From an uncultured Opitutaceae bacterium (lineage in GTDB: Bacteria; Verrucomicrobiota; Verrucomicrobiia; Opitutales; Opitutaceae): DNA of 47,082 nucleotides. The stretch lies in the NCBI GenBank assembly GCA_903862935.1, contig CAIOZY010000002.1, forward strand, positions 1 through 47,082, in the 5' to 3' direction. Made by a program: the position numbers and the translations under genes. How positions within the stretch are numbered: the stretch's first letter is position 1; every line of letters begins with the position of its first letter. The notes under the pieces are model-generated. The model saw only the letters and a program-made list of their open reading frames with translations, did not search any database and was not told where the DNA came from. This document shows positions 1-47,082 of this stretch, one piece after another.

Positions 1-99
1 GCCGCCCCTGCCGCAGCCCCCGGCGCAAAGCCGGGTGCCGCCGCCCCGGGCGCCAAGCCCGGAGCCGCGCCCGCCGGAGCGAAGCCCGCCAAGAAGTAA
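1..99 (+). CDS. C-terminal tail of a protein, probably ribosomal protein L25 (partial)
   Basis: The window opens inside a reading frame that ends at TAA (97-99). The 32 visible residues are almost only Ala, Pro, Gly and Lys, with a repeated APGAKPGAA unit and a KPAKK end. Such a basic low-complexity tail carries no function by itself. The identity is inferred from position: in many bacteria the L25/CTC gene lies directly before pth, and L25 proteins of this kind often carry Lys/Ala-rich tails. Any other protein with such a tail would fit equally well. Confidence 0.45.
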   Translation, partial: AAPAAAPGAKPGAAAPGAKPGAAPAGAKPAKK

Positions 100-165
100 G
101 CTTTTTTTTCGCGCCGGTTTGCGCCGACTATCGTCTGCGCGGGCCCGGCGCGGGTTCTTTGAGTC

Positions 166-750
166 ATGTCCATTACGCTTGTCGCCGGCCTGGGCAACCC
201 GGGCCGGGACTACGCGCGCACCCGCCACAACCTCGGCTGGATGGTGGTCGACGCCCTGGCCTGCAAGCACGGGCTTTCCTGGCGCTCGAACGCCGCCTTC
301 GAGGCGGAGGTCGCCCGCTGGGACGTCCCCGGCCGGCCCTCCGTCTGGCTCACCAAGCCGTTGACCTTCATGAACGAAAGCGGCCGCTCCGTGGGGGGCA
401 TGGCCCGCTACCACAAGCTGCCCGTCGACTCGGTCGCGGTCGTCCACGACGACCTGACGATCGACCTGGGGCGGCTCAAGGTCTCGGTCCTGGGAAGTGC
501 CGGGGGTCACAACGGGGTCTCGAGCCTGCTCGAGCACCTGGGCGACGGGTTCGCGCGCTACCGCATCGGCATCGGGCCGAAGGAGCCTCCGCAGATGGAC
601 CTCAAGGACTTCGTCCTCAGTGAATTCACCTCCGAACAACTTGCCACAATCGAACACAAACTCGACTCCTACGTCCAGGGACTGGAGCTGCTGATCGCCA
701 GCGGCCCGGACCAGGCCATGACCCTCCTTAATCGCAAAGACCCAACATGA
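166..750 (+). CDS. pth: Peptidyl-tRNA hydrolase
   Basis: Cytosolic hydrolase of 194 residues that cleaves the ester bond of peptidyl-tRNAs released early from ribosomes, recycling tRNA. The family length is about 190. The N-terminal VAGLGNPG motif holds N11, and RHNLG holds the catalytic H21. N70 lies in the FMNESG motif, D95 in HDDL, and N116 in the GGHNGV motif; these match N10, H20, N68, D93 and N114 of the E. coli enzyme. Its stop overlaps the rpsF start (ATGA, 747-750), so the two genes are probably translationally coupled. Between the preceding stop and this start lie a T8 run and an 8-bp inverted repeat (110-117 and 145-152). Confidence 0.96.
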   Translation: MSITLVAGLGNPGRDYARTRHNLGWMVVDALACKHGLSWRSNAAFEAEVARWDVPGRPSVWLTKPLTFMNESGRSVGGMARYHKLPVDSVAVVHDDLTIDLGRLKVSVLGSAGGHNGVSSLLEHLGDGFARYRIGIGPKEPPQMDLKDFVLSEFTSEQLATIEHKLDSYVQGLELLIASGPDQAMTLLNRKDPT

Positions 751-1046
751 ACGAAACAGCCAAACGCCACTACCGCGCCACCTTCATCCTCGACAACCGG
801 GGCAAGGAGGAGACGGCCGACGTGATCATTGAGAGCGTGAAGAAGGAGATCGCCGCCGTGCATGGCGAGGTGACCGCCGTGGAGAACCTGGGCAAGAAGG
901 ACTTTGCCCGCGTCACCGACGCCAAGTTCGCCGGCGCGACCTACGTGCAGGTTGCCTTTTCCGCCCCGCCCGAGGGCCCCGCCGCACTCAAGGAGAGGCT
1001 CCGGCTCAACCACAGCGTCTACCGCACCTTCGTCGAGTCCGTCTGA
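747..1046 (+). CDS. rpsF: 30S ribosomal protein S6
   Basis: Small-subunit ribosomal protein of 99 residues, normal for S6. The segment YRATFILDNRGKEE is the first beta strand and turn of the ferredoxin-like fold, and the C-terminal half ends with RLNHSVYRTFVESV, matching the family's later strand and helix. The start codon overlaps the pth stop by four bases and ssb follows 34 bases downstream. The rpsF-ssb-rplI order is the classic bacterial arrangement, except that rpsR (S18) is not in its usual place between ssb and rplI. Confidence 0.93.
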   Translation: MNETAKRHYRATFILDNRGKEETADVIIESVKKEIAAVHGEVTAVENLGKKDFARVTDAKFAGATYVQVAFSAPPEGPAALKERLRLNHSVYRTFVESV

Positions 1047-1080
1047 CGAAGGCCCCGGCGGGCCTGAACCCCCCACCACC

Positions 1081-1545
1081 ATGGCTTACCTCAACAAAGT
1101 CTTCCTGATCGGCAACCTCACGCGCGACCCCGAGCTGCGGGTCACGCCGAAGGGCACCTCCATCTGCCAGTTCGGGATCGCGGTCAACCGGCAGTTCAAG
1201 GACGAGTCGGGCGCGACCCGGGACGAGACCACCTTCGTCGACATCGAAGCCTGGGGCAAGCAGGGGGAGCTCGTGTCGAAGTACCTCACCAAGGGGAGCC
1301 TCGCGATGATCGAGGGCCGCCTGAAGCTCGACCAGTGGGAGGACAAGACCAGCGGCCAGAAGCGCAGCAAGATGAAGGTCGTCCTCGACAACGTCCAATT
1401 CCTCAACAGCCGCGGCTCGGGAGGCGGGGGCGCAAGCCCCGCCCCGCACGCCGCCCCCGACGAGGCGGCCCCGCAGGGCGCTTCCTCCGCCAAGCCCCAC
1501 GCCCCCGCCGGCAAGGAACCCGGCGACGAGGACGTCCCGTTCTAA
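1081..1545 (+). CDS. ssb: Single-stranded DNA-binding protein
   Basis: Protein of 154 residues that coats single-stranded DNA during replication, repair and recombination. The N-terminal OB fold begins MAYLNKVFLIGNLTRDPELR and continues through FVDIEAWGKQGE to about residue 110. A Gly/Ala/Pro-rich linker follows, then the acidic tip DEDVPF that recruits partner proteins. The ATG at 1081 is chosen because the OB fold starts there; the same frame is open further upstream but that stretch overlaps rpsF and has no SSB character. It lies between rpsF and rplI, in the usual replication/translation cluster. Confidence 0.95.
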   Translation: MAYLNKVFLIGNLTRDPELRVTPKGTSICQFGIAVNRQFKDESGATRDETTFVDIEAWGKQGELVSKYLTKGSLAMIEGRLKLDQWEDKTSGQKRSKMKVVLDNVQFLNSRGSGGGGASPAPHAAPDEAAPQGASSAKPHAPAGKEPGDEDVPF

Positions 1546-1575
1546 CCCAAGACCAAACCCGAACCCTTTATCGTC

Positions 1576-2109
1576 ATGTCCAATACCGAAATCCTCCTCC
1601 TCAAGCCCGTCGAAGGCCTCGGCGGCGAGGGAGACCAAGTCAAGGTCCGCGCCGGCTACGCCCGCAACTACCTATTGCCCCGCCGCATCGCGGTGCCGCT
1701 CACCAACGCCAACCGCAAGCAGGTCGAGGCGCTCAAGAAGCGCCGCGCCGAGCGCGAGGCCCAGGAGCTCAACGGGGCCCAGGAGTTGTCCCGCAAGCTC
1801 GAGAAGGCGAGCCTGGCCTTCGCCGTCAAGACGGGCGAGGGCGGCAAGATGTTCGGCGCGATCACCGCGGCCGACCTGCACGAAAAGCTCGTGGCGCTCG
1901 GTTTCGAGATCGAGAAGAAGCGCATCCACCTCTTCACGCCCGTCAAGGCCCTCGGCCAGCACACCGTCAAGGTGAAGCTCCACGCCGACGTCACGGTGGA
2001 GCTGCCCTTCGACGTCGTGTCGGAGAACCCGATCATCGACCAGGCCGACGCCAAGGCCTCCGAGGAGAAGAAGCCCGAGGGCAAGAGGGCCGCCGACGCC
2101 AAGAAGTAG
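1576..2109 (+). CDS. rplI: 50S ribosomal protein L9
   Basis: Large-subunit protein of 177 residues, longer than the usual 148-150. The N-terminal domain shows the L9 signature, with LLLKPVEGLGGEGDQVKVR and GYARNYLLPRRIA. A long helix rich in Lys, Arg and Glu links it to the C-terminal rRNA-binding domain (about residues 75-155). The last 20 or so residues are a charged Lys/Glu/Ala extension that accounts for the extra length. It sits 30 bases after ssb and 40 before dnaB, apparently in the same operon. Confidence 0.95.
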   Translation: MSNTEILLLKPVEGLGGEGDQVKVRAGYARNYLLPRRIAVPLTNANRKQVEALKKRRAEREAQELNGAQELSRKLEKASLAFAVKTGEGGKMFGAITAADLHEKLVALGFEIEKKRIHLFTPVKALGQHTVKVKLHADVTVELPFDVVSENPIIDQADAKASEEKKPEGKRAADAKK

Positions 2110-2149
2110 GCCCTGACCCGGGCCGACGACTTCCGAAAGCGGGCGATCC

Positions 2150-3535
2150 ATGCCGGAAGAGGCCTCAAGCCCCACCCAGCGCACTCCCCAGGCCCCGCAG
2201 GCGGGCCGGGCCCCTCCGCACAGCCTTGAGGCTGAGGAGTACCTGCTGGGCTGCTGCCTGCTCGACGGCTCAGAGACTATCGCCCGCTGCCTCGAGGCGA
2301 GGCTCCCGCCCGCGGCCTTCTACAGCCCGGCCCACCGGCTGGTGTACGAGAAGGTGTGCGAGCTCTACCAGAAGAACCCTCCGGTCGACGTCACGGTCGT
2401 CGCCGAGGAGCTGAAAAGCGCCCGCCAGCTCGACTCGATCGGGGGCTACGCCTTCCTCGCGCAGCTCAGCGGCAAGATCCCCACGACCGCCCAGGCGCAG
2501 TATTTCATAGACCGGGTTAGGGAGCTGTACCTGCTGCGGGAGCTGATCAAGGTCGCCACGCAAACGGTCGAGAACTGCCTGGGCTTCCAGGGGGGGCTTG
2601 AGGAATTCATCGACCGGGTTGAGCACGACTTTTTCCAGGTGACCCAGGACCGGATCGTCGACGTCGCCAAGCAGATGAAGGAGCCGACGACCGAGGCGAT
2701 GAACGTCATCTCCAAGATGATGATGAAGAAGGGCGAGCTCACGGGAGTTCCCTCCGGCTTCAAGGACCTGGACAACCTGACCTGGGGCTTCCAGCGCCAG
2801 GAGATGATCGTCCTAGCGGCCCGGCCCTCGATGGGAAAGACGAGCCTTGCCCTGAATTTCGCGGAGGCCGCAGTCATGCCCCGGCACGGGGATCCCGTGA
2901 CGACGCTTGTTTTCTCCCTGGAGATGAGCGCCGCCCAGCTCGCCCTGCGCATGCTCTGCTCGAGGGCCCGGGTGAACTTGAAGCTGTTGCGTGAGGGGCT
3001 GCTCTCCCGCAGCGGAGAGGACAATGCGCACCTGTTGGAGGCCGCCGACAATTTTTCGAAGGCCCCGCTCTACATCGACGATTCCAGTCACTTGACAATC
3101 ATGGAGTTGCGCGCGAAGGCGCGGCGGCTCCACGCCCGCCGAAAGCTCGGACTGATCATTGTCGACTACCTGCAGCTGCTGAGCCCGACAGACGGCCAGA
3201 CGCCCCGGGAGCAGCAGGTCGCCGAGGCTTCCCGCGGACTAAAGGCGCTTGCGAAGGAACTTGATGTGCCCGTGGTTGTACTAAGTCAGCTCAACCGCTC
3301 TTCCGAGAAGGAGAACCGCGCGCCGAAGCTCGCCGATTTGCGCGAATCCGGATCGATCGAGCAGGACGCCGACGTAGTGCTCATGCTCGCCCGACCCAGA
3401 GATGCCGACGAAAAATACCAGGTAGCCGCCGATTCAGCGGAGTTAATCGTTGCCAAGCAACGGAACGGGCCGGTAGGAGATTTGAAGCTGACTTTCCTCA
3501 GAGACATCACCCGATTTGAAAACTATACCCAGTAA
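2150..3535 (+). CDS. dnaB: Replicative DNA helicase DnaB
   Basis: Hexameric helicase of 461 residues that unwinds DNA at the replication fork. The N-terminal DnaB domain (about residues 20-125) begins with AEEYLLGCCLLDG. A linker then leads to the RecA-like ATPase domain (about 185-460). Walker A is RPSMGKTS with K230, Walker B is LIIVDYLQLL with D339, and the later motif LSQLNRSSEKENR is typical of DnaB. Length matches the family and no intein is present. The 3' end overlaps the most upstream bamA start by 20 bases. Confidence 0.97.
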   Translation: MPEEASSPTQRTPQAPQAGRAPPHSLEAEEYLLGCCLLDGSETIARCLEARLPPAAFYSPAHRLVYEKVCELYQKNPPVDVTVVAEELKSARQLDSIGGYAFLAQLSGKIPTTAQAQYFIDRVRELYLLRELIKVATQTVENCLGFQGGLEEFIDRVEHDFFQVTQDRIVDVAKQMKEPTTEAMNVISKMMMKKGELTGVPSGFKDLDNLTWGFQRQEMIVLAARPSMGKTSLALNFAEAAVMPRHGDPVTTLVFSLEMSAAQLALRMLCSRARVNLKLLREGLLSRSGEDNAHLLEAADNFSKAPLYIDDSSHLTIMELRAKARRLHARRKLGLIIVDYLQLLSPTDGQTPREQQVAEASRGLKALAKELDVPVVVLSQLNRSSEKENRAPKLADLRESGSIEQDADVVLMLARPRDADEKYQVAADSAELIVAKQRNGPVGDLKLTFLRDITRFENYTQ

Positions 3536-5891
3536 CCCCCTGCCGCGGGTGGCGCGCATTCTGCTGCTTGTTGGCCTGACGCTGGTTGCTGGTGTCCGGA
3601 CGGCCCCCGCACAGCAGGCGCCGGCCGCCGACCAAGTGCCGGGCGCCGGCTACCGGGTCGGGACGATCACGGTCAAGTTCGTCGGCACGGCCAACGTGAA
3701 CGAACAGGTCGTCCGGGCGAACATGCAGCTCCACGAGGGCGGCGACCTGGACGACACGATCCTGGACCGCGACATCCGCAACCTCTACAAGACGGGCCTG
3801 TTCGAGTTCATCCAGACGAAGTGGGAGGCGGCCGGCCCGAGGACCTTCAACCTGGTCGTCGAGGTGACGCCGAAGTTCCGGGTTCTCGCCGTCCGCTACG
3901 ACGGCAACAAGAAGGTGAAGACCAGCAAGCTCGAGGGCGAGGTCAAGACCAAGCCCAATACGGCCCTGGACGAGCGCCAGGTGAAGGCCGACTCCGAGAA
4001 GATCCACGAGTACTACCAGAAGGAGGGGTACAACCAGGTCTCGGTGACCTACGTCGTCGAGCGCAACCGCGCCACGGGCTTCGGGACGGTGGTGTTCCGG
4101 ATCCGCGAGGGGGACCGCGTGAAGATCGCCGACGTGCGCTTCTCCGGCAACAAGAGCTTCAAGGTCCGGACCCTGCGCAGGCAGATGGACACCCGGCGCT
4201 GGTGGATCTTCTCATGGCTGACCGACACGGGCCGGTTCAAGGACGACACCTTCGACGACGACTTGGGCAAGCTCAGGGACTATTACCGGGAGCACGGCTA
4301 CCTCGACGTGGAGATCGCCGAGGACAAGGTCGTCTTCTCGTACCCGACCCCGGGAAAGCTGATCATCACGATCGCCATCACCGAGGGCCGCCAGTACCAC
4401 GTCGGCCAGGTCAGTTTCTCCGGCAACAAGCTCCACTCCTCGGCGCTTTTGGGCCGGGTTGTCCGCCAGAAGCGCGGGGCGGTCTTCTCGCCGCCGAAGC
4501 TGGACGATGACACCCAGCGCCTGGAGGACTTCTACGGCAAGGACGGGTACGTGGAGACCAACGTGCGGCTGATCCGCAAGCCCAACGTCGACACCGGCGC
4601 GATCGATATCGAGTACCAGATCGACGAGGGCGACCGCTACAACGTCGAGTCGGTCGTCCTTGAGGGCAATACGAAGACCAAGAGCACGGTCATCCTGCGC
4701 GAACTCGCCCTAGGGCCGGGCGATGTCTTCGACTCGGTCCGCATGAAGATCAGCAAGCTCAGGCTCGAGAACACGCGCTTCTTCGACGACGTGAACGTCA
4801 GCCCCCAGTCGACCAACATCCCGGGCCGCAAGAACATGCGGGTGGCGGTCAAGGAGGGCCGGACGGGCGCGCTGACCTTCGGCGCCGGCTACAGCTCGCT
4901 TGAGCGGGCCACGATCTTTGCCGAAATCTCCCAGTCCAACTTCGACCTGTTCAACAGCCGCTCGATCTTCCAGGGCGCCGGGCAGAAGTTCCGGATCCGC
5001 CTCCAGCTGGGCCAGCTGTCCAACGAGGCGGTCCTGTCCTTCGAGGAGCCCTGGTTCCTGCAAAAGCAGCTGGCGCTCGGCTTCAGCCTGTTCAGGACGA
5101 GCTCGAGCTACGTCAGCACCTACTACCAGGAGGTCGACCTCGGCGGCACCGTCTACGTCCGCAAGCACCTCTTCGAGCTGATCGACGCGCAGCTGTCGTA
5201 CACCTACCAGGTGATCGAGATCAAGGACGTCACCGCCCAGGCCTCGCCGGTCATCTTGGCCGCGCAGGGCAACAACACCGAGAGCAAGGTGGGCCTGCAG
5301 CTGGTCCGCGACACCCGCGACAAGATCGTCAACACGACCCACGGCAACCGCGTCGAGATGAACGCGACCATCGCGGGCGGGCCGTTCGGCGGGAAGAACA
5401 ACTACTACAAGCTGGAGTTCCGCGGCTCGCAGTTCTTCCAGCTGTTCGAGGCCCAGGCCCAGGTGCTCTCGCTGATCGCCCGAGGCGGGGTGATCCAGAA
5501 CTTCGGCTCGTCGACGACCGTCCCCTACTACGACGCCTTCTACCTGGGCGGGCCTGACGACATGCGCGGGTTCGAGTTCCGCTTTGTCAGCCCCCGGGAC
5601 CTCTACGGGGAGCCGGTCGGCGGCAAGACCTACGGGTTCTTCTCGGCGGAGTACTCGGTCGACATCGTGAGCCCCGTGCGCTTCGCCCTGTTCTACGACG
5701 CGGGCATGGTCAACCCGGGCTCCTTCGACTTCAGCACCTCCAACTACCAGGACGACTTCGGCTTCGGCCTGAGGCTGTTCGTGATGGGCGCCCCCCTGAC
5801 TCTCGACTACGGAATCCCCCTGCGCGGGGACGTCCACTATAAGAACAAATCGGGAGGCCAGTTTAATTTTTCCTTTGGCACCCGGTTCTAA
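3516..5891 (+). CDS. bamA: Outer membrane protein assembly factor BamA (Omp85)
   Basis: Central subunit of the machine that inserts beta-barrel proteins into the outer membrane, 791 residues. A signal peptide (hydrophobic core RILLLVGLTLVAG, cleavage near AQQ) is followed by five POTRA-like repeats (about residues 45-440) and a 16-strand barrel. The family's LGGxxxxRGF motif is present, with R684 in DMRGF, and the chain ends in phenylalanine (FSFGTRF). The start is uncertain: TTG at 3516 overlaps dnaB by 20 bases, while an in-frame GTG at 3549 avoids overlap and still leaves a full signal peptide. There is no in-frame ATG before the POTRA region. skp and lpxD follow, as in many Gram-negatives. 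Confidence 0.95.
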   Translation: MKTIPSNPLPRVARILLLVGLTLVAGVRTAPAQQAPAADQVPGAGYRVGTITVKFVGTANVNEQVVRANMQLHEGGDLDDTILDRDIRNLYKTGLFEFIQTKWEAAGPRTFNLVVEVTPKFRVLAVRYDGNKKVKTSKLEGEVKTKPNTALDERQVKADSEKIHEYYQKEGYNQVSVTYVVERNRATGFGTVVFRIREGDRVKIADVRFSGNKSFKVRTLRRQMDTRRWWIFSWLTDTGRFKDDTFDDDLGKLRDYYREHGYLDVEIAEDKVVFSYPTPGKLIITIAITEGRQYHVGQVSFSGNKLHSSALLGRVVRQKRGAVFSPPKLDDDTQRLEDFYGKDGYVETNVRLIRKPNVDTGAIDIEYQIDEGDRYNVESVVLEGNTKTKSTVILRELALGPGDVFDSVRMKISKLRLENTRFFDDVNVSPQSTNIPGRKNMRVAVKEGRTGALTFGAGYSSLERATIFAEISQSNFDLFNSRSIFQGAGQKFRIRLQLGQLSNEAVLSFEEPWFLQKQLALGFSLFRTSSSYVSTYYQEVDLGGTVYVRKHLFELIDAQLSYTYQVIEIKDVTAQASPVILAAQGNNTESKVGLQLVRDTRDKIVNTTHGNRVEMNATIAGGPFGGKNNYYKLEFRGSQFFQLFEAQAQVLSLIARGGVIQNFGSSTTVPYYDAFYLGGPDDMRGFEFRFVSPRDLYGEPVGGKTYGFFSAEYSVDIVSPVRFALFYDAGMVNPGSFDFSTSNYQDDFGFGLRLFVMGAPLTLDYGIPLRGDVHYKNKSGGQFNFSFGTRF

Positions 5892-5929
5892 TTCTGTTCT
5901 AGTCGCCGCTTACTTTGCACAAATCACTC

Positions 5930-6622
5930 ATGAAGAATACCACAAAGACCCTGTTATCCCTGGGAGCCTTCAGCGCCGCTACGCTCCTGTCCCAAGCCCA
6001 ACCCGCCCCCAAGATCGCGGTTGTGGACATGGCCCAACTCTTCGACAACCACTACGAGACGCAGGCCGAGAAGGCCAAGCTCGACGAGGCCAGCCAGAAG
6101 GCCCAGGCCGAGATCGACAAGATGAACAAGGAAGGCAACGCGATGGTTGCCGAGTACAAGGATCTCGACGAGCAGTCCAAGAATCCGACCGCCACGTCTG
6201 ACGCGAAGGCCAAGGCGATCGCCGAGGCCCAGAAGAAGGGCCAGGAGATCCAGGCCAAGATGCAGGACGTGAACACCTTCGCCAACAACGCCAAGGCCAC
6301 GATCCAGCAGCGCATCCAGACCTTCCGCAGCATGATGCTCGGCGAGATCTCCAAGGTCGTCGTCAAGGTCGCCAAGCGCCACGACGCAACCCTCGTGATC
6401 GACAAGTCCGGCCCGTCGCTGCTCGGCGTCCCGGCGGTCCTCTACACCGATCCGGCCTACGACATCACCGAAGAGGTAGCCGCTGAGATCAACAAGACCC
6501 GCCCGGCCTCCGGATCGAGCTCGTCCCCGTCCCCCGCGATCACGGTCCCCTCGTCCCCGGCCCCCTCATCCTCGGCGACCCCGAAGATCACGGTGCCCGG
6601 CGTCACGGCCCCGTCCAAGTAA
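5930..6622 (+). CDS. Skp/OmpH-family periplasmic chaperone
   Basis: Secreted chaperone of 230 residues that would carry unfolded outer-membrane proteins to BamA. A signal peptide (TLLSLGAFSAATLLSQAQ) precedes the OmpH start, KIAVVDMAQLFDNHYETQ. A long coiled coil rich in Lys, Glu and Ala follows (about 45-135), closing on the RHDATLVIDKSG segment. The ATG at 5930 is preferred to an in-frame TTG at 5915 because it opens directly on the signal peptide. About 50 C-terminal residues form a Ser/Pro/Thr tail containing two ITVP units, absent from typical Skp proteins of about 160 residues. A strong terminator follows. Confidence 0.9.
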   Translation: MKNTTKTLLSLGAFSAATLLSQAQPAPKIAVVDMAQLFDNHYETQAEKAKLDEASQKAQAEIDKMNKEGNAMVAEYKDLDEQSKNPTATSDAKAKAIAEAQKKGQEIQAKMQDVNTFANNAKATIQQRIQTFRSMMLGEISKVVVKVAKRHDATLVIDKSGPSLLGVPAVLYTDPAYDITEEVAAEINKTRPASGSSSSPSPAITVPSSPAPSSSATPKITVPGVTAPSK

Positions 6623-6642
6623 TCGGATCCGTCCGCTTTCAA

Positions 6643-6687
6643 AAGCTCCGCCGCCCCTGCTCTGAGGGGTTGCGGAGCTTCTTTTTT
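6643..6687 (+). terminator. Intrinsic terminator after skp
   Basis: A perfect 9-bp outer stem (AAGCTCCGC at 6643-6651 with GCGGAGCTT at 6672-6680), a two-base internal mismatch, a 5-bp inner stem (CCCCT with AGGGG) and a 6-base loop are followed by C and six T. It lies 20 bases after the skp stop and 17 before lpxD, so it should end the dnaB-bamA-skp transcript. Confidence 0.85.
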
Positions 6688-6704
6688 GTCCCCACGCTGG
6701 GCCG

Positions 6705-7754
6705 ATGCAGGTATCGTTCTCCCCCGACGAGATCGCCTCGATGGTCCAGCCCCGCCTCAGGCGGGGGTCAACCGCTGAGATCGTCCGCGGGATAGCCGGC
6801 CTCGACACGGCCGGCCCCGGGGATCTGTCCTTCCTCGGCAACGCGAAATACCGGCAGCAGGTGCCCAAGTCCAGGGCCTCCGTGATCCTGCTGCCCGCCG
6901 GCTACGAGGGCGATCCCGCCCCGGGCCAGCTCTTCTTCGAGGTGGACAACCCCTCGCTTGCCCTGGCCCGCGTGTGCACGCGCATCGAGCAGACCCTCTG
7001 GCCCCGGCCGGCCCCGGGGATCCACCGGTCGGCCTTCGTCGCCCCGGGGGCCTCGGTTTCGTCCAAGGCCACGGTTGGGCCGCTGTGCGTGGTCGAGGAC
7101 GGCGCAAGCGTCGGAGGGGGCAGCCACCTGCAGGCCCAGGTCTTCATCGGCCGCGGGGCCCGCGTGGGCGCCGACTGCTGGCTGATGCCGGGCTCGATCG
7201 TCACCGCCGAGTGCATCCTCCACGACCGGGTCCGGCTGAACCCCGGCTGCGTTGTCGGCTCGGAGGGGTTCGGCTACGAGTTTGTGGCCGGGCGCCACGA
7301 GAAGCTTCCCCAGGTCGGATTTGTGGAGATCGCCAGCGACGTCGAGATCGGGGCCGGGACGACCCTGGACAGGGCCCGGTTCAGCCGCACCTACGTGGGG
7401 GAGGGCACCAAGATCGACAACCTGGTCCAGGTCGCGCACAACGTCGTGATCGGCCGGCACTGCCTGATCTGCGCCCAGGTGGGGATCTCGGGCAGCACGA
7501 CCCTCGAGGACTACGTCGTCTTGGGGGGCCAGGCGGGCCTGGTCGGCCACGTCACCGTGGGCAAGGGCACCAAGGTCGGGGCCCAGGCCGGGATCAACCG
7601 GGACATCGAGCCGGGCTCGGTCGTCAACGGGACCCCGTGCCTGCCGTACATGCTCGAGCGGCGCATCGTCGCCCTCCAGCACCGACTTCCGGAGTTCTTC
7701 CAGAGGCTCAAGGCCCTTGAGGATGCCGCCGGCGGCTCCGGGAAATCCGTGTAA
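6705..7754 (+). CDS. lpxD: UDP-3-O-(3-hydroxyacyl)glucosamine N-acyltransferase LpxD
   Basis: Third enzyme of lipid A synthesis, transferring a hydroxyacyl chain from acyl-carrier protein to the glucosamine nitrogen; 349 residues against about 340 in the family. A non-repeat N-terminal uridine-binding domain (about 1-100) precedes a left-handed beta helix of hexapeptide repeats (about 105-320), then a C-terminal helix. The catalytic histidine is H245 in NLVQVAHNVVIG. The following genes usual in proteobacteria (fabZ, lpxA, lpxB) are absent, since an efflux cluster comes next. The strong terminator just upstream means it needs its own promoter, but none is obvious in the short gap. Confidence 0.95.
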   Translation: MQVSFSPDEIASMVQPRLRRGSTAEIVRGIAGLDTAGPGDLSFLGNAKYRQQVPKSRASVILLPAGYEGDPAPGQLFFEVDNPSLALARVCTRIEQTLWPRPAPGIHRSAFVAPGASVSSKATVGPLCVVEDGASVGGGSHLQAQVFIGRGARVGADCWLMPGSIVTAECILHDRVRLNPGCVVGSEGFGYEFVAGRHEKLPQVGFVEIASDVEIGAGTTLDRARFSRTYVGEGTKIDNLVQVAHNVVIGRHCLICAQVGISGSTTLEDYVVLGGQAGLVGHVTVGKGTKVGAQAGINRDIEPGSVVNGTPCLPYMLERRIVALQHRLPEFFQRLKALEDAAGGSGKSV

Positions 7755-7877
7755 AGAGAGCGTTTTTTCGCAACCTCGGGTTCCGCGGTGCGTTAGGCTT
7801 GCGGGACCCGGCCAACCGGAGCCAACGTAGAGACTGTCTTTCCAAAACCGGCTCCGCCGGCACCGCACCTTACTCAC

Positions 7878-9023
7878 ATGCCAAGACTTCCCCTCATTTT
7901 TCTTGTGGCGCTCCTCGCCGCGGCCGGATGCAGCCGGCAGCCCTCGGACTCGGTCGCTGCCCGGGGCGGGGCGGGCGGGCCCCCCGTCCCGGTCATTGCC
8001 GGGAAGGCCGAGCGGCGCGACACCCCGATCTACCTCGACGGGATCGGCACCGTCCAGGCCTTCAATGCGGTCACCGTCCGCACCCAGGTCGAGGGCGTGC
8101 TCATGAAGGTGGCCTTCACCGAGGGCCAGGAGGTCAAGGCCGGAGACCTGCTCGCCATCGTGGACCCCAGGACCTACCAGGCGCAGTTCGACCAGGCCCA
8201 AGCCAAGAAGGCCCAGGACGAGGCCCAGCTCGCCAGCGCGACCCTGACCTTCCAGCGCAACAGCTCGCTCCTCAAGCAGGGCTTGGCCGACCAGCAGACG
8301 GTCGACCTGGAGAAGGCCACCGTCGACCAGCTCCGCGCCCTTGTCCAGGCCGACCAGGCCGCCGTTGAGGCGCAGTCGATCCAGCTCGCCTACACCTCGA
8401 TCACGGCCCCCACGGCGGGCCGCACAGGGATCCGGCTCGTGGACCAGGGAAACGTCGTCCACCCGACCGACACAAACGGGATCGTGGTCATCAACCAATT
8501 GAAGCCCATATCGGTCATCTTCACCCTGCCGCAGCAGGACTGGCCCAGGCTCCGGAAGCTGTCGGCCTCGGGCGCGCCGCTTTCGGTCCTCGCGGTGGGC
8601 GACGGCGGAGCCGTCCTCGACACCGGCACCCTGGGGGTCGTCGACAACCAGATCGACACGACCACCGGCACGATCAGGTTGAAGGCCGTCTTCCCGAACG
8701 AGGCCCTTGCGCTCTGGCCGGGGCAGTTCGTGAGCGTGCGGCTGCTCGTCGAGACCCGCCCCGGTGGGATCGTCGTCCCGGCAAGCGTCGTGCAGCGCGG
8801 GCCCCAAGGCTCCTACGCCTTCGTGATCCGGGCCGACTCGACCGTGGAGCCCCGCCCGATCCAGGTCTCCCAGGTTGACGCCGGCTACGCCCTGATCGAC
8901 AAGGGGCTCCAGGCCGGGGAGAGTGTCGTCGTCGACGGCCAGTACAAGCTGCAGACCGGAAGCCGCGTGACCACGGCGCCGGCCGCCTCCAGCCGCCCGG
9001 CCCGGCAGCCGGCCAGCAAGTGA
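7878..9023 (+). CDS. RND efflux periplasmic adaptor lipoprotein (MdtA-like)
   Basis: Membrane-fusion protein of 381 residues that links inner-membrane RND pumps to an outer-membrane channel. A lipoprotein signal ends in LAAAGC with the lipidated cysteine at C18. Then come the lipoyl half-motif (VTVRTQVEGVLMKVAF), a helical hairpin (about 100-160), the second lipoyl half (YTSITAPTAGRTGIRLVDQG) and beta-barrel/membrane-proximal domains. Two RND pump genes follow after 13 and 13 bases, the mdtABC arrangement. The 123-base gap upstream has a T-run just after lpxD but no promoter or terminator I would defend. Confidence 0.9.
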   Translation: MPRLPLIFLVALLAAAGCSRQPSDSVAARGGAGGPPVPVIAGKAERRDTPIYLDGIGTVQAFNAVTVRTQVEGVLMKVAFTEGQEVKAGDLLAIVDPRTYQAQFDQAQAKKAQDEAQLASATLTFQRNSSLLKQGLADQQTVDLEKATVDQLRALVQADQAAVEAQSIQLAYTSITAPTAGRTGIRLVDQGNVVHPTDTNGIVVINQLKPISVIFTLPQQDWPRLRKLSASGAPLSVLAVGDGGAVLDTGTLGVVDNQIDTTTGTIRLKAVFPNEALALWPGQFVSVRLLVETRPGGIVVPASVVQRGPQGSYAFVIRADSTVEPRPIQVSQVDAGYALIDKGLQAGESVVVDGQYKLQTGSRVTTAPAASSRPARQPASK

Positions 9024-9036
9024 CGGCGGGCGGCCA

Positions 9037-12000
9037 ATGAACGTCTCGGAAATCTTCATCCGGCGCCCGATCGCGACCTCGCTGATGATGGCGGGGGTGG
9101 TGCTGCTCGGGCTGCTGGGCTACTACCTGCTGCCGATCTCGGCCCTGCCGAGCGTCGACTTCCCGACGATCCAGGTGACGACCCAGCTGCCGGGGGCCTC
9201 GCCGGACGTCATGGCCTCCTCGGTCACGACCCCGCTCGAGCAGCAGTTCGGGCAGATCAGCGGGCTGACGGCGATGAACTCGGTGAGCTCGTTCGGGGTG
9301 AGCACGATCACGCTCCAGTTCAGCCTGGAGCGCGGGATCGACAGCGCCGCCCAGGACGTGCAGGCGGCGATCAACATCGCCAGCGGCGTGCTGCCGACGA
9401 ACCTCCCGTCGCCGCCCGTCTACAACAAGGTGAACCCGGCCGACACGGCGATCCTGTCCCTGGCGGTGACCTCCGACACGCTGCCCATCGACCGGGTGAA
9501 CGACTTTGCCGACACGCTCCTGGCGCAGAAGTTGAGCGAGGTGTCCGGCGTGGGCCTAGTCACGATCGAGGGCAACCAGAAGCCGGCCGTGCGGGTCCAG
9601 GTCGACCCCTCCGCGGTCGCCGCCCAGGGGTTGAGCCTGGAGGACGTGCGGGTGGCCCTCACCCAGGCCAACGTTGACGCCCCCAAGGGCAGCTTTGACG
9701 GGGCCCACCAGGCCTACGCCATCAACGCGAACGACCAGCTGTTCTCGGCCGCCGACTACCGCGCGGTCATCATCGCCTACCGCAACGGGGCCCCCATCCG
9801 CCTCAGCGACGTGGGCCGCGTGGTCGACAGCGTGGAGAACACGAAGCTGGCGGGCTGGTACGGGGACAAGCCCGCCGTCATCCTCGACATCCAGCGCCAG
9901 CCCGGTGCGAACATCATCGAGACGGTGGACCGGATCAAGGCGCTGCTGCCGGCGCTGCTGCGATCGATCCCGCCGGCCGTGCACGTGACGGTGCTCACCG
10001 ACCGGACGACGACCATCCGGGCCTCGGTGGCCGACGTGCAGTTCACGCTGATCCTGACGGTGGTCCTGGTCGTGATGGTGATCTTCCTATTCCTGAGGAA
10101 ACTCTGGGCGACGGTGATTCCGAGCGTGGCCCTGCCGCTGGCCATCGTGGGCACCTTCGGAGTGATGCAGCTGGCGGGCTTCAGCCTGGACAACCTGTCG
10201 CTCATGGCGCTGACGATCGCCACGGGCTTTGTCGTCGACGACGCGATCGTGATGATCGAGAACATCGTCCGCTACATCGAGAAGGGGGACGCCCCCCTGG
10301 AGGCGGCCCTCAAGGGGTCCAAGCAGATCGGCTTCACGGTGATCTCGCTGACCTTCTCCCTGATCGCGGTCTTCATCCCTCTATTGTTCATGACGGGGGT
10401 CATCGGCCGGCTGTTTAGGGAGTTCGCCGTCACCCTGAGCGTGGCGATCGTCGTGTCGGCCTTCGTTTCGCTGACCCTGACCCCCATGATGTGCGCCCGG
10501 CTCCTCAAGGCGGAGACCGGGGAGGCCCCGGGAAGGTTCTACGCGGTGAGCGAGCGGTTTTTCGACGGGATGCTAGCCCTCTACGACCGGGGCCTGAAGT
10601 GGGTGCTCGCCCACCAGCCGCTCACCCTGGGGGTGGCGCTCTTCACCCTGGCCCTCACCCTCGGCCTCTACGTCTTCGTGCCGAAGGGCCTCCTGCCGCA
10701 GCAGGACACCGGCCTGATCATCGGGGTGACCGACGCCGCGGAGAGCATCTCGTTTTCGGCCATGGTCGCCCGGCAGCGCGCGGTCGCCGACATCGTCCGC
10801 AAGGACCCGGATGTCGCCAGCGTGGCCTCCTTTGTCGGGGCCGGCACGATCAACCCGACCCTCAACACCGGGCGCCTGACGATCAACCTGAAGACCCGCG
10901 ACGAGCGCTCGTCGTCGGCCGCCGACATCATGGCCCGACTGAGGGAGTCGGTGAAGGGGGTGGAGGGGATCGCCCTGTACATGCAGGCCGTACAGGACCT
11001 GCAAATCGACAGCCGCGTCAGCCGCACCCAGTACCAGTACACCCTGGAGGACGCCGACGCCGAGGAGTTGGCCCAGTGGACACCCCGCCTGGTCGAGCGG
11101 CTGCGGGCCGCCCCCGAGCTCAACGACGTGTCGAGCGACCAGCAAAACGACGGCTTCCAGGTCACGGTATCCGTCGACCGTGACAAGGCCTCGCGGCTGA
11201 ATGTCCTGCCCCAGGACATCGACAACACCCTCTACGACGCCTTCGGCCAGCGCCAGGTGTCGACCATCTTCACGCAGCTCAACCAGTACCGGGTGATCCT
11301 CGAGGTCCTTCCCTCGTTCCAGAAGGATCCCGCCTCCCTGGGCAGGATCTACGTGAAGAGCACTTCCGGGCAGCTCGTCCCCCTGGGGGCCTTCGCGACT
11401 GTCGACAGCGCGACCGCCCCGCTCGTCATCACCCACGAGGGGCAGTTCCCGTCGGCCACGGTCTCCTTCAACCTCAGGCGCGGCTTTTCCCTAAGCGACG
11501 CGGTCGCCGCGGTCTCGCAGGCGCAGACCGAGATCGGGCTTCCGGAGACGGTGCGAGCCTCGTACTCGGGCAGCGCCGCCGAGTTTCAGACCTCGCTCCA
11601 GAGCGAGCCCTGGCTGATCGCCGCGGCGATCGTGGTGGTCTATATCGTCCTGGGGGTCCTCTACGAGAGCTACATCCACCCGATCACGATCCTGTCCTCG
11701 CTCCCCTCGGCCGGAGTGGGGGCCCTCCTGGCCCTGGAAATCTGCCGGATCGACTTTTCCATGGTGGCCCTGATCGGGATCGTCCTGCTGATCGGCATCG
11801 TCCAGAAAAACGCCATCATGATGATCGACTTCGCGCTCGACGCGGAGCGCACCGAGGGGCTTCCCCCCGAGAAGTCGATCTACCAGGCCTGCCTGCTGCG
11901 GTTCAGGCCGATCATGATGACGACCATGGCGGCCCTGCTGGGGGCCGTCCCGCTGGCGATCGAGAGCGGCACGGGCTCCGAGCTGCGCCGCCCGCTGGGG

Positions 12001-12138
12001 ATCACGATGGTCGGGGGGCTCCTCCTCTCGCAGCTGATCACCCTCTACACGACCCCGGTCGTCTACCTGTACATGGACCGGCTGAGCCGATGGGTGTCCC
12101 GCCGCGGCGCCCCGGTCCGGCCCGTCACGGCTGCCTAG
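9037..12138 (+). CDS. RND multidrug efflux permease, MdtB-like
   Basis: Proton-driven inner-membrane exporter of the HAE1 family, 1033 residues, with twelve predicted membrane helices and two large periplasmic loops. It begins MNVSEIFIRRPIATSLMMAG, the conserved first helix. Proton-relay residues are intact: D401 and D402 in FVVDDAIVMIEN (helix 4) and K924 in IVQKNAIMMIDF (helix 10). The N-terminal porter segment (ALPSVDFPTIQVTTQLPGAS) resembles MdtB. It lies between its adaptor and a second, different pump of exactly the same length, which suggests a mixed MdtB/MdtC-type trimer. Confidence 0.92.
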   Translation: MNVSEIFIRRPIATSLMMAGVVLLGLLGYYLLPISALPSVDFPTIQVTTQLPGASPDVMASSVTTPLEQQFGQISGLTAMNSVSSFGVSTITLQFSLERGIDSAAQDVQAAINIASGVLPTNLPSPPVYNKVNPADTAILSLAVTSDTLPIDRVNDFADTLLAQKLSEVSGVGLVTIEGNQKPAVRVQVDPSAVAAQGLSLEDVRVALTQANVDAPKGSFDGAHQAYAINANDQLFSAADYRAVIIAYRNGAPIRLSDVGRVVDSVENTKLAGWYGDKPAVILDIQRQPGANIIETVDRIKALLPALLRSIPPAVHVTVLTDRTTTIRASVADVQFTLILTVVLVVMVIFLFLRKLWATVIPSVALPLAIVGTFGVMQLAGFSLDNLSLMALTIATGFVVDDAIVMIENIVRYIEKGDAPLEAALKGSKQIGFTVISLTFSLIAVFIPLLFMTGVIGRLFREFAVTLSVAIVVSAFVSLTLTPMMCARLLKAETGEAPGRFYAVSERFFDGMLALYDRGLKWVLAHQPLTLGVALFTLALTLGLYVFVPKGLLPQQDTGLIIGVTDAAESISFSAMVARQRAVADIVRKDPDVASVASFVGAGTINPTLNTGRLTINLKTRDERSSSAADIMARLRESVKGVEGIALYMQAVQDLQIDSRVSRTQYQYTLEDADAEELAQWTPRLVERLRAAPELNDVSSDQQNDGFQVTVSVDRDKASRLNVLPQDIDNTLYDAFGQRQVSTIFTQLNQYRVILEVLPSFQKDPASLGRIYVKSTSGQLVPLGAFATVDSATAPLVITHEGQFPSATVSFNLRRGFSLSDAVAAVSQAQTEIGLPETVRASYSGSAAEFQTSLQSEPWLIAAAIVVVYIVLGVLYESYIHPITILSSLPSAGVGALLALEICRIDFSMVALIGIVLLIGIVQKNAIMMIDFALDAERTEGLPPEKSIYQACLLRFRPIMMTTMAALLGAVPLAIESGTGSELRRPLGITMVGGLLLSQLITLYTTPVVYLYMDRLSRWVSRRGAPVRPVTAA

Positions 12139-12151
12139 CCCCCAGGGGAAA

Positions 12152-15100
12152 ATGAACGTATCGGGCCCCTTCATCCGACGCCCCGTTGCGACGACGCTGC
12201 TCGCCGTCGGGCTGCTCCTGTCGGGGATCGTCGCCTTCCGCAGCCTGCCGATCGCCCCGCTGCCGCAGGTCGACTTTCCGACCCTCAACGTATCCTCGAA
12301 CCTGCCCGGCGCCGACCCGGTCACGGTCGCGACCTCGGTCTCCGCCCCCCTCGAGCGCCGCTTTGCGCAGATCGCTGGGGTGACCGAGCTCACGTCGAGC
12401 AGCTCCCTGGGCAACTCCAACGTCACGGTCCAGTTTGACCTGAACCGCACGACCGATAGCGCCAAGCGCGACGTCCAGGCCGCGATCAACGCGGCCCAGG
12501 GCGACCTGCCGGCCGCGCTCGTCACGCGACCCGCCTACCGCAACTTCAACCCGTCGGATTCGCCGATCCTGATCCTGGCGCTGACCTCGGACACCCTGGC
12601 CCCGGGCGACGTCTACAACTACGCCTATGATGTGCTGGCCCAGGAGCTGAGCCAGGTCGACGGCGTCAGCCAGGTCCAGGTGAGCGGGGCCGAGAAGTCC
12701 GCGGTGCGGGTCCGCGTGGACCCGGGCCGGCTCGCCGCCATGGGCAAGAGCCTGGACGACGTGAAGGCCTTCCTGGCCGGGTCCAACGCGAACCTGCCCA
12801 AGGGCAGCCTCGACGGACCCGACCACTCGTACGTCATCAAGGTCAACGACCAGCTGCTCACCGCGGCCGACTACCGGCCGCTGGTCGCCTTCCACAACCG
12901 CGGCGGGGCGATCCGCCTCGGCGACCTGGGCGAGGTCACCGACGACGTCGAAAACACCCGGCAGGGCGGCTGGTTCAACGGCCAGAAGGCGGTCCTGCTG
13001 ATCGTCTTCAAGCAGACCGGGGCGAACGTGATCGAGACCGTGGACCGGATCCGGGTCCTGCTGCCGAAGGTCAGCCGCTGGATGCCCCCGGCGATCCAGA
13101 TGCGGATCCACACCGACCGCACGCGCACGATCCGGGCCTCCGTCAGCCACATCGAGATGACGCTGATCACCTCGGTCGTCCTGGTCGTGATGGTGGTCTT
13201 CCTCTTTCTGCGGCGGTTCTGGGCGACGGTGATCCCGAGCTTCACCGTGCCCCTGGCCGGGGCGGGGACCTTCGGGATCATGTACCTGGCGGGCTACACC
13301 CTGGACAACCTCTCGCTCATGGCCCTTACGGTTGCCGTGGGCTTCGTGGTCGACGACGCGATCGTTGTCATCGAGAACATCGTCCGGCACATCGAGGCGG
13401 GGGATACGCCGGTTGAGGCCGCAACCAAGGGGGCCCGCCAGATCGGCTTCACGGTGCTTTCGATGAGCCTGTCGCTCGTGGCCGTCTTCATCCCGCTGAT
13501 CTTCATGGAGGGCCTGCTCGGGCGCCTGCTGCACGAGTTCGCGATCACGCTGACGGCGGCGATCCTGGTCTCCTGCGTCGTGTCGCTGTCCTTCACCCCC
13601 ATGATGTGCGGCCGGTACCTCAAGCACGAGACCTCCGAGAGCGCCCCCCCCCGGCTGTTCCGGTGGCTCGAGGCCGGATTCAACGCGATGCTCGCCGGCT
13701 ACGAGCGGATGCTCCGCTGGGTGATCCGGCGCGAGTCGCTGATGCTCGGAGTCACCCTCGCAACCATGGTGGGGACCGTCGCCCTCTACATCGCCGTGCC
13801 GAAGGGGTTCTTCCCCGTGCAGGACACCGGGTCCATCGGCGCCACGATCGAGGGCGCCCAGGACATCTCCTTCACGGCTCTCGCCGGGAAGATCGCCCGG
13901 GTGACCGACATCGTCCGGGCGGACCCGGCGATCCAGGACGTGGCCTGCTTCGCCGGGGGAGGCAGCAGCACGGCCCGCATGTTCATCGAGCTCAAGCCCC
14001 TGGAGCAGCGCAAGGTCGACGTTGTGACCGTGATCGGGCGCCTGAGGCGCAAGCTCGGCGCGGTCGAGGGGGTCAGCCTCTTCATGCAGCCGGCCCAGGA
14101 CATCCGGGTCGGGGCGCGCTTTGCCAAGAGCACCTACCAGTACACCCTGCAGGGATCGGACTGGGGGGACCTCGCCCGCGGCTCCGACGCCCTGGTGACC
14201 GCCCTGCGGAAGATCCCCCAGTTCCAGGACGTGACGACCGACCAGCAGTCCCAGGGACTCCAGGCCCGGATCACCATCGACCGCGAGGCCGCCGCCCGGC
14301 TCGGCGTCCAGCTGAGCGCGATCGACAGCACCCTCTACGACGCCTTCGGCCAGCGCCAGGTGTCGACGATCTACACGGACCTGACCCAGCACCACGTGAT
14401 CCTCGAGGCGACCCCGGCCTACCTGCTGGACCCTGCGGCCCTAAGCCGGATTTACGTGAAGTCCTCCTCCGCGACCATGGTGCCCCTCAGCTCGCTCGCG
14501 AAGGTGGAGCGCTCCAACTTCGCCCTGTCGGTAAACCACCAGGGGCAGTTCCCCTCGGTGACCATCTCCTTCAACTTGGAGCCGGGCTACTCGCTGGGCG
14601 AGGCGACCAACGACATCGACCGGGAGATGGCGGCCCTGCACCTGCCGGCCGGGATCCGCGGGAGCTTCCAGGGCACCGCCCGGATATTCCAGGAGTCGCT
14701 GGCGGCGGAGCCCCTACTGATCCTCGCGGCGATCCTCACCGTCTACATCATCCTGGGGATTCTCTACGAGAGCCTCATCCACCCGCTGACGATCCTGTCG
14801 ACGCTGCCCTCGGCGGGGGTCGGGGCGCTGCTCGCCCTGCTGATCACCGGCTACGAACTGTCGGTGGTCGCCCTGATCGGCATCATCCTGCTGATCGGGA
14901 TCGTGAAAAAAAACGCGATCATGATGATCGACTTCGCCCTGACCGTGGAGCGCACCGAGGGCCTGCGGCCCGAGGAGGCGATCTACCGGGCGTGCCTGGT
15001 CCGGTTCCGTCCGATCATGATGACGACCATGGCGGCGCTCTTCGGGGCCCTCCCGCTCGCCCTGGGGGGCGGCGTCGGGGCCGAGATGCACAAGCCGCTC

Positions 15101-15253
15101 GGCATTTCGATCGTCGGGGGGCTGCTCCTGTCGCAGACCCTGACGCTCTTCACGACCCCGGTGATCTACGTGGCCATGGACCGGCTCCGCAACCGCTTCC
15201 TGAGGCGGCGCCATCCCGGGGCCGTCCCCGCTGCCGCCCCGGCCGCCGGGTAG
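12152..15253 (+). CDS. RND multidrug efflux permease, MdtC-like
   Basis: Second pump of the MdtABC-like set, 1033 residues. Its start region, FIRRPVATTLLAVGLLLSG, and the porter segments APLPQVDFPTLNVSSNLPGA and TSSSSLGNSNVTVQFDLNR strongly recall E. coli MdtC. D401/D402 (FVVDDAIVVIEN) and K920 (IVKKNAIMMIDF) of the proton relay are present. A purine-rich stretch (AGGGGAAA, 12144-12151) abuts the ATG. Codons near 14906 form a run of eight A, a spot prone to sequencing or polymerase slippage, but the frame is continuous here. The set has no outer-membrane channel gene; the TolC-like gene at 31060 could serve it. Confidence 0.92.
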   Translation: MNVSGPFIRRPVATTLLAVGLLLSGIVAFRSLPIAPLPQVDFPTLNVSSNLPGADPVTVATSVSAPLERRFAQIAGVTELTSSSSLGNSNVTVQFDLNRTTDSAKRDVQAAINAAQGDLPAALVTRPAYRNFNPSDSPILILALTSDTLAPGDVYNYAYDVLAQELSQVDGVSQVQVSGAEKSAVRVRVDPGRLAAMGKSLDDVKAFLAGSNANLPKGSLDGPDHSYVIKVNDQLLTAADYRPLVAFHNRGGAIRLGDLGEVTDDVENTRQGGWFNGQKAVLLIVFKQTGANVIETVDRIRVLLPKVSRWMPPAIQMRIHTDRTRTIRASVSHIEMTLITSVVLVVMVVFLFLRRFWATVIPSFTVPLAGAGTFGIMYLAGYTLDNLSLMALTVAVGFVVDDAIVVIENIVRHIEAGDTPVEAATKGARQIGFTVLSMSLSLVAVFIPLIFMEGLLGRLLHEFAITLTAAILVSCVVSLSFTPMMCGRYLKHETSESAPPRLFRWLEAGFNAMLAGYERMLRWVIRRESLMLGVTLATMVGTVALYIAVPKGFFPVQDTGSIGATIEGAQDISFTALAGKIARVTDIVRADPAIQDVACFAGGGSSTARMFIELKPLEQRKVDVVTVIGRLRRKLGAVEGVSLFMQPAQDIRVGARFAKSTYQYTLQGSDWGDLARGSDALVTALRKIPQFQDVTTDQQSQGLQARITIDREAAARLGVQLSAIDSTLYDAFGQRQVSTIYTDLTQHHVILEATPAYLLDPAALSRIYVKSSSATMVPLSSLAKVERSNFALSVNHQGQFPSVTISFNLEPGYSLGEATNDIDREMAALHLPAGIRGSFQGTARIFQESLAAEPLLILAAILTVYIILGILYESLIHPLTILSTLPSAGVGALLALLITGYELSVVALIGIILLIGIVKKNAIMMIDFALTVERTEGLRPEEAIYRACLVRFRPIMMTTMAALFGALPLALGGGVGAEMHKPLGISIVGGLLLSQTLTLFTTPVIYVAMDRLRNRFLRRRHPGAVPAAAPAAG

Positions 15254-15324
15254 CCGGGCGGGCCCTGCCATAATCGTCCTTGCGCTTTTTCCGGGCGCAG
15301 GTTCGCGTCTTCAAAGCCCCCCCC

Positions 15325-17013
15325 ATGCTCCAATCGCTGCGCATCCGAAACCTGGCCCTGCTGGACGAGGTCGCGCTCGACTTCGAGGAGGGCTTCACCG
15401 CGGTGACCGGGGAGACCGGGGCGGGGAAAAGCATCCTGCTCGGGGGCCTGAGCCTGCTTGCGGGCGAGCGGGCCGACAAGACCGTGATCCGCCAGGGGGC
15501 CGCCTCGTGCGAGGCCGAGGCTTCGCTCTACTTTGCAAAGCCCGCGCGGATCGACGCGGTCCTCGAGGAGCTGGGGCTGCCCCCTTGCGAGGAGGGGGTG
15601 CTGATCCTCAAGCGGAGCCTGTCCCGGGACAAGCCGCCGAAGGTCTCGGTGAACGGGAGCCTCGCCACCCTGGCCTCCCTGCAACGGCTCGGGGAATTGT
15701 GGGTCGACTTCCATGGCCCGAACGAACCGCGGCGGCTCCTGAAGGAGTCCTGCCAGCTTGAGCTGCTTGACCTGTTCGGCCGCTGCGGGGAGGCCCTCGC
15801 TTCCTACGGCGAGGGCTACCGGGCCTGGCGCGAGGCCCGGGCCGAACGCGACCGGATCCTCGCCGAGGAGCGGCTCTCCTCGGACCAGGTCGACTTCCTG
15901 AAGGGGCAGCTGGCCGCGATGGACTCCCTGGACCTTTCGGCAGAGGCGGTCGAGGGGCTTGAGCGGGACTTCCAGCGGATGAGCCGGTCGCAGGACCTGC
16001 TGGAGCTTGCGCAGGCCCTGGAGCGGGGGCTTTCCGGTGACGAGGACCCAGTCGCCGGCTCCGGCGTGCGGGCCCGGCTGGCGGCGCTACTGCGCGAGGC
16101 ACACAGGCTCGCTGAGATCGACCCGGCGAGCCGGGGGCTGGCCGAGCGGCTGAGCGCGGCCGCCGTCGAGATCGCCGACCTCGGATCGGAGTTCGGGTCG
16201 CTAGCCTCCCAGCTCCAGTTCGACCCGGCCCAGGCGGATGCCCTGACCGCCCGGATGAACGCCTGGCTCGACCTGAAGCGCAAGTACGGGGGCGACCCCG
16301 CGTCCGTCTTGGCCTCCCGCGAGGCGCTGCGGCGCAGGCTCGCCGTGCAGGGCGACCTGGACGGGGAGATCGCCCGCCTCGAGGGGAAGATCGCCGAGGC
16401 CGAGAAGGCCGCCCGAAAACTTGCGAAGGCGCTGCGGCTCCTCAGGGAGAAGGCAGCCGGACAGCTCGCGAAGGCCGCCTCCGGGCACATCGCCCGCCTG
16501 GGATTCCAGCGGGCGGATTTCAGGGTGGGGATCGTCCCGAAGGATGAACTCGGCCCTTCCGGCGACTGCGGCTGCGAGTTTCTGTTCTCGCCGAACGTAG
16601 GGGAGGCTCCGCTGCCGCTCAACCGGGTCGCTTCGAGCGGGGAGCTCGCCCGGGTGATGCTCGCCCTGAAGACCGTGCTCGCTGACATGGACCAGGTGCC
16701 GCTACTGGTCTTCGACGAGGTCGACGCCAACGTCGGGGGCGAGGTCGGAAGCGCCGTGGGGGAGCGGATGGCCGCGATCGCCCGGGCCCACCAAGTCCTG
16801 TGCGTCACCCACCTGCCGCAGGTCGCCGCCCGGGCGACCTGCCACCTGGTCGTGGCCAAGGACCAGTCGGGCGAGCGCGCCGTCGTAACGATTTCGCCGA
16901 TTCAGGCAAGCCGCCGGGCCCGGGTGAGCGAGCTGGCGCGGATGCTCGGGGACCGCAGCGCAAAAAGCGCCCTTGCCCACGCCGAGGAGCTCCTCGGCCG
17001 GGGCGGGCCCTAG
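15325..17013 (+). CDS. recN: DNA repair protein RecN
   Basis: SMC-like ATPase of 562 residues that acts in double-strand break repair. The N-terminal half-site LQSLRIRNLALLDEVALDF leads to Walker A GETGAGKS with K35. A coiled-coil middle (about 150-390) is followed by the ABC signature ASSGELARVMLALK (S438-G439-E440) and Walker B LLVFDEVDANVGG with D464 and E465. The ATG at 15325 is chosen because the conserved N-terminus starts there; the upstream in-frame TTG at 15280 adds 15 unmatched residues. Its stop is interlocked with that of convergent ychF. Confidence 0.94.
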   Translation: MLQSLRIRNLALLDEVALDFEEGFTAVTGETGAGKSILLGGLSLLAGERADKTVIRQGAASCEAEASLYFAKPARIDAVLEELGLPPCEEGVLILKRSLSRDKPPKVSVNGSLATLASLQRLGELWVDFHGPNEPRRLLKESCQLELLDLFGRCGEALASYGEGYRAWREARAERDRILAEERLSSDQVDFLKGQLAAMDSLDLSAEAVEGLERDFQRMSRSQDLLELAQALERGLSGDEDPVAGSGVRARLAALLREAHRLAEIDPASRGLAERLSAAAVEIADLGSEFGSLASQLQFDPAQADALTARMNAWLDLKRKYGGDPASVLASREALRRRLAVQGDLDGEIARLEGKIAEAEKAARKLAKALRLLREKAAGQLAKAASGHIARLGFQRADFRVGIVPKDELGPSGDCGCEFLFSPNVGEAPLPLNRVASSGELARVMLALKTVLADMDQVPLLVFDEVDANVGGEVGSAVGERMAAIARAHQVLCVTHLPQVAARATCHLVVAKDQSGERAVVTISPIQASRRARVSELARMLGDRSAKSALAHAEELLGRGGP

Positions 17014-18113
17014 ACGTGGAAGCGGAACAAGACGAGGTCCCCGTCCCGCACCACGTAGTCGCGCCCCTCCAGCATGTACTTGCCCGTCTCGCGGGCGGCG
17101 TGGACGCTGCCCAGCCGGGCGAGGTCCGCGCAGGAGACGACCTCCGCCTTGATGAATCCCTTCTCGAAGTCGGTGTGGACGACCCCGGCCGCCTGCGGGG
17201 CCTTCCAGCCTTTGCGGATCGGCCACGCCCGGGTCTCCTTCTCGTTTGAGGTGAAGAAGGTGATCAGCCCCAGGACCGCGTAGGTCGCGCGGATCAGGGC
17301 GGAGGCCCCGGAGTCGGACACCCCGAGCTCCTTCAGGAACTCCGCGGACTCGGCCGGGGACAGGTCCACCAGCTCCGACTCGATCTTCGCGCTGATCGGG
17401 ACGTAGGCGGCGTCATGGTGCTCTTTGACGAAGGAGGCCACCTTCTGAACGAAGGGGTTGTCCGCCACGGTCGCCAGGTCCCCTTCGGCGACATTGCAGG
17501 CGTAGATGACAGGCTTGGCGCTGAGCAGGTGGAAAAGCTTCAGCAGCTTCGCCTCCTCCTCGTGCAGGTGCATCACCGCAGCGGGCTTTCCAGAATTGAG
17601 GTGGGGCTCGACCCGCTCCAGGAGCGCGATCTCGGCCAGGGCCTCCTTGTCCCCGCCTTTGGCCTTCTTCTGGGTCTTCTCGATGCGGGAGTGCACCGAC
17701 TCGAGGTCGGCGAGGATCAGCTCGGTGGACACGACCTCGATGTCCCGGATCGGGTCGATCCCGCCCATGGGGTGCACGACGTCCGGGTCGTCGAAGCAGC
17801 GCACGACGTGCACCACGGCGTCCACCTCGCGGATCGTTCCCAGGAACTGATTGCCCAGCCCCTCGCCGCGGCTCGCCCCGGCGACCAGGCCGGCGATGTC
17901 CATGAATTCGATCGCCGCCGGTATCGCGGAGGGGGTCTTGAAGAGGGCGGCCAGGGCGTCCAGGCGCGGGTCGGGGACCGTGACGACCCCGAGGTTGGGG
18001 TGGATCGTGCAGAACGGGTAGTTGGCCGCCTCGGCCTTGCGGGAGCGGGTGACGGCGTTGAAAAGGGTGGACTTGCCGACATTGGGCAGCCCTACGATCC
18101 CGGCTGTAAGCAT
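17010..18113 (-). CDS. ychF: Ribosome-binding ATPase YchF (Obg-like)
   Basis: Universally conserved P-loop NTPase of 367 residues that binds ribosomes and prefers ATP. The protein opens MLTAGIVGLPNVGKST (G1 motif, K14). The base-specificity motif NKxD of GTPases is replaced by NVAE (N207 to E210), as expected for this ATP-preferring subgroup. The C-terminal TGS domain ends in the hallmark YMLEGRDYVVRDGDLVLFRF. Start at 18113 is preferred over an open extension of 20 residues because the G1 strand begins there. It is divergent from rpsP, with a shared 122-base promoter region. Confidence 0.95.
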   Translation of the reverse strand: MLTAGIVGLPNVGKSTLFNAVTRSRKAEAANYPFCTIHPNLGVVTVPDPRLDALAALFKTPSAIPAAIEFMDIAGLVAGASRGEGLGNQFLGTIREVDAVVHVVRCFDDPDVVHPMGGIDPIRDIEVVSTELILADLESVHSRIEKTQKKAKGGDKEALAEIALLERVEPHLNSGKPAAVMHLHEEEAKLLKLFHLLSAKPVIYACNVAEGDLATVADNPFVQKVASFVKEHHDAAYVPISAKIESELVDLSPAESAEFLKELGVSDSGASALIRATYAVLGLITFFTSNEKETRAWPIRKGWKAPQAAGVVHTDFEKGFIKAEVVSCADLARLGSVHAARETGKYMLEGRDYVVRDGDLVLFRFHV

Positions 18114-18166
18114 GGCGCCCCGACCGTCGCGCCTGGCCCGCCCACGGTCAACGCCTTTCTCGGGGC

Positions 18167-18195
18167 TTGACACCCCGGCGGGCCGTCGGTGGACT
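18167..18195 (+). promoter_or_regulatory. Possible sigma70-type promoter for rpsP
   Basis: A consensus TTGACA (18167-18172) lies 64 bases before the rpsP start. The matching -10 is poor: TGGACT at 18190-18195 with a 17-base spacer, or GACTAC at 18192-18197 with 19. It is within the divergent ychF/rpsP gap, where a promoter is expected. Confidence 0.35.
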
Positions 18196-18235
18196 ACCCG
18201 GCTTTTCCATCATCGCCCGCCTCCCGGCACTTCCT

Positions 18236-18517
18236 ATGGCACTCAAAATCCGTCTTTCCCGCATCGGCACGACCCACCAGCCCCACTACCGGGTGGTGAT
18301 CGCCGAGACCCGCTCGCGCCGTGACGGCGCGGCCACCGAGGTCGTGGGCACCTACGATCCCCGCGCGAAGTTCAACCCGGTCAAGCTCAACCTGGAGCGG
18401 GTGGACTACTGGCTGAGCAAGGGCGCGAAGCCGACGGACACCCTGCACGCGATGATCAAGCGGGCTCGCCGGGCGGCTGTTGCCGCAGCCGAGAAGCCCG
18501 CTGTGCCGGCGGCCTGA
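18236..18517 (+). CDS. rpsP: 30S ribosomal protein S16
   Basis: Small-subunit protein of 93 residues. It begins MALKIRLSRIGTTHQPHYRV, the S16 signature, followed by VGTYDPRAKFNPVKLN and the YWLSKGAKPTDT segment; the Ala-rich end is a short extension. The ATG at 18236 is chosen from the family's conserved start; an open frame upstream of it has no S16 features. It heads the rpsP-trmD-rplS group, but rimM, the usual second gene of this operon, is missing. Confidence 0.95.
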   Translation: MALKIRLSRIGTTHQPHYRVVIAETRSRRDGAATEVVGTYDPRAKFNPVKLNLERVDYWLSKGAKPTDTLHAMIKRARRAAVAAAEKPAVPAA

Positions 18518-18593
18518 GCGCCCGCTAGGGCGCGCTACCCGCGGCTGAAGTCCCCGGGGTAAACGTAACCCATTGAACGAAAGAGGGGTTGCC

Positions 18594-19265
18594 ATGTTGC
18601 GGATCGACGTCTTGACGCTGTTCCCGCGGATGCTGGACGGATTCCTCTCGGAGAGCATCCTTGGCAAGGCGCGCGAGGCGGCCCTGCTCGGGGTGACGGT
18701 CCATGACCTTCGCGGCTGGACGACCGACAAGCACCGCACGGCCGACGACCGGCCCTTCGGGGGCGGCGCTGGCATGGTGCTCAAGCCCGAGCCGGTCTTC
18801 GCCGCGATGGAGCAGCTCCAGAGCCCGGGCTGCCGCCGCATCTACCTGACCCCAGACGGGGTTCCGCTCTCCCCCCAGATTGCCCAGTCGCTCTCCCAGG
18901 AGGCTCATCTGATCCTCCTCAGCGGCCACTACGAGGGAATCGACCAGCGGATCCGAGACCGGGTGATCGACCAGGAGATCAGCATCGGCGACTACGTGTT
19001 GACCAACGGCACCTTGGCCGCGGCGGTCCTGATCGACGCCCTGTGCCGCTTCATTCCGGGCGTCCTGGGCGAGGAAAAGTCATTGACGCACGAATCCTTC
19101 AGCGGCAAGCTGCTCGACTTTCCTCAATACACGCGTCCCGCCGAATTTCGCGGCATGTCCGTGCCGGAAGTTCTCCTTTCCGGCAACCATGCAGAGATCG
19201 AAAAGTGGCGGGCCGCCCGTGCTCTTGAGAAAACCCGCCAAGTCCGACCCGATTTACTCAACTAA
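18594..19265 (+). CDS. trmD: tRNA (guanine37-N1)-methyltransferase TrmD
   Basis: SPOUT-class enzyme of 223 residues that methylates G37 next to the anticodon from S-adenosylmethionine, preventing frameshifts. It starts [21 protein letters not shown]. Trefoil-knot motifs are [15 protein letters not shown] and [19 protein letters not shown], followed by [18 protein letters not shown]. The ATG at 18594 has a good ribosome-binding site (GAGGGG, 18583-18588), which decides against an in-frame TTG at 18573. rplS follows after 10 bases. The 76-base gap from rpsP holds no rimM. Confidence 0.95.
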
Positions 19266-19275
19266 CGCCAGAGCC

Positions 19276-19659
19276 ATGAACCCGATTATCAACGAGATCA
19301 CCTCCGCCCAGGTGAAGACAGACATTCCGCCGTTCAAAGTCGGCGACGGCGTGCGCGTGCACACCAAGGTCCGCGAGGCGGACAAGGAGCGCATTCAGAT
19401 CTTCTCCGGGATCGTGATCGCCCGCAAGGGCCATGGCATCCACGAGTCGTTCACCGTGCGCCGCATCAGCTACGGCGAGGGCGTCGAGCGCGTCTTCCCG
19501 GTCAACTCCCCCAACATCGAGAAGATCGAGATCGAGCGGGAGTCCGAGCCCATGAAGGCCCGGCTGTACTACCTGCGCAACCGCACCGGCAAGGCCGCAG
19601 TGGCGATCCGCGAGCGCGAGAAGCGCGTCGAGGCGCCCGCAGCCCCGGCCGCGAGCTGA
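19276..19659 (+). CDS. rplS: 50S ribosomal protein L19
   Basis: Large-subunit protein of 127 residues near the 30S interface. Conserved segments are [57 protein letters not shown] and [15 protein letters not shown]. The ATG at 19276 matches the family start; it lies 10 bases after trmD. The last 15 or so residues are an Ala/Pro/Glu-rich tail. A G7/C5 hairpin (19677-19691) follows the stop and may contribute to termination. Confidence 0.95.
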
Positions 19660-19728
19660 CCGCTAGTCCGGTCCTAGGGGGGGCTTCCCCCGCAGTTTCG
19701 CATTTGGGCTTTCCCCGGTGGGGCAGAA

Positions 19729-19753
19729 GCGCGTAGCATCGCGCGCCTTTTTT
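19729..19753 (+). terminator. Hairpin plus T-run directly before the transketolase start
   Basis: GCGCG (19729-19733) pairs with CGCGC (19740-19744) around a 6-base loop; after GCC there are six T (19748-19753), and the tkt ATG follows at 19758. It may be the terminator of the rplS operon, helped by the hairpin at 19677-19691, or a regulatory element of a tkt leader. The stem is short, so a chance match is possible. Confidence 0.4.
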
Positions 19754-19757
19754 ATCC

Positions 19758-21752
19758 ATGAAGCTTCCCACCGAAATCCTTGCCAAAGCCGCCAACCAGG
19801 CTCGGGGACTGGCCATCGACGCCGTCCACGCCTGCTCCTCCGGACACCTGGGCCTGCCGCTCGGGTGCGCCGAGATCGGCGCCGTCCTCTTCGGCCACGC
19901 CCTGGCGCACAACCCGGATGAGCCGCGCTGGATCAACCGCGACCGGTTCATCCTGTCGGCCGGGCACGGGAGCCTGTTCCTGTACAGCTGGCTGCACCTG
20001 TCCGGCTACGACCTTCCGCTCGAGCAGCTGAAGAAGTTCAGGGTGCTGCACAGCCGGACCCCCGGGCACCCCGAGTTCCGGGAGACCCCCGGGGTCGAGT
20101 GCACGACGGGGCCCCTGGGGCAGGGCGTCGGAAACGCGGTCGGCATGGCGGTGGCGGGCCAGATGGCGGCCGCCCGGTTTAACACCCCCGAGCAGGCGAT
20201 CTTCGACTACCGCGTTGTCTGCCTGTGCGGTGACGGGTGCATGCAGGAGGGGGTCGCCATGGAGGCGGTAGCCTTCGCTGGCCACCACAAGCTCTCGAAC
20301 CTGATCCTGATCTACGACTCAAACGACGTGACGCTCGACGCGATGGCGGCCAAGACCCAGAGCGAGGACGCGGCGCGGCGCTTCAAGGCGGTCGGGTGGG
20401 ACGTGCAGACCGTGGACGGCCACGACATGGCGGCCTTCCTGAAGGCCTTCAAGAAGGCCCGCCGGGCCCCGAGCGGCAAGCCGCAGTTGATCGTCGCCCG
20501 CACGGTGATCGGCAAGGGGATCGCCGAGGTTCAGGGAACCCCGAAGGCGCACGGCGAGGGCGGGGCCAAGTTCTCCGACTCGGCCCGGGCCGGGCTGGGC
20601 CTGCCCGCGGGCGAGCACTTCTACGTCAGCGACGAGGTCCGGGCTCACTTCGACGGGCACAAGAAGGCCCTGGTCCGCCGCGCCCGCAAGTGGAGGAAGC
20701 TTTTCGACGCCTGGCGGGGCTCCAATCCCGACAAGGCCGCCCTGCTGGACTCGGCGGGCGTGCGGCCCGATGCCGCGGCCGTCCTGGCGAAGATCCCGGC
20801 CTTCGCCCCCGACGCGAAGCTCTCGGGCACGCGCGCCGCGGGCCGAGAGGTGCTCCAGCCGGTTGCCGCGCAGCTGCCGCTTCTGATCTCGGGCAGCGCC
20901 GACCTGCACGGGTCGACCTACAACTACATCGCCGCTGACAAGGACTTCGAGCCCGCCAACCGGTCGGGCCGAAACCTGCGGTTCGGGATCCGCGAGCACG
21001 GCATGGCCGCGATCTCCAACGGCGTCGCCTACGACGGCCTGTTCCGCCCCTCGTGCGCGACCTTCCTGGTCTTCGCCGACTACTGCCGCGGATCGATCCG
21101 GGTGGCGGCCCTCTCAAAATTGCCGGTCATCTACATCTTCACCCACGACTCGATCGGGGTGGGGGAGGACGGCCCGACCCACCAGCCGGTCGAGACGGTC
21201 TCCTCCCTGAGGCTGATCCCCGGCCTGGACGTCGTCCGCCCGGCGGACGCCGAGGAGACAGCCGGAGCCTTTGCGGCTGCCCTCGAGCGCGTGGACGGCC
21301 CGACCCTGCTCGCCCTCACCCGCCAGTCGGTGCCCAACCTGAACGCGATCCCCGCTGACGAGCGCCGCAGCGGCGTCCTCAAGGGCGCCTACGTGGCGCT
21401 GCGCGAGAGCGGTCCCCTCGAGCGGATCCTGCTCGCGGCCGGAAGCGAGCTCCAACTCGCGCTCGGCGCGGCCAAGGAGCTCGGGGCGGGCACACGCGTG
21501 GTCTCGGTCCCGTGCTTCGAGCGGTTCGACCGCCAGAGCGCCGAGTACAGGGAGTCGGTCCTTCCCTCGGCCTGCCGCAAGCGGGTCGCGGTCGAGGCCG
21601 GCGTTACCAGCCCGTGGCGGGCCTACGTGGGGCTCGACGGGGCGGTGGTCGGTGTCGACCGCTTCGGCCTGAGCGCTCCCGCGCCGCAGGTTTACGAGCA
21701 GCTCGGCATCACGGTCCCTGCCGTTGTAGCGGCGGCGCGACGTTTGGGCTGA
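19758..21752 (+). CDS. tkt: Transketolase
   Basis: Thiamine-diphosphate enzyme of 664 residues that moves two-carbon units between sugar phosphates in the pentose phosphate pathway. The N-terminal domain holds [10 protein letters not shown] (H30) and the cofactor motif GDGCMQEG (158-165), then [12 protein letters not shown]. The pyrimidine-binding domain has [18 protein letters not shown] and [19 protein letters not shown]-terminal transketolase domain follows (about 540-664). Length and domain order are normal. It is a single gene between rplS and a divergently controlled region, with a hairpin plus T-run abutting the start. Confidence 0.96.
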
Positions 21753-21844
21753 TCGACCAGTCGCGGGGTTACTGCGTTCCAGGGCCGTAATAAGGCTAAG
21801 GTAATTTATTCTGGAACAAAGGAATAAACATCATTAGGTTCTTA

Positions 21845-21875
21845 TTGACAAATTAGTTAGCATCCTGACTATAAG
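21845..21875 (+). promoter_or_regulatory. Promoter of the marR-efflux operon
   Basis: TTGACA (21845-21850) and TATAAG (21870-21875) are separated by 19 bases, inside a strikingly AT-rich stretch (about 21790-21890) in an otherwise GC-rich window. The spacing is long, so GACTAT (21867-21872, 16-base spacer) is an alternative -10. The first ATG of marR (21895) is about 20 bases downstream, leaving a very short leader. Confidence 0.55.
21853..21872. promoter_or_regulatory. Imperfect dyad between -35 and -10, candidate MarR operator
   Basis: TTAGTTAG (21853-21860) and CTGACTAT (21865-21872) are inverted copies matching at 6 of 8 positions around CATC. Size and place, between the promoter elements of a marR gene, suit an autorepression site. 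A second dyad, TTTATTC/GAATAAA (21805-21811 and 21822-21828), lies just upstream and could be an accessory site or part of tkt termination. Confidence 0.4.
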
Positions 21876-21894
21876 CCGCCTTATCTAATCTGTC

Positions 21895-22434
21895 ATGGAA
21901 TACCTGATGCCTAAGAACCTCCCGCGCTACGAGTGCCTGATCGAGGCCTCACGGAGCTTTCCGGACCTGGATCCGTCGGCCTGCCAGGCGTTCCTCCACC
22001 TGCTGAGGGCGGGAGAGGAGCTGGTTCACAACAGCGAGGCGTATTTTTCCCAGCGCCACCTGTCCCGGGGGCGCTTCGCAGTGCTCATGCAGCTTCTGAA
22101 CAAGTCCGAGCAGACCTCCCGGCCGCGGACTCCTGCGGAGCTGGCAGAGGCGACCGGGGTCACCCGGGCGACGATGACCGGGCTGATCGACACCCTGGAG
22201 CGGGACGGCCTGGTCAGGCGCGAGCACGCCCCGGACGACCGCAGGATGATGCTCGTCCACCTGACGGAGCGAGGCCGAGAGGCGCTCCTCGAGGTCCTGC
22301 CGGGCCGTTTCCAGCACATGGCCTCCTTCATGGGGCCCCTCAGCGAGACCGAGCGCCGGACGCTCGTGCAGCTGCTGGGAAAGATCCTGGAACCCGGCGC
22401 CGCCTCGGCCCCGCTCCCCCCGGGGGCCAGCTGA
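21895..22434 (+). CDS. MarR-family transcriptional regulator
   Basis: Winged-helix DNA-binding protein of 179 residues, probably a repressor of the efflux operon that follows. The N-terminal dimerisation helices (about 25-65) lead to the helix-turn-helix: TPAELAEATGVTRATMTGLI is the recognition unit, followed by the wing DGLVRREHAPDDRRMMLVHLT, whose DDRR is typical of MarR. ATG 21907, 12 bases downstream, is an alternative start with a weak GGAA site. The ligand cannot be told from sequence, but a neighbouring multidrug pump set suggests release by toxic compounds. Confidence 0.88.
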   Translation: MEYLMPKNLPRYECLIEASRSFPDLDPSACQAFLHLLRAGEELVHNSEAYFSQRHLSRGRFAVLMQLLNKSEQTSRPRTPAELAEATGVTRATMTGLIDTLERDGLVRREHAPDDRRMMLVHLTERGREALLEVLPGRFQHMASFMGPLSETERRTLVQLLGKILEPGAASAPLPPGAS

Positions 22435-22456
22435 CCGGTTTTTTCGCTCCGGCGAC

Positions 22457-22471
22457 TTGCCTTCGAGGCAA
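22457..22471 (+). promoter_or_regulatory. Small hairpin between marR and the first adaptor gene
   Basis: TTGCCT (22457-22462) pairs with AGGCAA (22466-22471) around TCG, a tight UUCG-like loop. A T4 tract appears only 15 or so bases later, so this is not a classical terminator. It could set an RNA processing or stability boundary between regulator and pump genes. Confidence 0.3.
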
Positions 22472-22528
22472 AGCCCGGCCCCTTTTCCCCCCTTAACCGA
22501 TACATTCCCCCCCCTGTCCCTCACGCGC

Positions 22529-23659
22529 ATGCTCAAGAAAACCCTCCTTACCGCCGCCGGCCTGGTTATCCTGCTGGGCGCCCTGGCCGGGATCAAGGCC
22601 CTCCAGATCACGACCCTGATCGCCCAGAACTCCCACTACGCGCCGGTCCCCGAACCGGTGACAACCGCCTCCGTCAGCAACGAGAGCTGGGAGCCCGTCC
22701 TGGACTCCGTGGGCTCCCTCACCGCCGTGCAGGGGGTCACTGTCACGGCCCAGCTCGACGGGAACGTGACCCGGATCTCTTTCGAACCCGGCAGCTCCGT
22801 GCGCGCCGGCGACCTGTTGGTCCAGCAGGACGTGTCCACGGAGGAGGCCCAGCTGCGCTCGGCCGAGGCCGCAGCCGAGCTGGCGCGGATCAACCTTGAG
22901 CGCACCCGCGAGCTGCTCGCCAAGGCGACCGTCTCGCAGTCGCAGTTCGACCAGGACAGCGCCGCCCACAAGCAGGCCCTGGCCCAGGCCGACACGATCC
23001 GCGCAGCGATTGCAAAGAAGACGATCCGGGCTCCCTTCTCGGGACGGCTCGGCATCCGCCTGGTGAACCTCGGGCAGACTCTGAGGGCGGGCGACCCGAT
23101 CGTCTCGCTCCAGGCGCTCGACCCGATCTACGCCGACTTCTACCTGCCGCAGCAGGACCTCCGAATGATCGCGCCGGGCCGCACCGTCCGCCTGACAAGC
23201 GACGCCTTCCCCGACCGTGTGGTCACCGGCCGAATCACCGCCATCAGCCCCGACGTGGACAGCGCTACCCGCAACGTCCGGGTCGAGGCGACCGTGGCCA
23301 ATTCCGACGAGGCCCTTCACCCGGGCATGTTCGTGCGGGTCGAGGTGATCCTTCCTGAGGCGAAGAAAGTGCTGGTCATCCCGGCCACCTCCATCTTGTA
23401 CGCCCCGTACGGGGACTCGGTCTTCGTCGTCACCGAGCACAAGGCCGCCGGCTCGGACAAGGCCCAGCACCTGCTCGAGCAGCGCTTTGTCCAGCTGGGC
23501 ATGAGCCGCGGCGACCTGGTCGCGGTCACCTCAGGGCTAAAGGCCGGCGAGGTCGTCGTCAGCTCGGGCGCCTTCAAGCTGCGCAAGGGCATGGCGGTCA
23601 CGGTCGACAACGCCCTGGCCCCCGACGCCCAGGTCGCGCCGAAGCCCAGCGACTCCTAA
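22529..23659 (+). CDS. RND efflux periplasmic adaptor (first copy)
   Basis: Membrane-fusion protein of 376 residues. An uncleaved-looking N-terminal anchor (TLLTAAGLVILLGALAGI) replaces the lipobox of the adaptor at 7878. It is followed by AVQGVTVTAQLDGNVTRISF (first lipoyl half), a coiled hairpin (about 95-150), TIRAPFSGRLGIRLVNLGQT (second half), and barrel domains beginning near LDPIYADFYLPQQDL. The ATG at 22529 is chosen because the anchor starts there; 24 open codons upstream are Pro-rich and unlike a signal. Its pump gene begins 4 bases after its stop. It resembles the adaptor at 26830 throughout. Confidence 0.9.
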   Translation: MLKKTLLTAAGLVILLGALAGIKALQITTLIAQNSHYAPVPEPVTTASVSNESWEPVLDSVGSLTAVQGVTVTAQLDGNVTRISFEPGSSVRAGDLLVQQDVSTEEAQLRSAEAAAELARINLERTRELLAKATVSQSQFDQDSAAHKQALAQADTIRAAIAKKTIRAPFSGRLGIRLVNLGQTLRAGDPIVSLQALDPIYADFYLPQQDLRMIAPGRTVRLTSDAFPDRVVTGRITAISPDVDSATRNVRVEATVANSDEALHPGMFVRVEVILPEAKKVLVIPATSILYAPYGDSVFVVTEHKAAGSDKAQHLLEQRFVQLGMSRGDLVAVTSGLKAGEVVVSSGAFKLRKGMAVTVDNALAPDAQVAPKPSDS

Positions 23660-23663
23660 GGCC

Positions 23664-26600
23664 ATGCGATTCACCGACCTGTTCATCCGCCGGCCCGTTC
23701 TGGCGATCGTCGTCAGCCTGGTCATCCTGATCGCCGGGCTCCAGGCGATCTTCACCCTGAACGTCCGTCAGTACCCCCGCAGCCAGAACGCCTCGATCAC
23801 CGTCACCACCGTCTACATCGGCGCGAGCGCCGACCTGGTGCGCGGCTTCGTCACGGTGCCCCTGGAGCGGGCGGTCGCCGCCGCCGACGGAATCGACTAC
23901 GTCCAGTCCCAGAGTTCGCAGGGGGTTTCGAAGATCACGGCCCGGCTGAAGCTCAACTACGACCCCAACAAGGCCCTCGCCGAGATCGGCTCCAAGGTCG
24001 ACAGCGTCCGCAACAACCTGCCCCGCGAGGCACAGATCCCGGCGCTGAGCATCGAGTCGGCCGACAGCGAGTTCGCGGCCGCCTACCTGAGCTTCAGCTC
24101 CGAACTACTCCAGCAAAACCAGATCACCGACTACCTCGTGCGGGCGGTGCAGCCCCGCCTGTCCGCGGTCGACGGAGTCCAGCGCGCCGACATCCTCGGG
24201 GCCCGCACCTTCGCGATGCGGATCTGGCTCAAGCCGGACAAGCTCGCCGCCTACGGGATAAGCCCGACCCAGGTGAGCGAGGCCCTCGCGGCCAACAACT
24301 ACCTGGCCGCCGTAGGGACGACCAAGGGGGCCCTGATCCAGGTGAACCTCACGGCCAACACCGACCTGCGATCGGTCGAGGAGTTCAGAAAGCTCGTCAT
24401 CCGCCAGCAAAACGGCGCAATCGTCCGTCTCCAGGACGTGGCCGACGTGGTGCTCGGCGCCGAGGACTACGACGCCGAGGTGAGGTTTTCCGGCGAGACC
24501 GCCGTCTTCATGGGCATCTTCGTGCTGCCCAACGCCAACTCCCTCGACGTTATCAAACGGGTGCGCGCCGAGATGGACGGGATCAGCAGCGACCTTCCAA
24601 CGGGAATCCAGGCCCATGTCGCCTACGACGCGACCAAGTACATCGACACGGCGATCAGCGAGGTTTTCCACACCCTGGTGGACACGCTGCTGATCGTGGT
24701 GGTGGTGATCTTCCTTTTCCTGGGCTCGATGCGCTCGGTGGTGGTGCCCATCGTGGCGATCCCTGTGTCGCTCGTAGGAGGCGTGTTCCTGATGCAGGCC
24801 TTTGGCTTCACGGTGAACCTGCTTACGCTCCTTGCGATCGTCCTTTCGGTGGGGCTCGTGGTCGACGACGCCATCGTTGTGGTCGAGAACGTCGAGCGCC
24901 ACCTGCGGGACGGCAAGACGCCGCTCGACGCCGCGCTCACGGGGGCCCGCGAACTGGTCGGCCCGCTCATTGCGATGACGGTCACCCTCGCAGCGGTGTA
25001 CGCCCCGATCGGACTGCAGGGCGGGCTCACCGGGACCCTCTTCCGCGAGTTCGCCTTCACGCTGGCCGGCGCGGTCATCATCTCCGGGGTGGTGGCGCTG
25101 ACCCTCTCCCCCATGATGGCGGCCGCGCTCCTGCGCCCCGACGAGGAGCAAAAGGGCCTGCCCCGGCGGATCGCGGTCGGTTTCGAGCGCCTGAAGGGTA
25201 TGTACGGCCGGGCCCTGGGGGCGGTCCTCGAGAACCGGGGCTACGTCTACGCGGTCTGGGGCACGGTGGGGCTGGCGGGGCTGCTGATGTTCAAGTTTCT
25301 GCCCGGGGAACTGGCCCCGGCCGAGGACCAGGGCGTCATCTTCGGCATCTCCGACGCCGCGGCCAACGCGACCGTCGAGCAGACGAGCCGCTTTTCGACG
25401 GCCATAAACAAGGCCTACTTCAGCGTCCCGGAGACCGACTTTGTCTTCCAGGTGGTCGAGCCGACCGGGGGCTTCGCCGGGATGGTCGTCAAGCCCTGGG
25501 ACGAGCGAAAGCGCAACATCTTCTCGATCCTGCCCGAGGTGCAGGGAAAGCTCCACGCGATCCCGGGGATCCGCATTTTCCCGGTCCTGCCCCCCCCGCT
25601 CCCCGGCGGCGGCACCTTCCCGGTCGAGTTCGTGATCTCGTCGACCGCCGATTTCGACCAGATCCTCCCGCTCGCCCACCAGCTCGCCGACAGCGCGGCC
25701 AAGAGCGGCCTGTTCGCATTTCCGCCGATCATCGACATGAAAGTCGACCAGCCGCAGTCCGAGATCGTGATCGACCGCGACAAGGTGGCCTCCCTCGGGC
25801 TTAACCTCTCGCAGATCGGAGCCGACGTGGCGGCCGCGACGGGCGGCAACTACGTCAACTGGTTCGACATCGCCGGGCGCAGTTACAAGGTGATCCCCCA
25901 GGTCAAGCGGACGAGCCGGCTGAACCCCGAGCAGCTCGGGAGCCTCTATGTCACGGGCCCGGGAGGCAAGCTCGTGCCCCTGAGCACCTTCGCCACGATC
26001 CGGAACTCCACGGTCCCGCGCTCCCTGAACCGCTTCCAGCAGCTGAACGCCGTGACGCTCAGCGGAGTCGCCATCCGGCCGCTCGACCAGGCCCTCTCCT
26101 TCCTGGAGGGCCAGGCGGCCCAGATCCTGCCCAAGGGCTACGTGATCGACTACACCGGAGAGTCCCGGCAGCTCCGCCGCGAGGGCGGCGACGCCAAGTT
26201 CTGGCAGATGATGGGGCTGGCCTTCACCCTCATCTTCCTGGTCCTGGCGGCCCAGTTCAACAGCTTCCGCGACCCGCTGATCATCCTGGGAGGCTCTGTC
26301 CCCCTGGCGATCTTCGGGGCGGCGATCTTCATGTTCCTGAAGATGCCGGGGATCCCCTTCTGGACGAACGGATGGACGACGACCTTCAACATCTACTCCC
26401 AGGTGGGCCTGGTGACCCTGGTCGGGCTGATCGCCAAGAACGGCATCCTGATCGTTGAGTTTGCCAACAAGCTCCAGCGGGAGGGCCGCTCAAAGCTTGA
26501 GGCCGTCCACGAGGCGGCGATGACGCGCCTGAGGCCTGTCCTGATGACCACGGTGGCGACCGTTGCGGGGCATTTCCCGCTCACGCTCGTCACCGGTGCC

Positions 26601-26774
26601 GGCGCGGCCGCCCGCAATTCGATCGGCCGGGTCCTCGTCGGGGGAATGTCCATAGGGACCGTATTCACGCTGTTCATCGTCCCGTGCGTGTATGTCCTTG
26701 TGGCAAAGGATCATGCACAGGAACTGGCCCGGGCCAAGGCGACCGCTCCGGCCGCCGCCCCGGAGCGTGCGTGA
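23664..26774 (+). CDS. RND efflux permease (first copy of the pair)
   Basis: Proton-driven exporter of 1036 residues, HAE1 family, of the MexW/MexI-like type. Start MRFTDLFIRRPVLAIVVSLV is the first membrane helix. D401/D402 in LVVDDAIVVVEN and K925 in LIAKNGILIVEF form the proton relay. FxGP-type features of E. coli AcrB are not needed for this assignment. It is separated from the preceding adaptor by 4 bases and followed 55 bases later by a second adaptor. Sequence segments such as LNVRQYP, YIGASADLVRGF and KADK-like substitutions parallel the pump at 27977, supporting duplication. Confidence 0.92.
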   Translation: MRFTDLFIRRPVLAIVVSLVILIAGLQAIFTLNVRQYPRSQNASITVTTVYIGASADLVRGFVTVPLERAVAAADGIDYVQSQSSQGVSKITARLKLNYDPNKALAEIGSKVDSVRNNLPREAQIPALSIESADSEFAAAYLSFSSELLQQNQITDYLVRAVQPRLSAVDGVQRADILGARTFAMRIWLKPDKLAAYGISPTQVSEALAANNYLAAVGTTKGALIQVNLTANTDLRSVEEFRKLVIRQQNGAIVRLQDVADVVLGAEDYDAEVRFSGETAVFMGIFVLPNANSLDVIKRVRAEMDGISSDLPTGIQAHVAYDATKYIDTAISEVFHTLVDTLLIVVVVIFLFLGSMRSVVVPIVAIPVSLVGGVFLMQAFGFTVNLLTLLAIVLSVGLVVDDAIVVVENVERHLRDGKTPLDAALTGARELVGPLIAMTVTLAAVYAPIGLQGGLTGTLFREFAFTLAGAVIISGVVALTLSPMMAAALLRPDEEQKGLPRRIAVGFERLKGMYGRALGAVLENRGYVYAVWGTVGLAGLLMFKFLPGELAPAEDQGVIFGISDAAANATVEQTSRFSTAINKAYFSVPETDFVFQVVEPTGGFAGMVVKPWDERKRNIFSILPEVQGKLHAIPGIRIFPVLPPPLPGGGTFPVEFVISSTADFDQILPLAHQLADSAAKSGLFAFPPIIDMKVDQPQSEIVIDRDKVASLGLNLSQIGADVAAATGGNYVNWFDIAGRSYKVIPQVKRTSRLNPEQLGSLYVTGPGGKLVPLSTFATIRNSTVPRSLNRFQQLNAVTLSGVAIRPLDQALSFLEGQAAQILPKGYVIDYTGESRQLRREGGDAKFWQMMGLAFTLIFLVLAAQFNSFRDPLIILGGSVPLAIFGAAIFMFLKMPGIPFWTNGWTTTFNIYSQVGLVTLVGLIAKNGILIVEFANKLQREGRSKLEAVHEAAMTRLRPVLMTTVATVAGHFPLTLVTGAGAAARNSIGRVLVGGMSIGTVFTLFIVPCVYVLVAKDHAQELARAKATAPAAAPERA

Positions 26775-26829
26775 TGCGATTGCGCTCCGGGAGTTTTTCC
26801 TTTTTGCTCCCCCGGACTATCTGCTCCCT

Positions 26830-27966
26830 ATGAAGCTCATGACCAAACGCATCCTAGGCATGGTGGCCGCCGTCTTTCTCATCGTCGGGGCCATCGCCGC
26901 CTACAAGGTCCAGTCGATCCGGGCGCTGCAGAGCCGGATGGCAGGGATGAAGCCCCCAGCGGCGATCGTCTCCACCACGCTCGCAAAGCGGACCTCGTGG
27001 GAGCGCCGGCTGCACGCGGTCGGGACCCTCGCCGCCGTCCAGGGGGTCACCGTGAGCAACGAACTTGCGGGAATCGTCGCTAAGATCGCCTTTGAGTCTG
27101 GCCAGCGGGTGGGCGAGGGGGAACTCCTCGTCCAGTTGGACACCTCGACCGACGAGGCCCAGCTGCGCGGCCTTGATGCCCAGGCCCAGCTTGCCGCGAT
27201 CACCCTCGAGCGGGCCCGGCAGCTGCGGGCGGCCAACACCAACTCCCAGGCCGATCTGGACAGCGCGGAGGCCCAGCAGCGCGCCGCGGTCGCCGCCGCC
27301 GACAACATCCGCGCGGTGATCGGCAAGAAGACAATCCGGTCGCCCTTCGCGGGGGTGCTCGGGATCCGGCTCGTTGACCTGGGGCAGTTCCTTCCCGCCG
27401 GCGGGTCGATCGCGGCCCTTCAGGCCCTAGACCCGATCTATGCCGAGTTTACGCTCCCGCAGCAGGCCGTCGGCCAGCTCAAGGCGGGCCAGGCCGTGCA
27501 CGTGGCGATCGACGCCTTCCCGGGCACGACCTTCTCGGGCACCATCAACGCCCTCAACTCCAAGGTGGACGAGGCGACCCGCAACATCACCGTCCAGGCG
27601 ACCCTCCGCAACCCGGACGGCAGGCTCATCCCGGGGATGTTCGCCTCGGTCGACGTCGTGCTTCCATCCCGCGACGACATGATCACGCTGCCGCAGACAG
27701 CGATTGTCTACAATCCGTACGGGAGCGCCGTGTACGTCGTCGAGTCGGTGCGCGACGAGGCGGGGACGGTGTCGCAGGTGGTCCGCCAGCATTTCGTGAC
27801 CCTCGGGGAAACCCGCGGAGACCAGGTCGCCGTCGTCAAGGGAGTCAACGCCGGGGAGGAGATCGTCACTGCCGGCCAGATCAAGCTCCGGAACGGCTCG
27901 CCGGTCCAGGTCAACAACGCGTCCGTGCCGCCCGACAACGCCGCGCCGACTCCGCCGAACACCTGA
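26830..27966 (+). CDS. RND efflux periplasmic adaptor (second copy)
   Basis: Membrane-fusion protein of 378 residues, again with an N-terminal membrane anchor (ILGMVAAVFLIVGAIAAYKV) and no lipobox. AVQGVTVSNELAGIVAKIAF and TIRSPFAGVLGIRLVDLGQF are the two lipoyl halves; LDPIYAEFTLPQQAVGQL starts the barrel. Segment by segment it parallels the adaptor at 22529. The ATG at 26830 opens on the anchor; a longer open frame reaching back into the preceding pump gene is rejected. The pump at 27977 follows after 10 bases. Confidence 0.9.
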   Translation: MKLMTKRILGMVAAVFLIVGAIAAYKVQSIRALQSRMAGMKPPAAIVSTTLAKRTSWERRLHAVGTLAAVQGVTVSNELAGIVAKIAFESGQRVGEGELLVQLDTSTDEAQLRGLDAQAQLAAITLERARQLRAANTNSQADLDSAEAQQRAAVAAADNIRAVIGKKTIRSPFAGVLGIRLVDLGQFLPAGGSIAALQALDPIYAEFTLPQQAVGQLKAGQAVHVAIDAFPGTTFSGTINALNSKVDEATRNITVQATLRNPDGRLIPGMFASVDVVLPSRDDMITLPQTAIVYNPYGSAVYVVESVRDEAGTVSQVVRQHFVTLGETRGDQVAVVKGVNAGEEIVTAGQIKLRNGSPVQVNNASVPPDNAAPTPPNT

Positions 27967-27976
27967 CGGCCGGTCC

Positions 27977-30900
27977 ATGAATTTCACCGACATCTTCATC
28001 AAGCGGCCGGTCTTGGCGACGGTCGTCAGCCTGCTGATCCTCTTCGTGGGGCTCAGGTCGATCTCGCTTTTGAACGTCCGGCAGTACCCGGTGAGCAACA
28101 GCACCGTCGTGACGGTCTCGACGATCTACACGGGGGCGAGCGCCGACCTGATCCAGGGCTTCATCACGACCCCGCTGGAGAAGCAGATCGCGAGCGCCGA
28201 TGGCATCGACTACATCGAGTCCAACAGCGCCTCGGGGGCGAGCGCGATCATCGTGCACCTGGTGCTCAACTACGACCCGAACGCCGCGATCGCGCAGATC
28301 ATCTCCAAGATCGACAAGGTCCGAAACCAGCTGCCTGCCGGGGCGCTGCCGCCGACGATCGACGTGCAGGTGGGCGAGTCGACGGCCGCCATGTACCTGA
28401 GCTTCTCCAGCGAGCAGCTCGACAGCAACCAGATCACCGACTACCTGACCCGGGTCGTCCAGCCAAAGCTCTCGGCGATCAGCGGGGTGCAGAGCGCCCA
28501 GGTGCTCGGGGCCCACGTCTTCGCGATGCGCATCTGGCTGAAGCCCGACCGGCTCGCCGCCTACGGCATCAGCCCCTCGCAGGTCAGCCAGGCGCTCGCC
28601 GCGAACAACGCGCTCGCTGCGGTCGGGGCGACCAAGGGGTCCTTGATCTCCATCAACCTGAACGCCGCGACCGACCTGCACACGGCGGATGAATTCCGGC
28701 AGCTGGTCGTCAAGCAGGCCAAGGGTGCCATCATCCGGCTGGGCGACGTCGCCGACGTGGAGCTCGGCTCCGAGAGCTACGACACGGAGGTCCGCTTCAA
28801 CGGCCAGAGCGCGACCTTCATCGGGATCAACATCCTGCCGACGGCAAACGCCCTGGACGTGATCGACGGGGTGAAGCGGGTTGTGCCCGAGATCACGGCG
28901 GCGCTGCCGGCGGGGCTGAAGCTGACGATCGTCTACGACTCGACGGCCTACATCCACAACGCGATCGACGAGGTGGTGAACACGCTCGTGGAGGCGCTCG
29001 CGATCGTGGTGATCGTCATCTTCCTGTTCCTCGGGTCCTTCCGCTCGGTCGTGATTCCGATCGTCGCCATGCCGCTGTCGCTCATCGGGGCCTGCTTCCT
29101 GATGCTGGCGATGGGCTTCACGATCAACCTGCTGACGCTGCTTGCGATGGTGCTCGCCGTGGGGTTGGTGGTCGACGACGCGATCGTCGTCGTCGAGAAC
29201 ATCCACCGCCACATGGAGGAGGGCATGCACGGCATGGAGGCCGCGCTTAAGGGGGCCCGCGAACTGGGCGGGCCGGTGGTCGCGATGACGATCACCCTGG
29301 CGGCCGTTTACGCGCCGATCGGATTCGAGGGAGGCCTAACGGGGACCCTCTTCAGGGAGTTCGCCTTCACGCTCGTCGGGGCGGTCATCATATCGGGGGT
29401 CGTCGCCCTGACGCTCTCCCCCATGATGTGCTCGCGCCTCCTGCGGCACGATCCGGACAAGCGCGGGTTCGCGGAATTCCTCGACCGGAGTTTCGACAAA
29501 CTGCGCGACCGCTACGAGCGGGTACTGTCCGGGGTCATGAAGACCTGGCCGGTGATGCTGATCATTCCGGTCGTGTCCCTGATCCTGATCGTGCCCTTCT
29601 ACACGATGACCAAGCAGGAGCTCGCCCCCAACGAAGACCAGGGGCTCATCGTCGCCAGGGCCTTCGGGGCCTCCAATGCGAACGTCGACCAGACCGCCTT
29701 CTACGGGGCACAGATGGAGAAGGTCTTCCGCTCCTTCCCCGAGACCGCGAACGTCTTCCAGGTCTTCGGGGCGATCTCGAGCAGCGCGGCGAGCGGAGTC
29801 GCCAACGCCGCGATCGGCGGCATGGTCTTCAAGCCGTGGGGCCAGCGCGAGCGGGGAACGGTCGAACTGCTCCCGGAGGTGACGGCCAAGCTCGGCACCG
29901 TAACCGGGTTCAAGACGCTCGCCTTCCTCAGGCCGCCCCTTCCCGGCGGCGGGGCCGGGGCGCCGGTCCAGTTTGTGATCCTGTCGACGGACACCCCGAT
30001 CCGCATGGCCCAGGTGGCCGACCAGCTCGTCTCCGGGGCGATGCGCAGCGGGCTCTTCAACTATGCCGACAGCGACCTGAAGCTCGACCAGCCCCGGGGA
30101 GACCTCGTGATCGACCGCAACAAGGCGGCGGCCATGGGCGTGAACATGCAGCAGGTCGCCAACGACGTCGGCTCCCTCCTGGGCGGGGGATACGTCAACT
30201 TCTTCAACATCCAGGGCAACAGCTACAAGGTGATCCCGCTCGTCGAGCGGGTCGAACGCCTCAACCCGCAGCAGCTGAATGACTACTACGTGAGCACGGG
30301 CTCCAGCTCGCTTGTCCCGCTTTCGACCTTCGCCTCGATCCGCACCGAGGTCCAGCCGCAGGCCCTGAACCACTTCCAGCAGCTGAACTCTGCGACGATC
30401 TCCCTCGTGCCGCGGCCCGGCGTCACCCAGTCCGACGCCCTGGAATACCTGCGAGGCCAGGCCGCCGCGGTCTTCCCCTCGGGCTACGGCTACGACTATG
30501 GAGGCCAGTCGAGGCAGTTCATCCAGGAGGGCAGCTCGCTCGTCCTGGCATTCGCCTTCGGCGCGATCATCATCTTCCTGGTCCTGGCAGCGCAGTTCGA
30601 AAGCTTCCGCGACCCGTTCATCATTCTGCTCGGGAGCGTCCCGATGACCCTGGTGGGGGCGCTGGCCTTCCTGTTCCTGGGGGCCTCGACGATCAACATC
30701 TACACCCAGGTCGGGTTCATCACCCTGGTGGGCCTGATCAGCAAGCACGGGATCTTGATCACGCAGTTTGCGAACCAGCTCCAGGACGAGGGCCGGAGCA
30801 AGATGGAGGCGATCGAGCACGCCGCCGGCGTCCGGCTTCGCCCGATCCTGATGACCACGGCGGCGATGGTGCTCGGCGTCGTCCCGCTGGTGGTCGCCTC

Positions 30901-31063
30901 CGGGGCCGGAGCGGCGAGCCGCTACGCCATCGGCATCGTGATCGTCACCGGCATGTCCGTCGGGACCCTCTTCACCCTGTTTGTTATCCCCTCCGTCTAC
31001 ATGCTGATCGCCCGCGATCGCTCCAAGGATAAAGCCCCCCCTTCACAACCCGCCCACGCATGA
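27977..31063 (+). CDS. RND efflux permease (second copy of the pair)
   Basis: Proton-driven exporter of 1028 residues. It starts MNFTDIFIKRPVLATVVSLL and carries LNVRQYPVSNSTVVTVSTIY, parallel to the pump at 23664. D400/D401 (LVVDDAIVVVEN) and K923 complete the proton relay; K923 is followed by His (SKHGILI) where the other three pumps of this window have Asn. The stop overlaps the start of the TolC-like gene by four bases (ATGA, 31060-31063), so this pump and the channel are probably translationally coupled. Confidence 0.92.
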   Translation: MNFTDIFIKRPVLATVVSLLILFVGLRSISLLNVRQYPVSNSTVVTVSTIYTGASADLIQGFITTPLEKQIASADGIDYIESNSASGASAIIVHLVLNYDPNAAIAQIISKIDKVRNQLPAGALPPTIDVQVGESTAAMYLSFSSEQLDSNQITDYLTRVVQPKLSAISGVQSAQVLGAHVFAMRIWLKPDRLAAYGISPSQVSQALAANNALAAVGATKGSLISINLNAATDLHTADEFRQLVVKQAKGAIIRLGDVADVELGSESYDTEVRFNGQSATFIGINILPTANALDVIDGVKRVVPEITAALPAGLKLTIVYDSTAYIHNAIDEVVNTLVEALAIVVIVIFLFLGSFRSVVIPIVAMPLSLIGACFLMLAMGFTINLLTLLAMVLAVGLVVDDAIVVVENIHRHMEEGMHGMEAALKGARELGGPVVAMTITLAAVYAPIGFEGGLTGTLFREFAFTLVGAVIISGVVALTLSPMMCSRLLRHDPDKRGFAEFLDRSFDKLRDRYERVLSGVMKTWPVMLIIPVVSLILIVPFYTMTKQELAPNEDQGLIVARAFGASNANVDQTAFYGAQMEKVFRSFPETANVFQVFGAISSSAASGVANAAIGGMVFKPWGQRERGTVELLPEVTAKLGTVTGFKTLAFLRPPLPGGGAGAPVQFVILSTDTPIRMAQVADQLVSGAMRSGLFNYADSDLKLDQPRGDLVIDRNKAAAMGVNMQQVANDVGSLLGGGYVNFFNIQGNSYKVIPLVERVERLNPQQLNDYYVSTGSSSLVPLSTFASIRTEVQPQALNHFQQLNSATISLVPRPGVTQSDALEYLRGQAAAVFPSGYGYDYGGQSRQFIQEGSSLVLAFAFGAIIIFLVLAAQFESFRDPFIILLGSVPMTLVGALAFLFLGASTINIYTQVGFITLVGLISKHGILITQFANQLQDEGRSKMEAIEHAAGVRLRPILMTTAAMVLGVVPLVVASGAGAASRYAIGIVIVTGMSVGTLFTLFVIPSVYMLIARDRSKDKAPPSQPAHA

Positions 31064-32397
31064 AAATCAGAGCGACTCTTGCCACCGCCCTTGCGGCCCT
31101 GGCCCTTTCCGGGGCCGTCCGCGCCCAGACCTCCGAGGGCGGCACCGCCACGCTGCCCGACAAGCTGGATCTGAAGTCCGCGATCCTCTACGCGCTGGAC
31201 CACAACTACACGATCCGCCAGGCCCGGGAGCAGATCCGCGTCCAGGAGGGAGTCATCCTCCAGGTCGAGTCCCAGCGCATCCCCAATGTCGTGGCGATCG
31301 GCCAGTACCAGAGGAACGCCTCCGACATCTCGAGCAGTTCCCCGCCTGAAACCTCGAGCTGGGCGGTGGAACTGAAGGCGACGCAGGCCCTGTACGCCGG
31401 CGGCGGGATCGATTCGTCGGTCAAGGGGGCACGGCTCGCCCGCGAGGCCGCGCTCTACGACCTGCAGGCGACGATCAATGCGGCCCTATTGGACGTGCGC
31501 ACGCGCTTCCTCGGCGTCCTTCTCGCCCGCGAGAAGGTCCGCGTCCAGGAGGACAACATCGAGCTCTACACCCGCCAGCTCAAGGATACCGAGAACCAGT
31601 TCCACGCGGGCACAGTCTCCAATTTCGAGGTTCTGCGCTCTGAGGTCTCGCTCGCCAACGCGCAACCCGACCTCATCACAGCCCGCAACAACTACCGCAT
31701 CGGGATCGAGCAGCTGAGGCAGGCACTCGGCGTTCCGGCGGCGCCCGCGGGCGTTCCCGTCCCGTTCCCTGAGGTCGTGGGCGCCCTGGACTTCACCCCG
31801 GAGACCTACGAGGCCGACTCGGCCCTCTCCGCCGCCCATGCGAACCGGCCCGAGCTGCTCCGGATCGCCAAGCTCCAGGAGTCCGGCGAGCAGGCGGTTG
31901 TTGTCGCCAAGTCTACCTATTATCCGAACCTCTCGGCCTTCGGGGCCTACGAGTGGGTCGGGGCAGGCCTGAAGTACACGAACGTCAACGAGAACGGCTG
32001 GCTCGTGGGGCTGCAGTCCTCCTGGTCGATATTCGACGGGCGGGCGACCGCGGGCCGCGTCCGCCAGGCCAGCTCCCAGCTGGAGCAGGCCAAGCTGACG
32101 TACGCCTCCGCCGAGCTCGGGGTCGAGGTCGAGGTGCGCCAGGCCCTCTCGTCTCTGCAGGAGGCCGCGGAACTGGTGGCGGCCAGCCGAAAGACCGTGG
32201 AGCAGGCCGACGAGGCGCTTCGCCTTGCCAACGCCCGTTACCACGCCGGCTCGGCCACGCAGCTTGATGTTCTCACCAGCCAGGTTTCGCTCACGCAGGC
32301 CCGGACGAACGTCCTGCAGGCGAGCTACAACTACACGGTCGCCCTCGCGTCTATGCGCAAGGCGGTCGGTCTCGGGGACGCCTTCATCGGGCGCTAA
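31060..32397 (+). CDS. TolC-family outer membrane efflux protein
   Basis: Outer-membrane channel of 445 residues that completes tripartite efflux. A signal peptide (TLATALAALALSGAVRAQ) is followed by two OEP repeats: the first around DLKSAILYALDHNYTIRQAR, the second around AHANRPELLRIAKLQESGEQ. Coiled-coil helices with a Gly/Ala-rich turn (LYAGGGIDSSVKGARLA) and a second YHAGSATQLDVLTSQVSLTQ segment show the internal duplication of the family. It is the only channel gene in the window, so it may serve all four pumps. Confidence 0.9.
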   Translation: MKIRATLATALAALALSGAVRAQTSEGGTATLPDKLDLKSAILYALDHNYTIRQAREQIRVQEGVILQVESQRIPNVVAIGQYQRNASDISSSSPPETSSWAVELKATQALYAGGGIDSSVKGARLAREAALYDLQATINAALLDVRTRFLGVLLAREKVRVQEDNIELYTRQLKDTENQFHAGTVSNFEVLRSEVSLANAQPDLITARNNYRIGIEQLRQALGVPAAPAGVPVPFPEVVGALDFTPETYEADSALSAAHANRPELLRIAKLQESGEQAVVVAKSTYYPNLSAFGAYEWVGAGLKYTNVNENGWLVGLQSSWSIFDGRATAGRVRQASSQLEQAKLTYASAELGVEVEVRQALSSLQEAAELVAASRKTVEQADEALRLANARYHAGSATQLDVLTSQVSLTQARTNVLQASYNYTVALASMRKAVGLGDAFIGR

Positions 32398-32406
32398 GGC
32401 CCGTCG

Positions 32407-35400
32407 ATGACGCAGCGGCGGCTCGTCCTGACGTGCCTGGGGGTTGCCCTGGCCGCGGCGGCGGTCGCGGCGGCGCTTGTGCTCAGCCCGCCGGTCCAGA
32501 CCTGGGCGGTTCGCCGAGCCCTCGCGTCCCGGCGCGGCTGGGAAGGGACCTCCGTCGGGCGGGTGTCCGCCGGCCTGCGCTCCGTCACGCTCAATTCCGT
32601 CCGGATCGAGGCTGGGGGCGCGGTCCTGGACATCCCGCTGCTGGAGGCCGAGCTGCCGACGGTCCCCGCATTCTTTGGGGGGCGGATCGCGATCCGGCGG
32701 CTATCGGCCCGTGGCTGGACGCTCGACCTGAGCCGAGCCGGCCCCGCAACGGGACCCAAGCAGGCGTCGTACCGGGCCCTGCCGTCGGCGCGGGAGGCGG
32801 ATTTTCCGGGGATCATCGCCTCGGCATGGGCCGCCGAGGCGGCGGGGCAGGAGCAGCCCGTCCCCGCGTTTTCGGGCGTCCTCGCCCGGCTCCGGCTCCC
32901 CGTGGAGCTCTCGCTTGACCGCGTCGACCTCGACGGCGAGGTCGTCCTCCCCGCCCCGCCCGGAGCCGCGCGCGCACACGTGAGGATCGGGGGCGGAGGA
33001 ATCGCCCCGGGCAGTGCCGGCAGCTTCACCTTCGCGATCGCAGCGGACTTCGCCCCCGCCAAGGCGGCGGTGAGCGCCGTGGTAGCGGACGGCGTTCTCA
33101 GCGCGACGCTCGGCCCTGAGCGGACCTTCACCCGGGTCTCCGCGCGAATCAATGCGTCCGCGACCGGCCCCAAGTTTCCCCGCGGGGTCCGCCTGTCGGC
33201 CGATCTGGCCGCGTCCCGCGGGCCCTTGGGGGAAGTCTACACGGCGACCCTGGCTGGCGACACGCGCGAGCTCTTTGGCCTTCAGGCCGAGTTTTCGGGC
33301 ACAACCCGCCGTCTGGTGGGGTCCTGGAAGGTTGACCTAAGCGATGACGATGTGAACCCGTTCTGGCTCGGCCGGGCGCTGCCGCTTTTTGACGCCGTGG
33401 GCAAGGGCCGCTTCGACACGGAACTGGCTGCGGGGCAGACCCATGTCAGCGGGACGCTGAACCTCACTGCGGATAGGCTGACGGCGATCGGGCCCGAGCT
33501 TGCGGGGGTGGGCGGAGTGAAGCTCGCCGCCGACTTTGACCTCACCCAGCGCGGGGCTCTCCTGCGGGTAGACCACCTCAGGGCGACCCTGGCCGGGGCC
33601 CAGCCCGTCCTCACGGTCCAGGGCCTCCAGCCGTTCGCCTTCAACGCCGACACGGGCGAACTGCAGGTGGCGGACGCCTCGAGCGACGTCCTGGGAATCG
33701 TGTTGCAGGGGGTCCCTGTGGAGTGGGCCCAGCCGTTCTTTTCGGACACCTCGATGGGCGGCGGACCGCTCCGGGGCGAACTTGCGGCCTCCGCGGCGGC
33801 CGGGGGCCTGCACCTGCGCTCGAAGTCGCCGCTCACCCTGGCGAGCGCCTCCGTCTCGCATGCGGGCCGGCCGCTCGCCTCCGACCTGGGGCTCCGGGTC
33901 GATCTTTCGGCCGATGACACTCCCCAGGGCTGGCAGGTTGAATGCGCGGGCCAGATCCTCTCGCAGGGGCCGGCCCTGAGTTTTTCGGCCCGGTGCGGCC
34001 GGCTGGCGGGCCGGGACCAGCCGATGAGGGTCGCCGGGCACATGGAGGGCGACCTGGCCGCGCTGTCGGCCCAGCCCGCAGCCCGCTTTGGCGCAGCCCG
34101 GGCTGTCCCGGCCGGCCGGCCGGTCCTGATCCGCGGCAGGGTCGCGGCGGATTTCACAGGGGAGATCTCCGCCCACCGCCTGTTCCAGGCGAAGATCGAG
34201 GTCTCGGGTGTGGAGGCCGACCCGGCGCTGTCGGTCGAGACCATGCCGACGGTCGCCGCGGAGATTCGGGCCGACATCGGTCCGGACGGCCGCATGGCGA
34301 TCGCTGTTCCCCTCAGCCTGGAGAGGGCCGGACGCAAGTCGGATCTAGCGCTCGAGCTCACCGTGGAGAAGACCCCGGGCGGACTGGCCGTGGACGGCTC
34401 GGTCGCAAGCAGCCGGCTTTGCCTTGAGGACGCGAGGATCCTGGCGGCCCCGTGGGCCGGCGCTGGCCGGCCCGGCTCAGGGCCGGGCGCGGGATCAAGG
34501 GCCGCTCCGGTCCCGCCCGCTGCGGGTCTGTCCGGACAGGTTCTTGTCTCCTTGCGGGCGGTCGAAGGACCGGGGTGGACCGCAAGCGATCTCACCGCGA
34601 GATTGGTTGCCGCCCCGGGGCAGCTGCGGATCGAGGGCCTCAGGGCGGGTCTGTCCGACGGGAGCACGTGCCGGCTGGGCGCAACCGTCACCCCAGGACC
34701 CGCGGGACGTTGGGACGCTTATTCGGGTGACGTCACGGTCGAGAATTTCGACATGGGCCCGGTCCTCCGGGCCCTCGGGGGCGGCCCCCAGCCGATTCTG
34801 GAGGGCAGGTTCGACGCGACCGCGCAGATTTCCGGGACCGGTTTCGCCCCGGGCGCCCTTGAGGCCAGCCTTCAGGGCCGGGTATCCCTCAGCAGCCGGG
34901 GCGGGGTGTTCCGTGCGCTCCGGGCGGACATCGCCGAGGCGATCAAACAGTCCCCTTCGAAGCTTTCCGAGGCCCTGGGGACGGTGACCTCCCTGTTCGG
35001 CAAGAATAAGGAGGCCGAAAAATTCATCGACAAGCAGGGGCAGGTCGCCGTGCAGATCACCGAGTCGTTCCGCGAGGTCCACTACGACCAGCTGAGCGTC
35101 ACAGTGGAGCGCGGCGCCGACCGGAACATCCGGCTGTCAGAGTTTGCGCTCATTTCCCCGGAGGTCCGGCTCGGCGGGACCGGGACCGTGACGTACCAGG
35201 AGGGAACGCCGGTTGGGGCCCAGCCGCTGGACCTCACGCTGCAGGTCGGCGCGCGCGGGCGCACGGGCTCGCTGCTCAAGTCAGCGGGGCTGCTCGGGGA
35301 GTCGACCGATGACCTGGGGTACGCGGCGCTGGCGTCCCCGGTCCACCTCGGGGGCTCCCTGCGGGAGCCCGACCCCGGCCAATGGAGGGACCTGCTCGTC

Positions 35401-35457
35401 AAGGCGGCCCTGCGCAAGGCGGCCGGAAACCTCCTCGACAAGCTCCTCGGCAAGTAG
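32407..35457 (+). CDS. Large AsmA-like membrane-anchored protein
   Basis: Protein of 1016 residues with one N-terminal membrane helix (LVLTCLGVALAAAAVAAALVL) and a long periplasmic region rich in beta strands. The C-terminal third resembles the AsmA/TamB/YhdP group: a segment GRVSLSSRGGVFRALRADIA, a short helix, then ISPEVRLGGTGTVTYQEGTP and a closing LGGSLREP. Members of this group form lipid-conducting bridges between the membranes. The family call rests on overall pattern, not on a catalytic motif. It starts 9 bases after the TolC-like gene. The central 600 residues have no motif I recognise. Confidence 0.55.
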   Translation: MTQRRLVLTCLGVALAAAAVAAALVLSPPVQTWAVRRALASRRGWEGTSVGRVSAGLRSVTLNSVRIEAGGAVLDIPLLEAELPTVPAFFGGRIAIRRLSARGWTLDLSRAGPATGPKQASYRALPSAREADFPGIIASAWAAEAAGQEQPVPAFSGVLARLRLPVELSLDRVDLDGEVVLPAPPGAARAHVRIGGGGIAPGSAGSFTFAIAADFAPAKAAVSAVVADGVLSATLGPERTFTRVSARINASATGPKFPRGVRLSADLAASRGPLGEVYTATLAGDTRELFGLQAEFSGTTRRLVGSWKVDLSDDDVNPFWLGRALPLFDAVGKGRFDTELAAGQTHVSGTLNLTADRLTAIGPELAGVGGVKLAADFDLTQRGALLRVDHLRATLAGAQPVLTVQGLQPFAFNADTGELQVADASSDVLGIVLQGVPVEWAQPFFSDTSMGGGPLRGELAASAAAGGLHLRSKSPLTLASASVSHAGRPLASDLGLRVDLSADDTPQGWQVECAGQILSQGPALSFSARCGRLAGRDQPMRVAGHMEGDLAALSAQPAARFGAARAVPAGRPVLIRGRVAADFTGEISAHRLFQAKIEVSGVEADPALSVETMPTVAAEIRADIGPDGRMAIAVPLSLERAGRKSDLALELTVEKTPGGLAVDGSVASSRLCLEDARILAAPWAGAGRPGSGPGAGSRAAPVPPAAGLSGQVLVSLRAVEGPGWTASDLTARLVAAPGQLRIEGLRAGLSDGSTCRLGATVTPGPAGRWDAYSGDVTVENFDMGPVLRALGGGPQPILEGRFDATAQISGTGFAPGALEASLQGRVSLSSRGGVFRALRADIAEAIKQSPSKLSEALGTVTSLFGKNKEAEKFIDKQGQVAVQITESFREVHYDQLSVTVERGADRNIRLSEFALISPEVRLGGTGTVTYQEGTPVGAQPLDLTLQVGARGRTGSLLKSAGLLGESTDDLGYAALASPVHLGGSLREPDPGQWRDLLVKAALRKAAGNLLDKLLGK

Positions 35458-35500
35458 GCGAAAGGTTGCCAGCGCGCCCCCGGCTCGCCATCATGCCGGG

Positions 35501-36505
35501 GTGATAGCTTCCGTTGCCTTTCGAAACTTCAAGGCCCTGCGGAGCACAAGCCTGAGGCTCTCTCCGTTCAACCTGGTGATCGGCCCGAACGGGAGCGGGA
35601 AGTCGAGCCTGATCCAGGCGGTGCTGCGGCTTCGCTCCGCGGCCCGCTCGGGCCAGGGCAAGCCGGGTCAGGGCGGTCTGCCGCTCATAGGGGGCCCCAG
35701 CGTCACCTTCCGCTTCACCTCGCCGAACGAGGCGGTCGAGGCCGAGATCTTCCACCAGGCCGGTCGAGCCGGCGACTCGCTGCGGGTCGCCTCCGAGTCG
35801 CCCGCTGCGTGGGAAGAGGTGAAGGCCGGGCTCGGGCGGGCGAGGGCCTTCCTGTTTGACCACGAGGCGATGGCGCTCCCCGCCCCGCGCTCCCAGGGCT
35901 CCGAGCTGGCGGCCAACGGTGCGAACCTCGCGGCCGTGCTGGCCCACCGCCGGGAGAGCGACCCCAAGGCCTATGCGAGGCTCGAGGCCGAGGCGCTGCG
36001 GCTGCTCCCGGAATTCACGGGCCTGATGCTTCGCGACGCTCCGGGGGGCACGGTTGAACTCGCCGGGGACTTCGGGGAGGGGGAGGGGAGCGTGAGCGCC
36101 GAGAACCTCGCACAGGGCAGCCTATACACGCTGGCGCTGCTCACCCTGGTCTCCGATCCGTCGCCCCCGTCGATTGTCTGCATTGAGGAGATCGACCGGG
36201 GAATCCACCCGCGGATGCTGCGCGAAATCCGCGATGCCCTGTACCGGCTGAGCTACCCGGAGCAGTTCGGCGAGCCGCACCCTCCCGTCCAGGTCATCGC
36301 CACTGGCTACTCACCGTACCTGCTGGACCTCTTCCGCGACCACCCCGACGAGGTCGTGATCGCGCAGAAGGAGGGCCGGGAGGCCAGGTTCGAGCACCTG
36401 TCCGACCGAGGGGACCTGGCGAAGCTTCTTAGGGAGGGGTCTCTGGGCGATCTGTGGTACAGCGGCATCCTCGGCGGGGTGCCGGAGGAAAAGCACCCCA
36501 GATGA
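35501..36505 (+). CDS. ABC/AAA-type ATPase, OLD/RecF-like, paired with a TOPRIM-like gene
   Basis: P-loop ATPase of 334 residues. The start FRNFKALRSTSLRLSPFNLV is the N-terminal strand of RecF/OLD-like proteins, followed by Walker A GPNGSGKS (28-35). The ABC-signature region is LAQGSLYTLALLTLV. Walker B is SIVCIEEIDRGIHPRML, with E229/E230 and the IHP motif typical of this group. The switch segment reads IATGYSPYLLDLF: Tyr270 sits where THSP-type histidine is expected. There is no coiled coil or SMC hinge. GTG 35501 is chosen as the first codon of the conserved N-terminus; the frame is open further upstream but overlaps the AsmA-like gene. The stop overlaps the next start (ATGA). Confidence 0.8.
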   Translation: MIASVAFRNFKALRSTSLRLSPFNLVIGPNGSGKSSLIQAVLRLRSAARSGQGKPGQGGLPLIGGPSVTFRFTSPNEAVEAEIFHQAGRAGDSLRVASESPAAWEEVKAGLGRARAFLFDHEAMALPAPRSQGSELAANGANLAAVLAHRRESDPKAYARLEAEALRLLPEFTGLMLRDAPGGTVELAGDFGEGEGSVSAENLAQGSLYTLALLTLVSDPSPPSIVCIEEIDRGIHPRMLREIRDALYRLSYPEQFGEPHPPVQVIATGYSPYLLDLFRDHPDEVVIAQKEGREARFEHLSDRGDLAKLLREGSLGDLWYSGILGGVPEEKHPR

Positions 36506-37134
36506 GGGTCGCGCTGCTGAGCGAGTCCCCGGCTGACGAGGCTGCGCTGCGCGTGCTGGTCGAGGCGATTCTCGGGTCGGCGCCCCAGTTCGCACCCGCG
36601 GGGCTGAGGGCCCGTGGCTGGCCCTCCGTGGCCCAGATTCTGCCTGCGGTGATCCGGCATATCCACTTCTCGACCGATGCGGACCTGCTCGCTGTGGTCG
36701 TCGACTCCGACGACTCGGTCGTGCACCGCCCGGAGCACGACCTTCCCGGGCACCACCACCCCTACTGCAGGATGTGCCAGCTGCGCGCGATCTTCCGCCA
36801 GACCTCCAAGCGGCTGCCGCCGGTTCGGGGCCGGACGGGCCCCCTGCGCGGGGTCGGGATCGCCGTTCCGGCGATCGAGGCGTGGTACCTGTGCGGCCGC
36901 GATCCGTCCGTGAGCGAGGCCGCCTGGATCGCTGGCCAGGAAACCGGACGCTTGCCTTACACACGAGCGGAACTTAAGTTACGGGTTTACGGAACAGACC
37001 GCCCGTCGCTACCCCACGAGATCCAACGCGCCCTAGCCGAGGTTGAACGTCACCGACGGGATCCCCGGCGGCTCGAAAACGACTTCCCCAACAGCTTCGC
37101 GCCGCTCGCGCGGGACCTGCGAGACACTCATTGA
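36502..37134 (+). CDS. TOPRIM-like protein, partner of the ATPase (putative nuclease)
   Basis: Protein of 210 residues, not recognised as a named family. MRVALLSESPADEAALRVLV resembles the first TOPRIM motif with E8, and LLAVVVDSDDSVV gives a DxDD motif (D68, D70, D71). VPAIEAWYL (E126) recalls the IE-x-W/F motif of DUF4276/OLD-type TOPRIM proteins. Between these lies a His/Cys cluster (H75, H79, H84-H86, C89, C92) that could bind zinc. The four-base overlap with the ATPase gene argues for a joint product, as in ATPase/TOPRIM defence pairs such as PARIS or OLD proteins. Nuclease activity is inference only. Confidence 0.6.
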   Translation: MRVALLSESPADEAALRVLVEAILGSAPQFAPAGLRARGWPSVAQILPAVIRHIHFSTDADLLAVVVDSDDSVVHRPEHDLPGHHHPYCRMCQLRAIFRQTSKRLPPVRGRTGPLRGVGIAVPAIEAWYLCGRDPSVSEAAWIAGQETGRLPYTRAELKLRVYGTDRPSLPHEIQRALAEVERHRRDPRRLENDFPNSFAPLARDLRDTH

Positions 37135-37138
37135 CCCC

Positions 37139-39364
37139 ATGCTGCTCAAAAGACGCTCCTACCTACCCCTCTGGGCGGAAGTCATCGCCGCGCCGATTGC
37201 GCGCCTGCTCTACCGCGTGCGCTCGCGCGGAGCTGAGGGAATCCCCGCTACCGGCGGCGCCCTGATCGTCGCCAACCACCTGTCCTACGTCGACGTGGCC
37301 GTCCTTCAGCTAGCCTGCCCGAGGCCGCTGCGCTTCCTGGGTCACCAGGACCTCCACGCCCACACCTTCTTCAGCTGGGTGTTCAAGATCGCCGGCGTCA
37401 TCCCCGTCACGGCCGACCAGCCCGAGGCGGGCGCCGAGCAGGCCGTCCGGGCGCTGAAGGCCGGGGAGCTGGTGTGCGCCTTCCCCGAGGGGGGCATCTC
37501 GCGCACGGGTCAGCTCATGCGCATCAAGCCCGGCTTCGACGCGATCGCCCGCGCTGCGGGGGTCCTGGTCATTCCGGCCGCGATCGACGGGCTCTGGGGC
37601 TCGGTTTTCTCCTTCGCCGAGAAGAAGTACATCTGGAAATCACCCCGGCTGATGCCGACAGCGGTCTTCGTCGCTTTCGGGCGCCCCATCCTTGCGGAGA
37701 AGGCCGACCTGGACACCACCCGCCAGGCCATGCTCAACCTCACGTCCGAGGCCTTCGAGGAGCGCCCCGTCCTGCGCCGCCACATCGGGCGGGAGGTCGT
37801 GCGGTCCCTCGCGAAGAGGCCCGGCCGGATCGTCGTCGTCGACTGCACCCAGGAGCGCAGGCCCGTCACGGCCGCCAAGCTGCTGGGGGCGGCGATCGCC
37901 CTGTCGCGCCACCTGCGAAAGACCGTGCCCGAGGGGCGGGTCGGGATCGTCCTGCCCCCCGGGGTCGGTGCCCTGATCGCCAACCTGTCCGTCATCTGCG
38001 CGGGCAAGGTTCCGGTGAACATGAACTTCACGGTCCACCGCGAGGCGATCGACGCGGCCTTCCGCCTCGGGGGCTTCAAGACGGTCATATCGGCTGAGGC
38101 CATGAAGGCCAAGCTGCCCAACTTTCCCTGGCCGGACACGACGGTCGACCTCAAGGAGGCTATCCTCGCGGCCGGCGGCCCGAGGGCGATCCTGCCGTGG
38201 ATCCTCGCGATCAAGTTCCTGCCCAACCAATGGATCCCGGCCCTGGTCGGTCTCCCCCGGCGCGGGGACCGAGCCGAGGCTGCCCTGCTCTTCACCAGCG
38301 GCAGCGCGGGCGAGCCCAAGGGAGTCGTCCTCACGCACCGCAACATCCTGGCCAACTGCGATCAGATCTCCTCGCTGTCGATCCTGCCGCCGACCTGCAT
38401 CATGCTCGGGTGCCTGCCGCTCTTCCACAGCTTCGGCTGCACTGCGACAATGTGGTACCCGCTGCTGCGCAGCTGCGGGCTGGTGACGGTCCCCAGCCCC
38501 CTCGACACGCGCAAGATCATCGACGCGATCCGGGACGAGAAGGTGACCGTGCTGGTGGGCGCGCCGACCTTTCTGCGGCCGATCCTCAAGAAGGCCGAGC
38601 CGAGCGAACTCAAGTCCCTGGGCGTAATCGCCTCGGGGGCCGAGAAGCTCCCCGAGGACCTCTACAAGAGCTTTCTGGAGATCTTCAACCTCGAGATTTT
38701 CGAGGGCTATGGGCTGACTGAGACCTCGCCCGTGACCAGCATCAACCAGCCCGACCCGCCGGTGACGACGGCCACGGCCAAGGTGCAGCTGGGCAAGAAG
38801 ACCGGCTCGGTCGGCAGGCTCATGCCCGGCATGACGGGCCGCATCGTCGACCCCGACACCCGGCAGGACCTGCCGCCGACCTCCTTCGGGGAGGTCTGGG
38901 TCAAGGGGGCGAACGTGTTCTCCGGCTACCTGCTGAACGAGGAAAAGACCCGGGCGGTCATCAAGGACGGCTGGTTTGCCACCGGGGACCTGGGCCATTT
39001 CGACGATGACGGCTTCCTGACGATCGCCGGGCGCCTGTCGCGCTTCTCGAAGATCGGCGGGGAGATGGTTCCCCTCGGGACGATCGAGGAGAAGATAAAC
39101 GAGCTGTTCGGCCTGGACCCGGCCGAGGGACCCTCGGTCGTGGTCGTCGGAATCCCCGACCCGACCAAGGGTGAGGCTCTGGCGCTGGTCACCTCCGTTC
39201 CCATCACCCCTGAGATGCTCCGCGAGAAGCTGGGCGGGGCCGGAATGCCCAACCTGTGGATCCCGAAGATCGTCGTCCGGGTGGACGCGATCCCCCACCT
39301 CGAGACCGGGAAACTCGACCTGTCCGGCTGCCGCAAGTGCGCGATCGCAGCCGGAAAGAACTAG
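37139..39364 (+). CDS. Aas-like acyltransferase / acyl-ACP synthetase fusion
   Basis: Two-domain protein of 741 residues. The N-terminal PlsC domain (about 1-215) shows NHLSYVD (H47, D52) and FPEGG (115-119). The C-terminal AMP-forming domain (about 245-741) shows FTSGSAGEPKG (385-395), GYGLTETSP (523-531), TGDLGHFDDDGFL and the catalytic lysine K725 in ETGKLDLSG. E. coli Aas has the same order in 719 residues and re-acylates lysophospholipids at the inner membrane. The ATG at 37139 is 4 bases after the TOPRIM-like gene. It ends 16 bases from the convergent kinase gene. Confidence 0.88.
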   Translation: MLLKRRSYLPLWAEVIAAPIARLLYRVRSRGAEGIPATGGALIVANHLSYVDVAVLQLACPRPLRFLGHQDLHAHTFFSWVFKIAGVIPVTADQPEAGAEQAVRALKAGELVCAFPEGGISRTGQLMRIKPGFDAIARAAGVLVIPAAIDGLWGSVFSFAEKKYIWKSPRLMPTAVFVAFGRPILAEKADLDTTRQAMLNLTSEAFEERPVLRRHIGREVVRSLAKRPGRIVVVDCTQERRPVTAAKLLGAAIALSRHLRKTVPEGRVGIVLPPGVGALIANLSVICAGKVPVNMNFTVHREAIDAAFRLGGFKTVISAEAMKAKLPNFPWPDTTVDLKEAILAAGGPRAILPWILAIKFLPNQWIPALVGLPRRGDRAEAALLFTSGSAGEPKGVVLTHRNILANCDQISSLSILPPTCIMLGCLPLFHSFGCTATMWYPLLRSCGLVTVPSPLDTRKIIDAIRDEKVTVLVGAPTFLRPILKKAEPSELKSLGVIASGAEKLPEDLYKSFLEIFNLEIFEGYGLTETSPVTSINQPDPPVTTATAKVQLGKKTGSVGRLMPGMTGRIVDPDTRQDLPPTSFGEVWVKGANVFSGYLLNEEKTRAVIKDGWFATGDLGHFDDDGFLTIAGRLSRFSKIGGEMVPLGTIEEKINELFGLDPAEGPSVVVVGIPDPTKGEALALVTSVPITPEMLREKLGGAGMPNLWIPKIVVRVDAIPHLETGKLDLSGCRKCAIAAGKN

Positions 39365-39380
39365 GAAGCTAGGGCAGTCC

Positions 39381-40478
39381 TCAGCGGACGACCCGGGCGC
39401 CGCCGCCGCCCATCACCTTCTCGACCTCCTTCAGGGAGGCCATCGAGGTGTCGCCGGGGGTCGTCATCGCGAGGGCCCCGTGGGCTGCCCCGTAGTCGAC
39501 GGCTTTCTGCGGGTCGCCGGCCTTCATGAACCCGTAGGCCAGGCCGCCCGCGAAACTGTCGCCGCCGCCGACGCGGTCGAGGATCTCGAGGGCCGGGTAC
39601 TTGCGGCTCTCGTAGAACTTTCCCTCCGTGTAGCAGATGGCGCTCCAGTCGTTCACGGTGGCCGTGATGACCTTGCGCAGCGTCGTCGCGGCGACCTTGA
39701 AGTTGGGGTACTCGGCGACCGCCTTGGCGATCATCTTCTTGAAGGCCTCGGTCTCGATGTGGGTCAGATGCTCGTCGGCCCCCTCGACCTCGAACCCGAG
39801 CGAGGCGGTGAAGTCCTCCTCGTTGCCGATCATGACGTCGACGTAGCGGGCGATCTCCCGGTTGACCTCGCGGGCCTTCTTCTGCCCCCCGATGCTCTTC
39901 CACAGTGAGGGGCGGTAGTTTAGGTCGTAGCTGACGACCGTGCCGTGCTTCTGCGCGGCCTTGACCGCCTCGATTGTCAGGGCGGCCGTGGACTCGGACA
40001 GCGCCGCGAAGATCCCCCCGGTGTGGAACCAGCGCACGCCGTGCTTGCCGAAGATCGTCTCCCAGTCGAAGTCCCCCGGCTTGAGCTGGCTTGAGGCGGT
40101 GTTGCCGCGGTCGGGGATCCCGACGGCGCCGCGGATCCCGAAGCCGCGCTCCGTGAAGTTGAGCCCGTTGCGCACCGACCGACCGATGCCGTCGTCGGCC
40201 CGCCACAGGAGAAACTCGGTCGAGACGCCACCCTGCAGGATGAAGTCCTCTAGAAGGCGCCCGACGTCATTGTCCACGAAGGCGGAGCAGACGGCGGTGC
40301 GCATCCCGAAGCACTTGCGCAGGCCCCGGGCGACGTTGTACTCCCCGCCGCCCTCCCAGACTGCGAACTGTCGCGCGGTGCGGATCCGGCCCTCGCCCGG
40401 ATCGAGGCGGAGCATGATCTCGCCGAGCGAGAGTTGGTCAAACTTGCATTCGTTGGCTGACTTGATCTTGAGGCTCAT
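39381..40478 (-). CDS. PfkB-family sugar kinase, probably 2-keto-3-deoxygluconate kinase
   Basis: Ribokinase-fold kinase of 365 residues. The N-terminal substrate motif is WEGGGEYNVARGLRKCFG, and the C-terminal signature DRVGGGDSFAGGLAYG carries the catalytic base D307. The opening LGEIMLRLDPGEGRIRTARQ and SYDLNYRPSLW are typical of KDG kinases, which phosphorylate 2-keto-3-deoxygluconate on the way to the Entner-Doudoroff aldolase. It is last in a four-gene minus-strand group. Neighbouring keto-acid oxidoreductases support a role in sugar-acid breakdown, but substrate is inferred from similarity. Confidence 0.82.
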   Translation of the reverse strand: MSLKIKSANECKFDQLSLGEIMLRLDPGEGRIRTARQFAVWEGGGEYNVARGLRKCFGMRTAVCSAFVDNDVGRLLEDFILQGGVSTEFLLWRADDGIGRSVRNGLNFTERGFGIRGAVGIPDRGNTASSQLKPGDFDWETIFGKHGVRWFHTGGIFAALSESTAALTIEAVKAAQKHGTVVSYDLNYRPSLWKSIGGQKKAREVNREIARYVDVMIGNEEDFTASLGFEVEGADEHLTHIETEAFKKMIAKAVAEYPNFKVAATTLRKVITATVNDWSAICYTEGKFYESRKYPALEILDRVGGGDSFAGGLAYGFMKAGDPQKAVDYGAAHGALAMTTPGDTSMASLKEVEKVMGGGGARVVR

Positions 40479-40499
40479 GGTGGAAAAAGGAATGGGTCG

Positions 40500-41363
40500 T
40501 CAGATACCGGCCTCCGACAGGGCGAAGACGATCGCGGCGGCGGCGAGGCAGTAGTAGCCGAAAAGTTTCCAGCGGCCCTGCTCGAGCCACCGCGACAGGA
40601 GCTTCAGCGCGACCAGGCCCGCCACCAGGCTGCACGCCAGGCCCGCAAGGCCAGGGGCCACCAAGTGGGCCAGGTGGTGCTGCTCGGTCTCCGCGGCGCG
40701 CATCTTGATGAGCCGGTGGAGCTCCCGGGCGATCACCGGGGGGGTGAGGATGACCGCAAGGACGAAGCTGAACTCCTCGGCTGCCCGCCGCCCGGTCCCG
40801 AGGAGGAGCCCGGCGGAGATCGTGCTGCCCGACCGGGAGAAACCGCGGAATGGAAGCGCAAGGCCCTGGACCAGGCCCATCCCTGCGGCCGAGCGCACGG
40901 TCACCTCGTCACCGGGTCCCGCGGAGGCGCGGGCGCGGCCGGCGACGATGATCAGGACCCCGACGGCCGCCAGGGCCGCGGAGATCAGCGGAAGCGAACC
41001 GAACAGCTCCTCGATCTGCCCGGAACCCCTGCCCGCAAGGAAGGTTTTCTCGATCGCCTGCTTTAGCCCGAAGCCCAAAATGCCCGTCAGGGCAGTCGCC
41101 ACGACCGCCTGGACCGCCACGGCCTTGAGCCGGGCCGGCTCCGAAAAGTACCGCGCGGCCCAGGCCTTCCAGAAGTAGGCGATCACCGCGATCATGGTCC
41201 CGGTGTGCAGCATGACCAACAGGAACGTCGCCTCGGGGCTGGCCGGGTCGATTCCCATCAGCTTTTCCGCGACGATCACGTGGGCCGAGCTCGAGATGGG
41301 CAGCAGCTCGGCCGCCCCTTGGACCAGCCCCAGGATGATGATCTGCAGGAGCGTGATCGGCAT
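40500..41363 (-). CDS. uppP: Undecaprenyl-diphosphatase UppP (BacA)
   Basis: Integral membrane phosphatase of 287 residues that recycles the undecaprenyl carrier of cell-wall and O-antigen synthesis. About eight hydrophobic segments are visible. The first motif is QGAAELLPISSSAH (Q15, E19, S24-S26, H28). The second is RGFSRSGST with R177; the usual PG at its start is changed to RG. It lies 3 bases after the Ldh-family gene and 21 before the kinase, so it appears embedded in a catabolic operon, an unusual neighbour for this enzyme. Confidence 0.93.
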   Translation of the reverse strand: MPITLLQIIILGLVQGAAELLPISSSAHVIVAEKLMGIDPASPEATFLLVMLHTGTMIAVIAYFWKAWAARYFSEPARLKAVAVQAVVATALTGILGFGLKQAIEKTFLAGRGSGQIEELFGSLPLISAALAAVGVLIIVAGRARASAGPGDEVTVRSAAGMGLVQGLALPFRGFSRSGSTISAGLLLGTGRRAAEEFSFVLAVILTPPVIARELHRLIKMRAAETEQHHLAHLVAPGLAGLACSLVAGLVALKLLSRWLEQGRWKLFGYYCLAAAAIVFALSEAGI

Positions 41364-41366
41364 GGG

Positions 41367-42461
41367 CTAGATGGTCGCCGTCGGCAGGTCCGCCAAGGCC
41401 CAGGGCTTCGCGCCGCACTCGGCCGCGATCTCGCCGAAGGCGTCGATCTCGGCCCGGGTGTAGAGGAGCCCGCCAGCGGCCGCCGTCTTCTTGGCCCACT
41501 CGGCCTCGGGCTGGCCGGGCAGGGTTGCGCCCTGGTTGCCATGGCCGAGGATGTCCCCGATCACGGCCTTGATGTTCGCAGCCTGACTGCGGCCCCGGGC
41601 GAAGGCCCCGCCGTTTACGGCGTCGGGATGGATAACCTGGAAGAAGAAGACGCAGTCGTGCTTGTCGCCGTCTGGGGCCTGGCGCCCGCGGATCGTCGGC
41701 AGGGAGCCGCCCACCAGGGCGCCCATGAGCTCGTTCACGAGCGCCAGGCCGTAGCCCTTGTGCGCCCCGAAGGGCAGCAGCGACACGGCGGCGTTTGCGT
41801 CCGTGGTCGGCTTTCCGTCCTTGTCCACGGCGGACTGGGGCGGCAGGGGCTTGCCTTCTCGTCGGAACTGCTGCACGCGGCCCATCGCGATCACCGAGGT
41901 CGCCCAGTCGATGACGATCGGGAACCCGACGGCCTCGGTCGTGGGGAAGCCCCAGCTGTGGGGGTTCGTGCCGAGGGTGGGGTACTTCCCGCAGAAGGGG
42001 ACGACTTCGGCAAGGGTCGCGGTGCAGTTGGTGTAGGCGATGTAGCCGCGCTTGGCTGCCGACATCACATAGCCGCCGCCCCACAGGTAGTGGAAGGCGT
42101 TGTCGACGGAGACGACCCCGACCCCGTGGCGGTCCGCCAGGGCGATCGCCTCGTCCATCGCCCTCTTAGCGACGGACTGGCCGAGCTTGCGGTTTGCGTT
42201 CCAGACCTTGGCCGCGGTGAACCGGGAGGGAACCTCGGTTATCTTCGCCCCTGGGACGCATCCGCCGACGACGCTGCCGAAGAGGTGGTCGAGGTGCAGG
42301 GCCTTGATCGCGTTGTGGGTGCGGATCCCGTGCCGGGAGGCGTCCGCGCAGACGACGGCCGCCTCGGCGGCCTCGTCGGCGTGGAAGCCGCGGTGGCGGT
42401 AGGCGGCCTCGACGAGCGCGTTGTGCTGGGACTCGGTTACGACGTGGTAGGTTTCGGGCAT
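41367..42461 (-). CDS. Ldh family oxidoreductase (malate/L-lactate/keto-gulonate dehydrogenase type)
   Basis: NAD(P)-dependent dehydrogenase of 364 residues of the family that includes YiaK, AllD and archaeal malate dehydrogenase, unrelated to classical LDH. Family features are DASRHGIRTHN (H49), VDNAFHYLWGGGYVMSAAKRG (H124) and the cofactor-binding YPTLGTNPHSWGFP. The ATG at 42461 is chosen because the conserved helix follows; 35 open codons upstream are Pro/Arg-rich and overlap the preceding gene. Between a hydroxyacid dehydrogenase and a KDG-type kinase, reduction of a sugar-derived keto acid is the likely role; the exact substrate is unknown. Confidence 0.82.
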   Translation of the reverse strand: MPETYHVVTESQHNALVEAAYRHRGFHADEAAEAAVVCADASRHGIRTHNAIKALHLDHLFGSVVGGCVPGAKITEVPSRFTAAKVWNANRKLGQSVAKRAMDEAIALADRHGVGVVSVDNAFHYLWGGGYVMSAAKRGYIAYTNCTATLAEVVPFCGKYPTLGTNPHSWGFPTTEAVGFPIVIDWATSVIAMGRVQQFRREGKPLPPQSAVDKDGKPTTDANAAVSLLPFGAHKGYGLALVNELMGALVGGSLPTIRGRQAPDGDKHDCVFFFQVIHPDAVNGGAFARGRSQAANIKAVIGDILGHGNQGATLPGQPEAEWAKKTAAAGGLLYTRAEIDAFGEIAAECGAKPWALADLPTATI

Positions 42462-42496
42462 GGCGGTGAGGGGTCGTTCTGGGCCTGATCCTGCGG

Positions 42497-43456
42497 TCAC
42501 TTCAGGTTCGCCTGGGCGTGGGGTTTCTTGCCCTCGAGGAAGAGGGTCATGTTCTCCACGGCGCACGTCGCCTGGCGCACGACGCTCTCGTAGGTGCGCG
42601 AGCCGATGTGGGGCGTGATCAGACAGTTCGGGAGCCCGATCAGGGGATGGCTGGGCGGCGGCGGCTCAACGTCCAAGACATCCGTGCAGTACCACAACTT
42701 CGGGTTTGCCTTGAGGGCCGCCGCCATGGCGTCGGTCTCTACGAGTTCCCCGCGCGCGCAGTTGACGATGATCGCCTCCTTGCGCAAGAGCGGCAGGGTC
42801 GCCGCGCTGATCATGTGCCGGGTCTGGGGCGTGAGGTTCGTGTGCAAGGAGATGATGTCGGCGTCCCGGAGCAGCTTGTTGAAGTCGGTGTAGCGCTCGA
42901 CCCCGAGCTCAGCCGTGAGGGTGTCGGGCCAATAGATGTCGAAACCGATCAGCTTCATGCCGAAGGCCTTTCCGCGGATCGCGACCTCCTTGCCGATCCG
43001 GCCCATCCCCACGATCGCCAAGGTCTTCCCGGCGATCTCGTGGCCGGTCAGGCGCTTCCACTGGCCCTTGGAGACGTAGTTGACCTCGGCGACGAGGCTC
43101 TTCACGGCCATGAGCAGCAGGCCGAAGGCGTGCTCGGCGACCGTCGTGTGATTTACCCCCGGGGTGAACAGGACCGGGATCTTCGCCTCGGTCGCCGCCG
43201 GCACGTCGATCTTGTCCAGGCCGATCCCGTACTTGCTGATCACCTTGAGGCGGGGCGAGGACTTGGCAATCACCGCCTTGGTGATCGCATCGTCGCCGCA
43301 CAGGAAGGCGTCGAAACTGCCGGCAAGCTCCAGCATGCGGGACTCGGGCAGCGGGCCCTTCTCCCGGACAATCTCGAAGCCTGTCTTGGCGAGCAGGTCG
43401 TGATGCGCGCCGGGCGTTTCCTGGAAGGAGGCGGTGGTCAGAAGTACGCGGGTCAT
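42497..43456 (-). CDS. D-2-hydroxyacid dehydrogenase (phosphoglycerate dehydrogenase-like)
   Basis: NAD-dependent oxidoreductase of 319 residues. The Rossmann motif is AIVGMGRIGKEVA (GMGRIG, 150-155). The catalytic triad is R235 (NCARGEL), E264 (DVEPP) and H283 (TPHIGS). SKYGIGLDKIDV and TPGVNHTTVAEHAFGLLL are typical of the family. There is no C-terminal ACT domain, so this is the short form and not feedback-regulated like long SerA. It leads a four-gene minus-strand operon with keto-acid enzymes, which favours catabolic use over serine synthesis, though the latter cannot be excluded. Confidence 0.85.
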   Translation of the reverse strand: MTRVLLTTASFQETPGAHHDLLAKTGFEIVREKGPLPESRMLELAGSFDAFLCGDDAITKAVIAKSSPRLKVISKYGIGLDKIDVPAATEAKIPVLFTPGVNHTTVAEHAFGLLLMAVKSLVAEVNYVSKGQWKRLTGHEIAGKTLAIVGMGRIGKEVAIRGKAFGMKLIGFDIYWPDTLTAELGVERYTDFNKLLRDADIISLHTNLTPQTRHMISAATLPLLRKEAIIVNCARGELVETDAMAAALKANPKLWYCTDVLDVEPPPPSHPLIGLPNCLITPHIGSRTYESVVRQATCAVENMTLFLEGKKPHAQANLK

Positions 43457-43509
43457 GGGACGTCAATTCCACCAAGATTACGCCGAGCTTGCAAAACAGA
43501 AATGGGTTA

Positions 43510-43521
43510 TCAGTTGACTGA
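43510..43521. promoter_or_regulatory. 12-bp palindrome upstream of the hydroxyacid dehydrogenase operon
   Basis: TCAGT and ACTGA flank TG in perfect inverted order, 54 bases upstream of the minus-strand start at 43456. Placement suits an operator, but no matching promoter hexamers or regulator gene are evident nearby, and a 12-bp palindrome can arise by chance. Confidence 0.25.
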
Positions 43522-43803
43522 AACCCCTTGGGCTGGGCTCCTCGGGACAGAGTTCTCCCCTCCATCCCTTGTCGCATCATATTAGACTATGAACCAACAA
43601 CTTAACAGACTTGTGAAGTGACTTACTTCGCTGCGCTTGGGATGACTCACTATCGCTTGGGCTGGAGAGCGAGAGGTTGCTGCGCGTGATACTTTGGGGC
43701 GGCTTGATACCCGCTCATAGCTGGCTTCACATAACACGGGACAGATTGTTGATGCCCTCAGCCAGCAAACCTGCGGATGCCAGTTTGGCGCCGAGTCATT
43801 CAT
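43522..43803. other. Non-coding stretch, nothing recognised
   Basis: Base composition here is more AT-rich and irregular than in neighbouring genes. Short open frames exist on both strands but lack any recognisable motif or third-position GC bias. A short direct repeat (CGCTTGGG near 43634 and 43655) is present. I see no tRNA, terminator or insertion-sequence end. It continues into the gene remnant that follows, so it may be decayed accessory DNA. Confidence 0.4.
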
Positions 43804-44244
43804 CTATATAGGTGCGATGCCAACATACTCGACCTTCCATCTGCGAAACTTGCCGTGTGTGGACATGAAGGCCTTCGCGCCTGCTTGTAATCCATCGAGC
43901 GAGGGCATCAGCTTTGCACAATCACGCCGGCAGGTCCCGAAGCGGATGCGACGACCATCTTCGTCCCTGGCTACCAGATCAAATTCGACATCTCCTCGGT
44001 CTGACTGGCCGCGGAGGCGATCCCTCAGCGGGAAACTCTCCAGGCCCGCACGGCTGCGCTACTCGTAGAGTACCCCCGCCAAAGCCTCCGACCCAAAACC
44101 CTCAACCGTAGCCAGCCGATCGTCGGCCTGCGTAATCAACCCGGGGCGATACCAATCTCCGCCTCGCCACGCACTCGCGAAAAACATCTGCCGCAACAGA
44201 TCGCGCAGCGGCTAGCGCGCCCGGGCGGTGTCAGTAAACTGCAT
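43804..44244 (-). pseudogene. Decayed C-terminal fragment of an ATPase gene, probably DUF234 type
   Basis: On the minus strand one frame reads from about 44244 to a stop at 43804-43806, broken by two in-frame TAG codons (44212-44214 and 44059-44061). The last 84 codons encode a convincing protein end: DVEFDLVARDEDGRRIRFG, then a helix, then GKFRRWKVEYVGIAP. This matches the nuclease-like C-terminus of archaeal-type ATPases with a DUF234 domain (E-x-D-L-V-A followed by RFG-x-C-R). The upstream piece, PLRDLLRQMFFASAW, recalls the helix preceding that domain. The P-loop part is missing altogether. This is my recognition from sequence, not confirmed by search. Confidence 0.5.
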
Positions 44245-44334
44245 ACTCCCATAAACAGAAATCGGCGATTGTCGGGCGCCGCGAATGAATTAGCGTTGAA
44301 AGCTGGGGCCGTTAGCGACCCCTTACGCCCTTCC

Positions 44335-45780
44335 ATGACCCTCACCAAGATCCATCCCGCAGCAACCCGGGCCCTCAGGCGCAGCCTGGGGCCCCGGGTC
44401 GTGCGAACCGACCTTGCGGCCCGCGACCAGGCTTCCTTTGACAGCAGCAAGATCGCCTTTCTTCCGGAGGCCGTCGCCTTTCCGCGCAGCCGGGAGGACC
44501 TCGCCGCGCTCCTTGTCCTGGCGAATCGCTTCCGGGTGCCGGTCACAGTCCGGGGCAGGGGCACATCGCTCACCGGCTCGGCCGCCCCAGTGCGGGGAGG
44601 GTGGGTCGTCGACTTGGGAGGCTGGAAGGGCATCCGCTTAGAGCCTGAGGCGGGCCTGATCCACGCCCAGGCCGGGGCCACTATTGCCTCCGTCCAGAAG
44701 GCGGCCGACGCCGCAGGCTGGTTCTATCCTCCCGACCCCTCCTCGAAGGAGTACTGCACCGTGGGCGGCACGATCGCGTGCAACGCCGGGGGAATGCACG
44801 GGGGCAAATACGGGGTGACCCGCGACTACGTCCTCGCCCTGGAGGGGTTCCTGCCGAACGGCGACTACGTCGAGTGGGGGACCCCGACTAAGAAGTTCTC
44901 GGCCGGCTTCAACCTGCGCGACCTGTGGATCGGGAGCGAGGGCATGCTCGGGATCATCACGGGGGCTACCCTGAAGCTGATCCCGCGCCCGCCCGTGCGC
45001 TGGACCGCGCTCGCTGCCTTCCGAAGCGAAGCGGCGGCGTTCCGCGCGGTCCTGGAATTGTTCCGGGCCCGGGTGCAGCCGGCCATCTGCGAATTCCTCG
45101 ATCGGTATTCGGTCCTGTGCGCGGAGCGGGCTACCGGGGCGACGCTCTTCCCGGGCCTGTCGGGGCGCCCGCTGCTCCTGATTGAGCTCGCCGGATCCGC
45201 GGGCGAGGTGCGTGAGCAAAAGCGCGCGGTGACCGCTTGGGCCAGGTCCCGCGCGGCCGCCTTCCGCGTCGCACGGAGCCGGTCCGAGGCGGAGGCCCTC
45301 TGGGCCGTCCGGCGCAAGTGCTCCGGGGCGATGTTCGAACTGGGCGACTCGAAACTGAACGAGGACGTCGTCCTGCCGATGCGCAGCTACCTCGCCTTTG
45401 CGCGGCTGCTCGAGAGCCTCCGCCGGGAATCGGGCCTGTCGATCCCCACCTTCGGGCACCTGGGGGACGGCAATGTCCACGTGAACATCATGTACCACCG
45501 CTCGGACCCGGCCCAGTGCCGCGCCGCGCAGAAGGCCGTGAAGCGCCTGATGTCGGGGGTCGTGGAATTGGGGGGCGCGATTTCCGGGGAGCACGGGATC
45601 GGGCTTGCGAAGACCCCGTTTCTGAGGATGCAGCACCGGCCGGCCCAGATCAGGGCCATGCAGCAGGTCAAGAAGGCCCTCGATCCCCGCGGTATCTTGA
45701 ACCCGGGCAAGATGTTCGAGGTGTTCCGGGTCTGGGAGCACCCCCGGCTGGAGGTCCACCTGCCCTGGGACCACAAATAG
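44335..45780 (+). CDS. FAD-binding oxidase, GlcD/D-lactate dehydrogenase type
   Basis: Flavoenzyme of 481 residues that oxidises a D-2-hydroxyacid such as glycolate or D-lactate. The FAD-binding PCMH domain has RGRGTSLTGSAAP (73-85) and GGTIACNAGGMHGGKYGVTRD. The C-terminal catalytic domain has FGHLGDGNVHVN (373-384; H375, H382) and SGEHGIGLAKTPF (H420). Length fits GlcD. The ATG at 44335 is chosen; an open frame extends 22 codons upstream without family features. No GlcE or GlcF partner is nearby, so the electron acceptor is unknown. Confidence 0.88.
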   Translation: MTLTKIHPAATRALRRSLGPRVVRTDLAARDQASFDSSKIAFLPEAVAFPRSREDLAALLVLANRFRVPVTVRGRGTSLTGSAAPVRGGWVVDLGGWKGIRLEPEAGLIHAQAGATIASVQKAADAAGWFYPPDPSSKEYCTVGGTIACNAGGMHGGKYGVTRDYVLALEGFLPNGDYVEWGTPTKKFSAGFNLRDLWIGSEGMLGIITGATLKLIPRPPVRWTALAAFRSEAAAFRAVLELFRARVQPAICEFLDRYSVLCAERATGATLFPGLSGRPLLLIELAGSAGEVREQKRAVTAWARSRAAAFRVARSRSEAEALWAVRRKCSGAMFELGDSKLNEDVVLPMRSYLAFARLLESLRRESGLSIPTFGHLGDGNVHVNIMYHRSDPAQCRAAQKAVKRLMSGVVELGGAISGEHGIGLAKTPFLRMQHRPAQIRAMQQVKKALDPRGILNPGKMFEVFRVWEHPRLEVHLPWDHK

Positions 45781-45814
45781 GGAGGGCTGCGCCCCGGCCG
45801 GGCCCGCCAGGCGC

Positions 45815-45844
45815 TTGACAAGATTTGGGGCCGCCGGGTATTCT
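45815..45844 (+). promoter_or_regulatory. Sigma70-type promoter of nusA
   Basis: A perfect TTGACA (45815-45820) and TATTCT (45839-45844) are spaced by 18 bases. Transcription would begin near 45851, giving a leader of about 78 bases before the nusA start at 45929. The leader begins with a direct repeat, ACTCACTT (45850-45857 and 45860-45867). Confidence 0.7.
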
Positions 45845-45878
45845 GTCCGACTCACTTAAACTCACTTTACAGAGAAGA

Positions 45879-45905
45879 GTGGGCCCTGCGGCCCGCTTTT
45901 TTTTT
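45879..45905 (+). terminator. Terminator-like hairpin in the nusA leader
   Basis: GTGGGCC (45879-45885) pairs with GGCCCGC (45890-45896), seven pairs including one G-T wobble, around a CTGC loop, followed at once by nine T (45897-45905). It lies downstream of the predicted start of transcription and 23 bases before the nusA ATG, so it would act as an attenuator of nusA. It is too far (about 100 bases) from the upstream gene to be obviously its terminator, although that is possible too. Confidence 0.7.
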
Positions 45906-45928
45906 CCACCCAGCCTTCCACCCAACCT

Positions 45929-47082
45929 ATGAGCAGCGAAATTCTCTCCGTCCTCGAGTACATGGAGAAGGAAAAGGGCATCCCACGCGCGGACATGATC
46001 GCGACGATTGCCAACGCCCTCAAGACGGCCGCCCAGAAGGGTGTCAACTCCGGCCAGGAGCTCAGGATCGACATCAACCCGCGCAACGGCCAGCTCAAGG
46101 CCTGGGCGCTGCTGAAGGTGGTCGACTCGGTCAGCAACCCGCGCACTGAGATTCACATCGAGAAGGCCCACGCGATCAAGCCCGACGCGGTGCTCGGTGA
46201 GCTCCTCGAGAAGGAGATCGACCCGGCGACCCTGGGCCGGATCGCCGCCCAGACCGCCCGGCAGGCCGTGATGCAGCGCCTGCGCCAGTTCGAGAAGGAC
46301 CGCATCTACGACGACTTCAAGGACCAGGTGGGCAACATCGTCACCGGCACGGTTCGCCGTCGTGAGCGCAACGATCTCTACGTCGACCTCGGCAAGGCCG
46401 AGGCCGTCATGCCGGGCAAGGAACAGGTTCCCGGCGAGGAATATCAGCCGGGCGAACGCATCCGCTGCCTGCTGCTGTCCATCGACTCCACGCCCCGCGG
46501 TCCCGAGATCATCCTCACCCGCGCCAGCCCGAAATTTGTCCGCCGCCTTTTCGAGCTTGAAGTCACCGAGATCGCCGACGGCACGGTCAAGATCGAGGCT
46601 TTTGCCCGCGAGCCCGGCTACCGCACCAAGATCGCCGTCACCAGCACTGATCCGAAGGTGGATCCGGTCGGTGCGTGCGTCGGTGCCCGGGGCGCCCGCG
46701 TGAAGACCATCGTCCGCGAGCTCGGCGGCGAGAAGATCGACATCATCCGCTACTTTGCCGACCCGAAGGAAATGATCATCGAGGCGTTCAAGCCGGCCGT
46801 GCCGCGCGAGATCACCATCGACGACAAGAACCACCGCATCGTCCTGAAGGTGGCGACGGACGACCTCGCCATCGCGATCGGGCGCAAGGGCCAAAACGCG
46901 CGGCTCACGTCGCGTCTCATCGGCTGGCGCCTCGACATCGAGGAGTTCCACGCCGTGGGTGACGACCCGCGCGGCAACGCCGTCGCGCTGCTCTTCAAGA
47001 CCTACGCGTTTGACGCCGCCATTGCGGGCCGCCTCGTCGACATGGGCATCAATTCTCCCGCCGCCTTTGAAGGCGTCGAGGC
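45929..47082 (+). CDS. nusA: Transcription termination/antitermination factor NusA (partial, 3' end outside window)
   Basis: RNA-polymerase-binding factor that modulates pausing, termination and antitermination; 384 codons are visible before the window ends. The N-terminal domain starts [18 protein letters not shown]. The S1 domain (about 135-200) contains [22 protein letters not shown] domains follow, with [27 protein letters not shown] and [17 protein letters not shown]. The frame remains open at 47082. rimP, the common upstream partner, is not present; a GlcD-like gene precedes instead. The leader contains a promoter and a terminator-like hairpin. Confidence 0.95.

Follow-up and report, generated by a model that had tools for sequence, protein, structure and literature searches.

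The 47,082-nucleotide stretch of Opitutaceae DNA analysed here (the window) harbors two overlapping genes, A and B, that constitute a real, conserved ATPase/TOPRIM-like module whose origin likely lies in defence. The best explanation of the pair, to which a probability of about 0.5 is given, is that A gates a TOPRIM-like nuclease, B, and that the two most likely serve as a PARIS-like abortive anti-phage or anti-element cassette, kept mainly vertically within the family Opitutaceae. An initial annotation of the window had put the pair forward as a candidate undescribed two-gene system. The pair is not undescribed in kind, since PADLOC lists ATPase and DUF4276-type pairs as HEC-01; the B family itself shows no Pfam match in any of 58 members. 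The positions of the genes, their motifs and the flanking genes are given in Table 1.

Table 1. Features of the A-B locus and its flanks in the window.
Feature	Coordinates	Strand	Basis or conservation
Upstream flank (context): AsmA-like protein	32407..35457	+	Pfam AsmA 2.4e-5, 23.8 bits, cut-off 29.8
Gene A: compact SMC/OLD-head-type ABC ATPase, 334 aa	35501..36505	+	Pfam, PADLOC, AlphaFold2 model
Walker A GPNGSGKS, A residues 28-35	35582..35605	+	K34 in 74/74
Walker B and D-loop IEEIDRGIHP, A residues 228-237	36182..36211	+	E229, D232, H236 in 74/74
H-loop position of A, residue 270	36308..36310	+	Tyr here, His in 68/74 A proteins
ATGA overlap, A stop / B start	36502..36505	+	same -4 spacing in 56/99 loci with both genes
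Gene B: putative TOPRIM-like nuclease of 210 aa, distantly related to HEC-01B/DUF4276	36502..37134	+	motifs, profiles, model
E8 of B, proposed catalytic Glu just after strand 1	36523..36525	+	58/58; aligns with HEC-01B E
D68-x-D70-D71 of B, proposed metal-binding acidic motif	36703..36714	+	58/58; aligns with HEC-01B DxD
H75, H79, H86, C89, C92 of B, possibly zinc-binding stretch	36724..36777	+	58/58 invariant
IEAW of B, residues 125-128	36874..36885	+	E126 invariant; aligns with HEC-01B LE(S/A)W
Downstream flank (context): Aas-type acyltransferase/acyl-ACP synthetase	37139..39364	+	AMP-binding 5.4e-63, Acyltransferase 1.8e-26

The open reading frame of A runs from a GTG start at 35501 to a TGA stop at 36505, and that of B from an ATG start at 36502 to a TGA stop at 37134. 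The coordinates of both genes, their ATGA overlap and the length of B were correct to the base in the initial annotation, and the motifs it had named in the two proteins all lie where it placed them, their key residues being conserved throughout the 74 A proteins (K34, E229) and the 58 B proteins (E8, D68, D70, D71, E126). Sequence analysis of A revealed an AAA_21 domain (Pfam, E 6.7e-23). Its best PADLOC match was HEC-01A (PDLC04177, E 2.6e-34), with PDC-M07A (2e-26) and AriA (1.4e-20) as the runners-up. Among the 74 A proteins, window copy included, G28, P29, S32, G33 and K34 of the Walker A motif were unvarying, and K34, E229, D232 and H236 were each found in all 74. At 36305-36310, the window copy reads TGYSP, while 68 of the 74 A proteins carry the H-loop His, usually as TTHSP; the His is missing from five further copies besides that of the window. 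Judged from this substitution, the window copy may hydrolyse ATP poorly, and the Tyr at the H-loop weakens the best explanation of the pair.

Tertiary structure prediction of A with AlphaFold2 gave a model with a pLDDT of 93.7, for which Foldseek found 196 PDB matches at E ≤ 0.001. The nearest solved structure was PtuA of the Septu/retron systems (9e90_C, Z 18.7, rmsd 4.7 over 283), followed by SMC and Rad50 heads, OLD (6p74, Z 16.5) and AriA (8v46_B, Z 16.4). The predicted structure shows A to have the fold of PtuA, OLD, AriA and the SMC heads. The Septu partner PtuB is an HNH nuclease (HNH also occurs in the PDB titles matched), unlike the TOPRIM-like B.

TOPRIM nucleases carry a conserved Glu after strand 1 and a DxD motif after a later strand. 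In the alignment of 58 B proteins, window copy included, E8, D12, E13, D68, D70, D71 and E126 were each present in every member. The structural model of B (pLDDT 87.2, pTM 0.83), which is composed of alternating strands and helices, has E8 directly following strand 2-7 and D68 closing strand 62-68, so that the TOPRIM pattern of E8, D68 and D70, invariant and at strand ends, is found in B and these three may be regarded as putative catalytic residues. The invariant H-H-H-C-C stretch sits between D71 and the following long helix and has no counterpart in an aligned set of six HEC-01B proteins; zinc binding by it is a guess from the residue pattern.

No family was found for the window copy of B in Pfam and no match in NCBIfam, and PF14103 (DUF4276) was matched by 0/58 members even at E ≤ 1. 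In PADLOC, at E ≤ 1, 28 of the 58 members matched HEC-01B (PDLC04202, best 1.6e-5), 18 matched PDLC04205 and 6 matched mad4; the window copy itself matched PDLC04202 at E 0.037, below significance. For comparison, six HEC-01B proteins were taken from five genomes that belong to the same phylum but to other families, all six lying above the Pfam DUF4276 cut-off. An hhalign comparison of 67 B proteins with these six gave a score of 40.3 (E 2.2e-5, probability 76), against 20.2 for the best of 100 column shuffles and 14.0 for the reversed control, and in the alignment E8, D68/D70 and E126 of B meet the E, DxD and LE(S/A)W of HEC-01B. The HEC-01B set in turn matched seven DUF4276-type proteins with a probability of 96.6 in a profile comparison. 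A direct hhalign comparison of B with the same seven proteins was not significant, and a direct profile link was dropped in favour of the route via HEC-01B. Since B matches HEC-01B and HEC-01B matches DUF4276, HEC-01B is the link by which B, as a distant branch, is connected to DUF4276.

The fold of B was less decisive. No sequence relatives of B were found in the PDB at E ≤ 10, and Foldseek gave no PDB match for its model at E ≤ 0.001, the PARIS entries appearing weakly at rank 20 (E 0.13) and rank 46 (E 0.27). With VIA-align, the model matched 2p62_A (Z 8.2 over 165), the C-terminal TOPRIM region of Burkholderia OLD (6nk8_A, Z 7.8, rmsd 4.2, 155 residues) and Xanthomonas OLD (6njv 7.3, 6njx 7.1, 6njw 7.0). 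Unrelated folds scored on a par with OLD: Argonaute MID at Z 8.1 (over 113) and lumazine synthases at about 6.3-7.6. The predicted fold hence agrees with TOPRIM rather than proving it, and the case stands on motif plus profile. The structural check that the initial annotation had suggested for B came out in between: OLD TOPRIM regions were reached and PARIS only weakly, and a fold lacking a TOPRIM core, which would have spoken against the proposal, was not clearly seen. Its reading of the two genes as an ATPase and a TOPRIM-like protein is borne out by the motifs, the HEC-01B profile and the fold of A, and is qualified by the tie of the OLD matches of B with unrelated folds.

The nuclease reading of B is weakened by the missing Foldseek PDB match, the tie with unrelated folds and the missing direct DUF4276 match. 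It is conceivable that B is a Rossmann-type, possibly zinc-binding, sensor or structural partner of A and not a nuclease at all, in keeping with the tie of the OLD matches with lumazine synthase and Argonaute MID, with the want of a DUF4276 match in Pfam and with invariant His and Cys residues beyond what a TOPRIM needs. This is considered improbable: the aligned B proteins never vary at the acidic positions that a TOPRIM site calls for, and it is at these positions that B lines up with the HEC-01B profile.

Among the known systems, A-B comes closest to HEC-01, which is entered in PADLOC-DB as a Hma-embedded candidate consisting of ATPase and DUF4276-type pairs with the models HEC-01A and HEC-01B. 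PMC12988326 is among the papers matched for HEC, PDC-M07 and Hma-embedded systems. The term HEC was absent from the main text of two PADLOC papers, and a search of a collection of open papers by the word DUF4276 found no paper under it. As in A-B, HEC-01 has the ATPase upstream and a DUF4276-type gene of about 190-213 aa just downstream, an E...DxD...ExW layout, and an ATPase C-terminal end that is similar by eye. A has an HEC-01 ATPase as its best PADLOC match (by E value, PADLOC system cut-offs aside) and lies directly upstream of B. In contrast, the HEC-01 ATPases are 392-409 aa long in six HEC-01-type loci, as against 334 aa in A; B falls below the DUF4276 model and has the extra invariant His/Cys stretch; and A-B is largely vertical and found in one family. 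A-B can be described as a compact relative of the DUF4276 pairs. The term compact relative had been used in the initial annotation with anti-phage systems in mind; the kin of the pair are indeed candidate defence pairs, and its largely vertical descent within one family does not sit easily with that view.

The likeness to PARIS lies in A, which resembles AriA in both the PADLOC and the structural comparison, and in the layout. The effector type of AriB is DUF4435, and no AriB model was present among the 10 PADLOC families matched by the 58 B members at E ≤ 1. The placing of ATPase and TOPRIM on separate genes, which defines PARIS or OLD class 4 in the excerpt cited (PMC10568477), is shared by A-B subject to B being a TOPRIM. 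OLD nucleases and GajA of Gabija contain the same two domain types in one chain rather than in two proteins, and the ABC ATPase and TOPRIM domains of the OLD family are described in the same excerpt as acting in concert in many defence systems (PMC10568477). Resemblance to MADS was slight: the MAD3 match of A (1.7e-18) falls far below the cut-off (67 vs 420 bits), and mad4 is matched weakly by 6/58 B members. MADS is a multi-gene cluster with methylation genes, and no DNA methyltransferase or protein kinase family was found by Pfam among the 16 other window ORFs scanned. The same collection of open papers yielded no relevant paper on MADS.

A and B occur together with high regularity. Of the 101 loci that contain B, 99 have an A match upstream in the same orientation, at a spacing of -4 to 266 nt (-4 in 56), in a set in which some genomes were reached twice and the start codons of B were chosen by script. 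Out of 252 family genomes, 164 contained B and 163 contained A, with both in 161 and neither in 86; adjacency was checked for part of the 161. The three genomes with B only are G325 (a weak match in a 74% complete genome), G398 (84% complete) and G413 (590 contigs). In the two genomes with A only (G412, G513), the fetched locus ends at the A match, so that a contig end is likely there. The co-occurrence survey suggested by the initial annotation has thus upheld the pairing, and homologues of B regularly lacking the ATPase were not seen. An A-like ATPase was also located upstream of 20 of 22 DUF4276 matches in the phylum sample (our own count; 3 of the 22 are below the cut-off). In two loci from other families of the phylum (L144, L145), DUF4276 matches adjoin A-like ATPases with internal stops, which suggests decayed ATPase-DUF4276 pairs outside Opitutaceae. 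In one further genome, A and B are both full length and lie on separate contigs (L069, where no A adjoins B, and L184), an apparent split of the pair.

Such pairing could also be that of an addiction-type selfish element, in which a toxic nuclease B is held in check by A and the pair is kept because loss of A alone kills the host, with no protection from phage. A and B are rarely apart, the A matches of the two A-only genomes stop at an apparent contig end, and the genome with the split pair keeps both genes, all as this idea would have it. It is nevertheless quite unlikely: locus L042, whose coordinates are those of G413, has B with no A upstream and only weak ATPase matches elsewhere in a fragmented assembly, a possible case of B without A, and neither mobility genes among the window proteins scanned nor boundary repeats were found.

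In the window, the AsmA-like gene stops at 35457, 43 nt ahead of A, and the ATG of Aas at 37139 lies 4 nt past the stop of B; owing to these short gaps, the pair is likely to be co-transcribed with its flanks, as read from the gene spacing. Aas lies downstream of B on the same strand in 77/101 loci, and the full order OEP-AsmA-A-B-Aas was found in 23/101, many loci ending at contig ends; in others, A is preceded by different genes, or Aas sits on the opposite strand. In three loci (L065, L085, L091), the Aas ORF downstream of B is 1147 aa long; that of L065 has an N-terminus that is MFS-like by eye and resembles a fused LplT-Aas. Further upstream (22457-32397), the window encodes a HlyD-type adaptor and an AcrB-type RND pump, in that order, twice over, and then an outer membrane efflux protein. 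A 577-aa ORF with a RecF/RecN/SMC N-terminal domain (4.1e-14) at 15280-17013 is, by its domain match, a second SMC-type ATPase of the window.

Both genes were absent from all 12 other genomes of the genus, where AsmA is followed directly by Aas (12/12). The distance from the AsmA stop to the nominal Aas start is 12-135 nt in these congeners vs 1681 nt in the window. In phylogenetic trees, the window OEP groups with the seven congeners having a complete OEP (support 1.0), the window AsmA with 10/12 congeners (support 0.99; sister to one at 0.95), and the window Aas with 12/12 (support 0.83), the nearest Aas by distance belonging to other genera. As all three genes group with congeners, the flanks of the pair look native. 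The 12 congeners have two AsmA-like matches each to the window AsmA (E ≤ 1e-40), and the window genome has one. The RpoB tree places the window genome beside a pair-less congener, with a second pair-less congener outside both. From this placement, the genus has seen either repeated loss of the pair or its return to the same site, for which recombination through the flanks is a possible route; no repeats marking an insertion were found across the A-B boundaries and no mobility genes among the window proteins scanned. The clean presence or absence between AsmA and Aas fits an accessory cassette.

Defence systems are usually horizontally spread and clustered. The initial annotation had placed the pair outside a defence island, and PADLOC gave no convincing defence match among 90 flanking proteins. 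The 90 were hand-picked from the 133 ORFs of ≤700 aa among 143 obtained by a greedy rule in high-GC DNA, leaving out ORFs that overlap Aas, AsmA, OEP, RND and similar genes, and some of them are possibly spurious. Six matches each to mad3, mad8 and AriA are attributed, as a group rather than from scans protein by protein, to the six ABC-transporter-like ATPases that a P-loop listing showed among the 90. Two CARF matches (best 2.6e-6) and one ATPase-Toprim match (9.5e-6) were also listed; the survey for nearby defence genes that had been suggested returned matches of which none convinces.

In the samples taken, the pair was found in one family, with one weak partial match outside it. In a class-level sample of 384 genomes, B was found in 29, all of them Opitutaceae (38 genomes of the family were drawn), and in a phylum-level sample of 288 genomes, in 22/25 of the family plus this one match elsewhere. 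It (G043/L023; E 2.6e-4, 27% over residues 78-196) lies outside the class and so outside the reach of the class-wide profile search, and was tentatively taken as chance, the B motifs not being seen by eye in any ORF listed at that locus. No B was found in viral contigs and plasmids. Among the best 80 of 111 relatives in GTDB genomes, the titles name Opitutaceae, Opitutae/Opitutia or wider Verrucomicrobiota, and one reads 'bacterium'. A cultured carrier of the pair is Geminisphaera colitermitum TAV2 (L088).

Within the family, B follows RpoB. Distances between B proteins correlated with RpoB distances at r 0.79 (maximum of 1000 permutations 0.28; 22 genomes), and those between A proteins at r 0.67 (permutation maximum 0.46; 22 genomes). 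RpoB frames were picked by a short RpoB motif and found in 28/30 genomes, and the correlation was computed for the 22 of these genomes that carry both A and B. The pair is mostly inherited vertically. The median dN/dS was 0.159 for B (59 pairs giving values out of the first 60 tried of 108 candidates), 0.182 for A (51 pairs) and 0.200 for Aas (39 pairs), and B is under strong purifying selection. Mean pairwise identity was 69.9% for B, 65.2% for Aas and 55.8% for A in sets of 54 sequences (53 loci and the window; no stops, minimum lengths 300 aa for A, 180 for B and 600 for Aas). The defence reading is weakened by B following RpoB, by its confinement to one family and by the lack of convincing defence neighbours, and again by B being more conserved than Aas and A.

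These observations give room to a domesticated housekeeping pair, as the initial annotation had also considered, with a role in chromosome or RNA processing or in control of the adjoining lipid/envelope operon, in the manner of Cran1 of the Sulfolobales. Cran1 has both domains in one protein, where A-B has two. It is archaeal and cannot be deleted, whereas about one in three family genomes lacks A-B. Like A-B, it is a vertical, lineage-restricted OLD-type module studied outside defence; in the excerpt cited, it is vertically inherited with a cell-cycle role, and the non-defence study was prompted by its gene tree following the species tree (PMC12796447). Besides this precedent, the mostly vertical inheritance, the restriction to the family in the samples taken, the frequent downstream Aas, only 4 nt from B in the window, the strong purifying selection on B and the lack of convincing defence neighbours are all in line with a housekeeping role. 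It is a serious but less likely alternative, since neither gene is present in 86/252 family genomes, the pair is absent from 12/12 congeners, and the closest kin of A-B are candidate defence pairs. With absences from about a third of the family genomes and from the 12 congeners, the pair is not generally essential. What had been suggested as a conserved housekeeping pair is accordingly matched by largely vertical descent within one family and weakened by these absences.

As a PARIS-like cassette, the reading preferred here, A and B would act as one two-component machine, in which A, as an SMC/OLD-head ATPase, would form dimers or oligomers with ATP and keep hold of B. B would be a two-metal TOPRIM-like nuclease with its putative active site at E8 and D68/D70/D71 (and E126). 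PARIS is the closest system with an understood mechanism: AriA holds AriB until it is released in response to a phage protein, and tRNA is cut by dimers of AriB through two-metal catalysis, as set out in the excerpt cited (PMC12409363). By analogy, a trigger sensed by A would free or activate B, which would then cut nucleic acid, with tRNA as the target in the manner of AriB or DNA in that of OLD and Gabija, and the cleavage would bring about a growth stop or the destruction of the invading DNA. Opitutaceae would have kept the cassette mainly through vertical descent, with clean absences.

It may also be, although this is rather doubtful, that a lineage-specific pair of defence ancestry, its nuclease bearing an added invariant His/Cys element that possibly binds zinc, became part of an envelope/lipid operon in Opitutaceae and has since taken on a cellular job; if true, it would be a bacterial two-protein counterpart of the archaeal Cran1. 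Modules that combine an ATPase with a TOPRIM are known chiefly as immune systems moving between genomes. Because A-B largely tracks the species tree, is more conserved than Aas and either occupies or is cleanly missing from the interval between one and the same pair of genes, it lends itself as a natural test case for how these modules become settled in a lineage, and for whether they stay immune or turn cellular.
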